From: Astrocystis sublimbata
Taxonomy: Eukaryota; Ascomycota; Sordariomycetes; Xylariales; Xylariaceae
NCBI GenBank assembly: GCA_022453515.1
Contig: JAJNNY010000045.1
Coordinates: forward strand, 186,001 to 250,000
DNA length: 64,000 nucleotides
Direction of reading: 5' to 3'
Shown here: positions 1 to 64,000 of the stretch, in pieces
Layout of the letters: each line of letters begins with the position of its first letter
Numbering within the stretch: position 1 is the first letter of the stretch
Notes under the pieces: model-generated
The model's database searches: none
The model's input: only the letters and a program-made list of their open reading frames with translations
Told to the model about the DNA's origin: nothing
Program-made: the position numbers and the translations under genes

Positions 1-230
1 ACTACACGGCTGTGATCGGTCCCTACGAAGCTGTTATTCCGGGCGAGTACATCAAGTTTTCTCCTGTAGATGGCAACAGTTTTGCCGACGCGACGACTTG
101 TTTTGGGGGTATCCAGGCGGTGCCGGCGGGGTTTCCGTTCGCCATCTATGGCGATGTGTTTCTGAAGTCGCAGTTTGTCGTGTTTCATGGCGGCGATATG
201 ACGCTTGGGTTGGCACCGAAACCGTTGTGA
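1..230 (+). CDS. Pepsin-like aspartic protease (family A1), C-terminal end only
   Basis: The window opens inside this gene; the frame begins at base 3 and ends with TGA at 228-230, leaving about 75 residues. The end contains a Cys (CFGGIQ) followed by [16 protein letters not shown] and [10 protein letters not shown]. This is the C-terminal lobe end of fungal A1 proteases, where one Cys of the C-lobe disulfide precedes the conserved G-D-x-F-L-K-S block and the last strand reads LGxAP. The family is normally secreted and cleaves proteins at acid pH using two catalytic Asp residues; both would lie upstream of the window. There is no C-terminal hydrophobic or Ser-rich tail in what is visible, which argues for a soluble enzyme rather than a GPI-anchored yapsin type. 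Confidence 0.85.
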
Positions 231-1706
231 TTTCATATACATACACGCACAAGGGACTCAAAAGTGAGGCTTCACAAATGATAATGTGATGATACGAGAT
301 GTGACGAGTTACGGCCGGTTAGAGCGCATGTTTGGCGAGGGACTTCACTACGCGATTTATGATTTTTGTATTTAGGATACCTGGGTTTGATTGTTATTTG
401 AGATTTGTTATTTGTTGCCAGGAGGGGAGTGCCTGAGTAAAGTAGCTGTGCATGTTGATGTATATGTATATACCTACCTACTCTATGGTTAAGGAACACA
501 ATGGCAGCGGAGAAGTCATGTGCATGGAAACAGTAGATAGATTGTGATTTTGGGAGTTCGAGCGAATATCAAAATTCAGGAGGGCATTAGGAGATGGACG
601 TCACTTGTTGGCGAGGTGCTGCTTGTGTATTTGAGCCTCCAAATGAAACAAGCCGAAAGGTATGAGCTCTGCTTGCGTGGCTACCTACCTAAGGTAATCG
701 GCAAGTCCGGGATTGATTTCGCGAGATGAGTTTGTTGGCCAGGGAAATCGCATGATAGTTCACGGCTCCGATGTCACGTTTAGCACTTACTTTACCTCTC
801 GCTCCGAGATTCGGTTTCCGCTCCTACTCGGGGACTGGACTCGGCGATGGAGGAGTTAAGTTCCTTGACAGCCAGTCATGCGATGTGAGAAATTGATGCA
901 ATGTTTACTTATATTCGGTACGCTTTAGAATAAGCATCTGTTTGATCTGGTAACAATCATGTAATGGATTGCCATTTCTGCAGGGTATATGTTGTTCTAG
1001 AAACCAGCTTATAAGTTAAAGAATCACTGCTTTAAGGAATATATGTTTTTACCGCCTGTGATTAACGCTTCCTATTGCTATATCTGATGCGCATTGGAAT
1101 ATAGAAATGGATCTGATTATCAGGTTCAATTATATCGCGGGACGGGCAGGCGGCGATTGATCGCTACCGAGGTACTTGTAGGTTAGGTAGTGTCGCTATA
1201 ACGGGTAGTTCCGAATAGGGCCGGACGGGACGGTGTTGTTGGTATTTTTAGGTGAAACGTTCTGGGGATTATAATACTTACCTACCTGCTTTATTTAGCA
1301 AGTGTGTATAATAGGAAAGCAATTAAACTCTTTCCCTCCAAGTATATACCTGGATTGAAGATGATGCAAATACGTTGACTGGCGGTATGAGTTCGGACCA
1401 GGTCGGCTTTGACGGTCGGCTGAAGAGGATCTATCTACATACGGCGATGGGTGAAGTCGGACGTTACACGAATGAATCCTTGTCTCTGCGATGTGAGACG
1501 TCATCTGACAAACGGCTGAAGTTGTTGCCTGATGACTCGGTAACTTACGACTCAGTCAATGCTTGCTTACCTCCTCCTTCAACTTATTTCTCTTAAACTG
1601 ACATCAAATCAGTAATAGACCCTCAACTCGTAGAACTGACCTGCATGCCCAGACTCGTCGGCGCATAATCAATCAGTTGCCTTGTCGCATACCAAAACCA
1701 CCAACA
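231..1706. other. Intergenic region between protease and DUF5519 gene
   Basis: I see no supportable gene in this 1.5 kb. It is the 3' flank of the protease and the promoter side of the DUF5519 gene. It is moderately AT-rich and has scattered short TACCTACC-type words (for example near 472-480, 684-691 and 1280-1287). The short open frames here have no family resemblance. Confidence 0.6.
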
Positions 1707-2663
1707 ATGAACGCCCTCGTCAGCAGATTCCACGACCTAATACCAGACCAGCAGCACCGCCAAATCGCATACACCACCACCACAGCAACAGCCCTCCTCG
1801 CCCTGCTCGCCTACAGCAGACACTGCTACGTAGAATGGCACGCGCTCGGCGAGGGCGGCGTCCCGCACGACGTGCGGGGCTGGCTGATCAACGTCATCGC
1901 GCACCTCGTCGCGCGCACCGATCACCGCGCGGTGCCAGCGCCGTACGAGAAGCGCAATCGCAAGGCATCTTCGAGGTCCCTTCGTAAAGCCTTCCGCAAA
2001 ACGGAACTCGAAGAGAGGGAAGACAAGGCGATCGCAGCCACTACTACCATCGTCCTCTCAGAGCGCGAAGAAGAGGTCTACGGCCCCTGGAGCCGCACCT
2101 CCTTCCTGCCAGCCGCGCTCTCCGCGCGTCCGCGGCCTAGCGTGCCGACGACCGTCGTCCCGCAGCGCCAGACGAGCCACACTTCCGAGGCCGCCGTGCT
2201 CGCCGTGCAGAAAAACTACCTGGCTGCCCTGCAGCGCGCGAATGCCAGGATCTTCGCTTCGCGCCCTAGCGCGCTGGAGTCGCCTAAGTTTACCGCGCTG
2301 TGGCTCCGCGGCGATAGCGAGGAAGAGAAAGGGGACGTCGATCTGGATCTGGCAAAGGCGAAATGGTTCCCGCCGCGCGCCCGCGGCGAGGTCGCGCATC
2401 TGCACGCCGAGGGCAGCATGCATGTGCATCTGAGCCTTGTCGACGCGGCCGAGGTTGTCAGAAGGGGCTGGGGCGAACGGCATATGCTTTCGGGCGCCAA
2501 GACGGGAGGGCTGCGGTTGCCGTGGGGGTATGTCTTGATCTATGCCCCGAGGGGTGGTCGCGAGGGAGCGGATTTTGACGTCTGGAAGGGCATTGTGGGA
2601 GCTGCGCTGAGGTTTGCGGCCAGGAGCGCCGGTTTCGAGGGGGAGGTTGTGCTGCCGAGCTAG
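1707..2663 (+). CDS. DUF5519 / fungal luciferase-domain protein with N-terminal membrane segment
   Basis: Intronless gene of 318 residues. I chose the ATG at 1707; the frame is open about 30 bases further upstream but without an ATG. Residues 21-36 form a hydrophobic Ala/Thr/Leu segment that could be a membrane anchor. Residues 85-125 are a highly charged linker. The recognisable domain is at about 225-305: GEVAHLHAEGSMHVHLSL, then a GWGERHMLSG block and LPWGYVLIYAPR followed by F-D-V-W. This is the pattern of the DUF5519 domain, labelled Luciferase in domain databases although no light reaction is implied; the function in fungi is unknown. Three His residues in the H-L-H...H-V-H block are conserved-looking and could bind a ligand or metal (inference). 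The gene is markedly GC-rich compared with both flanks. Confidence 0.8.
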   Translation: MNALVSRFHDLIPDQQHRQIAYTTTTATALLALLAYSRHCYVEWHALGEGGVPHDVRGWLINVIAHLVARTDHRAVPAPYEKRNRKASSRSLRKAFRKTELEEREDKAIAATTTIVLSEREEEVYGPWSRTSFLPAALSARPRPSVPTTVVPQRQTSHTSEAAVLAVQKNYLAALQRANARIFASRPSALESPKFTALWLRGDSEEEKGDVDLDLAKAKWFPPRARGEVAHLHAEGSMHVHLSLVDAAEVVRRGWGERHMLSGAKTGGLRLPWGYVLIYAPRGGREGADFDVWKGIVGAALRFAARSAGFEGEVVLPS

Positions 2664-5600
2664 CTGAGCGAGGAGAGGAGAGAAGATGCGAAAGGGGTGG
2701 GAAGGTCGGTGAGGTTGATTTCGTGCTTGTCAAGTGAGTGACGGCGTGTCAGAGCAGCTTCTTCTGTCTTTTTACGCCGCTGTGTTCTGTGTGCTGAACT
2801 GCGTGGAAGTAGTTCGCACGCCTTGTTTCAAGCAGGAGAAAAAGCACACAGAAGTCATGGGCTAGCAACCATTGATGGGGAAATGGCAGGAGTGATCGCT
2901 TGGTCGACGGGCAACTCGACGAGACGAAACATTCAATTCTCGAGTTGGTTGCATAGCAAATGCAATGCAGACTTAGATAATACACGGTTAAGTCCGTGTT
3001 GGTTGAAGTTACCAACAGATCAAATTGAGTTTCTAGGAATCGGAGATAGTGTCAGAACTCACGAGTAAGTCTAAGCGAGACTGATGTCGGGGATTAAAGA
3101 TGACGTTAAAAGGGGAGAGGGGCGACTATCGCTTGGAGCAATATCTCTCGCGCTCTATAGCGTACTTGAAGCTCACACATTCATACATGTTATCTTCCGG
3201 GCATACATAGGCCTAGGCATACACACACTGCCTGGCTCCTGGCTCCTCAATATACTCCTGGGTGTCTGCATGGATGAAGAAGGGAGACTCGTTATATGTG
3301 GAAGTCGAACAGGCTTAAGGCATAAAACACTTATTTCAAGCCAAGTGGTCATGATGTCTCATCACGCGTAGCAGCCAGTACGTTTCGTGTCAGACTCGTT
3401 CATTGGAGTGCAGTTATGGGAAAAGTCTTTACTTTTGTATGTCTCTAATTATATCTTTTCAATTACTTCTATTGGAGGTGACGAGTTGGTATTCTGCTGT
3501 CTATCTAGCCTTTGACTTATTCGCTTCTGATAACATTCGAGCCAGATGGCGCCTCTAAGTTATCTATCAAAGTCATTGTCTCCATTGTAGAGTGTATTTA
3601 GTTGGTTCCTCGGGACTCTACTCATGGATATTTGACATAAGAATGAGACAGAAAAACCAGTTAGAAGAGGGAGGTCTGAGGAACAGAGAGATTATGTCAA
3701 AGCCCAGCTCACTAATGGTAGCAATCCTAATGTGCATCTTGTAATTCCATGACTACGTTTGTTTGCCACCGATTCCAATCTTGTTAGGATCCTTTGAACT
3801 AGCACTGGTATATTTGCTGACTTTCCAATTTCCAGGGTCTTTGTTGAACTTACCTTGAACCAATCTCGGTTTCCCTGATATTGATTGTAGATACGCGATA
3901 TAATATGTGATGTATCATTATTCCATCACTATGCGGGTTAAAATCCTCATTGGACCCTTGGCTTTTCGGCACCGACGCCGTGCCGTGATCGGCGTACAAC
4001 ACTTGCTCCATGACGATGGATCGCCGTACATCCAACTAGAATATCGTCATGTGACTGATTTGGTCCAAGCCATGGCGCTCTAGAGTGGCTTGGAGATGGC
4101 AAGGCAAGACATTCCCTATCGTTTCTCGATATGAACAAAGACGACTTGCAGGATCAGCTAGCTTCGCGCATACTCTATCTGCTGGTAACAAAATCTTAAT
4201 CAATGAAGAACACACGGAATACCAGGATATTCAAGGAGTAATGTGGAGGTGAAAATACAGCATGCATAGGGAGTGTATGCCGTGTACTGATTTTTTTCTT
4301 TACAGATCAAGAAACCTCCCCTTGCAGAGCTGTTACCAAGTCGATGAAACAAGTCGTTACTAACAGCCGAGACAGCCCTACTTGTTGACCGAAACTTCAA
4401 AGCCCCGGAGGATGCTCGCTCCAGACTTTGGCATAATAAAAGTAAATATGAATTGGCCACCCAATCAGCAATCATATTTCAAACAGAAGAAAAATCACAT
4501 CGACAAAGACCCATGACGCGCGTCATCGTGAGTCAGTTAGTTCAGGGACTGGAACTTTCAAGACCAGTCGTTTGTCCCCGAGGCAACCAGGTTGGTATTA
4601 GCTTTGGCACACGATAATTGATTGCTATCTGCTTCGAGTCAGCGGAAACGCTTTGTGCCACTTGCTCGCCGCTGAAACGGACATGCTGTATAAGACTTTT
4701 CCTTAGCTTCAATAATGGGTACGGTCTTATCGTGCATATGTTAGTCTGTTTCTCCACATTACGGGATCATCCGAAGAAGCATGCTGCTGCTCTGCTCATG
4801 TTACATGAGCGGTAAATTGGGGGCACCGAACTCGGCAAAACGAACCCGCATGATGAAGACCGAACCTCGACAATATGATCAAGTTGGTTGATAGCACCGA
4901 GCGAGATTAACTGGGTAGGTAATATGACGTCTGTGTTGCGGGAGTCATGGTTGAGCTGTGTAGGCTAGGTATGTGTAACATCCAGCATGGCTAAACCTAG
5001 TTGAATATGTGAACACAGATAATTACCGGGTATTTGCCCGGGACTTTTGACCTGGTCTGGTGTACCTACAGCATGGTAGCTCGCTCGGTAGGTACTGCGC
5101 ATAGGTAAGCGGATTACACCAACCAGCCTAGCCCAGCAGCAGCGAGTGGCATAGATAGTATTGCGTGCTTGGATGTTGACTTACCTTAGACCCATGTCCA
5201 TACGCCGGGCTGGGGAAGCGAGTAACTGTATGGTACCTATAGCCGTTCGTTTCATCTACGAGTAGCAGACCGCACCGGCCAGTCAGGTCACACGAGCCTC
5301 ACACCGAAAGCAAGATTTGAGTAGCGGCGCATATGGCCTCGACATGCGAGGCGTCGTCGATGCCGTATGGGAAATGCGAAGGCTGCATGAAGGACGACAG
5401 CTCGCCTTTCCTTGACCGAGCCTAGCCTATCCTCTTGCCCTATACCAGGTATTTCGTTATGCGCCGGCGTGTCGAAGAGTTGATGCATCATGATATGATA
5501 GTGGGCTGCGGCAACCTAATGCAAGCCACGTGAATTCGTCGGGGCCGCCGCTCTGGTCTGCGTCTCTTCATTATCGCGATGTTGCGCTTCTATAAATCAG

Positions 5601-8600
5601 GCAAAGCTCCCTGTTCTGGACTTCCTAGGGCTGTCTGGCTGGCTAGTGTAGGCCCGGTAGGTTCGCAAACTACGGACAAGTAGGTGTAAGTAGGTGTGCA
5701 GTGCATGTAGTAGTCTTTCTTTAGTCCGTTACGGGTTTCTGGGTCACGGGACGGATATATAACCGGTGGAGACGTGCGAGGATCTCATACTCTAGATGAC
5801 TACTAGTTTTGTTCACTAATCAGCGTACGGATCTCAGCGCGGACGAGGCTCCCCACGAGATGCTGGTCAGAAAGCAAATTATCCCCTTGAAGATGGATGG
5901 TCATTGGTAAAGTCTCTTGGCCCCCCGATCCCTGAATGGCCTCTTCTTACCTCACGGAGGCTAACTAGGCCCCTAGTGTTGCCGGCCCGCTGTGGGGGCA
6001 GGTCGTCCTGGTCGAGCGTAAGTATAATTGTTTGTATAGGCAAATTGAGATCAGATGAAGATTTATTAGTTGCGGACTCAGCAAAAGAGTAAAAGTAGCC
6101 TATTGTATGTGCGCATTCAACCATTCAACCATTTATGCAAACTTGTATGCTAGGTACATACGCGCACGCATTTACCATGTAGCTAGTGCCTATGAAAAGC
6201 AAGTTTCCAGGGGTGAACCAGACCCAATCTAGGATACCCATGCGAGAGCGAGGAACTTCGGTGTCCTCTTAAGTCCACCCAGTCCACTCCCTAAGTATTT
6301 AGCTCTACTTACTTACTTTGCGTGATTAGCGTCAGTTCAACATGTGGATGACCTAAGGTTAACCAAGTATCGCACCGACCCGACTGGCGATATTACTTAG
6401 TAGAGTACGCGTCCTGCAGAGTTGTTTTTGCTTTTTCTTCTTCCTTCGCCCACCTCATCGGCTATCTGTGTCGACCGTGCGGCATGCGTGGCCGACTGAG
6501 ATCGATCGCCCGCCCGTTGGCCCCGTCCACTCGACGAGAATTGAGGGTGGCTTTCCTACCGCTCAACAGGGCTGACCGGAACAGGTTTTGGCGGGATGGG
6601 GGGGTGGCATTGTCGTAGCTAATGATATGAGGGTGTGTGGCGGTGGTGAGTTAGTGAGACCGTCCCAATTAACACAGCAAAGAGGGACGGACGAGGCAGG
6701 TATTTTACCTCCTATGGTTTCCGCAATGCGGCAGCACGACGGCGGCTCGGGTGCTCGGTGAAGCGCTGCCGAGGCGTTGCCGCGGCCACTCACATTCGAC
6801 CGACCTTCCAGAAGCGGCGGCGGGATTGGCTGTAGGCAGGGGTCGCCCCAGAAGCAAAAAAAGCTGGCCCACGAGTGTCCACTGGTGACCGATTTTGTGT
6901 GGATTCGCCTTCTCTCAGCTGCACGCTACGTTGCGCCCTCTCATGGGCTGCTTCATTTCGGCAAATCTACACTAACCCAAGTCCGACCGTCCCCGCCTGG
7001 GCATGGAGGGGAAAGGGAAAAGAGCGGATTTGGACCGGGCACGGGCGTCATGGGAGAAGTGAGGCACTGTAGATAGGTATATTGAGCAAATTTAGGAAAA
7101 TTGAGCTGGGTGTTGTTGGGCTTGGGTTGTAAGTGGAAGGCGTGGTAAGGCAAGAACTGCGAGACCAGGGACGCTACCGGACGGGAAGCGAGAACAAAAC
7201 AACAGGAAAATGCGCAGCGAAAAGTGGCGAAAGGTCAGATGAATGACGGAGGAGGTGAGAATGCGAGTCTGAAAACGAGAGGAGGGGGAATAAAGGTGAA
7301 AATAAAGTAAAAAATGGGGTAGGAATTGGAGGGTGCCGGGATGCGTCTCCCCTCCGCGTCTCACCGAAGAGCCCAAAGAGCATGCACAATCACTGGAAAT
7401 ATCCCCATGTTACCTACTTTACCTCACCGAGGCAGTACCAAGCGATGATATGATCAAACGGTGCATGGTGCAGTGCAGGGCAAGGCATCAGCGCGGCAGA
7501 TTCTCTGGAGCGACGCTGTCTCGGCACCCCTCCACCGGACATGTCAGATGAAAGATGAAGCCGGGTAACGAGACGTGTCTGTGTAGCGGCAATCACAGGA
7601 AAGCAGCGTTGTTGTCAGTTCAAATGTCGTCGATCCAAATCCACACCTAGGGCCTACTGGCGATCAAGACGCAAGAGTCCGACCTGGAAGTAAGGTAAGG
7701 AGCAGGTGATCAGATGCCGGGGAGATGACAGGTAGTCTTCGGTGTCTCCATCAAGCCAACAACCGGTTGAACGGATTAGTCACGTCGGGGCTGACCTGGG
7801 AAAAATCGACGAGGAATCTGATCAGACAGGTGCCAAGCGTACAAGTCGCCTGCCACGATAGGCTTGTCTTAATTAAGAGCTGTGACTCGTTGAATTTCGT
7901 AGATGGACAATTTCCCCCTGTATTACAGTCTCTCCTAGCACGGGTCACGGCTGGGTGCTCGTGTGCCCCTCGCTCCAGCAAATCGACGAATCCAAATGCA
8001 GGAAAATCCGGCATGATCCCATTGGTCCAAAATGAGGTTGGCTGATGGCACAGCAAGAAAATAGTGGGAAAGAAAGAAATAGCGGAATTAAAAAAAAAAT
8101 AGGACGAAAAAGGAAAACGAAAAGAAAAGAGCAAAATGCAGAAGAAGGTCTATCCCGTTCCCCGGGCCAGCTGGGGGGTCAGCCTGCTCTAGATGGCTGC
8201 ATATATGGCGTAGGCAGACGCTCGTGTGCGTCGGTCCCTCCCCGCGTTCCTGTCGCCTCATTGTTCCTCTGACCGTTTTATTCTCGCCATTTGGGACTGG
8301 CTCTTTTCTGGGTCCGTCCCCTTCCACGGTGTTAGACGGGACCTGAAAATGGCCGAGAAGAGCACATAGTCTGTGTGCAGATGTGCCCGAAGGAGAAAGT
8401 GTATCGCTGTAGTAGCTGTGGTGTGGACTCCACGGTCGGCCAATCTGCATGATTGATTATGCCGGGGGACGGTCCTGATTGGTAATTTGCGGCTCGTTCG
8501 TGTTTTGGACGTGTACATGTGTACATGTATACTTGTGGGTTGTTGGGTAACATCCGCCGTAGCCTGAGAAAAATCAAAGAAAACAAAAACTGTCATCTAG

Positions 8601-10803
8601 GTCGCTTTGCGAGAAGATGTCGATAGTCTCGCTTCTGTCACCGGTATGACAAGACTGGGTATACCGAGATGCAGGCTATAATAACATTAGTCGAGGTTAA
8701 GATCGACTCTCCCGTCTTTCATCCGAAAGACAGATCCCTGGCTGCCAAACTGGCATGTAGCATATACCACTACCTAGAGAGAACATATTCAGAGTCGTTC
8801 TAAAGGATGATGCGAGATCCCAATGCGGGCAACTCGAAGTCTGGGCTGGAGCAACTGCCATCCGCTTATGCCACTTATGTATGCTAGGTACGTAGTTTGG
8901 AGCGAATATGCTAGACATTTCCCTGTACAGTCCTACCTGGCCGCCTGGGGGGGTATACACTCGGACCACCTTCGGACATGCATCGTGATAGGTAGTGTCA
9001 GTAGCAAGTACACATTGGAATTCTAGGCCACGATACTAAGTCCCCCGAGGTTAGCTTGGATGTCAGACCCGACAGGCGATGGAGTATGTGTGTGTGTTAG
9101 CTTTGGACGGTATTATACCAGGGATTGCGGTACTCAGTCCCTTCGGGTTGCGCATTGCTCAGATTTCCGTGGGGAGGGAATCGCGGTGTCGCAGCAACGA
9201 TACTGGGTAACGTAGGTGTTGATACGGTTAGAAGAAAGGTGATGGACCAGCCCGTTACGTGCTACCTACTAATAATAAAAGCATGTCATCGTGGTCCGGG
9301 ATGCCAATACCTACTAAATAGGGGTGTGATCTGGGAAGCGGGTCGGGTCTCAGATCGGGGACCCGCCGTACCAGGCCTGTCCTGCTATGAACTTACCGTA
9401 CGGTACCGGTAATAGTGTGCAGCAGAGGGTGACAAGGAGGAACAAGAGGGACAAGACGTCAGGTCTTCTCATCCTGCATCCCGTGATAGGCGATGGAGTA
9501 CATCGAGCCCCCGTGCAGCGCGCTTCGCCCTCTCTCAGCTCTGCCCGTTTCAGGGTCTTATGCTGTCCTGCGAATCGCGATGCGTCCTACGCTACTGCCC
9601 TGACCATGGCCATTCCCAACTTACCTGCATACCTGCTTCATCACCACATGGCGGCACGGCGTGATCAAGCATAGAATGCTACCAGGTGTATATTGCTACT
9701 TACGCCGTGTGTTCCAACCACCTCCACTTACGAGGTACATGGAGGTCCTAGACGACCACCACTGACTCGCAGGATCGAACTTCCTGATGTATCTCCCGTG
9801 CGTATCCAGGCAGGTACATATACGATGCAATAATAGTGGCGAGGTGGAATAGTTTGTCGCTTAGAGTAGTCCGCTGCCAAGTCGTGGTGTTGTAGTCGGG
9901 ACGGCAGTGGTTGATGCTGGACGAACTGACGAACCCCTGACGTTGTTGAATAATAATAGCGAGACCCTTCCATGCTGCTCTATAAACCACCTACCCACAT
10001 CGATTCCGTGGAGTCTTTGAACTATCTCTATATCCACACTTGTCCCAACCTACCTTGCCAGTCGAATAGTACCCGAGTATTTGTGAAAGTACTTCTATAC
10101 TACCTATACCACCCTATTACGGCAGTATCTTCCATTTTAGAACACAGCAGCTCCAGGTTTTCCTCGTACAACCGTGTGTCGAGGCCTATGAGCCATCTGT
10201 ATCACAGCTTACAACGGGGGCCCCATAGATGTAAGTTATATATACCTGCATATCACCCTCACCCTTCTGGATTAGACATCAGGTAAACACGCGAGAACCA
10301 CATACGTACCTACATATTACATGCCACTTACCACATTGCCATACTGCACGCACTACATATATGCTACCTTAGCTGGACAATGCAGGGGATAGTGCTCTAC
10401 CCGCTTCTGTACACCCGCGATAGCCTTTACGCCGTGTAAAACACGACCTTGTGGACTTTGGCTTACCTACCAGCTTCAGGTAGCTGCTTCTGCCCAACAA
10501 CACGTCTACGCGTTTTTCTACCCCATTCTTAGCCATCTATAGTAGCTGGTCTGTCGAATCGCGCCGTTGGCTCACCATACCATCCACGCGTGTTGCTGCT
10601 GGTGCCGCTGATTCTGTCATTTTTTCGTTGCCTTCGTTGTTTTATGACAGCCCAACTCCAGCACACCGTTCTTAGCGTTGGGCCTCATTCGACAACTTGA
10701 GTTTAGTCCATAACGAGACAACGGAGCGGACAACGAAACGTGGCGGCCGGTCTTTCAGTATGAGGTAACTATTTCCACTCTTTGACGAGGAGTGCCCAAC
10801 GAT
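2664..10803. other. 8.1-kb apparent gene desert
   Basis: No coding region that I can support on either strand. All open frames are short, mostly start without ATG, and lack family motifs, codon bias or plausible splice joins. The segment is a mosaic of near-neutral composition with many TACCTA/TAGGTA words, purine-rich patches (7190-7330, 8045-8150) and a G run near 6597-6604. It may hold the long promoter of the 10804 gene, non-coding transcripts, or decayed mobile DNA; the sequence alone does not decide. Confidence 0.55.
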
Positions 10804-12684
10804 ATGCATCCCGCACCGTCCTTGGCAGAGTCGTTCCCCAAAAGCACCAAGGTGGATGATAGATCTCAACATGTCTATGAGACCCCCCAACAGCCTCGCC
10901 TGGCACACGTCGCTCACCATCTTGGACCACCCGAGCCCTTGAAGATCGAAAACCACTTGGATTTCTCTGTCAGTCAGTCTTCGCCGCCCATGAGGAAAGA
11001 TACGGCTTCCAGTACTTCGACCATTGCTTCCGACACAACAGTCGTTACGACTACATCGACTGACACAGCCACTACAGCCTACAGTGTCGAGTCGTCCCAG
11101 TCCATCTTTTCCGTCAAAGATGGCTCCGAGATCTCGAGTCATCGCCGAGCAAGCCGTCGGCGAACTGGTCCTCTGTCCGCGGCGCAGAGGGAGAAGGCTG
11201 CCCTGATCCGCAAGCTCGGCGCCTGCGCTGACTGTCGTAGACGTCGAGTCGCTGTAAGTGATATTCAGAGCTATCTCGGCCTGTTGTAGCGTCCGTCTAA
11301 AGCATGCAAGCTTACATGATTCCGCGTTCAAGTGCCATCCAAACCATCACAATATGTCCTGGGAAGAAGCTGTGCAGAAGTATCGCTCTTCGAGCCCGCT
11401 TCAGGAACTCGCAACTCTTGCTGGACGGCCCATCAGTCCGGCGCCGAGCCAAATGAGGCCACCCCCTCCCCCTTATGCTCAAAATTCACAGGAAATGGAT
11501 ATCGATTCGACCCCTGCTACCCCCAATCCGCGGATTACTCCGGGTCGGACGTCTCCCAACGAGACTCGCATCAACAGGACCCCTCTTCCGTCTGGACCTA
11601 GGATAGACCGGCATTCATCTATCCCCTCCATCCCGAGCCCTATTGTGGCTTCTCATTCGCCATATCCGCTACCGCACGTAGGGTCGATCAGGCACGATCT
11701 CGAAAGCATGGCTTCCAAGATTCTCTCTTCACCGTATAGGAGTCGGTACTCTAACGTCTACGCGCTCCTTATCTACTGGGAAGACGAGCACGAATCGAAC
11801 ATAGCAGGGTCAGTGGAGGAATTGGCGGACGTGTTCCAAAAATATTACCACTACGTGCCCGAGATCATCAAAATTCCGTCGACAGCACGGGATGGCTACT
11901 CCAACCCTTGGAGATGGCTATCCAGAATAATCAACGAATTCGTCGATAAAAGCGACACACGAGATACATTGAAAATTGTGTACTATAGCGGGTACACTTT
12001 TCTCGATGAGAACAGGGAGATGGTGCTATCAAGGTGAGCATATACCTATGGAATATGTTGTGACAGTATTGACTGGAATATAGTTCACGAAATCGTGAGA
12101 AAGCTGGGACTATACGGTGGAATGGAATCCAGAGTATTTTGGAGGATGCAAATTCGGATACACTCATAATCATGGACTCGACATACTACCCTGCAACAAG
12201 AATGGTCCGACGGAGTGGGGTCCTAGAACTGATAGCAGCTTCGGCACCAGAAGACTACCACCACCTCCTCGAACGCGGGATCTTTACCAGGGTATTGACG
12301 GAACATCTTCGGTCCTGGGCTACCCAACATTTCCCAAACTCATTGTCAGCAGCTGAGCTACATTCCAGGCTGTTGACTGCCTTCCCAAAACGTATTCTCG
12401 ACAGATATCCCGAAAGGGGGGCGGCGACGGTATTCCCGGCTCCCCTGCACATGCAAACCTCGAGCAGTGCCCGACTACCTTCCATTACGTTATCACCACT
12501 ACCAATACATTTCCCCAAACCGCACTCCAGCCCTACAGATAGCGTGCACGCGGGCTCGCAGGTAACATTGTCCATCCGACTGGCAGATGGCTCGCCCAGC
12601 CTCGAGAACTGGGCCGAATGGTTTCGGATGATGCCCGAAGGCATTCGCGACGTGAGAGTTGACGGTCCCTACACGCTGAGGTAA
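10804..12684 (+). CDS. Half-Zn-cluster protein with degenerate caspase-like (pseudo-C14) domain
   Basis: Three exons: 10804-11253, 11333-12033, 12084-12684, giving 583 residues. Introns are 79 and 50 bp with GTAAGT and GTGAGC donors. Residues 1-130 are Ser/Thr-rich and disordered. Residues 134-157 read LIRKLGA then CADCRRRRVACHPNHHN: C-x2-C-x6-C is the first half of a Zn2Cys6 cluster, but the second half is replaced by H-P-N-H-H. Residues 185-265 are Pro/Ser-rich. From 290 the chain follows a caspase/metacaspase alpha-beta order: YALLIYWED, a helix, LKIVYYSGY (363-371), WNGIQSILEDA, DTLIIMDSTYY (409-419), then ELIAASAPED and an FTRVLTEHL helix. In active C14 enzymes the first motif ends YYxGH and the second carries DxC or DCC; here they are Tyr371 and Thr417, so both dyad residues are missing. 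Likely a non-proteolytic scaffold or sensor (inference). No gene lies within 8 kb on either side. Confidence 0.8.
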
Positions 12685-12768
12685 ATGACGGTATTGCCAG
12701 ACTCTGCTACCGCCTCTCACGTCGTTTCAACATTATCATATTTTCGATCGAGGCAAAAGACCGCAGTG

Positions 12769-12780
12769 AAAAAAAAAAAA
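12769..12780. repeat. Poly-A run, 12 bases
   Basis: Homopolymer 85 bp past the stop codon of the pseudo-caspase gene, in its probable 3' UTR. No more can be said. Confidence 0.9.
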
Positions 12781-13780
12781 GACAGACAATCATAAGCTAT
12801 ACTTTTTATATGAGTCATGATGCTACGATGCCATACTCGAGTTTCTACCAACGAGCAAACTGAAGGAATGATGGTCAAGGTGGACATGTTGTAAATCTAT
12901 CATCACCAACCACAAGGCCGAAGCCATGCTAAGTCGGAATGTCTTGACAATTTCCTCCAAAAGGGACGTTTCTCGGCGCATGGCTGGCGCTTAGTGCTTC
13001 CTACAGCTCTAAGAGTCTGACCTCGGTGTGTCCACTTTCAATGTATTACTGGTAAGGGGGGGGAATCGGACGCAGTGCGTAGTATTTTCTTCCATATTGC
13101 CACCTGACTTACAGTTGTGTCATAGAAAGGGCCAGATTTTACTACGCCGCAACATGGTAACAGAAACCAGCAATGTGCGTTGCATCCACCAGCTTGCAGC
13201 GTTGCAGCGAGTTGACCATGAATCCGAAAACTCTCCCTCAAAACACCAGCCCCCCTACGGAATCCAAAAAGTGGTTACTAATGGTTAGAACAACGCACTG
13301 CAGTCTTAGCCAGCTGCTGAATCGAATGTACTAAATTGACATACGATTTTCGGCATTTTTTCTGCCGAAGGAACAGCGAATGAGGACGCAAATATACACG
13401 ATAACAAGCAGCCACACAATAGCAGATAAATAGAAGCCCATATGACCTTAGCCACAATGTAGCCTGGGGATGATCATTTCTCACCGGCCGACCGAGCCGA
13501 CCAACCATTCATTCGGTAACCGCGGGTCTCACCTCAGAAAGCTGAGCAGCAGCATCTACATGGGGCATCATATTATCAACATGTAATACGGGGGCACGGG
13601 CGTACGTAAGTCACGCTTCATGCATGTATGTTTGTAAAACATGCATACAGGTGTGTATTCCATATATCTGATCCATATGAACAAACTTGGGGTAGCATAG
13701 ACTTACTCGTGTCACTGGTGATTCTCCTCATGTCCATGTATTTGTGTACGCACATATAATTCGCTGCTGACGCGCTTACA

Positions 13781-13801
13781 TGTGTGTGTGTGTGTGTGTG
13801 T
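13781..13801. repeat. (TG)n microsatellite
   Basis: Ten perfect TG units in the gene desert, preceded by alternating purine-pyrimidine sequence. Likely length-polymorphic. Confidence 0.95.
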
Positions 13802-16800
13802 ATGTATCATTCTCGTCTAACGGCATGTATCTTAGCGGCCAACCACGCATCTATTCCGTAAGTACCCTATAGGCTGGTGGTAAAAAATTGGGCTTGACGG
13901 TAAGTTCTACCTCCCCATCTACCTAGTAATGAGCTGAAAGTCATGTAGGTAATAGTCCCGGATGCCTCCTTCGAGTTAAGCCGGCAAGAATCGATTAGGG
14001 GCGAATAAGAAGAGGTGTGATCAGTTTCATATTCCGTATACTGTCTGAATGAATACCTTGGTTCGCTTCTTCACTCTGGTCCTGCTGTATATTCGTGTAC
14101 CCTTCTTGTGCCTACATCCACAGGCAAATCATCAGTGGAAACCGTTGACATGGCCAAGCACCTAGAACTCCCAGTCATTCCTAATTACCCCAGTAAGCAT
14201 CCTTAGAGTTTCGCGTGCAAAGATTGCCCGCCTATCAACCCCGGTAGCATTACAACAAATGGAAGATGTATATGACCGATCTGACGTGCATAAACCCTTG
14301 AGTACCGCGAATACGGATCGGACTCCCTCGCCTATCCCCTCTCTGGCCCAGTTTAACTAAGTGTATCTATTCCGCCTCACCTGCTCGCCTGCGGTTTTGG
14401 TCCTACTCCCTCTACTCAGCGATCAACAGAAAAAGCAAAAGAGAGAAAAGCAGGAACTTCCAAGGAAATCCCCTTATCCGCCTGTCCATACCCGCCAACT
14501 ATCCAATCTGTGCCGTTTGCTACCTACCGACCTGCATATCAACCCGCATATCGGTACACTGCTCCATTTCCTGTTTCAGACAATCCATTGTTTTTTCTGA
14601 GGGTAGGTTCCGCTCGGGTCTCGACACGCGGACACATTCAACGTGCCTGGCGTTGACAGGGTAGCCAAACCAGGTTTTAAGTCTCCGATAATTCCTGATG
14701 TATGGGTCGTGACGCTGTAGATCCATCTCTATCCCGAATATAGACGGGCCTAGCCAGAAATGATTTTTCTGGGGACTTTCGTGGAACAATAATTTGTTCA
14801 AGGCTTATCCTAGCTTTGTGCCAATCGAGTGGACGTTTTGCTTGTGTAGACTTGGCTATCCACTTGGCAAGATGCTACATGAATTATACGCTTCTTCAAC
14901 GTTACCTCCTCGCTGGACTCAGGAACCAATTTCTGGCTCAGCGGGGTGGAGAACCATGTCGATGACGGCGTTTCTGATTGGTCCGGGCGAGTTCTGGTAC
15001 AGAGTTGCATCCCCCCTTTGTGACAAAGCCCCCAGATCTGCACGACTAGAAAACAGTTAGTTGTATTAGCAAATTTAGCCCACAAATGTGATTTTAGATA
15101 TCCTTCGCGCAACGACATGTTGTTGTAACCTGCCTGGAGATGTTGCCCCTGACGCTCTTCGAGAGCAGCAATATTAATTGACGGAGATCATCAGGGCCAG
15201 AAGTCGAGCAGTTACAGCCGCGGGGAGACGTTTCTTTTCTCTTCGGTCATGATTCATGAGGCAGGTTACAATACCTACTGGGTTTCACTTGAAATTCACG
15301 CAGAAGAAATTGGTATTTAGGAGCCCATGCTACAACATATTAGATGATGAACACTACCTACTAATTACGAATAAAAGCTTTGATATCGTGTTTATTTCCT
15401 GTGGGTTCATGTGGCGGGATATGAGAAACATTTTATGTCGTAGTGTATTTGTGACAGTCACATGCAGTACGTCAAGTTTCATATCATAGCTTATGATGCA
15501 GAAAGTTTTGTACAAAAAGCTCGTAACAACACAGATTATGTTCATTCGTTTGCGAGAATCATTTCGGTTTCTGAAGCCGCATGGAACTGAAATACCTTGT
15601 GAAGACGCGCAGACTGTGTAACGAGCTATGACAAGGGATTGATAACTTGGTTTCGATAACTTTTCCAGGGCTGAGTCTTAGGGGCACTCCAACTCATATA
15701 TGCCCTTCCTAAGTCTAGTGCACCTAAAGATGAGTTTTCAGTTGTTCAGTATCAAATTTCATGAAGCTTTACGCCCGGGCTAACGGCCAATTGTTACCAT
15801 ATTCCGAGTTCCGTTTCTTTCGCCCCGGTAACAGATCGGCATTTGCCATCTGTACACATCATGAAGACCACGGATCACAAGACCCCGATGGGCGGGGCCA
15901 GCCAGCGGATACGACTCGATCGCCATGACTCATACTGGCATTAGGTCAAGTGCAGGAGGTGTTGAAAACGTAGACTGCAAACCTGTGGAAAGAACTCCGA
16001 CGCTGCAAACCGCTGAGGGGCTTCGAGGCGCCAATCTGCTTGGATGCAATATGAAACATACATCAACAGTCTCTTGACATCGAATTACTGATTAGGTACT
16101 TGTTCAATACCTTAAAAGATACTTCGTGCCTCCTGCGATGTATGATATAAGTCCTATGCACCACTTCTCATGATACGGTGACGCGGAGGAAGATCCACAT
16201 GAAGGCTAGCCTCGCCGTCGCGGTGTTTCTCGGACCTCTTCTACGACCTAAATTATCGAATTACGACATCGGTGACGAAGAACAAACGCGTATACCGCAA
16301 TCAAAATCCTACAGTAGTGGTCTAGATCTATCCACGCAGCAACGATCATCCTCACCAACCCCCCACGACGGCCTCCTCGAAGATGATGCTGACAAAACCT
16401 ATTCAAGGCATATCCCAGCCTGATACCAATAGAAAGGCTTCTCTGTGATCATGAAGATCATCCTGACCTGGGTTAAATTATCACTGCATGCTTCTCATAC
16501 GACTTTTTGGACAAATATCTCGAGAGCCAGGACAACCTTGCGAAATCAACTCTAAACCCGTCGTAAATGGACTTTTCGTTTTATTCATTCACACCCCAAC
16601 AGTTGGCTCGACGATGTCCCGATACGTCTGACCTCAGTGGGTAATGACACTGCCAGCCCAACAAAGCATCCCCCCGTCGATTGTATTGGCTCTCGGGTCG
16701 AACGGGTCCCGGATCGGTTGCTACGTCGAAGTGTGCTGAACGGAGCCTAATATCATTGACCCCCGAGCTTCTTCCGAACGAGATTCGAAGACTCGCTTCT

Positions 16801-18568
16801 GCATGTAGCTGGATCCTGTGATACTACCTCTTCAGCCGCCCTCCTGCGGCTTTAGCGCCTGGAAACTCTTACATAGACTGGCCTAGCCACTAATTTCTGG
16901 CGTATCAATCCCTCAATGCAGCAGCATGTGTCCAAATCAGTAAAGTTTTTGGACCCAACGTTACAGTTTAATAGTTGCAACATCGCGAGACTACTCATGT
17001 CATTACACGAGAAGGAATCCTGAAACACAAAGCAGGAATCAGTACCGTCGGCACCATCAGCCTCTAAGTCTAGAGTTTCGAGTCCGCGCCACAGCAAACG
17101 TAATTTCCAGGGCTGTTCGTGATGACAGATGTTCTAGGCACCTACTCCTCTGTAGGCTCGGTACCAAGAAGATACAAACCTCCTGAGAATCACTCGGCAC
17201 CTTCCCCGGAGGTGAGTCCGCATAGACAAGCTGCAAGACATCCATAGCCCCCCACACTATGATTATCACGCGATATTGGTAGATCTTGGCCGCAGGTGCA
17301 GGAATGTGAGCGAATCCAGTTTGTCTTTTGTTTCTGAGACCGTGATCGAGAAGCGAGATCGAATGAAACTTCAGCAGCTGCTACCCAGGCTCGAAGCCAA
17401 ACGGCCAGACGGCACAGGCCTAATGACCAGACATACAAGCAGGCTACGTGGACATTGATTCAGCCAGCCCCATATCGACAACAAACAGAGACCCCTCAAC
17501 ATGCGAAGACATGCCGCGGAATACCCCATCCGGACACGGCTCACCTTCCAAGGCTCTGTGTGATGCCTCATTGCAGAATGCGACCTGCATATCGGGGTGG
17601 CAGGGCACGGACAGGGTGAGTCGGCTGACACATTTCGCTGTATACATAGTGGTACCTTCATCTTCACACGATCTACATACTTAGGAATACCTTGGTTCCT
17701 ACATAATACAAGAGAACCAATCGCCAGGGGGGATTATGGAAATGAAGAAACCAAACGCCGCGCTGATCATGTGAGTGGCTTGAGCTAGCCTAAACAGATC
17801 CTGATGATGCAAGTGATTGTGAAGCAATATATTCCTGTCGGCCAAGAGAAATCCTTCCGCTCCCAGCCGTGCCCTTAACTACGTACCTCAGGCAGGTACA
17901 GTTGTGACAGGGAAAGATGGCTGCCCTCACAACAACACCACTCTATCCATAGAGAAATGGGTCGAAGCACCGCCAATGTCTCAAACACAGTTGAGGAAGT
18001 CTGACTTGAGCAATGGAGCAACATTCATCACCCGTCCAATGTTGTTCTCTGCAACGAATCAGCATGACACGTTTGACACAACAAATACATAGATAAAACC
18101 ATAGAGGCAAAAAGCGAGCCCAAACGGTGGCACCGCCTGGCCCGGTAGGCACGAGTAACCAACACCACCATCTTTCGAGCGCGGGTAACAGCTCAAGCCA
18201 ATCAACAACCTACTAGAGAACCGAGCAAGACAACAGAGAGCAAGGCTTTCGGTTTGGCGGGTCAGATTGTCGTGACCCCGAGCGAAGGCCGAAGCCTGGG
18301 TTTACTGATACCCATGGAGGACCTGGTTAGGAGGCAAAGAGCAAAGCTCTGTACTCAATGGATCTAAGTCGTCATATTTGCGAAGAATATAATGAGTAGC
18401 CAGACCGGTATAAGTTGGTATCGCGTACAGGTAGTAGATGCTCTAGAATCACCATAAAATTCGCATACAAAATATTAATCCTTTAGTTATTCAATCATGA
18501 ATTCAATACCAACGTCTTTAATTATTGCGACTTGTAATTAACTCGAGGCGAATAAAATGGTTTAACCC

Positions 18569-18854
18569 TTATTAAGACGCCTGGCACCAGTTGCTTGCCC
18601 TTTCCTTGCACACAGTTATTGTTACACAATAGAAACCAGTAGTATATACACAGTTGTTATTAATACGAAGTAATAAGGAGCGTTTTCAACATCAAGGACG
18701 CCTACAAAGCTATAATGTTAGTGAACAACCCCCCTATAATGATTTGATCCTTATCAAGATATCTGGCGCGAGACGCTTCCCCTTTCCTTGCACACAGTTA
18801 TAGGTACACATTAGAATCAATTATATATACACAGTTCAACAACCCCCCTATAAT
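18569..18854. repeat. Degenerate AT-rich tandem repeat with G/C-rich cores
   Basis: Two imperfect copies, about 18569-18655 and 18750-18836, are offset by about 182 bp. They share a 20-base core beginning CCTTTCCTTGCACACAGTTA and a common end TATATACACAGTT. A second, exact 17-base direct repeat (AACAACCCCCCTATAAT) occurs at 18724-18740 and 18838-18854, offset 114 bp. The copies differ largely by transitions, compatible with an old repeat aged by RIP-like mutation, but I cannot compute the RIP index. No coding remnant is visible inside the units. Confidence 0.75.
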
Positions 18855-19740
18855 TTTGACCTTATATAGAGATCGACAATAGGAACACCAACCAGTATGG
18901 ACTTAGATACAATTGCAAACGGCTTTCACTAAGGAACAAAACCAAGGTAGGGTCGGCCACGTATTCGGTATTTAAGAGTTTGCCCCAGGCATTACTCTTG
19001 ACACCGCTCGCATATTTCTTATGAGAATGATCTCCTCAAAGCTGAAGGGCACCGACACAGGCAACTGACTCCTTGAATAGATCAGATCGACCACCAATCG
19101 CCCACCTTCCAGAATGAGCTCCGAGGCAGTATTATCATCTGCAGAAGCTCGCTCTCATGAATCTTTATGATTCTAATTATCAGTTGGCACACTTCAGGAG
19201 CCTTATTAAGTCATTATCAACAGATTATTCTGCTTTGCTTCACACTCCTCAAGGGTTGGGTCTAATAATCAATTGCCAACCACCTAACCACCCCTAATAG
19301 GGGTCATGAGACAGACACATGATGCAAAGAGACGAACCTTCAACTCCCTTTCCTAAGACTTCACTTCATCTAGCGAAGCCTGAGAACTTTCCTAACTGAT
19401 AACTCTACGCTCACAGACTGTCCAGCTTGGGCTCTGCCAACTGCTTCAGATGGAAGCATCAGGGGGGCAAGCACGCCCTCATTCATGATTTCTATGAACG
19501 AGCGCGCGAGAAATCCCGCTTTCATAAATCTCATACACTATTATTTTTCCAAACCTACTAAGCATTTAATTATTTATTAGTGGCAGGGTGTTTGAACGTT
19601 TTCAAACTCGTGTGAATCCCCTCCCACATCGTCACAACCATAGTCCTAGTTTCAGTCTTAGACTCAGTCTCGGAAAGTAATTAGGGTTCGTTTTCCCAAC
19701 AAAACATCTGCTAGCAGCTGTCATTCTCCTTTGACGTATC

Positions 19741-19768
19741 ATCCATATCCATATCCATATCCATATCC
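19741..19768. repeat. (ATCCAT)n hexanucleotide repeat
   Basis: Four perfect units plus a partial fifth, in AT-rich intergenic DNA. The TGG-Ile reading on the minus strand (Trp-Ile repeats) is a by-product and not a gene. Confidence 0.9.
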
Positions 19769-20997
19769 CAATATGCGTAGATAGGCTCGCATTTAGGGGG
19801 GCTATTGCGGTATTATAGAGCAATTCAAGCTCGCCCGAGGACTGCTTCAATTCTATTGTCTTTCACCGCGGCATCGCAAGACACAACAATAAGCTAGGTA
19901 AGCTATGAAGCTAATTGTCATAACACGCTCAACTCCAATATTGCTTACCTTAATGATCATTACACCACAATCCAACAAATAAGCCTTTATCAAGGTCGTA
20001 CTAAAGCAAACACAGAGGTGAGACTGCTGTCGCCTGTGGCACTTCCAGACATCGCAGTAGGCTTCAAGAAGCTACAAATCCTTTCACCACCAAGCCGGGT
20101 TGTTATCTTATTTCACAAGTTTGAGGTCAATAATGATTCGCACAACACAAGACACGGAAGTTCTGCTCTCGTTGCCATGCACAAGGGACATGAGAGAGAA
20201 TCTGAAGTGACGAACATTATATTCTTTAGTGCAGTTGGGGAGAAATTACATTTGTTAACAAGATGAATTAATGGCGCCGTATTAAACAATCTCATTCAAT
20301 TAATAGATTATTAGACTTCTCGGCTCCAGGTCCGTGGCTACTCTTTCCTATATGTATATCCACAACCATATCCAACAATTAATAGATAAGTTTCGTTCAC
20401 ATATCCACCTATCTGCATCCGTGCATCTCAATAAACCTGGAAATTTGGGACTTCATGATCCATCATCATACGATGACGAGCAAACCCAACCACAGCAGAC
20501 CACCTACTTAGATTGATGTTGAACCTAGACAACAATCACATAAGGCACAGCAGATCCCCGGCTCAACTGAATTGTTAACAAGGCAATATTTTTGCAGTCT
20601 ATTTATCGTTAAGATTTTGCACAGCGCAAGGGTATAATATATATATTACAAGAAAGGCTTAAGGAAAATGACGGTTTACCGCTCGGCTCCCTTTCTTTGT
20701 CTCGACGTCATATATTCACATCATGACCATTTCTTCTTTCGCTCTTCTCCTTTTTCTCTCTCTTCTCATCAACTTTACCAATATAAGTATGCAAATGAGC
20801 AAATAAGCATGGATATATATAAAAGCAACGCAAAAACCACCGCTCATGTGGCTCAAGACAAAAAGCGACACTATCTATATACACGAATGGTTTGTATACA
20901 AGTCTCAGCAAACTGGACCACCAATGCTGATCTCTCTCTATCTAATCCATTATACATCGTATGAACAGTAGATAGACATATACAGACATCAAGCACT

Positions 20998-22956
20998 CTA
21001 CAAGGCAAGAGCAAACCCAACAACACCGACAGCAGCCCATACGAGACCACCAGCCTTCAGCGCACCCGCGGCGCTCATCGCAGTGAGACCGAGCTTCGGT
21101 TCAGGGCTGTATTCGTTGACAGGCGTGGAGTCGGTGGTGCCGTTCCAGCAGTAGCGCTGGAAGCATGAGCGACAAGTCTCAGGGAGCGTGGTCCCCGTGC
21201 GCTCGAGACTGCGGCTGAGCACGGCGCATGCAGCGCAGGCAGGCCACTTGTCGTCGCCGGCGGTGCCGTTACCTTGGGTAGCGACGTTGAACCCGTTCTC
21301 GATGAAGGCATTGCGCTCCTCGTCCGTGTAGGACGGGTCGAAGGTCGACGCGTTGCTGTACGCCGTGTAGGGGCTCAGCGGCACGTACACGATCAGCGGG
21401 GGGATGTTGGCGTCACTGCGGCCGTTCTTGCCAGACGTAAACTCGGAGGTGTTGCACCCGAAGAATGTCGGGCGCTGGTTCAGCTGCAGGTTGATGAAGG
21501 TCTCGGCGTCGGGGATCTTAGGGAACAGCGTGCCGTTACCAATGCTGTTGAGGCTGCGATCGTAGGAGGCGCGCAGAGCTGTGCCGTTGGGGAAGTTGTA
21601 CGTGGTGTCGGCGGAGGAGTCGACGGCGAAGATGACGTCGACGTTTCGCACGGGCTGGATCAGGGGGTGGAGAGGGATGTTCTGCAGATCCTCGCCGCCG
21701 TCCACGAGAGTCAGCAGCTCGTTGTTGGCGTTGTCGTTGACGTCTGAGTGGAACTTGTAGAAGGGGTTGGGCCGCCAATCAGCGATGTCGTTGTCGTCGT
21801 CGCCGATCTTGGTGATGATAGAGGTGAGGGAGTCGGCAATGAAGTCGGGTACCGATCCGTCCGAGAGATTCTTCTGAAGGAGAGCCTGGTTGAACAGAGA
21901 GCTGCTCGTTCCCATTATGTATCCGTACTGATCGAACCCCCGAACGCAATGCCCATCGTCGGGAACAGCGCCGTTGCTGAAGTTGGAACCCAAGTACTTG
22001 GTGGGTGCGAAGGCGAAAAGGGTGGGGTCGAAACTGCCGGTTTCCCAGGGGTTGATCTCGAAGACGGTCGAGTTGAGGGCGACAACTTTCTCGCCAGGGT
22101 GACGTTCGTCCGCCACGAGAATGGGCATGGGTGTGTCGGCATTCATAAAATCACTCGATTCGGCAATGGACGAGAAAGTATAAGTCGGGCCGCCATCTAG
22201 AGCATTGATAAGCTGGTAGGACAGAGCTCGACCCCAGTAGTCGGTGATAGAGACCCCGAAGCCAGCCTCTCGCTTGTCGTCGACCTGTTTGGCTATATCG
22301 TGCCAGTACTCAGCCGTGTTGAGAATGGAGAGCCCACTATCCTTGGGGCCGGTGATGATGCTGTGAGAGAACTGCCACAGTGCTGAGCCCTTCTCGCCGT
22401 CGCGCAGGGCGGAAACGGTGGAGAAGTTGTTGGCGAAGATGGAGCCAACGAGCCAACCACCACCGGATAGACCGGCGAGGTAGGTCGAAGACTGCAGGAG
22501 GCCTCCGATGCCGCCGGAATTGGTCGAACCGGGCGTGCGCGAATCGGCGGCGGCAATGAAGCCGGCGCCGTTCATCAGGGCGCGATATCCACCACCGGAG
22601 ACGGAGATGCCGACATTAGGGACGACGGAAAAGTTGGTCTTGTGGGACTCGACGTAGTTGACGGCGTCGAAGTCGGAGATGCCAGCGCGCTTGAGAAAGT
22701 CCTTCATGGGGTCGATAGTGTTGGCACGACGCTTCTTCAGCCACGATGCCTCGTCGGGGGACAATTGGGCGCCATTCCGGATTGTCGGCTTCTGGGACGG
22801 ACAGTCTACGGTGGCGGGCGCATAATTGCCAGAGGGGCTGTTCGGCACGGCCCTGAGTATTAAATCTCGGGCTAGCACATCGCTTACAGACTCGCTTGGT
22901 GCAGCGAGGGTCGAAGAAATCAATGACAGTAGGGCTGCTGTCGATAGGGAGCGCAT
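20998..22956 (-). CDS. Lysophospholipase / phospholipase B, secreted, probably GPI-anchored
   Basis: Single exon, 652 residues, from ATG at 22956. The frame is open further upstream, but the upstream sequence reads like a leader with a CGATG repeat; starting at 22956 gives a clean signal peptide (MRSLSTAALLSLISSTLAA). Motifs of the PLA2_B/phospholipase B catalytic domain are in order: SGGGYRA at 120-126 (Arg125 phosphate-binding position), GLSGGGW at 162-168 with nucleophile Ser164, and LVDGGED with catalytic Asp419. About a dozen N-glycosylation sequons, Cys pairs near 573-603 (CAACAVL, CRSCFQRYC) and a hydrophobic C-terminal tail at 630-652 fit a GPI-anchored cell-wall enzyme. It removes fatty acyl chains from phospholipids and lysophospholipids, serving phosphate and lipid scavenging. 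Length and motif order match an intact family member. Confidence 0.95.
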   Translation of the reverse strand: MRSLSTAALLSLISSTLAAPSESVSDVLARDLILRAVPNSPSGNYAPATVDCPSQKPTIRNGAQLSPDEASWLKKRRANTIDPMKDFLKRAGISDFDAVNYVESHKTNFSVVPNVGISVSGGGYRALMNGAGFIAAADSRTPGSTNSGGIGGLLQSSTYLAGLSGGGWLVGSIFANNFSTVSALRDGEKGSALWQFSHSIITGPKDSGLSILNTAEYWHDIAKQVDDKREAGFGVSITDYWGRALSYQLINALDGGPTYTFSSIAESSDFMNADTPMPILVADERHPGEKVVALNSTVFEINPWETGSFDPTLFAFAPTKYLGSNFSNGAVPDDGHCVRGFDQYGYIMGTSSSLFNQALLQKNLSDGSVPDFIADSLTSIITKIGDDDNDIADWRPNPFYKFHSDVNDNANNELLTLVDGGEDLQNIPLHPLIQPVRNVDVIFAVDSSADTTYNFPNGTALRASYDRSLNSIGNGTLFPKIPDAETFINLQLNQRPTFFGCNTSEFTSGKNGRSDANIPPLIVYVPLSPYTAYSNASTFDPSYTDEERNAFIENGFNVATQGNGTAGDDKWPACAACAVLSRSLERTGTTLPETCRSCFQRYCWNGTTDSTPVNEYSPEPKLGLTAMSAAGALKAGGLVWAAVGVVGFALAL

Positions 22957-25900
22957 CGTCACAGACGACGGAAGAGTCGGGACTTGTCCGGATACGTCGG
23001 CGATGCGATGCGATGCGATGCGATAGCTAAGGGCGCGGCTGAAGCTGAAAGGGGCAACGAAAAGTATTAGAGTCGAAGACGAGTGGAATAAGGAATCAGC
23101 GATGGAAAATGGAATATGTAACAGGCAGAGAGCCTCGAAGAAGAATGCAAAGTTAGTAATGAAGGAAATCAAGCGAGATGAAGATTGAAAACACGGGTAT
23201 ATGAAGACTGAGGTCAGATTTACGATTTACGGCATTGGCAAGTTTTAAGTATTACCTGCCTCAGGTTTCGACGGGCGGTTGATGGGTTCCTTAGCCCGAG
23301 GGTCGGGTCTACCTAATGCAAGGGTCAAGGCTTAGCAGCTCCAGGGCCCTTGCCTCGCTTGCTACGTCACAGCCCCGGGAGATTGGCTGCCAAGCCTCGA
23401 ATCAGGTACCGGTACGAGGGGCTGCCACCAGTCGCCCTCACTTTTACAGGTAGTCGAAGTACAACCTCCCGGGGGGGCTGTAGGCGGTCGGCTGGGTACT
23501 TTAGGGCTGCTAGGTTCAATGTTGATAGAAGGAATGGATCAGGAAGGAGCAGTATTGACTGTGCCTCCTCGCCTCCCATAGCTGGCGGGCTAGGGCTGGT
23601 CGCAAAGTCCTACCAACTCGCCAGCCTACTGTATATATTTGAACCTGCAATTTTGGCCTGCTGTAGCCCGTCACCATTGGTGGGCTGGCTGTGGGTAATT
23701 CTGAAATCACCTCCCGTTAGTGGGGGCTTACCTAGCCTGTGCATCGCTGTGCGACTCCCGCACGCTACTTGCAACGCTACCTACAACTCGGGAGTTGGTG
23801 CTGGGTCTCTAGCAGCGTTGGCAGGGGCTGAGAGGCACGCTGTACGGAAATAGCAGTTGGGCTATGGAGAACGTGCGTGTCGTGTGCCGACAGCCGAACT
23901 ACTTATCGTCTATCGTCCATCGTCTATGCGTACATAGCTTGACAAGCGACAAGCAAGAGAGGCTCGAGAGGTGCGAGAGTCAGCTGATGTTGAATCTCCA
24001 TGCTGACATGATCCAACGAGTATCAGTAAAGACCCAGGCGTGCCAGGATAGTATGGACGAACATGACCATCTGGATGCGGTCGAGGTCGGTAACAGACTG
24101 AACTCAACCAAGTGTTCGCTTTACTTGGTACACACACAAGTCACCTTGCAGCCCTGTTGATAAGCCATGGCTTTCCTGTCATGCCTGGACGATGGACGTC
24201 CATTTGAGGACTGACACGAAATTCAATAACTACTCATAACTTCGGTCAGCTCACCAGCGCGCCAGGCGACGACCGACCCACCAGGTTCTCCACACACAAA
24301 CGAGCATGGGGTGGCGTTGCTGCCCATGGATGATGTGAGCCGCCAGAACAAGGAGGATTGGATTTCAGCTCCTTGTCTCAAGGCGGTGTTTCGTGACCCC
24401 GGACGCGCCCAGGGACTCTCCATGTCTGAATCGGGAAGCCAGCCAATCGGTGAGCATGCATTAACTTTCTTACATCACGATGATCATTCACGAAGTAACT
24501 ATATGACCTTCACTCCATGTCTGCCATGGCAGTCTGGGCGACATTCATCCCATCTATTCTAGTTCATTTTGCATACCTTGACTGGTGAGACTGGCTAAAT
24601 GTATACTTACACTCTGCACTATCATTACTCCTGTTGTCATCGTCAAAGTTTATTACAGGGGCGATTGCTTGACTAGGTATCTGGCTGGTTACATTAGCCT
24701 TACCGGCACTCAGGTCGTCGACCCAAAGGAAGTCCAACAACAACACTGGGCAATGTTGTAAGTAAGCGGCTTAGCCATGTCAGCCATGCAATGCCAATAC
24801 CAATGCCAACACATACGTACATTACATTGCATACCTCATTCATACCATGGAGCCAAGGAAAGTACGCAAGTTGGTGGCTGTATCTGCACATCAGACCGAG
24901 CCTTCCGAGCTGTTACGGCCGTTGGTTGCCTCAGTTTACAATATAGAATGACGCATTGGATGCGACGTTCTTAACATTTTACACGCAGCTCAGATAACTA
25001 ACTGGACGCGTTGCAATTGCGCATGCACATTGCCCCACGGGCTGGTGTCTGAACCCGAGGATCCGAACAAATACGCATCTTTATGGATGACGGAGTGATA
25101 TGACCTTTGAACAAACCGCGCGACTCATGCCATGCCATGCACTACACTACCTACCGCCCTAAGCCCGTAACGCGGCAGCAACACACCTCGGACGGCTTGG
25201 ACGGCCGCTCTTTCAAGGTCATAGTGTGCATTGTGGATTAGGGAACTAGCCGGCTATCAACGCACGATCCCGAGGAACCCGCGGCGCCGTGCGTTAAGCT
25301 TCACCTTGATGACTTGACTGACGGGAATAATGAGTTTGCATCTTGGATTGAAAGCCCGAAACTATTCTCAAAATCCCATCGACAGCTTAGTGTACTCAGA
25401 AAAGATCATAAAACTTCTGTAACTGGGCTCCAAAACCAGGTAGGAAACTTCGCTCTGGGTCCTTACCGTGGATGTCCCGAGATAGGGGTGCATTGCACCT
25501 CAAACGTGCATGTCCATGAAATTGCATAGATGTCGCTGCAATACTGTCACATCTGTCGCAAGAAATGTTATAGAAAAAAGTCCTACACTAACCTAATTAC
25601 CGCATTCAGTCGGTCAGTCAATCCATGAACAGCTGAACATTGCATAAGCAGTCCCACGAGTCTGAGGGCCTGAGTCCTACGAAGGGGGCTCATTTCCCAA
25701 ACTGGCAATATCAAGTACCAACGTACTTAAGTAGGTATTTTACCTAGACGAGGACTGCATGCGGCACGGGACGGAAAGCGCCGGCCGTAAGCACACCGGC
25801 CGGTGCCCCTGGCACCTGAAAGGGAGTGGGTGGCCCGGTCCGCGGGCGGCGTGAGTATCCCGTCCCGGCCTATGCAAGTAAGTAAGTACCTACTTACTAG

Positions 25901-27975
25901 TACCTAGGGAAGCAGTCCAAGGAGCAGTCCGAGGCCTTATTAATATTGCTTTCCTACCTACATACATAGTACCTAGTTATCCACACACTCCATATCTGTT
26001 GTAGGGTAGAAATTCGTCTCCAGATGTCGAGAGAGTGAAAGTGAGCAACTGTAAAAAAGCAAGCGTACCGCAAGTGAATCGAAATTTACGGCTGGGCACA
26101 TTTTCTCGATTCGTATAATTATTGCTTACTTACCCTGCCCCGGAAGGGAAGTGGCCAGCCAACACAACACAACACAACCAACAAATCAGTCTCAGAGGGA
26201 GCTAAGTTCAACCACCCTCCGCTCAACCACAGCTTACGACCGCACCAGTCTTCAGTCACTAGCTGTGACTGATAACTACGCTATTTGTCATGCAAGGATC
26301 GCTTATCGAAACTGTGAGATCGCTAGGACGTATCAAAGGGAATCACTTTCAGCTCCCTATTTGCACTCGGATCGTTGCTCGAGGCCCTCAAATGACTTCC
26401 AGGACTAAGGAGCTGTGATACCATTCGCGTAGAAAAAGTAGGTAAGCGCCGGAATGCCACCGCTTATAGCCTAAATGAACAATGGGTAGGCGTATGTTAG
26501 TTAGGTCCATGCCGATCAGGAGAATACAACCAGCTGAGTTGACCCTGCAGACCTTGTTGACTGGGAGTGAAAATTTAGAAACCATGCATCATCTCCGAGC
26601 TTGCTCAGCGGCAAGTCAATGAAGACCTGCTTATCGGTTAGGCGACGAATTTGGGGCGTAGGCATGTACTGTATGTAGCACTCTCACAGTTGGGACGAAA
26701 GATTTTAACTTATGGCCAAAGGGAGCAACGTTCCAATGTATCTGGATTTGTTTGATGTTGCACCTTCCTTTGATTTGAGGTCATGTAACTGTAATATTCA
26801 ACGTTGCTAGGCATTGGCAAACTGGACTGTCCGATGATTAAGATAAGCAAGTCTCCATTTGACATGTCCATCAACTCGAAACCCTCGGTTTGTATTGGAG
26901 AGGTTATCTGGAATCTACAGTCAACCTGATAGGCAGATCGACACGTCGACGAGTGTAACTCCCAGCTCTGAAAACCCCAATCATTCACTCTACCACTCTA
27001 CACTCGCTCGCTCACTAACATAATCAACAAGCTGAAAATACCATAACAGAATGAACATAAAGCCGTAGCAAGATCATTGAAGAAGAAGAAAAGAAAAACG
27101 GCAAACACAGGAAAACACAACAACCAGCATGGGGAATGGTCCAGATGCTTCCCCAGAAAAAAACTACATCATTGCCATCAAGATATCTTCTGCTCACAGC
27201 ATGTCCCCTCCGTTGCGCAATCTACCGCAAAACACATCACCCGATGTATCGACTCAAGCTAGGTAGGCAGGTAACCCATCATCCAATTCCAGCATTTCGT
27301 TCCACCCCTTCCTACCCACCTACAAATGTATTTACCCCCCCTCCATGCTCAAAGGAACAATGCGATCACGGCAAGTGGATCGAGATTCGCGTACTCATAC
27401 ATACTTGAGTAAACCACAATGAACTAGCTAAGAACACTTACTATGGCCACCAACGAAGAGCAACTCACCCACAAACGATAACGATAAACATGAGTCCGTC
27501 ACTTACAAGGTAACCAAGGAACATAATACCATAGCACTTCGGATTCTCATGCCCAGTTCTCCTACTCTCGTCTACACATGAATAAGTGATAATCAGCATA
27601 TGAGCAGGTAATAAATCTCTTTAAATGTTAAGAACAGACAGCGATTCCTCGCAATGATATCTCTCCTCCTCCTCCTCCACTTCATTCTTCTTCGTCTGCC
27701 TCGTCTTCCTCGAAGCAAGTTGGTATTCCCAGCCCGTAGATAGTAAACTAGTAATAGTAACGCCGTGTATACCCCAAGCAATATTCCCCATAATCAATTA
27801 ACTCTTATCCCTTAACCCCTTCGTATTCCTTCGTCATCCCTATCTTTATTCCGCGTGTTTGCACCAAGTTTCTAACCATTCAAATAGACTTCACTTTAGC
27901 CTTTCACTCCTAAATCATGCTCACGATTTCGTAAACGGAGTAATTCCTCCTGGAATTCGAAGGGACACCAGCTTT
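22957..27975. other. 5-kb intergenic region, phospholipase promoter to Cac2 3' flank
   Basis: No supportable gene. The first 900 bases (to about 23850) are relatively GC-rich and are the likely promoter of the phospholipase gene. A 500-base open frame there (23350-23853) lacks an ATG start and any family motif. Around 25720-25980 the DNA is dense in TACCTAC/GTAAGTA words, including an 8-bp hairpin (arms 25881-25888 and 25891-25898). The last 900 bases are the AT-rich 3' flank of the Cac2 gene. Confidence 0.55.
23001..23024. repeat. (CGATG)n repeat in the phospholipase B leader
   Basis: Nearly five perfect CGATG units, 45-68 bp upstream of the phospholipase ATG, so probably in its 5' UTR. On the transcript strand it reads CATCG repeats and so places several ATCGCATCGC steps in the leader without creating an ATG. 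Confidence 0.9.
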
Positions 27976-30245
27976 TCACGACTTCGACTCCGATACCAGC
28001 GTCGGCGCTATCCTGCGCCTCTTCGCCAGCGGTACGCTGCTGCTGTCATCCTTGCTATCGTCCTTCTCCTTCTCCTTCGCCTCTCTCTTCGTACCAGCCG
28101 CGACATTAGCGCTGCCCGGCGTTTCCGGTGGCGTCGCGATGGGCATAGGGCCGCCCGTCAGTTTGCCTGAGTCGGCAGCAGTGATGCTCGGCACGTTCCC
28201 GCCTATGAGCGGTGGATTGTTCATGACAGAAGCCTGGGTCGCGATCGACGACGCCGAGTTGGATCTAGCAGGTGACGGTGGGCGAGCATTCACGAATGAT
28301 GTCGTCGGTGGCGGTGACGGAGCTGGGAACGAGGTCGCGGAATTGCGATGCTGATGACCTGGGAAAGGAGACGGCGGCGCAAAAGCCGAATTGGGAGTCG
28401 GCAGGGGCGTGGTTTGGTTCGACGCGGTGCCAGTTGCTGAAAATGACGCGTTCTTGCTCAGCATCTCGCCCTTATACTCCTGGCCCAGTTCACCTGGGGT
28501 GAATGATAGTGTCGAGCAAAAGCCATCCGACGATGATATCAGTAGGGTAGATCCATCACTCGACCTGGCGTTGTTAGATTAAACATCACAGGATCACTCT
28601 TCAAAAAAGACAGAGCACTTACCAAGTCAGATCAGTAAAAGTGGCAAGATGTAGATTGCTTACGACGCAGATAGGGGTCATCTGCTGGGTATCATAGAGA
28701 AGAACTGCGTCTTGGGTCGCTACAGCATATACCATGCGATATGGCAATGCAAAAGTAGGCTTAGGTCCGGCCGTGGAGGCACCAGTATCAAGGCTAGGTG
28801 ATTTCAAGGGTGCCATCTTTTCGGGATCCGGGGCTGACGACGTTGGTGGCGGAGGCGGATCCATGATGGCGGATGGTTTTGATATAGGGTCTGGAAGTGC
28901 CGGGATCGGGTCCCCAGCTGACGTGTCCATCGTGATGTGTTGTGTGACTGGAGGACTCTGCCGAAGAGTGTACAGGATGGGAGAGCATCGAATAGCAACG
29001 GAAGGCTTCTTGTGTCCTGGCAAATGGGCGATAGGAGGCTTGTTGATGCCGCCTCGTGTGTAAATGTATACTGTGTTCGTCACCTCGGACGTCGCTTTGC
29101 CATCTACTTGGCGCTGGATCTGGTACTGACCGGCAGGGGTGAGTAGAAGGCTCCCATCAGGAGTGAATGTCAACCGCCTGAAGAAGGACGTCAGAGTCTC
29201 ATTGGCGTAGAGGTTCGCGTTCCTCGTTCCGAGGGTGTTGCTGTAACCTGGTTTGGGAGAAGCTTCGGCCGCCATTGGCATCACTGCGGGCAATGGCAAA
29301 GACGGTGCTGGCGATTCAGATCGGCGCGAGGAGAATGAGGAACGTCTACTATGGCTGACCACACTCGGCGGGTTCATCGGCAAAGGAACAGACTGCGGCG
29401 TTCCCGGCGCTGATAAGACGGGAGAGCCGACGGATGCGGACGGGGTATCAACGGCCACTGCAAGCTGGGCTCGGTAGTTCGTATCGGGAGGTGCAGGACT
29501 GCTGGACACGATGCGGCGAGGAGGCAGATCCATCTTTGCGTGACTGGCCACCTTGGGCGGCTCGGAGCCATGGCTCGTCAGTGTGTACTGGCCGTCCTTC
29601 GTCTTCAAGGAGTATACATGGACCGATCGATCGGAGGATTGAGTCGCGATATATTCGTTTAAGGGATCCCAGGAGACACCCTGGACATAATGACTGTGTT
29701 CTGCGATTTGGCGGACGAGTGAACCTGGGGACCACGGTTAGCTTTTGGCATACTCTGAGCTGGCGCGGTAGACAGCAAAACTTGCCTGTGCTAGCGTCGT
29801 AGATGCGGGCGACGTTGTCCATGCTGCCAACAATAAAATAGGCAGCATCGGGGGACCAGGCTAGATCGTATATCTCGGACCCGGTCTGGCGAAACATGTG
29901 CTTTGCACGCCACGTCTCCTTGTCTTCGATGCCCTCGTTGCCGAAGCTGGTGGCATGGTGAATCTCGGAGGGAACCCATAGTATCACGTTTCCATCGTCG
30001 CCGGCCGAAGCCAGGGTCTCGCCTTTGGGGGCCCAGCGAACCACATTGACAGCCTGGGAATGCTTGGATAGGGTGGACAGGTACTCGACCCGTCGGTCTT
30101 CTCCCTCGCCGTCGACCTTCCAGATGCGAACACTGTTGTCGCCTCCTGCGGTGGCCAATCTCCCCTTGCCGTTTGGCTCGAAGTGGGCAGAGTAGATGGG
30201 ACTGTGGTTCTCGTGCCAATTGATGATAAGGGGAGTCGACTTCAT
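27976..30245 (-). CDS. cac2: Chromatin assembly factor 1 subunit B (p60/Cac2), WD-repeat histone chaperone
   Basis: Three exons (minus strand): 30245-29786, 29724-28623, 28564-27976; 716 residues. It starts MKSTPLIINWHENHSPIYSA, the hallmark Cac2/CHAF1B N-terminus. WD repeats follow (LATAGGDNSVRIWKVD, LASAGDDGNVILWVP, FIVGSMDNVARIYDASTG), then across intron 1 SLVRQIAEHSHYVQGVSWDP and SSDRSVHVYSLK. A long Ser/Pro-rich insert precedes the last propeller blades (YAVATQDAVLLYDTQQMTP, and SSDGSTLLISSSDGFCSTL across intron 2, followed by F-T-P-G-E-L-G). The C-terminus is disordered with a basic KRRRI nuclear signal. CAF-1 deposits H3-H4 behind replication forks with the p150 and p48 subunits. Intron 1 (29725-29785) must use a GC donor (GCAAGT) to keep frame. 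Intron 2 is 58 bp with GTAAGT. Confidence 0.95.
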
Positions 30246-33200
30246 GGTAACGGCGCCCCGTAAGGCCTAGGCATACGACGATTGGCGAGTCGGTGCGGCT
30301 GAGAAATCGGCGGGTGAGAGGGGGTGTCGATGATATGGTGATGATGATGATGGTGGGCAGACAGCAGAATTACGAGGGTGCGGTTTGCTCGTACACAATA
30401 GCTACAATAATGCAGCAGAAGCTCGAGAGCGGCAGTGATCGGACGATGGATGGGGTGGGCAGGCAGGCAGCTGTGGTAGCTGTGGTAGGGTAGGTAGAAA
30501 GAAGCTAATTACGTGGTACAAGGTCCAGTCCTGGATATTTGGAAGAAGGTCAATAACTCAATGCCAGGCGAAGTACAAGCTGTTGCAACCTGCAGGCCGG
30601 GGCAGACGAGACAATGTAGATGCAACAAGCTGGGCGATGCGACCTTCGGCGCAAAGCAGACGTGTGATGTGCTGTTGAATGAGAGGAGTGGTGTACACGA
30701 CAAGGTGAAGAAGGCATGCGATGCTGTTGTTGAATGGCAGAAAAGAACACCGGGGTACTGACTAGAAGATTGATTGCCTTTGAGGTAGAGTTCAAGTTCA
30801 ACGTTGTTTGTTTGGTCGCGGGAATAGCTTAGAAGAGCTACCACTATCAGATTGAGGATTGGAGATAGCTAGTAGCTTAGGTAGCTGGAGAAAGAAATGA
30901 GCTTTAGGACCACGATTCGGTCAACACAGGCAGGCTACACTTGGGGTTTTTGCGCGTCAACAAAAGCCCACAATGGAGTTTCGAATGATGAGTGAAGGTG
31001 TGCAAGTTCTAGAGATGGAGTGAGCTGATCATGTTTGTTGTTTGACTGCGATTTCGTTTGTCGATCGACTTCCGGCTCCAGGAGATGAAGGCCCGGGAGG
31101 AATGAATGTCCACGGGTACTTGCCCTATCGAGGCCGGGGAGGTACTGGGCCTCCCCAGTTGGGCGAGCAGGTGACATCTGATAGAGCGACGCCCAAAGTA
31201 CCTAGCTCCCCTTCAGCTGTACCGCAAACCCACCAGCTGCTGGGATGTCTTTTCTGCGAGGGGCAGCTGATAGTTTCGACTGGGCTTTGGTTTCAACGTC
31301 GTGCTTTCTCGAATCGGTTTTCTGAAGCCTACAAGCCCACCCTTCTTTTCCCTTTCCCCTGACTATCTCCAGAACCATACTTCAAGTTGGTATGAGTCGG
31401 TGCACGGGGGTTTGGCACGGGAGAGTCGACGGGGCGCGTTCCAGTGCGTTTGGACCAATCACCATCTTAGCCCACCCCTCCAACCCAACAGAGCGCAGGT
31501 GGTAACGGTAACCATGGCACCCCCCGAGCCCCCCTTCCCGTGCGTCGACTGGAGCCCTGGAGCTTTCAGGTGCGCAGCTCCAGTCCTGCTCCAGGCCAGG
31601 ACAGCCCTGGAGAGCGCTGATCAATCCTGATGGCAACGCCTCACCTTTTGGCATCTCACATCTCGCATTGCGCCTTCGGTTTTTGGGTAAGAGCATGCAT
31701 GCCATATTCCCCAGCATTTCCCTCTCTTTCTTCGATGACCATGCTGTCAAGGGTCATCTAGTACTAGCTCGCATCCACACAGACACCGAATTGTGTCGTG
31801 AGTGGGCTGATGCTAGGTGTCGGCCATCTGTGTTAGAAACATGCGGGGATGACATTCTCAAACCCATGCGTCGCACCTATGGTCCAAGGCCCGGCTCCAG
31901 GATTGCCCTTGCCGCAGGACTGTGAACACCTGCCTACCAGCGACAACATTCTTGACCCGCAGTTGAGAACAAGAGCGCTCTCGAGATCAACACTTTGCTC
32001 GACTAGCATGTCGCCTCTGTCCCGCCGCAGGTAGACGAAAAGAAACGGTATGCTGATGCTGGGTCATGCCGAGGACAACAACATGCTGAGTAGAGAGCAT
32101 ACAATGACATGCCTCCGCTCGCACCCATCCCATCCCATCAACCGCGCTTTGGGATTGGTTTTCAAATAACCTGCAGCAACGGGTTCATCATTCCAACGTT
32201 TCAGCTTGGCTGACTGCGCTTGATGGCCATGAGATCAGATAGGCTACAAGAGCAGAGAAACGGAAGCGGTCATGATGGGCAAGACCTTGCTTGTGGCACG
32301 CGAGGCGATCAAGATGACTAGACTTACGTTGACATATGACATTGTCAAAATTGTCTATATCCCGACTCCTCACCCATCGATTGTGTATCCTCTTTATTCC
32401 CGCCTCATGCCCGCCGCGCGTCTGTTCAACCTCGTTTGAGTTCATCGTCACTTGGAGTCCGATGAGACCATGTTATCTGCTATGCGACATTGGCGACATT
32501 GTCCTTCCTGCTCGGATATATATGTGCGACAAAAGCTGTATACACCGCAGCTTTGAAAACCATATCCGTCTAAGTCGACAGATCTGGAGCTCTGACTGGC
32601 TGGAGCACCCCTGCAAAGCTTCCATCTCCCACGTGAGGGCGGTCAATACAGGTACCTTTCTAGACTCCCATGGGGAGACATCTACATAGTATGCCAGACA
32701 CAGGTGCAGACATCATATATTACTGGTTGACAAGGTACGGCATTGCCTGCCGATTCCGTACACAATCCACTGACTGCTCATATCTACCTCATCCCAAGCA
32801 CCTGCCACTGCAGGAACTTGCAGCAGACTATCGCTCTGCTAATCGTTGGAGTAATGTCACATATTCTACATCTAGTACGAATGGGCTGTTTATTGGTTGA
32901 GTGATGATCGAGTTTGTTCCCCGTGGATGGACGGCCATATCGAGGTGTTAGGATGTTGACGAACGCATCCAGTTCGGAGATGGAGATCAAACCTCATTGC
33001 ACCTAGCCTCAAGTCCTATCCAAAATCACCTGTCACTTAATTCTTGGATTCGACAAGGTCTTTCTCAAACCCTAGATTAACTTAGTGTTCTCGCCCCTCA
33101 CCCTCGCTGTTAAGGCACTAACTTTTCCACATCTTCTTTTCGGGATATCTGGTGTAGGAAGAAAGCCAAACAGTCATCAACAAGTCCTGCGTCACTATAT

Positions 33201-34739
33201 TATAATGCTTTTTTCCTTGACGATCTTACAGTATCATTCCCGTGAACTCATGACCTGTTCATACCATGCTCTCCGTGGACTGATTCCACTTGATCGGCCG
33301 AACATGTCGTTGCGCTATTGCAGTAGTGCTTATGGGACAAAGTCGCCAAGAACCCACGATGGGTCTCGGGTGTATTTGTGCTAGCTCTGCGCATATTGCA
33401 GCAACTGTTGCAATGTTGCAGTGCAGGTTACATTGTGCATGCTGCAGTGTAGTATGAAGCAAGACATCGCTCTAGCACTTACCCACTGCCCACTAAATGC
33501 TCTAAGTTGGTAGACAGATCTGGGAGATGGCTCAATTCAACCGATATTTGCTGACGCCAGTGTGTCTGCGTTCACGGCTAGCAGCATGTATTGATGTGAG
33601 GCGATGGAGGCAAGTTGCGGAGCTTGTCTTCATCTACCGAGCCAGCTCCATGCATACGGGATGTGCGTACTCGTTACCTACCTTCAAGGTTACCTCCACC
33701 GTAGGTAGGTATGTTGTTTGGGGCACGAAAGGGAGTACTAATTATATAGGATATGAAGTGGCTGGCCAGCCATCAAGTCTGTATTGCTTTTCCTTATGCT
33801 TTATGACTCATTGGACTCGAGTTGCTCATTACAACTTTGAGCAACATCCAGCTTCTGTCTCGGTCAGCCTCAGACACCACTACGCAAACTTCTCACCCCT
33901 AGACCAGCTTATGGGGTCAATCGTTATGAATCACTTTCCTTCTCCTTCCCCCAATTCGTCATAGTACTTAGTCAAAACAAACGTCAGATTTGAACTGCAT
34001 ATACCTACTCGTACCTACGACATTACCACTTCGACCGACGGCTTAAGAAAAGCTTCCTGTGTTCAAGGATCCGGTACATTGGCATTGAGCTCGACTAGGA
34101 CCTGATGTGGGGTAAGCTAGAAGCAGATGACGCACTGTGCATTGGCTGATCAGATAGCTTGAATCCTCTTCTTTGTCACAAACCTTGGAAGCCGGCGTTG
34201 ACTCATTCACGGCGGCGATAACGTTCGTTAACGGGTCGCAACTTCTTTGGCCTTGGGTACGAGTACTTCCAGCCCGAGTCTACCTTACTTGGGGAGGTGT
34301 GCACGCTAGCAGCACCTCGCAGCACCTACTAAGTTACTTCGTTATTTTATCTAACCTCATCTGTGTGCGACCTACCTCTTGTACTACGCCCAATTTTGAT
34401 TGCCGCTTCTATGACATATCCGCTGCTGGAAGTCATCGAATTACGCTTCCTGCGATCTTCATCACGTCTTACACATAGCACGCTCGTCTGTCGCAGGCGT
34501 TTTGTAGTAGTTGCTGGCTCCGGGCGCGCAAATACTCGACCTTCTCAATGGCCCACTGTTGCAATTAATCGCTGTTCCCTGCAATTGCAGAATTCGCAAG
34601 CTTAATAAGACAGAGGCACCCCAAACCATCCAGGCTCAACTAAGAGTCCCATCCAATCGCGGCCGCTGTTTGGATTCCTGCTGTTGGACTGGTTTGGTTG
34701 CATTGCGTTGCGCGTGTACTTGGAAAAACGCCCTTCGCA
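30246..34739. other. 4.5-kb intergenic region between divergent Cac2 and ABC transporter genes
   Basis: Shared upstream region of two divergent genes. A short GAT-type trinucleotide run sits at about 30339-30352 in the Cac2 leader. I see no supportable gene: the open frames (for example 31042-31362, 33527-33964, 34173-34478) have no family resemblance and no consistent splicing. A TGCAG-rich patch is at 33398-33450. The size is generous for two promoters, so a non-coding transcript is possible. Confidence 0.55.
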
Positions 34740-37700
34740 ATGCCGAACGAGACTGCATTACTCGTATATTCGGGCCTCGGCCTGGGCATCACCACTGCAC
34801 TCTCGACGCCAGCTATTGTGCAGCTTGCTAAGCAGATCCGCAAACGAGCCCCTAGGACCGAAGGCTATGAAGATGAAGATGGCCAGAGCAGCGAAGCCGC
34901 CATCAAGGCATTCAGCGCCAAGCTTCCCAAGATCTTGATATTGGGGTTGTCGGTGGCCGGGCTCTGTATCTCTATTGCAACCGCCGTTCTCTCGACAACT
35001 AGTCCAAGCAGCCAAGGCAACATATTATTTCTCGAAAATTGGTTGGCCGTTGCAGGGTGGGTGAGTTGTAACACAACATGACGACTAGCTACCGCCAATA
35101 AGCTCACTCGGTTTGATAGGTTCTATTGGCATTCCAGGCTATATGCATCGCAGCCAGTCGCAACTCGGTAGTTGCATACAACCTCGGCATATGCTTGACC
35201 CTATCCTGCTTGGCAATGGCCCTTTCATTGGGGTTTCAAGATAAGCAAGTTGCCATCAGTCTATGGAAATATGATGACACTGTTTTTGCACTTCGCCTCA
35301 CCGACTTCGTGGTTGTTGTGAGTCTGGCCTTTGCGAGCTTGACAATTCCCCGACGGCCTGATGTCTTCTACGAAGGGGAGCTCATCGACAGGCTATACAC
35401 CTCCTCGGCGTGGAATAGGTGGACCTGGAGTTGGTCATCCAACATCTTGGCCAGAGCGACGAAGAAAAAGAATCTCGATTTGGAGGATTTGCCGAGGCCT
35501 AACCACCATATACGAGCCAAAGATGTCATACAGCTGTGGGAAACTCAAGGATTCAACAAACCCCTCTGGAAATCCGTCATATATGCAAACAAAGGGGCTT
35601 TTACCCTGCAGTGGGTGTTGGCCTTTGTAACTGCTGTGCTCAACTTTGCACCGCAGTGGGTTGTGCTTCAACTGCTTCGTCTTCTCGAGAGCAGAACCAA
35701 TAACGAGCCGGTCAGCTACGAGGCATGGATATGGACTTTCTGGCTGGTAGTGGCCATTCTGGCCCAGGCGTGGGTAGAGACGCAGCTCTTCTGGCTTTCC
35801 ACTGCCGATCTAGCCATCAAAGTTCGCACCCAGCTGTCGGCCCTCATCTTCCACAAGTCAATGAGACGGAAAGACGTCAAGGAGGCAAGCAGGAAGAAAA
35901 GCGCAACTCCCACAGACCCTGTCGTGACTGGCCCAGCAGGTCAATCTTGCAGTACCGACACGCCGGAAATGGACCAGAGCGAGGAGGATGACGCAGCGTT
36001 ACTCAGCAAGAGTAAACAGAGTACTGTAAACTTGATCGGTGTAGATGCGAAGCGCGTTTCCGATTTCTCAAACTTCAACTGGTTCATTCCATCCTGCTCA
36101 TTCAAGCTCATCGTTTCTCTGGTTTTCCTCCTAGATCTACTGGGCTGGAAACCACTTATCGCAGGCTTCAGCACTATGCTTATTGTAACACCCCTGAACG
36201 GCTGGATCTCAAAGAAATACTCCGACGCACAAGACAGACTGATGAAGGTACGCGACGAGAAGATGGGTGTCGTTTCCGAAGCTCTTTCCGGAATTCGACA
36301 GATTAAATTCTCTGCACTTGAGTCTGAATGGGAGCAGAAAATTAATTCGGTCAGAGAGAGGGAACTCAAGAGTGTGTGGGATGTGTTCAGATTTGATGCC
36401 GTACTCTTCGGTTGCTGGATTACGAGCCCGATTTTACTGGCCGCTGTTTCTCTGGCTGTGTACGCTGCGTTGCATGGGTCCCTCATACCTTCTGTCGCCT
36501 TCGTCAGTCTCAGCATCTTCAAAGCTCTTGAAGTCACCCTATCCATCGTTCCTGAGCTAATTACCGATCTCCTTGATGCGTGGGTGTCAATCAAGCGAAT
36601 CGATGCCTACTTGCAAGGAGATGAAATCTCCGAAACCACAAAAGAATCAGATGAAATCTCGTTTGATAATGCCACCATTGCCTGGCCCACTGATTCAAAG
36701 TCGACCAGTGATGAGGAAGACCCCGATCGTTTTATCTTGCGGGATATTACTGCCACCTTTCCAAAGGGTGAGCTCTCAGTTATATCGGGCAAAACCGGCA
36801 CCGGCAAGTCGCTTCTGCTTGCTGCTCTGCTTGGCGAAGTCGACATCAAGGCTGGCCAGATATCGCGGCCACGAGCTCCTCCACTTCATGAACGTAACGA
36901 TAGTAAAGCCAATAAGAGTAACTGGATCCTTCCAGGCGCTATCGCATACGTTTCACAAATACCTTGGGTAGAGAATGCAACAGTCAAAGAAAATATTCTG
37001 TTTGGGCTGCCAGATGATCCCTCGAGATACAAGACGACAACGGAAGTCTGTGCTTTGACAAAAGATATCGAAATGTTTGCTGATGGGGATCGAACCGAGA
37101 TCGGTGCCAACGGAATCAACCTGAGTGGTGGTCAAAAATGGCGAATCACGTAAGTTTAAACCAATTTTTGTAATTTCCGAACTTCACATAAGTCAGACGT
37201 TGATGTCATGAAAGGCTTGCGCGAGCCTTGTACTCTCGTGCCGGCATACTAGTACTTGATGACATATTTAGTGCCGTCGACGCACATGTCGGCCGGCACA
37301 TATTTGAGCAAGCCCTGAACGGCCCGCTGGCTGTTGAGCGAACGCGCATCCTAGTTACTCATCACGTCGCTCTATGTGAGTCGAAGACGAAATACTTAAT
37401 GGAGTTGGGAGATGGCTACGTCATGAATGCAGGGCTTCTTTCGGAATTAGAGGAAACTGGTCGTCTCGAGCAGATCAGGAGTCACGAACAAGTCGATGAA
37501 AACCATCGGGACGAGGAGGAAACCACCGCGGTCAATTCTGAAGAGACATCCCAGCTAGAGACCGAAGCTGTTGATGAGCCTCTCACCAAGATCCCCTCAC
37601 ATGTCAAGGCGCCGCGTAAATTCGTCGAAGATGAAAAACGAGAAGAAGGGGCCATCAAAGTGCGCGTCTATGCCACATACCTTAAATACAGCGGCTCGTG

Positions 37701-39758
37701 GCCGTTCTGGATTGGAGCTGTTGCTCTTTTCCTCACCACCCAGGGCCTCACAATTGGGAGAAGTTGGTGGCTCAGGATCTGGACGGGTATATATGAAGAT
37801 GAGAAGTCACAGTCGGCGGCAGACATGCATTACGCCTACCAATACACGCTGCAACAGACGGCCATGGACACCCTGGTTAAGCCTCAGTCTACTCAGTCCA
37901 CTCATAGTATGGCTTTCTACCTTGGCGTCTACGTCGCCATTTCACTTGCCGCCGCCATGCTATCGACGTTACGATGGTACTACATATTCTGTGGCTCTTT
38001 GAGTGCATCAAGAGAGCTGTTCGCACGTCTCAACTTCGTCATTCTTCGAGCTCCCTTGAGATGGCTTGACACAGTTCCCCTCGGTCGCATTTTGAACAGA
38101 TTTACAGCCGACTTCCATTCGGTTGACACACATCTAGCTTATGCAGTAGCTTTCGCTGCCAACGCCTTTCTTAACCTGATCGGCGTCATTGTGGCCGGTC
38201 TGTTCGTGTCGCCCGTCGTCATTGTGCTGTCGATTCTTCTTCTCGCCATCGCATCCTATTCGGCAAATCAGTACCTGCATGCCGCCCGATCCGTCAAACG
38301 AATGGAATCTATTGCCAAATCCCCGGTCTTCGAACAATTCGGATCCGCGCTGACGGGAGTGCTGACGATTCGGTCGTTCAACAAATCCCAAATCTACATT
38401 GAACGCATGTACCGACTATTAGACAACTGGGCCGTTACGACATGGCATCTCTGGCTCTTCAACCGTTGGATCAGCTGGCGCATGTCCGTCGTCGGCAGTC
38501 TCTTCACGGCATTCGTCACCATCTTCATACTTATTAGCCCGGACATGGACTCCGCGCTCGCTGGCTTCGCCCTCAGTTTTGCTCTAGAGTTTTCAGCGTC
38601 AATCATGTGGTAAGTCATTCATTCCCCTTTCTGGCACGCCTCGGAGGCATGAATCACCCTAACAGGTTTCTGTGCCCCTCTATCATCTGCAAACTCCCGA
38701 ATCATGAGCAATCTTCAAGATAAAAGGTGATTGCTAACTCTAATGGTTGAAGGACGATCCGCCACTACGCAAATGCAGAACTGGAGATGAATGCGGCGGA
38801 ACGCGTCGTAGAGTACACCGAGTTGCCGACGGAAGACCTCGGGGGCGTGCAGCCCCCTGCTGCATGGCCCACCGAGGGGCGCGTTGAGGTGACCGATCTG
38901 GTCGTCAGCTACGCAGAGGACCTACCGCCGGTGCTAAAGGGCCTCAACTTCTCCATCAACAGAAACGAGCGCGTGGGCGTCATCGGACGTACGGGAGCAG
39001 GCAAGTCGTCTCTGACGCTGGCCTTATTTCGTTTCGTCGAGGCACGGTCGGGCAATATCTTCATTGATGGTGTCGACGTATCCAAAATTCGTCTGCACGA
39101 CCTGCGCAGCCGGCTTGCTATCATTCCACAAGACCCGGTGCTATTCAGCGGCACCGTACGGTCGAATCTCGACCCTTTCGACAATCACACGGACGCGGAG
39201 CTCTTCGACTCGCTAGCGCGCGTGCATCTTATCTCCGAGAGCGAGACGTCACCCGGGACTCCCGCATCCGCAACCCAGCAGAGCGAGGCCAGCCCGAAAA
39301 ACACGAACATTTTCCGCGATCTCAAGAGCACTATCTCCGAGGGCGGTTTGAATCTGTCGCAAGGCCAGCGACAGCTGCTGTGTCTGGCCCGCGCCATCGT
39401 TTCACGGCCCAAGGTCATGGTGCTGGACGAGGCCACATCAGCAGTGGACATGGCGACGGACGCGCTGATCCAGGAATCAATCAGGAAAAACTTCAGCGAC
39501 AGTACCTTGCTCGTCATCGCGCACAGGCTGAGCACCATTGCCGACTTCGACCGCGTCCTCGTGCTCAGCGACGGCCGCGTGGCGGAGTTCGGTACGCCTA
39601 GAGAGCTGTGGGAGGCTGGCGAAGAAGGACAGGATGGAGATAAGGGCATCTTCCGCGCCATGTGCGAGCAGAGTGGTGAGCGGGATGTTTTGAGGAGGAT
39701 TGTGTATGGGGAGGATTTAGGTACCGGTACTGGTACAGGGGATGGGAAATCGACGTGA
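34740..39758 (+). CDS. ABCC-type full-length multidrug resistance (MRP) transporter
   Basis: Four exons: 34740-35060, 35120-37149, 37215-38609, 38753-39758, giving 1583 residues. Introns are 59, 65, 65-style short and one of 143 bp, all GT-AG. Order: N-terminal TMD0 helices (about residues 10-190), TMD1, NBD1, TMD2, NBD2. NBD1: Walker A GKTGTGKS 664-671, Q-loop YVSQIPW, signature LSGGQ 775-779, Walker B ILVLDD 795-800, His switch THH. NBD2: GRTGAGKS 1327-1334, PQDPVLF, LSQGQ 1450-1454, Walker B with catalytic Glu1475, AHRLS. NBD1 carries Asp800 where NBD2 has Glu, the usual ABCC asymmetry in which only site 2 hydrolyses ATP well. It exports amphipathic organic anions, conjugates or drugs from plasma or vacuolar membranes; the substrate is unknown. 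The residue count and complete motif set indicate a functional gene. Confidence 0.95.
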
Positions 39759-41730
39759 GGTGGTAGGTAGGGACATAGGCTTGTCGGGAGTAATTGGTGC
39801 CATTACAACATGATGGGGGAAAATTGGAAACTTGGTAAAGGGGCGGGGAATGACTTATGCTCAATATATATTTCACAATTCAGCGAGAACTGACTATGCT
39901 TTATTGTCGAGTTTAACATCTATGCTATGCATCGTAGCATGATTCATCTTCTATGCATATTCGACCTGCGCTAGTAGTACTAGTTACCTAGATAAACGCC
40001 GTCGGCCAATGCCGACATCACCTCAACCAGCCATAGTCGCCTCCTCGTCCAAATACGTCGGTGTTCGTTACGATCTCGCAATTCTTTCTACTTTGGGGTA
40101 CGCAACGCTTCTATGAGGGACAAAAACCGTTCGTGAAAGGTCTTATATTCGTTAATATTTCAACTTCAATAACCTATACTCTTTTAAATTCATAATGAAC
40201 TTCATCCGTATTATTGAAAAGGCTAATATGAGGAGCTAAGTGATGACGTAAGCTAAGTCTGATTTAAAGTTCCACCTTGCTTTTGATAGTAGGTTTATAT
40301 ATGCAGACAATACCTGAAGGTTTACACTGGCGTGCGCGATGAATCCCCCAAGATGGTCAAGTGGTAATACACTTGCGTCCGAGGGTCGTTGTGATTTTTT
40401 GGCAGCGTGGCAAGTTCAACCCCGTGTCGCAGCCCAACATGACTCAAGTACATACATCGATGCCTCTCTCTATTATGGTATTGCAGCCTGCATCAGTCAT
40501 ACACAAAATATCTGAACCGAGTCGATGCCAGTTGTCGAGGCCCAACTACCCCAAAGACAACCTTCGATTTCAGGCGTCAATTGTGACCTAGGTACCCAAG
40601 TACGCAGCAATGGCGGCGACCACTAATCCTACAATTGGGTACCTAAAGTAGGTGGTAGTATTAATCCCCAACAACGATTCCGAGAGTAACCGCGGCCAGT
40701 CTCTATTGGACTTACGTCCTCGTCACCTTGTAAGCGGGCGACATGTTTCTAGACGTGTTTGGAGAAGTTGCGTGCCCAGATTCCTATTTTGAGTGATTCC
40801 CACTTATCATTGATGCGAAAACCTCTCGTGTGTGATTTTATATAGCAAGCAGCGATGTCTTGGTGACCATAGGGACCTAAAGTTCGGGCCTGATTAAGAG
40901 ATACAGCGAAGCTTCAGAGAGAGTGACTAGAAGCTTGGGTTCAATCATGATTGCTACGTGTTACAGAATATCTCGAGAATGCAGTTCGCCTACATGCTCT
41001 ACATGGCCACTATGTCAATTCTCAGTGTATGTGATGCAGCCAATCAGAGTTGTTATCATACCGGCCTGGCCAAACGCATGCTGTTGGCCCAACTGAGCTG
41101 GCAGAGGTTTGCCACAGTGGAGAAGACAACAACGTCGTCCATGTGGCATCCCGCTCTTGTTGTCAAGCATGAGGCGACCAAACGGAGGTGAAACTCTATC
41201 GCGTCTGTCGGCTAACCAAATATTCATCACCAAGAGATTGTGTCGCACTCGGGCACATACATAAGCTCTTCTGCCGATTCGTTTGTAAAATCTCGCTTCA
41301 GTGCGAAGTATGCGTAATGAGACCTCCCCAGGGCTTGGGACGAGGAAACCCTACGTTTACTAGCGAGCCTATGCGTGATATTTGACCAAACGCGCAATGG
41401 GAATGAAGCAAACATTGGAAGTATGCAAGGCTGCTGCTAGATGTTGCGCCCAACACATATCAGTAATTTGAGGCGAGTGATATTCATAGAAACAACAGAA
41501 AAGGCTGCCTGCATCTGACATCTGCCAGATCCCTTGCCGAAAAATTGATAAACGCGATTTGCGATGCAAATATCGAGGTTACAATAATAAACACAGAAAT
41601 CAACGTCGATATACAAGAACCCGACGAAACCCGTGTTAGCGGTCGGTTGTAGTAACATTGTCTCACTGTCTCAACCTCAGGAAGTCACATAATTATCCAT
41701 TCCTCTCCCAATATTAATCATAACTCATAT
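39759..41730. other. 2-kb intergenic region with a tRNA-like trace
   Basis: No supportable protein gene. It contains the 3' flank of the transporter, AT-rich DNA at 39900-40330, and a Pol III A/B-box-like segment at about 40354-40422 described separately. The last 250 bases are the leader of the coiled-coil gene. Confidence 0.55.
40354..40422 (+). other. tRNA- or SINE-head-like segment with A- and B-box matches (weak)
   Basis: TGGTCAAGTGGT at 40354-40365 fits the Pol III A-box pattern, and GTTCAACCC at 40414-40422 fits the B-box. The spacing is about 48 bases. The acceptor stem and T-stem do not pair properly, so this is not a normal tRNA gene. A relic tRNA or the head of a tRNA-derived SINE are the options; chance is also possible. 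Confidence 0.3.
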
Positions 41731-43323
41731 ATGATGTCTTCCCAGACGGACACACAGGAGGTAACCCCTCCAAAAGTTGGCATCCCAGAGGTCGCCAACT
41801 TCCTGAATCTCCTGGGCACTCTCATGTCCGATCCGAGCACAACATGGATCGACCGAGTCCTCAAGGACAACGAAGCCATGAAGGCTGCTGTCACACAGAA
41901 GGAGATAGAGAACAACGGTTTCATCCAAGCGATTGCCAAAGTCAGCCAAGATCTCAGCGTCGAGATTGAAAAGTCCAAGCTAGCTATTGCCCAAAGCGAC
42001 GAGGCCAAAGCCAAAGCCAGCGAACTGGCGACCGAGATGGAGCAGGCTACGAAGACGCTAGCCGAGAAGGAACAGAAGTTGCAAGAAGATGCGAGCACCA
42101 TCACCAGTCTTCAAGGGAGCCTAGAGTCGCTTGGGAAGGAAGTCAGCACTCGCGACGAGGTGATCAAGAAACAAGAGGAGCAGCAGGCGAACCATGCTGC
42201 GCGCATCAAGGAACTCGAGGGCTCGCTTGCAACGACACAAAGCGAACTGGATACCATAACAGCTCAACTGAGTGAACTTCGAAGTTTCTCATGTGAGATG
42301 GCCGACGGATCGAAACATTTCGTGTAAGCTCTATCCGCATCAACCCCCCACCACCCACCCTAGCCCCCTGCATGGCTAAGTTCAGAAGCAGAATGCTAAC
42401 AGTCTATTAGCTTGAACGAGATCAACCGAATCTACAACTTTGCCAAGGGCCTCGCGGAGAGATATTTCAGAGAAGACCTATCAGACGCCGTGCTCAGCAA
42501 CGCCTCGCTCTTTGAAGAGACGCGGAAATTCGTCCGACCGATCCCGTTCCCGAATACAAACTCTGCCAACGCGAAGAAAGTGCGCATAGCGGCCTTCTTA
42601 GCCCGCCTGGGCTCCCGCCTGGCCGATCTGATCTTCTTGCCCTATTACATGGAACCGGACGAGGAAGAAGAGCAGCAACAAGGTCTCGACGCAATCACTG
42701 TCCTGCTGTCGAACCTATCGCACAGCGACGCTACGAGAGAGATGCAGCTGCGCAGCATGCTTCTCGCAATCTCCCCCAAGGAGCAGAAGAAGATCGCATA
42801 CGACAGAGCAGACATGATCGCCGACGAGATATCCGACTACTTGGGTGTCCTGCTCAGTGAAGAGCAGCAGCCTAAGTTCGAGGATGACGTGAGGAAGCTT
42901 TGCAAGATGGCGGTGGTGAGCTGGGAGACCCTGCGACCGCTCAAGCAAAAGGTCGAGCCCTTCACGCAGACCGACGAGGACACGGAGAAATACTGGCTGC
43001 CCGCCGAGCTGGAAGTCGATAGTAGTAATCAGAGCAAGAAGCAGGCCAACGGCAAGACGAAAGGACTGGGCTCGAAGCCGTCGCTGCACTCCCTCAGGTC
43101 GGCAAACAAGGTCATCTTGGTCTGGCCTGGGTTTTCGTACGGCAGCGAGGTGTTGAAGCAGGGCTTCATGCTTCTCGACTCGCAGGTCAAGGCGGCCGAC
43201 GAGGAGGTCCAGCCCCTGAAGCGGAACCAGCGGGCCATGCAGCGGGCCACTTCGTCTTCTCTGGCGCAGGTGCGGCGGAGCACGGCGAGAAAGTCGAAGC
43301 TGTTTCCGAGATCGGGCGATTGA
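41731..43323 (+). CDS. Fungal coiled-coil protein of unknown function
   Basis: Two exons, 41731-42323 and 42411-43323, giving 501 residues; the intron is 87 bp with GTAAGC...TTAG, joining F-V-L-N-E-I. A second ATG at 41734 could also be used. Residues 1-60 are acidic-polar with a short hydrophobic helix (VANFLNLLGTLM). Residues 60-190 are a long Glu/Lys/Gln heptad coiled coil. The second half is a mostly helical globular region starting LNEINRIYNFAKGLAERYF, with the block NAKKVRIAAFLARLGSRLAD and a D-E-E-E-E-Q-Q-Q loop. The last 40 residues are basic (RRSTARKSK). There is no signal peptide or membrane span. I recall similar two-part proteins as expanded, uncharacterised families in ascomycetes, but I cannot name a domain. 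A cytoplasmic or nuclear oligomeric protein is the most that can be inferred. Confidence 0.8.
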
Positions 43324-43691
43324 CTCTGCCTCGGGGCCGTCGTCTTGTCGTTGGCAGCCTTTGCTCGGGATCGACGGGCTCGGTTGCTTCAGGAGAGACA
43401 GCTGTCGCATTTACAGCGTGTGGTTTTATACCAGCAGTCTCAGCATCGTATTGGGGGAAAGAAGGGTCGATGAAGCATGAGGGTCTTTTACATGTACAAT
43501 TGACGAGTGTAATGATAAAGTATGGTCAGTGCTAGGCAATGTTGGGTTGCAATACGGTCTTTCGTAATATTTCCAGCGGCGCGTAATGTTACCTAGTAAC
43601 GCGTAATCTGTTGTTGCAGGGGATCTGTTTCGCCTATTTAACAAGAAAAATACACACATTCTTTGCCTTAGATTGTTGCAAGACTTTTCGA
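43324..43691. other. Convergent 3' flanks
   Basis: 368 bases between the stop codons of the coiled-coil gene and the DUF8021-like gene. It holds only 3' untranslated DNA and two near-identical GCGTAATNT words at 43578-43609; nothing else is recognised. Confidence 0.6.
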
Positions 43692-44483
43692 CTAACTCAT
43701 CACAGTCACCGTATGGACATACTTAACTTTGCCCCCTTCCAACCTGATCTCATGTGAGTCCGGTAAGTTGCCAAGGGAATCAAAAGAACAGAGCACATCG
43801 ACCGACCCAACCGTCTCGTCAATGACATAGCGCCTATTGCCGTTGGGTGTGGCGCTGCCCCCACGCGGTAACGCGTTACCGCACGGTCTCGTGTACTGAG
43901 ATCCCTCGACTCGCTCACAGTCAGTACCCCAGGGGATGGAGTCTGCCGCCTTTGCGTCTGTCCACATGTCGAGATAGGCGTCGCCAACTCTCTTCAGCTC
44001 CGTGCGGTTCGCCCTCTGCCCCTCCTCCAGCGTGCCCCAGTTCTCCTTCTGGATGTACGACAGCGTCTGCTTTGCATTGAAGAACAGCGCGCCCGTTGTT
44101 GCTACAATGCTGTCAATCATCGCGATCGTGCTCGTGTCTTCGTCCGCATGGCGAATCTGAGTCGAGATCACGTAGGGCTTAGACCCGGTCGTCGAGATCA
44201 ACATCGTGTAGCTAGCGCATTCGATAGGGTCTGCCGTGGTCCGGTTGAGATCGATCGTCAACGGTTGGCTCAGCACCCCTGTCTTGATGTCCGCCTTCTT
44301 GTTGTTCTGCTGATACGTAAAGTTGGTTGCCGAGAGCTTCAAATCGGCAATATTGCCGGCCGTCTGCGCAGCGAGGTAGCTCTCCGCAGCTGCAAGGAGA
44401 CCCTCACGGGTGCACTCTGCATGACCGCCGGTGACGAGACCAGTGAGGGCGACCCCCAGGCCGAATGCAAGTCGAGACAACAT
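43692..44483 (-). CDS. Small secreted protein, DUF8021-like
   Basis: Single exon, 263 residues, ATG at 44483. The frame is open for 48 codons upstream, but only this start places a signal peptide at the N-terminus (MLSRLAFGLGVALTGLVTGG, cleavage probably after HA at 22, before ECTREGL). The mature part begins ECTREGLLAAAESYLAAQTA, then NFTYQQNNK, a Cys-containing strand, an ISTQIRHADEDTSTIAMIDS block, ENWGTLEEGQRANR, and CERVEGSQYTRPC near GGSATPNGNRRYVIDE. This matches the secreted fungal proteins I know as DUF8021; their role is unknown, with a small cone-like fold related to SnoaL suspected. Two potential N-glycosylation sites fit secretion. It shares a 1.03-kb divergent promoter with the GH3 xylosidase gene, suggesting joint control during growth on plant polymer. 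Confidence 0.8.
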   Translation of the reverse strand: MLSRLAFGLGVALTGLVTGGHAECTREGLLAAAESYLAAQTAGNIADLKLSATNFTYQQNNKKADIKTGVLSQPLTIDLNRTTADPIECASYTMLISTTGSKPYVISTQIRHADEDTSTIAMIDSIVATTGALFFNAKQTLSYIQKENWGTLEEGQRANRTELKRVGDAYLDMWTDAKAADSIPWGTDCERVEGSQYTRPCGNALPRGGSATPNGNRRYVIDETVGSVDVLCSFDSLGNLPDSHEIRLEGGKVKYVHTVTVMS

Positions 44484-44998
44484 TTTGGGGAACGATGCGG
44501 GGGAGAGTCGTAATGTGCGTGGGTAGCGAGTGAGGCTAGCACGAAAGGACCACAAACCATGCGATGGTGCGGTGGCTCGGCGTCGAATACATATAGACGA
44601 TCTCGTGTAGACGCAAGCATCCTGCATCGATGTACCGGGCGATGCGGAGCAGAGATCTGATCTCCCTCGTTTCCCATATTGACCTCCACCAAGTGTTATA
44701 TGAATGGGTGCAACGTTGCTCGGCGAAGCAGAGGCGGGTGCAATTATCCGAGCAACCCGTTCGCTTCTCGACTTGTCAGATCATGATGATTTGATGTATT
44801 GGTATCACGCAAGGAATGGATATCGTGATTCCAATCCCGGGATTCCATACTGTTCTTCAACCTCTGTTGATTGAGTGACATATCCTACACATTTCCAAGG
44901 TATTGTCAGTTGCGTTTTCGCTTCAAAAGGAATATCACGTATCTTATAGCGAACGTCATACATTTGATATATCGATGGGATAGTCGGATGAAGCAGCC

Positions 44999-45005
44999 GG
45001 CTAAA
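44999..45005 (+). promoter_or_regulatory. GGCTAAA, candidate XlnR/Xyr1 site
   Basis: Exact match to the XlnR/Xyr1 consensus GGCTAA(A), 506 bp upstream of the beta-xylosidase ATG and 516 bp upstream of the divergent DUF8021-like ATG. XlnR/Xyr1 activates xylanolytic genes, so the position makes biological sense. A 7-base match alone is weak. Confidence 0.45.
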
Positions 45006-45354
45006 TGTGCGACTCCTCACTCATCGTCTTGGACGGTTGGAGAACGCGGAAAAATCGAGATTTCCCTTCACAAATTGGGGTACAGGTAGGATGGCCGTGG
45101 ATTGAGTTACATTGACTCCCAAGAAAGTGGATTGTGGAAATGAGGAATCTGGAGACCTGCAGTAAGTCGTGAGGGGTTCCATCCCACACCTGTGCTTCAA
45201 CTCGTCCCGCAGTTGAGAAAACGGTTAGGAGAGAGTGGATGAAGTAGTGGCCATCGTTCTATTCGACTGCATACCCGTACCTGGCTCGCTTGGGTAACAG
45301 ATGCTACAGTATGCATACCTAGGGACTTATATGTAATTGACGTAATGATACTCT

Positions 45355-45360
45355 GTGGGG
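45355..45360 (+). promoter_or_regulatory. GTGGGG, candidate CreA (carbon catabolite repressor) site
   Basis: Matches SYGGRG, the CreA/Cre1 binding pattern, 150 bp upstream of the beta-xylosidase ATG. Repression of xylosidase genes by CreA on glucose is established for this family; binding here is inferred from the motif only. Confidence 0.35.
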
Positions 45361-45510
45361 TACATCGTCAATCGATCTTACGATGTGCTCTCTGCCATTG
45401 TTAGTAACAGCATAAATTGAGAGAAGTCCGAGCTGTTACCAAAGAATATCAGGACTTCTAGGACAGCTAGGCATCATATCCGATACGCTGATGACCCCGA
45501 CTCTATCTCC

Positions 45511-47898
45511 ATGATGAAGTACCTGAATCGGATTGCCGTTCCGGCACTCGTCAGCGCCGCAACAGTATCCGCTTTCACATTCCCAGATTGCACCGATGGC
45601 CCCGAAGAATTAACATCGAACTTGGTTTGCGACACTACAGCTACCCCCGCGGACAGGGCGGCAGCACTTATAAAGGCGTGGGACATCTCGGAAAAGTTGA
45701 CTAACCTTGTCAAGTACATACAAGATACACCCGAGAATGGCGACTGAGCTAACACAAGCAATAGCAATAGCACGGGCAATGCAAGACTGGGAATCAGCCC
45801 CTACGAGTGGTGGAGCGAAGCTCTTCACGGTGTCGGTGGCAGCCCTGGAGTGAGTTTCGCTGCAGCAGGAGAGTTCTCGGGGGCCACTTCCTTTGCCAAC
45901 CCAATCCTCATGTCAGCAGCGTTCGATGACGACCTTATACATGCGATCGCGGAGGTCGTCAGTACAGAGGCGCGAGCTTTCAGCAATGCTGGGCGGGCTG
46001 GTCTTGACTACTGGACTCCGAACATCAACCCGTACAAAGATCCGCGATGGGGAAGAGGCATGGAAACCCCCGGGGAGGACCCGTTCCGCATTAAGGGGTA
46101 TGTGAAGGCTTTGATCGAAGGCCTCCAAGGCACTGAGAATACCACCAAGGTAATTGCGACTTGTAAGCACTACGCGGCATACGACTTGGAGGACTGGCAC
46201 GGCATAGAGCGGTACGAGTTCGATGCCATTGTCACGATGCAGGACCTTGTCGAGTATTATCTGCCACCTTTCCAGCAGTGCGCCCGCGACTCTAAAGTGA
46301 AGTCTTTCATGTGCTCCTACAACTCGGTCAACGGTACACCGGCTTGCGCTTCCACTTATCTAATGGAAACGGTACTGAGAGACTTCTGGGAATGGGACGA
46401 TGAAAGCCAATACGTCACTAGCGACTGCAATGCTGTTCAGAACTTCCACGAAGACCACAACTACACCAAGACAGCTGCGGAATCGGTAGCGCTCGCAATG
46501 AATGCCGGCACAGACACGACATGTGAGATCGGACCCAACACCAACGTCACAGGCGCCTGGGAGCAGGGGCTTCTAAAGGAGTCGGTGATCGACCGAGCGC
46601 TCACTCGCTTATACGAAGGTCTTATTCGAGCAGGATTCTTCGACGGTCCCGAAGCAACATCATACAGACAGCTCGGGTGGGCAGACGTCAACACGGCAAC
46701 AGCTCAAGAGTTGGCACTTCGCTCAGCTGTGGACGGAATTGTGCTGAAGAAAAACGACGGCCTGCTTCCACTGGAGAGCTCTAACGCATCTTTGGCTTTG
46801 ATCGGCTTCTGGGCAGGTGAGCCTAGAGGAAGACGGGATATGCTCGGCGGATATGCTGGAGTTTCTCCCTTCTACCACACTCCGACCTATGCGGCACAGA
46901 AAGCTGGTTTCAAGGCCACGACGGCAACCGGGCCCGTCAACCAGTCAACTTCAGCCACCGATACTTGGACTGCGAACGCACTGCAAGCTGCCGCAGATGC
47001 AGACGTGATCGTGTACTTTGGTGGCAACGACTTGAGTATCGAGAAAGAAGAGATCGACCGTGACGCAATCGCGTGGCCCGGCGCTCAATTGTCGCTCATC
47101 GAGAAGCTGTGTGCCCTGGGGAAGCCGTGTATTGTGGTCGAACTCGGAGATCAGAATGACGACAGCCCGCTCCTCGAGAATGGCAACGTCTCTGCTGTTG
47201 TTTGGACTGGCTTCCCCGGCCAGGATGGAGGACCTGCTGTTTTCGACATACTGACTGGGAAATCTGCCCCTGCTGGAAGACTCCCCTCAACAGTATACCC
47301 GGCCGATTATGTAAATCAGGTGCCTTTGACAGACATGAATCTGAGGCCGAGCGCTTCGAACCCCGGCAGAACGTATAAGTGGTATAATGAATCCGTTCTG
47401 CCCTTCGGTTTCGGCCTTCACTACACGTCATTCAAGGCATCCTTCAAGCAAGGCGGTGTAGCCAATAAGACCTACGCGATCAGCGACATGATCGAAAAAT
47501 GTGAACTGCGATACTTGGACTTGTGCGAATTCGAACCCATCACCATCTCGGTTGCGAATGCCGGGGAGGTAACGTCCGACTTTGTCGCGCTGGCTCTCTT
47601 GTCTGGGGAGTACGGGCCGGCACCCCATCCGATCAAGCAGCTAGCAGCATACACTCGGCTCAAGGGCATCGAGGCAGGCAAATCGGAAGAAGCGAAATTG
47701 ACGATGCAATTGGGCGAGATGGCGCGCGTTGACGAGAATGGTCACACGATCCTCTATCCTGGGAAATATCAGGTGCTGTTGGACGTGCCGACCCAAGATC
47801 AGATCACGTTCGAATTGACGGGCGAGCCTGTGATGCTTATTGAGTTTCCTCAACCCCCTGCAGATCTGGGCCAAGGCAATGGGCATGAAGATCTCTAA
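45511..47898 (+). CDS. GH3 exo-1,4-beta-xylosidase, secreted
   Basis: Two exons, 45511-45713 and 45765-47898, giving 778 residues. A TGA at 45745 in the raw frame lies inside a 51-bp intron (donor GTACAT, branch GCTAAC at 45748-45753, acceptor AATAG); splicing restores LVNNSNSTGNARLG followed by S-P-Y-E-W-W-S-E-A-L-H-G. Signal peptide 1-21. GH3 N-domain motifs: YWTPNINPYKDPRWGRG, METPGEDP, KHYAAYD, and the nucleophile Asp288 in VTSDCNAV, with the C-domain GLLPLESS and VVWTGFPGQDGGPAVFD blocks. A fibronectin-III-like C-terminal domain follows (ITISVANAGEVTSDFVALAL). The DPRWGRG/SDCxAV combination is that of beta-xylosidases rather than beta-glucosidases. It releases xylose from xylo-oligosaccharides outside the cell. 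The first residues up to LV come from exon 1, and the length is normal for the family. Confidence 0.92.
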
Positions 47899-48641
47899 GA
47901 TCGCAAATCAATTCTGTTTGGAAAGTGTTGTTGTACTGGATTAGTCTCCGCCGTCACTGCGGATTTCGAGGCAGGTGGCGCTAGGCTAGGAGTGTGTAAA
48001 GACAGAAACTAGCGCAGGTGCCCTACCCAGGTACCCTACCAATCCCTGCCTTGGTACAGTCAATACTTGAGCATTACTTTGCTCTTTCCAACACTTGTTC
48101 AAGATTTAATCAGGAAATAACGATCAATTGGCCCTCGGTCCCTAGTATCGCAAACAGTAAGGTATTATTAGTGCACACTGATAGTACTTGTTCAGATGGT
48201 GATTAGAAGCGCGTGGGATACATTCAGTTCCCCAAATTCTGTCGGAGTATTACCCTCCTCATCTTACCCTCGGCAAGCGCCAGAGGCTCGGCATGTCCAT
48301 ACTATACCCACCGCCCACTCCTGATGATCACGAAATTCACTCGCTCCCCTCATGAGAGATCTTGGTAATTGATTCTCTTGCGGGGATACGTCGGATCTAA
48401 GAATCAGGTCATCACATTTCGTATAAACATCGATGATGCTATTGGTCACCAGCTTCGTATATTTCCGTGTAGATGTTGTCATGATGCAGTGAGGTGGAGA
48501 AACGTCAGGGCAGATACGCACCCCTGAATATGGTAGCCTATTCTTATATAAGAATTGATACTTGGTCGATGAATGTTGACGTCTCCTCGACCAGCAATTC
48601 TTGCCTCGAGACGCTTCTTTGATTTGTGTAAGTATCCGAAT
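47899..48641. other. Intergenic region, GH3 3' flank and monooxygenase promoter
   Basis: No gene seen. It contains the TATA box of the following gene at 48545-48552 and a TACC-rich patch at 48017-48055. Confidence 0.6.
48545..48552 (+). promoter_or_regulatory. TATA box (TATATAAG) of the monooxygenase gene
   Basis: A strong TATA element 97 bp before the ATG at 48642. Transcription would start at about 48575-48580, after the alternative ATG at 48573, which supports 48642 as the true start. Confidence 0.6.
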
Positions 48642-50462
48642 ATGGCAGATGAGTTCACGGAGAAATTCGACAATACAGCGGCAGGTTGTGATGCTGCCGA
48701 ACGGCTAGATCGTCCCATACACACAGAGCGACATGTAAGAGTTGTCATTGTTGGTGCTGGAGCATCTGGCCTGCTTCTCGCCTACAAGCTTCAGAAGGAC
48801 TTCAGCAACTTGAGCATAACTATCTACGAGAAGAATCCTGACATATCAGGCACCTGGTATGAGAACAGGTATCCTGGGTAAGACCTGACTTTTCACCAAT
48901 CCCCCTTTTCGGTAGTTATGTCACGACTGACTATATTCAGGTGTGGATGCGATGTTCCCGCCCACAACTACACATGGAGCTTTGAACCGAAGACTGACTG
49001 GTCCTCCGTGTACGCTTCATCGAAAGAGATATATCAGTATTTTCGTGATTTCGGAAATAAGTATGACCTGAATCAATATGTCCGGCTACAGCATCAGGTG
49101 GTCGGTGCTTATTGGAATAATGAGAGGGGCCAATACGACATAAAGGTGCAAGACACGGCCAAGGATAAAACGATCACTGACCACGCCGATATCCTGATCA
49201 ACGCCGGCGGTGTGCTCAACCACTGGCGGTGGCCCGATATCCCTGGCTTGTCCGAGTACAAAGGTACGCTTGTACACACAGCGAACTGGGACGAAATCAT
49301 AGAACTTGAAGGGAAGAATATCGGTCTCATCGGCAACGGATCATCGGCACTTCAAGTCCTGCCTGCCATCCGGGAGAAATGCAAGAAGGTCACCACCTTC
49401 ATCCGCAGTCCCACATGGGTCTCACCCGCCCCAGGCCTCGACCCGCACGAATATAGCGAGGAGGAAAAGTCGACGTTTGCCAACGAGCCCGGTGCTCTAT
49501 TGGAATATCGAAAAAGGATCGAAAAGGGACTGAGCGCATCTTTTGGCATCTTCTTGAGAGGCCATCAGCTCCAGCACGATACACTTGCTTATATGCAAAC
49601 TCAGATGAAGGATAAACTCGGCGATGAGCATCTCGAGTCAAAGCTGATCCCGACATTCAGCGTTGGCTGCCGCCGATTCACTCCAGGCATCAACTATCTG
49701 GAATCACTGACCAAGCCCAATGTTGAGGTTGTCATCGGCAAGATCGACTCGATAACTGAAAGAGGTTGTCTAAGCGACAATGGCAAGGAATATCCGGTCG
49801 ATGTCCTCATTTGTGCCACGGGATTCGATACCAACTTCCGTCCTAGGTTTCCCATCGTCTCTCACCAAGGCGAGAATTTGCAGGACAAGTGGGCGAGAGA
49901 CCCCCAGTCGTATTTGGGCGTTGCTGCTGCCTCCATTCCCAACTACTTCACGATACTCGGGCCGAGCAGCGCAATTGGCAACGGCCCGGTGCTCTTCGGG
50001 GTAGAAACACAAGTCGATTACATCTGCAAGTTCATCGATAAGTACCAAACGACGAATATCAAGATGTTCCATCCTAAAGAGGAAGCCGTTCGAGACTTTG
50101 TAGAATACAAGGACAACTTCATGAAGGGGACAGTATGGACAGACAACTGCGACTCCTGGTACAAGAATCGAGACGACGGAAGAATATTTGCGCTTTGGCC
50201 TGGAAGTACTCTGCATTATGTGGAGTGTATGAAGAATATACGTTTCGATGACTTTGAGATCACCTATGCGGGGAACCGCTTCGCCTGGCTAGGCAACGGC
50301 CGTTCGCAGACGGAGCTGGATGATACTGCGGACTGGGCGTACTATATCCGCGAGAACGACAATGATACCATACCCTTGTCTACTGCTGGCCAAAGAAAGT
50401 TGCTCACTAAGAGTGGCAATAATGGTCAAAAAGGGGACGCAGTGTCGTGGACAAGCGCTTGA
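48642..50462 (+). CDS. Baeyer-Villiger-type FAD/NADPH monooxygenase
   Basis: Two exons, 48642-48877 and 48941-50462, giving 585 residues; the intron is 63 bp with GTAAGA...TTCAG, joining RYPGCGCDVPAH. An ATG at 48573 is in frame but lies upstream of the expected transcription start. The FAD Rossmann motif VGAGASG is at 37-43, followed by GTWYENRYPG. The class-defining fingerprint F/Y-x-G-x3-H-x3-W-[PD] is present as YKGTLVHTANWD (185-196), followed by the NADPH Rossmann GLIGNGSSA at 207-215 and LICATGFDTNF. Such enzymes insert oxygen next to a ketone to form an ester or lactone; many in fungi modify steroids or polyketides (StcW/MoxY-like). The substrate cannot be deduced. A secreted carboxylesterase lies 2.2 kb downstream on the other strand and could hydrolyse an ester product. 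Confidence 0.9.
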
Positions 50463-51066
50463 GTTACTGTCAGGTCCTCGGTAGAGATCAATCTACTCGG
50501 ACGGCTACGATCATAGTGGCGCAACGTAGTGCATGAAACCTCAGGAAAATTTATCTGGCTAGGTGGTACTTATAAACTGGTATAATTGTCATCTCTCAAA
50601 AGGTCTCTGCACTGCGTAGTATGCGACGTCTGAATCAGAGTGTTTTAGGTCCTACACTGCATGCTATCTAAGTAGGTACTGGGGCTCTTAGACTCAGTGT
50701 TTCCAGTTGCCTTCTCAATAACGACCATATTGTCGATGTTCATACAATCGCGGGTTTCCGCTGGGTTTCCATGAGAATATGTCTTCAGGTTCTGTCCTCT
50801 ATGTCACTTCAGTCTTCCACACAGGGGAAACATCATCACGGCAGAGTACGTTCATGTAAAGTTATGAATGAGCCATCGATTGTCGACAAGGAGATTGCGG
50901 TTGGTATCGTAATTCGAAGATGATCCACCAGGTGCTTTGCTGCGCGTATGTAGGCTGTACGCGACGCGCGTCGCTGCATTTTATGATCTGGTTGACGGTG
51001 AATAAATTTGTATCGTTGTGATGATGAAAAAGCCAACCGTCAAGTTGTGTCAGGTTCCTTCAATTC
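50463..51066. other. Convergent 3' flanks
   Basis: 604 bases between the convergent monooxygenase and zinc-knuckle genes. I see no gene or repeat in it beyond a GACGCGCGTC palindromic patch at about 50962-50971. Confidence 0.55.
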
Positions 51067-52038
51067 TCAGCAACCGTCATCTTCCATCTTGATATATTGA
51101 GCTGAGGGCTGCGATTTTGGTTTGGAAAGCGATGCCATCGAGACATGTTGGGGGCTTCGGCAATGTGAACTTGTCTCAGATGGATTTACAACGTCTCTTG
51201 AACCAAATTGTTCTTCCTCCGAAGTCCATCTCTGTCGACTAATCATGTGATGACTAAACGTTGCATCCTTTAGTGTGAAACGAGCTCTGGATGGGTCGAT
51301 GGTTCGACCTTCAGCTTCTTTCGATGGATCTCCCAGGTAAGGATAGTTCCATAGCTTGGCTGCCTTCTTTTGGGCTTTCTCTCTTGCAAAGCTTGACGAG
51401 TAGGGAAGTCCGATACAATGTGACTCCTTCCATTTAGTACCAGGTCGTTGAAGCTCTCTCTTGATGACATTGCCCAGAGCTATATTGCATTTGACTGGAG
51501 GCTTTCGCTGACGATTATATATCAGATATATGAAATCTTCCTCGCCGCCTTTGCGATACGGACAATTTGTATATTGGTGCTTGGTGCTGTCGCACTTGGG
51601 GCAAGCCTCCATCCATCCGCTGGGCCCCGTCTTGACGCAGAAGGCTGCCCTGTGACTCTTAAAGCCGCAATTCCCGCAAGCACCCGGGTCAGCTGGCTCG
51701 AGTTCTTGCTCGGGCTCTGGATCGCTCTTCGCCTTCTTTCTGGTTGGTCTTGAATCAACGACGATATCTCTGGCTCTTCGGTTTCTCTTCGCCTTCTTCC
51801 TGGTTCGCGTTACTTCGTCAACAATATCTCCGGCTTCTCGGCTTCTCTTGGTGGCAGCAGTGGGTAAGAGGGTGATCGTAATGGTCATAAGATCGTGCTC
51901 AGCTCCGAATGCGTCAATTAGTAGTGGGACCCTGTTGCGAGCTTCACCTAGCGTGCCCTTGAATGACATGCCTGATTTAGTTGACCCTGCTTGATCGAGG
52001 CAATCAAGCCCTGAGGCATTGCCACTAGCAAGCTCCAT
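51067..52038 (-). CDS. Protein with two CCHC zinc knuckles
   Basis: Single exon, 323 residues, ATG at 52038. Two canonical C-x2-C-x4-H-x4-C knuckles: CGNCGFKSHRAAFC at 121-134 and CPKCDSTKHQYTNC at 146-159. These bind single-stranded nucleic acid, usually RNA, in other CCHC proteins. Upstream, residues 65-84 and 85-105 are a tandem duplication (R-x-R-x-A-x-D-I-V ... TRKKAK), giving two lysine-rich nuclear-localisation-like motifs. After the knuckles comes FIYLIYNRQRKPPVKCN, then a basic disordered tail with Ser-Pro sites. No retroelement gag, protease or integrase lies nearby, so a domesticated gag is possible but not shown; many fungi have free-standing genes of this style. The predicted location is the nucleus. 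Confidence 0.7.
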   Translation of the reverse strand: MELASGNASGLDCLDQAGSTKSGMSFKGTLGEARNRVPLLIDAFGAEHDLMTITITLLPTAATKRSREAGDIVDEVTRTRKKAKRNRRARDIVVDSRPTRKKAKSDPEPEQELEPADPGACGNCGFKSHRAAFCVKTGPSGWMEACPKCDSTKHQYTNCPYRKGGEEDFIYLIYNRQRKPPVKCNIALGNVIKRELQRPGTKWKESHCIGLPYSSSFAREKAQKKAAKLWNYPYLGDPSKEAEGRTIDPSRARFTLKDATFSHHMISRQRWTSEEEQFGSRDVVNPSETSSHCRSPQHVSMASLSKPKSQPSAQYIKMEDDGC

Positions 52039-52107
52039 CGATGACAGCTGGATGGAAGGTGCGACTGGGAAGGGTATATGGCAATTGCACTACGATGCGT
52101 GCATCTT

Positions 52108-52130
52108 GTGGTGGTGGTGGTGGTGGTGGT
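52108..52130. repeat. (GTG)n microsatellite
   Basis: Seven perfect GTG units, 70-92 bp upstream of the zinc-knuckle gene's ATG, probably in its 5' UTR. Confidence 0.9.
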
Positions 52131-52221
52131 TGGAGGGGAGGATGCAAGAGAGATTGGGAGGAAGAGAGAGAAGAAGCCACTGGATTCTAGTGCCTAAAGA
52201 TCCATAAGAGCATGGAGCGCC

Positions 52222-52266
52222 TACCTAGGTACGTGAAAGCGTGCTAGTACCTAGGTACCTAGGTAC
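52222..52266. repeat. CTAGGTAC palindromic word array
   Basis: CTACCTAGGTAC at 52221-52232, then TAGTACCTAGGTACCTAGGTAC at 52245-52266, which is three overlapping self-complementary units. The same word family recurs through the window's intergenic DNA and is common in some ascomycete genomes. Confidence 0.85.
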
Positions 52267-52682
52267 GCCCTACACAATCTATAGCAAGCACGAAACTCGG
52301 GCTGTATGATATGAGCCAGCAACTAGAGTTGCCCAAACAACACGCCTCTGGGGTAGGCAATAGTTAGTATCTACGCATAGTAGAGGTTACATACGTACTT
52401 ACTTAGGTATAGAGCATGAGACAAAAACACAATGGTTAGATCAGCTATCGATTAGTATGTTGATTAATCCTATGATAAGTATCACATAACTTACTTAAGT
52501 AAGTATCACATTACCTACATACTTCTTTACATTATCTAAGCTTCAAACTGTGGGGTGAATAAGTAGTAGGTAGCCTCGGCAAACTTCCCCAATTGCATAC
52601 TAGTTACCTAAATACGTATGGAACAACCTGTTTATCTTCTTGAAATAAGTCGAATATATTTAACGTGGTGTGCTAGGCATGG

Positions 52683-54715
52683 CTAATTTGCTAACTTCTC
52701 AGCGAGGCTGTTAATAAAATCACAGCGCCCGAAGAGATCCTCGCGACTCAGCTGTCGTTGCCTTTCTTCCAACACCCGACTACCCATTTCCCCATTTTCC
52801 ACGGCATCGTCGATTGCTATCTTCGTATTCCCTTCCGACTCAAATGATGCTATGTGGGATGTATCTTCTCTTTCTAAATGCACGACTCCTGTACCCAAAG
52901 GTCCTCCTAATACTTGCAAATTGAACGTCCGTGGACCAAACGACTTCGTAATACCGCCCTTCAAGTTTGGAGTCCCCAAATCTGGAAAGGACTCGGGCCA
53001 CGGGATAGAATCGCTTCCACCAGGCCTACCTGTATATGCGAAGTTTAGGAATGCTGTAATCATGATATTCGACAACTCTTCATCCTCTTTGGAGAGCTGT
53101 TCGCGAGGGAACATGTTATTGTAGAGATAATCTAAGTCACTGCCATGAACAGCGCCGATGTAGGGCATGCCAGCTTCTTGAAATAACGGAGTAATCATGC
53201 TTTGATTCAAGACGCAATGGTAGACTCCAGCAAACTCAGGATTCTCCGTCCTGGACTGTTTTGTCATTTCGAAGCCAAAGTCGAGAGACGAGCATGTGAA
53301 TAGGAGATCTCGGATTATCCGGGAGATGCGGAACCAGTTTGCAGGCGCGACTGGATCCGACTGCGCCCTCCGAGCCTCATAATTCCGCACTTCCTCTTTA
53401 AATGCCGACGCATGATAGTAGGAAAACAGGCGCACGTAATCTTCATTGCTAAGATTGTGAGCAAATTCCCTTATTGGCTTCTTCATGTCTTCGTCCGTCT
53501 GGAAGGCAGACGCATCCCCTATGTTACTTGCACCGTCATCCTGCGCATATCCAAATACGATCGGGACGCCCTTGACAAACTTTCCGCTGTTGTATAAAGC
53601 GGACTGGCGTTCAGGTAAGAAGTCGTCGTCAATTGAAGGGATGAATGTCAAAAGCCCAGCTGGCGGATGATTATCCACGGAATAACTCATCGCAACTTCC
53701 GTCAATTCATCCATTGGCGTACTTCGTAAGCATTCCAATATAGCTGCATCATCAGTTCTATCTTGGCAGCCAAGCTTCCTTGCTACAGCTCGTGTATGTA
53801 TCTCCGTCCCGTCGGACGTCATATTCAATGCTGTGCCAGGTGGCCCTGACATCACCCAGGCCTGATCGAAGGGGACTCCTTTCTCACCTCCGTAGGTCAT
53901 GAGATGGAGGCTCGAGAAGGTACCCCCCGCGCTCAGTCCAAAAGCCGTGACCTTGTCAGCATCCCCTCCAAATGCTGAGATACTGTCTTTCACCCATTGT
54001 AATGCCACTCGCTGATCGCGCATGCCCACGTTTAAAGACTTCTGGGCTTTTAAGTTTGGTAGTCGGGCAAATCCAAAGATAGTGAGGCGGTAGCTTATGG
54101 CCACATGGATGATTGGCTTTTTCAGGGCCACAGACTGCGCGACGAGGTTCGCAGGGTCATAGTTCGGGTCATATAGCGAGCCCTTAATGACACCGCCGCC
54201 AACGAGGTGGACGACGACTGGTAGTTTCAAAGACGGCTTAGATTCAGTGCCTGCAGGCCTGGTTATGCGGAGATGGACTGTGATGCCATTAATTAATTCT
54301 CGGGCAAAGTCTCAAGATAGAAATTAAAAACGGGTAGGTTTTCTGCCGTCATTCAATAACGGGACTGACAGGCCACCACTTAGAAGAGCCTTTACTCACG
54401 GCAGTCTTCACTTTGATCTGGGGTAGCTGCAAAGAACGGTGGTATGGCAGCTTTGGACTGCGGGCAAGCTGGTCCAGGCTCAGAAGCATCGATCGTACTA
54501 CCTTGTGGAGGTGTGTATGGCCTTGGGGGTGCAAAGCGATGCTCACCAGAAGTATCGTAGGCGAACTTGATGTTGTGAAAGTCTTCCACTACTCCCCTGA
54601 GCACTCCTTTGTAAGTGACATTGCTTACAGCAATCGTGACTGTCGGGCTAGAGGCATTGGCGGGCTGGGCGGCTAGGCATGCCAAGGCTAGAGGAAGCCA
54701 TTTGAAAGTTCTCAT
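52683..54715 (-). CDS. Type-B carboxylesterase/lipase, secreted
   Basis: Two exons (minus strand): 54715-54400 and about 54298-52683 (acceptor at 54310 is also in frame), giving 643 residues. Signal peptide MRTFKWLPLALACLAAQPANA. Exon 1 carries the N-terminal beta-sheet and the conserved disulfide region ending QSEDC, which is cut by the intron. Exon 2: LPVVVHLVGGG (oxyanion Gly 139-141), NVGMRDQRVALQWV, AFGGDADKVTAFGLSAGG with the nucleophile Ser228, and VHGSDLDY with His490; Asp360 in YAQDDGAS is the acid position. FGLSAG replaces the usual FGESAG. The fold is alpha/beta hydrolase of the cholinesterase/CE10 family; it cleaves carboxyl esters outside the cell. It is divergent from the cyclase-family gene. 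The long C-terminal tail (about 70 residues after the core, rich in Glu) is unusual. Confidence 0.88.
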
Positions 54716-55840
54716 AATGGCTTGATCAATGTGTGTTTCGTTTACCTCGGTTCTTGCCGATCAAAAGTTGTAATAAATAAGGTCGCATGGGAGCAGAGAA
54801 AAACAAATAGATCGCTAGCTCAAATTTGGACGAGGGCGGCGGTTTGTCTTTTCGTGTTGGTAATAACACACATATGCATGTTAGCACTAACAATCGCATA
54901 GTCATTCTTCGCGTCAATGAAAGTCTCGTTCAATTTCTTGAGCTACCTAGGTACATACAGATGTATGGATGATGTTGATATTCAAATAATAAGCTCTATG
55001 TAAGCCACATTAACTGTTGTCAGTCCGTGCCGGGAATTTACTCTTGCAATCAATGGAGTAAATATTGCGAAAATTTCAAGGGATAAGAGAGTAGGGAAAC
55101 GGCAAATAAAACATCTACTGTTACAGGTACTGAGAGTTTCCTAGCAAAACATGAGATTTATTGATCATCTGCGCTTCCTTTTCCTCTTCATATCTCAGTG
55201 GAACTGTTGTATTATACGAGAGCGCTTGCACTTTAACTGATCTGGGACTCTCATGTGTCCGTCACTGTACTACTAGTAGATTTGGGGGGTGTTCGCTAAA
55301 TTGTAGGTCACTCTCAGCCTGTGGGTCGTGCACTGTAGGCACAGGTAGACCTCTGCCCACAGAAGGGTACGGTACCTACAAGTTGCAGATAGGCTGCACC
55401 TTAATATCATAGCAAGGTTCCGGGTCTGTTGACAAGACTGGCATTTATTTGTAACGTGTTGAAGTCGGTGCAACCGAAGTAAAGGCACAAATTGTAATAA
55501 GAAAATGACTTGCAAACGGGCAATTGCCAGTTTGCTTTAATCCATATTGGGTTAAGGGTCACACAATACTGCAAGGACGAGCAGATCCAATAGCAGTACT
55601 AGAACAGAACAGCCTTTGTTCCTCCTTTCGGATCGGACATAAGCCGGGTGAGGACTCGGAAGCATGCCGCAGCAGCAGCGCAAGTGCAATACTCTGCCGC
55701 TGTTTCTTGGATTCCCCCATGCACCGGCTTTGGTCATCCAGATTCCACAACTGCGAATTGGATTGAAGTCTTTTATGAAAACATTCCTTTGACATTTCAG
55801 CCTGCGATCTCATACATCTTGCTGAGACTGATGGTGTGCC
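54716..55840. other. Divergent promoter region of esterase and cyclase-family genes
   Basis: 1.1 kb between the two starts. No gene seen. The two promoters could be co-regulated, but I recognise no binding site with confidence. Confidence 0.55.
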
Positions 55841-57172
55841 ATGCCCCCCGACCAATTTCCCCAATTTAACGACTTGCCTCTGGCAAAAAGATGGGCCACC
55901 TGGGAATGCCTGGGGGTCTGGGGGCAATGGGGAGGCCAAGATGAGCTTGGCACTTTAAATCACTTGACAGATGAGGTCGTGGCCAAAGCCGCCGCTGAGA
56001 ATATTAAATCTGGGTTGAGAGTGTCCCTCAAGTGAGTTACTTTTCCCTTGTGTTACTAGTTCATCAGTGCTCGTGTCGCAAAAAGAACTCTAACGTCTGC
56101 GTCTTTCAATCCATGAGCCATCTCATAGCATGTACTTCTAACCACATCTGACCTCCTCGGAGTTGGTCCATGCAGGGGGCCGCGAAGCCCAGGTTCCCTC
56201 GAAAGGTGGTGGAAGTCAAGCTGATAAACAAAGCACCTCTGAAGCATGCACATGATGACGAGGTGGGTTCCTTCGACTTGAATCGATGGGACTGTCTGGC
56301 CTGACTTCGAAAGTGGTCGTTCAATTCGCAATGCAGCTCACAGTGGGATGGGTTCCGCCATTACGCCTACCAGAAAGAAGCCGTGAGTTGTCTTTTAACT
56401 GACAACGCCTGCTATGTGCGCAATAGCTGTACTACATGGGCCGGACTGCCGATGACTTTGCAGCGTCCCCCGAACCAAATGGAATCCAACGTAAAACCTT
56501 GCCTCTTAATCCGGATGTTAGCACCGCAGCTGACGCTATCAACAAGATATTGCTGCCAAAGGGATAGCAGGACGTGCTGTATTCATCGATTGGTACAGAT
56601 GGGCTCAAGCGCAAGCGATAGAAGTAGATGCAACTACAGCGTACGCTGTCCCATTCGAGGAGTTGCTCGAAGTGATGAGATACCAAAACATGGGCCTGAA
56701 TGACTTGCGCAAAGGTGACATCCTCGTCATTCGGTTCGGCTACCTAGCACAATACGAAGGCATGAGCGAAGCGAAAAGAGACGAGCTGGACAACAGGTAC
56801 AAGACGCATAAGCCCGAGAACATTGGCGTCAAGCCCTCGCGAGAACTCCTCGAGATGCTATGGGACAAGAAGATCGCCGCCATCTGCGGAGACTCCAGGT
56901 CGCTTGAAGTGTGGCCTTGTACAGAGCTCGAGTGGCACTTGCACGAGTGGTTGCTTGCCGGCTGGGGCATGCCTATCGGCGAGTTGTTTTACCTCGAAGA
57001 GTTGTCGAAGATCTGCGAACAAAGGAAGCGATATACATTCTTCATGTCCAGTTCCCCAATGAACGTGAGTCTCTGCTTCAATTGCCGATTCGTTGATTCA
57101 AGAAGCTAAGTTCCTTTGGCCCAGGTCCCCGGCGGTGTCGCAAGCCCACCCAACGCCCTAGCATTTTTCTGA
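55841..57172 (+). CDS. Cyclase-family hydrolase (kynurenine formamidase/isatin hydrolase-like)
   Basis: Six exons: 55841-56031, 56163-56262, 56314-56382, 56427-56490, 56547-57064, 57125-57172, giving 329 residues. Every junction keeps frame and reads through family blocks: RWATWECLGVWGQWGG and D-E-L-G-T-L-N-H-L; SLNWSMQGAAKPRF; SQWDGFRHYAYQKE; NGIQHIAAKGIAGRAV then DWYRW; CGDSRSLEVWP; VPGGVASPPNALAFF. Introns are 131, 51, 44, 56 and 60 bp, most with CTGAC or CTAAC branch points. The family (PF04199) hydrolyses cyclic amides or formamides such as N-formylkynurenine or isatin using a metal bound by His/Asp/Gln residues. In fungal members the bacterial H-x-G-T-H-x-D motif is replaced by QWDGxRH, as here. 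The last exon codes only 15 residues. Five introns in 1 kb is dense for this window. It is convergent with an MFS relic. Confidence 0.88.
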
Positions 57173-58820
57173 TGATCTCCTGTTCTCAATCCTTGCCGAG
57201 AGGATACTCCAGATTACGTCGAATAGGTATGAAAGGGCCACGTCACGGGGAAGATCATGAGTCAATCAGACTAGTTCGATCATTTATTTCAAGCGGCCAC
57301 AGTAATGTTTCCAGAATCAGGATGCGGTCCAAGGAGACTGATCATGAGTTTTGAGACGTTCTTTAAGCTATGCGCTTAACAATTAATAAATCATATCGAT
57401 CAAAAGCTTAGGGTGATTCAGGAAATGCGCTCGTTCCAAAGAGTTCCGCTAGACCAGCATAGTTCTGGATGACTCTCTCTAGACTCGCGATGACACCTAG
57501 ACGACCATCAAAAACGATAACCATATGCTGGGCTGGACCTTTTTGAGAACTATATTTGACGGTACCTCTAGATGTATGATTAGCGGCCCAGCAAATGACG
57601 TGAACCTGTGCAAAGTAGCACCCACCAAACAATATGTACGGGACATAAAACAAGGTGCTAGCGACGTTGTATTGGTTGCCAACGAGGTTGATATCTGTTG
57701 CCAGACCCTCGATTTTGCCGTTGCCCAGATTACTCCGATCGACGCGAGAAACAAGATACAAAAGCAGCATCACGGGTATGAGATGCCAGTCAACCTTTCT
57801 CGTGACTCTGTGCCCCTTCGTGCTTGACACTGCGTCAACAGAGATTGGATCAGAAGCGAGTAAATATTAAGGCGGCCCGGAGGATATCGCTTACAATGCT
57901 GTCCACAGACCTTCTTAATTCCCTAACCGGCTTTCTTCCCCGGACTAGGTCCGAGAACTCATGTTGGTTGGATAGCGGTCAGCGGGGCTGATGGGGGTAT
58001 GCGGAATCCGGGGAGGGCATACAGCCGGACGCGTTCCGGACATGGGAAGACGTTGCTTCGGAAGTCGTCCGCCTGTTACAAGATGCGCAATGTACCCTTT
58101 GTGTTGAATAGGGCTTTTCGAGCCAGGGACCTGAAGCTTTCTACAGTATAACCGAGCGACAACAAAGGCGTAGTTATGGTATAGATGATTAGCTAAGGGG
58201 CGTGCACGCACTAAAACCCCAATGCGTTTGCATAGAGAGTAGGGTAAGTCTGGTCGGCTTCCGAATTCTTGGAAGCAATTATTTGTTAGTTGAAGCTAGA
58301 GTGCGGTGGCCGAGTTGGGGTAGCGGGCGGATAACAAGCTGTGTGGCGTGAAGGACGGTACTCTGGGGTTTTAGTCAGTAAATACGAACGCGCAACTGTT
58401 GACTACCTAAGTAGGCATTCTGCAATCCGCGAATCAAGTCTGTGATTTGATAGATAGGCTTGTTTGGACGTTGACGTAGCGGTCTCTGCCACTATGATTG
58501 GAAGCGAGTGTCTTTCGTACTATGTCGTGGACCACACAGTCGATGGTATGATGGTCAGGGTCTCAGGCGCATCAACGCTCATTATGATGTTTCAGTTCAA
58601 TTGATAAGTTCTAAAACTCTAGTCTCATGCTTGTTGGTTCATTTCTCTCTGCTAAATCGTCAAATCAATATGCTAATATGCCATATGCGTCCCTCAGATA
58701 AATGCCAAACTGATCCATGTCCATTGGGGTATTTAACGCCGGAATATGCCGAATGCTGGAAACCAAAACATAGGGAAAGGTGCAGCTGGGGAAATATCGC
58801 TTCTACTTTAATCATGTGCC
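57173..58820. other. Intergenic region holding an MFS relic
   Basis: Apart from the decayed transporter fragment at 57408-57826, I see no gene here. Confidence 0.55.
57408..57826 (-). pseudogene. Decayed N-terminal fragment of a Dal5-type MFS permease
   Basis: The minus strand reads KVDWHLIPVMLLLYLVSRVD then RSNLGNGKIEGLATDINLVG, NQYNVASTLFYVPYILF; then a 58-bp intron (57568-57625, GTGGGT...CTAG); then EVPSNIVLKKVQPSIWLSF and L-M-V-V. This is the N-terminal part of the allantoate/nicotinate anion:cation symporter family. At 57497-57499 the codon expected to be the Trp of VVWGVI is a TAG and one base is missing; the following frame reads GVIASLERVIQNYAGL and then degrades. There is no ATG in the expected place upstream (a TAA is met first). 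The remaining about 350 residues are absent. The intron is still intact. The transporter is therefore truncated and inactive. It lies next to catabolic-type enzymes, compatible with loss of a substrate permease. Confidence 0.8.
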
Positions 58821-59603
58821 TCATTCGTTTCGTTTCTCTCTCGTTGCTCGTCGTCTGAAAAGCCATCCGAACGGCTTCCTGCCGCGCTTGGCTTTCTCTT
58901 CTCTCATTTCTGAGTCGTCGTACTCGAGCTGCAGTCGATAGCGCCTTACGCTCCCCGTGTCATCGTCAAAGGTCAACCGTCGATGGTCTTTAGGCACAAA
59001 GCAGTCCGGAACCACGTGCTTCATCACCCATCCCTTGACGCCGCGACTGGCATTGTCGATGGCCGCATACTCTAAGCGGCGAGTATGATCGCTTGTCCAG
59101 TAATGTGTTGTCTGCGGTGGTGGCGGGTGAAAGACCTGCTCGGGTTCCGGCTCCACCTGCTCGGTGCCTGTGATTGCTTCAGGCGAAGGAAAATAGTAGT
59201 ATGTATTTGGTTGTTGGTGTGGCTGTGGCATTGGTGAATGTAGAGACTGGCCGCTCATTCGTCTCGGGTAAGATATGGAAGGTGTGGACTTGGCCGCCCG
59301 TTGCATACTAGGCCGTGTTTGGCGTCGCGTCCTCGGACCATCTTGGCTTGATCTCGTGGCGTTGTTGTGACTGTAAGAAGATTTTGAATACGCAGATTCG
59401 TAGCCCGAGTCGTGACGACTTATGGGCTTAGGTTCATGTTCGAATCGCTCGACCTTCTGAGATGGTCTCCGGATAGTTGCAACAGGTGATGCAGGCTCGA
59501 ACAGCTCGACATCATAGAAGCTGTGGTATGTAGTATCTGATGTGGCGAGACTCACGGGAGACTGAGACCGGTGGAAGGTGGTCGATGGACAGAGCTGGGC
59601 CAT
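58821..59603 (-). CDS. Conserved fungal protein of unknown function
   Basis: Single exon, 260 residues, ATG at 59603 in an ACCATGG context. Residues 1-165 are disordered (Ser/Pro/Arg/Gln) with phosphorylation-type RRxS sites and HDSGYESAYS. The recognisable conserved block is at about 175-235: YWTSDHTRRLEYAAIDNASR then GVKGWVMKHVVPDCFVP, HRRLTFDDDTGSVRRYRLQL. This block occurs, as I recall, in many Pezizomycotina proteins with no assigned domain. The tail is very basic (RGRKPFGWLFRRRATREKR). No signal peptide or membrane helix. The Cys in VVPDCFVP is probably family-conserved. The basic tail suggests nuclear or membrane-surface association (inference). Confidence 0.75.
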   Translation of the reverse strand: MAQLCPSTTFHRSQSPVSLATSDTTYHSFYDVELFEPASPVATIRRPSQKVERFEHEPKPISRHDSGYESAYSKSSYSHNNATRSSQDGPRTRRQTRPSMQRAAKSTPSISYPRRMSGQSLHSPMPQPHQQPNTYYYFPSPEAITGTEQVEPEPEQVFHPPPPQTTHYWTSDHTRRLEYAAIDNASRGVKGWVMKHVVPDCFVPKDHRRLTFDDDTGSVRRYRLQLEYDDSEMREEKAKRGRKPFGWLFRRRATREKRNE

Positions 59604-62600
59604 GGTGGGCGATGATATCACTTCCGATGCATGAACACAACAGTGTCACACTTTGAAGATGACGCCTTTAGGTTTTGATTTAAGATCATTGGACAGTTGG
59701 GATGATAAGGTCCGAAGAAGCAACGGGATGGGGGTTGCTTTTATGAAGCAGTGTTGTTTAGATGATGTTATCAAATGGGAGATTGTTTATGAGGAGATAG
59801 GAAATGATGGGGTTAATTATGATAAGTGACAAAGTTGCGGTCTGTGGTGAGGTGAAGCTCGGGTGAATAAGTCACGATTTGGTTGACCGAGCTAAGTGGA
59901 CACTAGACGCTGGGCCCAAACTCTGCCGCACACACTAGGTATATCGGCCCGCACAAGTAGACATCAGCTGTATGGCGAAGGAAGGATGCACAAGGCGGTG
60001 GGAAGTGAGTTGATGACGACCGGGTGTTGATAATGACGATGATGTATTGTGTTGACAATTTGTTGTGGGAGCAATTTCAAAACCATGTAATTGAGAAATT
60101 GGTACCGTGCGGAACAAGGGACCAGTTGGGTATTCTGTCTGGCGCTGTTCTCTGACCGCACGAAAAATATGTTTCATCAACCCTAAATCAAGGGCATTTC
60201 AGATTGTACTGTAGCGCAGGTTTGAAAAAGCCGGATTGTTTTGATTTGCTGAAGGACAAGTGAAGAAGCGGTCAGGGATTTCTCGAACATTGAGACAGGC
60301 CAAATGCACAAACGCAGGTATCGTGACCCCGCCGATGTTTCCACAATAGCGCCAGCCCCCAAGCCTTTTAAACTCCTTAGCTCACCCACCCCCGCGCAGT
60401 CTAATAATGGTTCACGTCGGCGACGGGTGTAGATTAAAGACGGAAGGCGGAAAGATCTAAGTCGAGTCGATCCTGTCATAGGAACCGGCCGACTCATCTA
60501 GACACAGCAATAAACATCATCAGGGCAAGTTACAGAAAGTTGAATCTGGGAAGGGTCCACGGGATCATAGAAATGGTGGCAATTTTGCAGTTTCTTTTAT
60601 GGGCAGTTCTCCTCCTCCGGTTGGCTTCTCATTGGGTTTTTACTTGCTGAGTAGAAACCGCCCTTGCATGAATGTTCATGCAAGAGAGGAAGACCAGGTT
60701 AGCGTCATGAGTCCTACAGTCGGTTTGTGGAGTCTCGTGGGCAGTTTCTTTGGTTCGTGATCCACGACAGCCAGAGGAATGACCTATCCCGGCCTTGGAG
60801 CGGAGAATCCGATGTCGCTAGACAGCGCATTCGACGACGGTCGCAAGCTTGGGTTCCACTGGGACATGATACTAATCGCGTACTACATACACTATTAAGG
60901 CATGCAGGCGAGTCAACACAGATAGATATGTTCGTCAGACGGGGAGTAATGCGGGTACTGCCGAGACCAGCATCGAAAGGTGAGAACTTAGATAAGCGAT
61001 TCACACACTCTCCTCGTCGCTCGGAGTACTGTATCCAGATGGCATTGCGTGCTTCGAAAGCGAGCTTCGTCGCAACAAGACGCTGGTTGGAGACAGTTGT
61101 CGTCGTGCTATTCGCGTCTCAGCTACCCAACAGTATAACCTGACATCCCTTCCATTTTCACATGCTTGGGTTTACCCCGAATGCTGCCCAGGCATGCCAG
61201 GACAACCTGGATACACGTGTGCCATCTACGAGTAGTGGCTTGATCGCCGCTATAGCATCCATCATCTGACGACCATAGCCAATTACATACCTGTTTCGGC
61301 ACTCAGCCCGTCGAACAACCCAATGAAAAACTGCTGCGTGGGCAGCAGTTGAAACCTCGCCTCATGTCTCGTTCCTTCCGAACGACCTTCACATGCAGTC
61401 CAAGTCCCATCGAGCATCCTCGGCTTGTAGAAGCCCTATTTGTGTGATAGACGTCGCAGGTGTTTCTGCACGGTACATTTCAGAAGGCGACCGTCGGCAT
61501 TCGGCATGCAGTCATCCTCGTGGCACTTTTAGCGTACAAGTCTCCAATAGGCCATCCAGCTAACACAGCCGGCGCATCAGCGGAGGCAGACTTGCGGCAT
61601 GTAGTGCCATCCATCACTGCTGTTTCTTTAGTCTGTTGAATAAACGGCAGTTGGGAATCTGGTAGTAGTGCGACAATAGATCAAGGGCACTGGCGAATCC
61701 AGCCAGTCCAGTGGGCTACCTCCTGGATGGCCACAGCGTCTGCATTTGACAATCAACAGACGGGCATGATTGTCCGGGAAGGCGGTAAGGGCCGAGGTAA
61801 GGGGTCCTGACTCCTGCATCTGCTCGCCTGCGGTCCGGGGATGGGAGATCCTACATTCACGATTGTAGAGTCACCGTACAAAATTAGCAACGGGCCGCAA
61901 GGTCAGGCATGTCAGGGTTGCATTCGGTGCAGCAGAACAGGCATTTAACGGGGCGGTTGTTGGTCAGGGCTAGCCTAGACCTGGCGGCCTGGCTAGTTGC
62001 CGAGAACCTTGATTTTGACAAGGACTGTGCAGGTGATAGGTACTCAAGTACTTGAGCTAAGACGACCAGTACCTATCACCAGTCTTTGATGCGGTTGCAG
62101 ATGGAGCAAGGTAGGGTCTAAGCATGATAATTCCAAATTTGGAGAAGAGTAGCTGTTTTCTGTCGCGAGTCGAAAAACGCATGTAGAAAGAGGGATTATT
62201 CCTTGTAGCGCGGATATTATACTAGGTATGAGAAACTCAGACGGACTGCTTACAGGACTCGCAGGATACATTCAGGTGGTAAGATGCGCGGTACTGACCA
62301 GGGGCGGGCAGGGGGTCTTAACTGTAGCGCGCGTTAATTTGTTGTTATTTCAGGCCTGTTTCTTCCATTTATGGCAATAGCTTACACAACACCCGCTTAG
62401 ACATTGTCTCGTAGCCAAACTCGTGTCTACTTCCTTACATGGAGGACACATTGGCCTACATGTAGTCAATATGTCGGTGTGGAAAATCGATCTTTGAAGC
62501 CAGCCATGCTCAGACATTCTCGCGCTAGTTACTATCAGGCTTGTGTGTCGTGTCGCTCGACTTCAAGATGACTCCGTCGTCTAATGCAGTATATCCGTTA

Positions 62601-62847
62601 TATCAATACAGTGTCCCTCTGTATTTGTACTCATTCATGCAAGTTACCAAAATATCAAGTGCTAGATTAGATACGCCATTCAACTTTGTCCATTTCCCAG
62701 TCATTTGCTCATTTAGAATTTCTTTGCCGGTGATTGTTATACAGGGTGATGCTTCTCTTCGTTTCTCTCAGCACCACAGTGACGTGTGATGGTATGTACA
62801 ATTGCTGCGACGAGCTCGTCCTAAGAACCACTGGAACAGCCCCTATA
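59604..62847. other. 3.2-kb intergenic region
   Basis: Between two minus-strand genes. No supportable gene; open frames such as 60727-61143 start without ATG and have no motif. It contains the nested inverted repeat at 62032-62080 described separately. Confidence 0.5.
62032..62080. repeat. Perfect 13-bp inverted repeat enclosing a 10-bp palindrome
   Basis: Arms GGTGATAGGTACT (62032-62044) and AGTACCTATCACC (62068-62080) are perfectly complementary. The left arm is followed at once by CAAGTACTTG (62045-62054), itself a palindrome. It could form a stem of 13 bp; protein-binding site, MITE end or chance are all open. Confidence 0.85.
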
Positions 62848-63916
62848 TCAATTGGCAGGGAGCTCATTTGGCGCCAAATGTTGAGAGGTCTGTGCGGAAC
62901 GCCAGGGTGTGTTAGGCGACGGGTACACAGCGGGCTCTTGGGTGTTGATCTCGTGAATGTTCGACGCGGTACCCATCTCATGTGTATTATCCGCCGTGTG
63001 CAATTCAGCTTGATGCAGTGCCCACGCTTCTGAAGGCATCGCGGGCTTTGGCTCGTTGATGCCAGTCTGGCTATCAGCGACGTCCGGCCTGTCGCTTGGT
63101 GTTGCACCAACTTTCTGTTTCTTGCTTCGCCTCTTCAAGAAGAATATGAGTGCGCTTGCTGCAAGGACTATGAGAGATCCTACGCCGACTCCCACCCCTA
63201 TACCTATCTTAGCCACCGTTGATAATTCTTTTCCATGCCCATCCACTATCGGTGAGCTGGTACTCTGGGGCAAGCCTGAGATCGACGAGGACAAGCTAGA
63301 ATGTGGTTGCGATGGGCTAGTTGAGGCACTTGTGGTAACAAAGTCTGTTGACTGCCATCGGACATTGATCGCTCCGGCATTGATAACGGGTTGCAGCTGA
63401 ACCACTCTACTCCATACCCGGTAATCGTCATCTGGAACAGTAACGTAGATATCAGAATGAGCGGTTGAGACGCAAGAGAGAGTTGACCAAGTTATCGAGT
63501 CTGGTGGCGGTTCCATACAGGTATATCCTCTTGATAAAACTTGTCAATTGATTTGCAGCCTGAAGCGTTTGCAGCAAGTTGCCCAATCGACCGGGTGGAT
63601 GGGTAACGTACGATGGACAACACGTGGCGCGGGTCTCCGGCGAGTTATCACTTGCAAGACGAACACTAACACAAGCCTCATACCAGCCTGATGGGCACAT
63701 AGCTGGGGAGTAATAGGCTCCAGTTCCTATGTGGTAATAGGGAGGATAGCATGATGACGTATTGTGCAAACCGAGAGTGTGGTACTTGTATTCATTGGTG
63801 GTTGTCGAGCCGTTTTTAACCGGACTCTGGGTGTAGATGAGGCCAGATACGTAGGAAAGGCAGTTTTGAGCAGGTGTGAAAGTGGTTGTCAAGACCCCCA
63901 GGTTGAAATCATCCAT
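62848..63916 (-). CDS. Cys-rich single-pass membrane protein, no known domain
   Basis: Two exons (minus strand): 63916-63612 and 63529-62848, giving 328 residues. The intron is 82 bp (GTACGT...TCAAG) and joins CCPSGYTC, without which the Cys motif is broken. ATG at 63916; upstream frame has no other ATG. Residues 10-175 form an ectodomain beginning LTTTFTPAQNC, with the SSCYPPYYHIGTGAYYSPAM block, CPSGWYEACVSVRL and CCPSGYTC; no classical signal peptide precedes it, as is usual in this fungal family. A Ser/Thr-rich stalk follows, then a Gly-rich transmembrane helix (about residues 207-232, IGIGVGVGVGSLIVLAASAL) ending FFLKRRSKKQK. A Pro-rich cytoplasmic tail closes it. A cell-surface sensor role is likely by analogy only. 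It ends 84 bases inside the window edge. Confidence 0.8.
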
Positions 63917-64000
63917 TTTCAGACATGCGTGGGTGAACACTGTGATGAAGCTTTATACTTGAGCATGTACTAGGACTCATGAAGAAATGTAAAGAGAGGA

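What the first reader, a model, noticed from the sequence alone, without database searches (positions are those of the whole stretch)
10804..12684. Half-zinc-cluster protein fused to a caspase-like fold that has lost both catalytic residues
Seen in the sequence: LKIVYYSGY stands where active C14 peptidases have YYxGH, and IIMDSTYY stands where they have a D-x-C or DCC. The flanking helices and strands (YALLIYWED, WNGIQSILEDA, FTRVLTEHL) are preserved, so the fold is kept while the dyad is gone. The N-terminus carries CADCRRRRVACHPNHHN, half of a Zn2Cys6 with His replacing the second half. A pseudo-protease with a zinc or DNA-binding-like patch suggests a scaffold, sensor or decoy rather than an enzyme, possibly in fungal programmed cell death or immunity.
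Basis: partly seen in the sequence, partly recalled or inferred. Interest (0 to 1): 0.75.

Follow-up and report, generated by a model that had tools for sequence, protein, structure and literature searches.

The report
Fungal pseudo-caspase with half zinc cluster
A conserved fungal protein, usually listed only as hypothetical, keeps the shape of a cell-death protease but has lost its cutting residues, and it carries a shrunken zinc-binding motif related to those of fungal gene regulators, so it probably works as a regulator or scaffold and not as an enzyme.

The parts
10804..11253 (+). Exon 1: N-terminus predicted disordered, basic segment, first two Cys of the half zinc cluster
   Evidence: pLDDT mostly under 50 for residues 7-120
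11224..11350 (+). Half zinc cluster CADCRRRRVA|CHPNHH (residues 141-156), interrupted by intron 1 immediately before the third Cys
   Evidence: ligand candidates kept in 112-114 of 120 rows; intron place shared with C146, C148 and C178 blocks
11254..11332 (+). Intron 1, phase 0, between A150 and C151
   Evidence: GTAAGT...CAAG
11333..12033 (+). Exon 2: linker and first part of the caspase-like domain
11567..11602 (+). Linker motif RINRTPLPSGPR (residues 229-240), five residues invariant in the 120 rows of A1
11741..12510 (+). Caspase-like domain, residues 287-526 (interrupted by intron 2)
11993..11995 (+). Codon of Tyr371, place of the catalytic His
12034..12083 (+). Intron 2
   Evidence: GTGAGC...ATAG
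12084..12684 (+). Exon 3: rest of the p20-like part, p10-like part, C-terminal tail WAEWFRMMPEGIRDVRVDGPYTLR, stop
12181..12183 (+). Codon of Thr417, place of the catalytic Cys

Best explanation
The gene encodes a pseudo-protease: a complete C14 (caspase/metacaspase) p20+p10 fold without the catalytic residues (shown in sequence and in a predicted structure). The nucleophile was probably lost before the sampled family spread, since no listed relative has it. It descends from a fungal C14 subfamily that also has members with an intact dyad and a longer C-terminal block (supported by the in-genome relative C158). In front of it sits a basic block with half of a Zn2Cys6 cluster whose second half is replaced by a His-rich stretch, plausibly a single-zinc C3H site (inferred). 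I think it works by binding and not by cutting: the caspase fold acts as a dimerisation or capture surface, and the basic zinc block places it in the nucleus or on a nucleic-acid or protein partner (inferred).
Against: No functional, localisation or zinc data exist here. The window protein itself hits neither PF00656 nor PF00172. Against three conventional C14 proteins alone the profile match is not significant (3.1%), so the sequence link runs through C158 and C133. The intron place is shared by only 2 of 5 weakly matching blocks; C117 has its intron elsewhere and C157 and C88 read through. Four of 120 rows keep a Cys one place early (DCAYY), and at least one of them (P0112) also has His, so activity in that small lineage is not formally excluded. 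His is kept in 40 of 42 rows of one well-supported branch, which relaxed constraint alone does not explain.
Confidence: 0.6

Rival explanations
1. cFLIP-like partner (a narrower version of the best reading): the dead caspase fold pairs with an active C14 relative, for example the C158 product, and tunes its activity.
For: A dyad-intact relative with the same domain and tail is encoded in the same genome. cFLIP-L and TbMC4 are precedents (passages of PMC11121540, and PMC6426788).
Against: No interaction data; the two genes lie on different contigs (C130 and C158); co-occurrence across species was not tested; activity of C158 is itself only inferred from its dyad.
Confidence: 0.25
2. Nuclear regulator (also a narrower version): mainly a transcription- or chromatin-associated factor in which the caspase fold is only a dimerisation or scaffold module.
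For: The half cluster resembles Zn2Cys6 blocks in upstream segment and, for two of them, intron place; very basic block; invariant proline-rich linker motif.
Against: The second half of the cluster, needed for a binuclear site, is missing; PF00172 is not hit. No DNA-binding evidence.
Confidence: 0.3
3. A still active protease using a shifted or different nucleophile.
For: The fold is intact; four of 120 rows have Cys at 416 and 36 of 120 have Ser there.
Against: No Cys, Ser or Thr at 416-419 is conserved family-wide; position 417 is Ala in 94 of 120; His is missing in 64 of the 117 rows with a letter there.
Confidence: 0.04
4. Decoy or sensor in fungal immunity or programmed cell death.
For: Only the general association of caspase folds with cell death.
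Against: Relatives are widespread and alignable over the whole protein. No NLR- or gasdermin-type match among the 20 window ORFs scanned, of 32 listed at 170 aa or more; ORFs are single frames, so spliced genes may be missed. Both 'caspase-like' passages of a 2025 review of fungal cell death concern CHAT proteases (PMC12881547).
Confidence: 0.06

Closest known systems
Fungal/yeast and trypanosome metacaspases (C14B)
   Same: Caspase fold; among the nearest Foldseek hits (TbMCA2, C. glabrata metacaspase, Yca1)
   Different: No catalytic His/Cys; no PF00656 hit; 13-15% identity in the Foldseek rows of those three
Pseudo-caspases: cFLIP-L, caspase-12, TbMC4 and bacterial pseudo-orthocaspases (most often Tyr/Ser)
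   Same: Caspase fold with catalytic residues replaced; Tyr at the His place as in TbMC4 and the YS pseudo-orthocaspases (passages of PMC6426788; PMC11121540)
   Different: Other kingdoms; Thr/Ala at the Cys place here; joined to a Zn2Cys6-type half cluster; no death-fold or other Pfam domain found
Zn2Cys6 zinc-cluster block (PF00172)
   Same: First half CX2CRX5C, upstream segment ending IRKLGAC, intron before Cys3 as in C146 and C148
   Different: Second three Cys missing, replaced by CHPNHHN; not recognised by PF00172
Type I metacaspases with an N-terminal zinc finger
   Same: Disordered N-terminus plus zinc motif plus caspase fold (the review passage says a proline-rich region with or without a zinc finger; PMC13304501)
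   Different: The zinc motif here resembles Zn2Cys6, and the catalytic dyad is absent; no direct sequence comparison with those fingers was made

Membership tests
Active peptidase family C14 | Caspase p20/p10 fold | tested here: met
   (predicted model)
Active peptidase family C14 | Catalytic His | tested here: not met
   Tyr371 in the window; His in 53 of 120 relatives
Active peptidase family C14 | Catalytic Cys | tested here: not met
   Thr417; Cys in 0 of 120 relatives
Active peptidase family C14 | Pfam PF00656 above cut-off | tested here: not met
   no PF00656 hit at E<=10
Pseudo-caspase (inactive C14 homologue) | Caspase fold with catalytic residues replaced | tested here: met
Pseudo-caspase (inactive C14 homologue) | No proteolytic activity | not testable with these tools
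   needs purified protein
Zn2Cys6 binuclear cluster | Six Cys in two CX2CX6-type halves | tested here: not met
   only the first three Cys
Zn2Cys6 binuclear cluster | PF00172 match | tested here: not met
   no family at E<=10 for the 64-residue zinc block
Zn2Cys6 binuclear cluster | Upstream segment and intron place shared with genuine clusters | tested here: met
   segment shared with C146, C148, C157; intron place with C146 and C148, read by eye, 2 of 5 weakly matching blocks
cFLIP-like caspase regulator | Binds and modulates an active C14 partner | not testable with these tools
   candidate partner C158 only

The most novel reading that the evidence does not exclude
A Sordariomycete-wide family in which two degenerate modules, half of a Zn2Cys6 cluster and a dead caspase, form a conserved nuclear regulator that controls active fungal caspase-like proteases or gene expression. 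To my knowledge it would be the first conserved pseudo-caspase family of eukaryotes outside animals and trypanosomes.
Probability: 0.3. Interest if true: 0.75.

Novelty: new variant of a known kind. Interest (0 to 1): 0.52.

Why it matters
The pseudo-caspases met in the papers seen here come from animals (cFLIP, caspase-12), one trypanosome (TbMC4) and bacteria. A family spread across Sordariomycetes, in a genome that also encodes dyad-intact relatives, gives a tractable setting to ask what a caspase fold does once it cannot cut. It also accounts for proteins that databases leave as hypothetical or label, apparently wrongly, 'tyrosine-protein phosphatase non-receptor type 6'.

Tried and rejected
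Direct Pfam and PDB sequence searches with the window protein found nothing useful. Profile comparison against three conventional C14 proteins alone was not significant. Literature: the rows listed by searches show no paper on this family, judged by title and start of abstract; searches listed 20 of 162 and 20 of 26; only open-licence PMC papers are held. The papers listed were not opened. Neighbouring genes give no functional clue. Pseudogene decay of the window gene was rejected: intact 583-aa frame, and 222 homologues at E<=1e-3 among 7990 scored, 120 listed. The third protein search, meant to widen sampling beyond the family, listed 120 of 290 hits, which by their names and high scores look like the same family. 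CHAT proteases were met in passages of PMC12881547, but no sequence test against them was made. VIA-align barely tested the model outside about 286-526, so nothing is claimed about the fold of the zinc block.

Full report
What is there. The reported span is exactly one gene: exons 10804-11253, 11333-12033 and 12084-12684 on the + strand, with GT/AG splice sites, giving 583 aa and a stop. It is identical to NCBI hypothetical protein F4808DRAFT_261491 of Astrocystis sublimbata. The assembly is 42.6 Mb in 189 contigs. One search scored 7990 candidates and found 222 relatives at E<=1e-3; the best 120 are listed, at 44-88% identity apart from the protein itself, and all 120 were aligned as A1. Those with organism names are Sordariomycetes by my reading of the names; some rows have none.

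Dyad. Position 371 is His in 53 of 120, Tyr in 39, a gap in 3, and one of ten other residue types in the remaining 25. Position 417 is Ala 94, Thr 14, Val 5, Pro 3, Ile 2, Met 2 and never Cys. D415 is invariant. Four of 120 carry DCAYY, a Cys one place early, and at least one of these (P0112) also has His. A quick tree of the 120, built without those two columns, splits them into a side with 54 not-His, 3 His and 3 gaps, which holds the window protein, and a side with 50 His and 10 not-His. His/not-His needs 11 changes on this tree, 7 if only well-supported branches count, against 38.6 for shuffled labels. Within the second side, one branch keeps His in 40 of 42 rows. The simplest reading is that Cys went first and His followed in several lineages; the tree is unrooted, so the order is an inference.

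Origin of the dead domain. The same genome holds relatives of this module (only the best candidates are scored, so the list may be incomplete). C158 has YAGH and LLDCC, shares the tail that follows the domain, and continues into a block (STLLLLSLPVMVWD...) that the window protein lacks. My exon-joined C158 passes PF00656 at 27.1 bits against 21.4; C133 keeps HYGGH and LLDCC but scores below the cut-off, 15.6. C1 keeps His but has lost Cys (HYAGH, LLMDSG). C125 has lost both (YYVGF, LLYDCG). Against the three conventional ones alone it fails (3.1%). The link therefore runs through intermediates.

Half zinc cluster. Cys141, Cys144, Cys151, His155 and His156 are each kept in 112-114 of 120 rows, most of the rest being gaps. 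A search of the genome with this block found, besides the gene itself and its C178 paralogue, weak matches at C88, C146, C148, C117 and C157, E 0.003-0.07. The C146 and C157 blocks match PF00172 above the cut-off (28.5 and 25.8 against 21); C148 is below it (17.6); the window block has no match. C146, C148 and C157 share with it an Arg-Pro segment upstream and R(K/R)(L/I).(A/S)C..C at the start of the cluster. C146 and C148 have an intron, read by eye from the DNA, at the same place as the window gene, directly before the third Cys; C117's lies earlier; C157 and C88 read through. C88 shows no second half in the stretch printed, so half clusters of this kind may not be unique to this gene. On balance this supports descent of the half cluster from a full Zn2Cys6. 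In a standard cluster the first zinc uses Cys1-4 (recalled). Here Cys1-3 plus a His could hold one zinc; that is inference.

Other features. A linker motif, residues 229-240, has five residues invariant in all 120 rows of A1 (R232, P234, L235, P236, P239), and residues 229-241 have the highest mean conservation of the eleven regions compared (0.884). It looks like a docking or phosphorylation site (inference).

Paralogue. C178 carries the N-terminal part, the half cluster and the C-terminal tail, and in its open frame the caspase-like part is missing between them. Its first exon shows two in-frame stops in the aligned frame, so it is probably a damaged copy.

Function. I take the protein to be a non-enzymatic regulator; partner control and nuclear regulation cannot be separated with present evidence. 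The immunity idea has no direct support: no NLR- or gasdermin-type match appeared among the 20 single-frame window ORFs scanned, of 32 listed, and both 'caspase-like' passages of a 2025 review of fungal cell death concern CHAT proteases (PMC12881547, passages).

Known relatives. Pseudo-orthocaspases and TbMC4 most often replace His/Cys by Tyr/Ser (passages of PMC6426788), a close parallel to Tyr/Thr here. That paper says the pseudo-proteases it found 'seem to be restricted to prokaryotic orthocaspases'; its analysis was of prokaryotic genomes. cFLIP-L and caspase-12 are animal precedents (passages of PMC11121540). The rows listed by searches show no paper on a fungal pseudo-caspase family with a zinc cluster; the library holds open-licence papers only.

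Verdict. I rate it a new variant of a known kind, interest 0.52.

Noticed in passing
L014:3662-4754 (G000:C178, - strand): Paralogue with half zinc cluster and C-terminal tail but no caspase-like domain; two in-frame stops in the aligned first exon, probably a damaged copy
   Followed up: partly
L016 (G000:C1:1038288-1039372, - strand): Second pseudo-C14 gene: His kept (HYAGH), Cys lost (LLMDSG), with weak C2H2-finger-like matches below the Pfam cut-off further along
   Followed up: partly
L038 (G000:C125): Relative with YYVGF and LLYDCG; its C-terminal piece lies over 2 kb further on with other open frames between, possibly an insertion
   Followed up: no
L039 (G000:C133, - strand): C14-like domain with intact dyad in a long frame with a weak kinase-like match (PF06293, E 0.05)
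   Followed up: no
L023 (G000:C88:553747-553854, - strand): Another protein with ACDSCRRKKTKCDPSH and no second Cys half in the stretch printed: a second half cluster in this genome
   Followed up: no
window 11567-11602 (+): Linker motif RINRTPLPSGPR between the zinc block and the caspase-like domain; five residues invariant in 120 of 120 rows of A1
   Followed up: partly
P0101, P0103, P0104, P0113: Relatives named 'tyrosine-protein phosphatase non-receptor type 6', 'oxidoreductase', 'BRCT' or 'acetamidase'; of these P0101 and P0103 were scanned and show no such Pfam domain, so the names look mis-transferred
   Followed up: partly
window 1602-2660 (+), 21001-23226 (-), 27979-30266 (-), 35120-39755 (+), 45748-47895 (+), 52686-54311 (-): Ordinary neighbours: luciferase-domain protein, lysophospholipase, CAF1B/HIR1-like WD protein, ABC transporter, GH3 glycosidase, carboxylesterase
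   Followed up: partly
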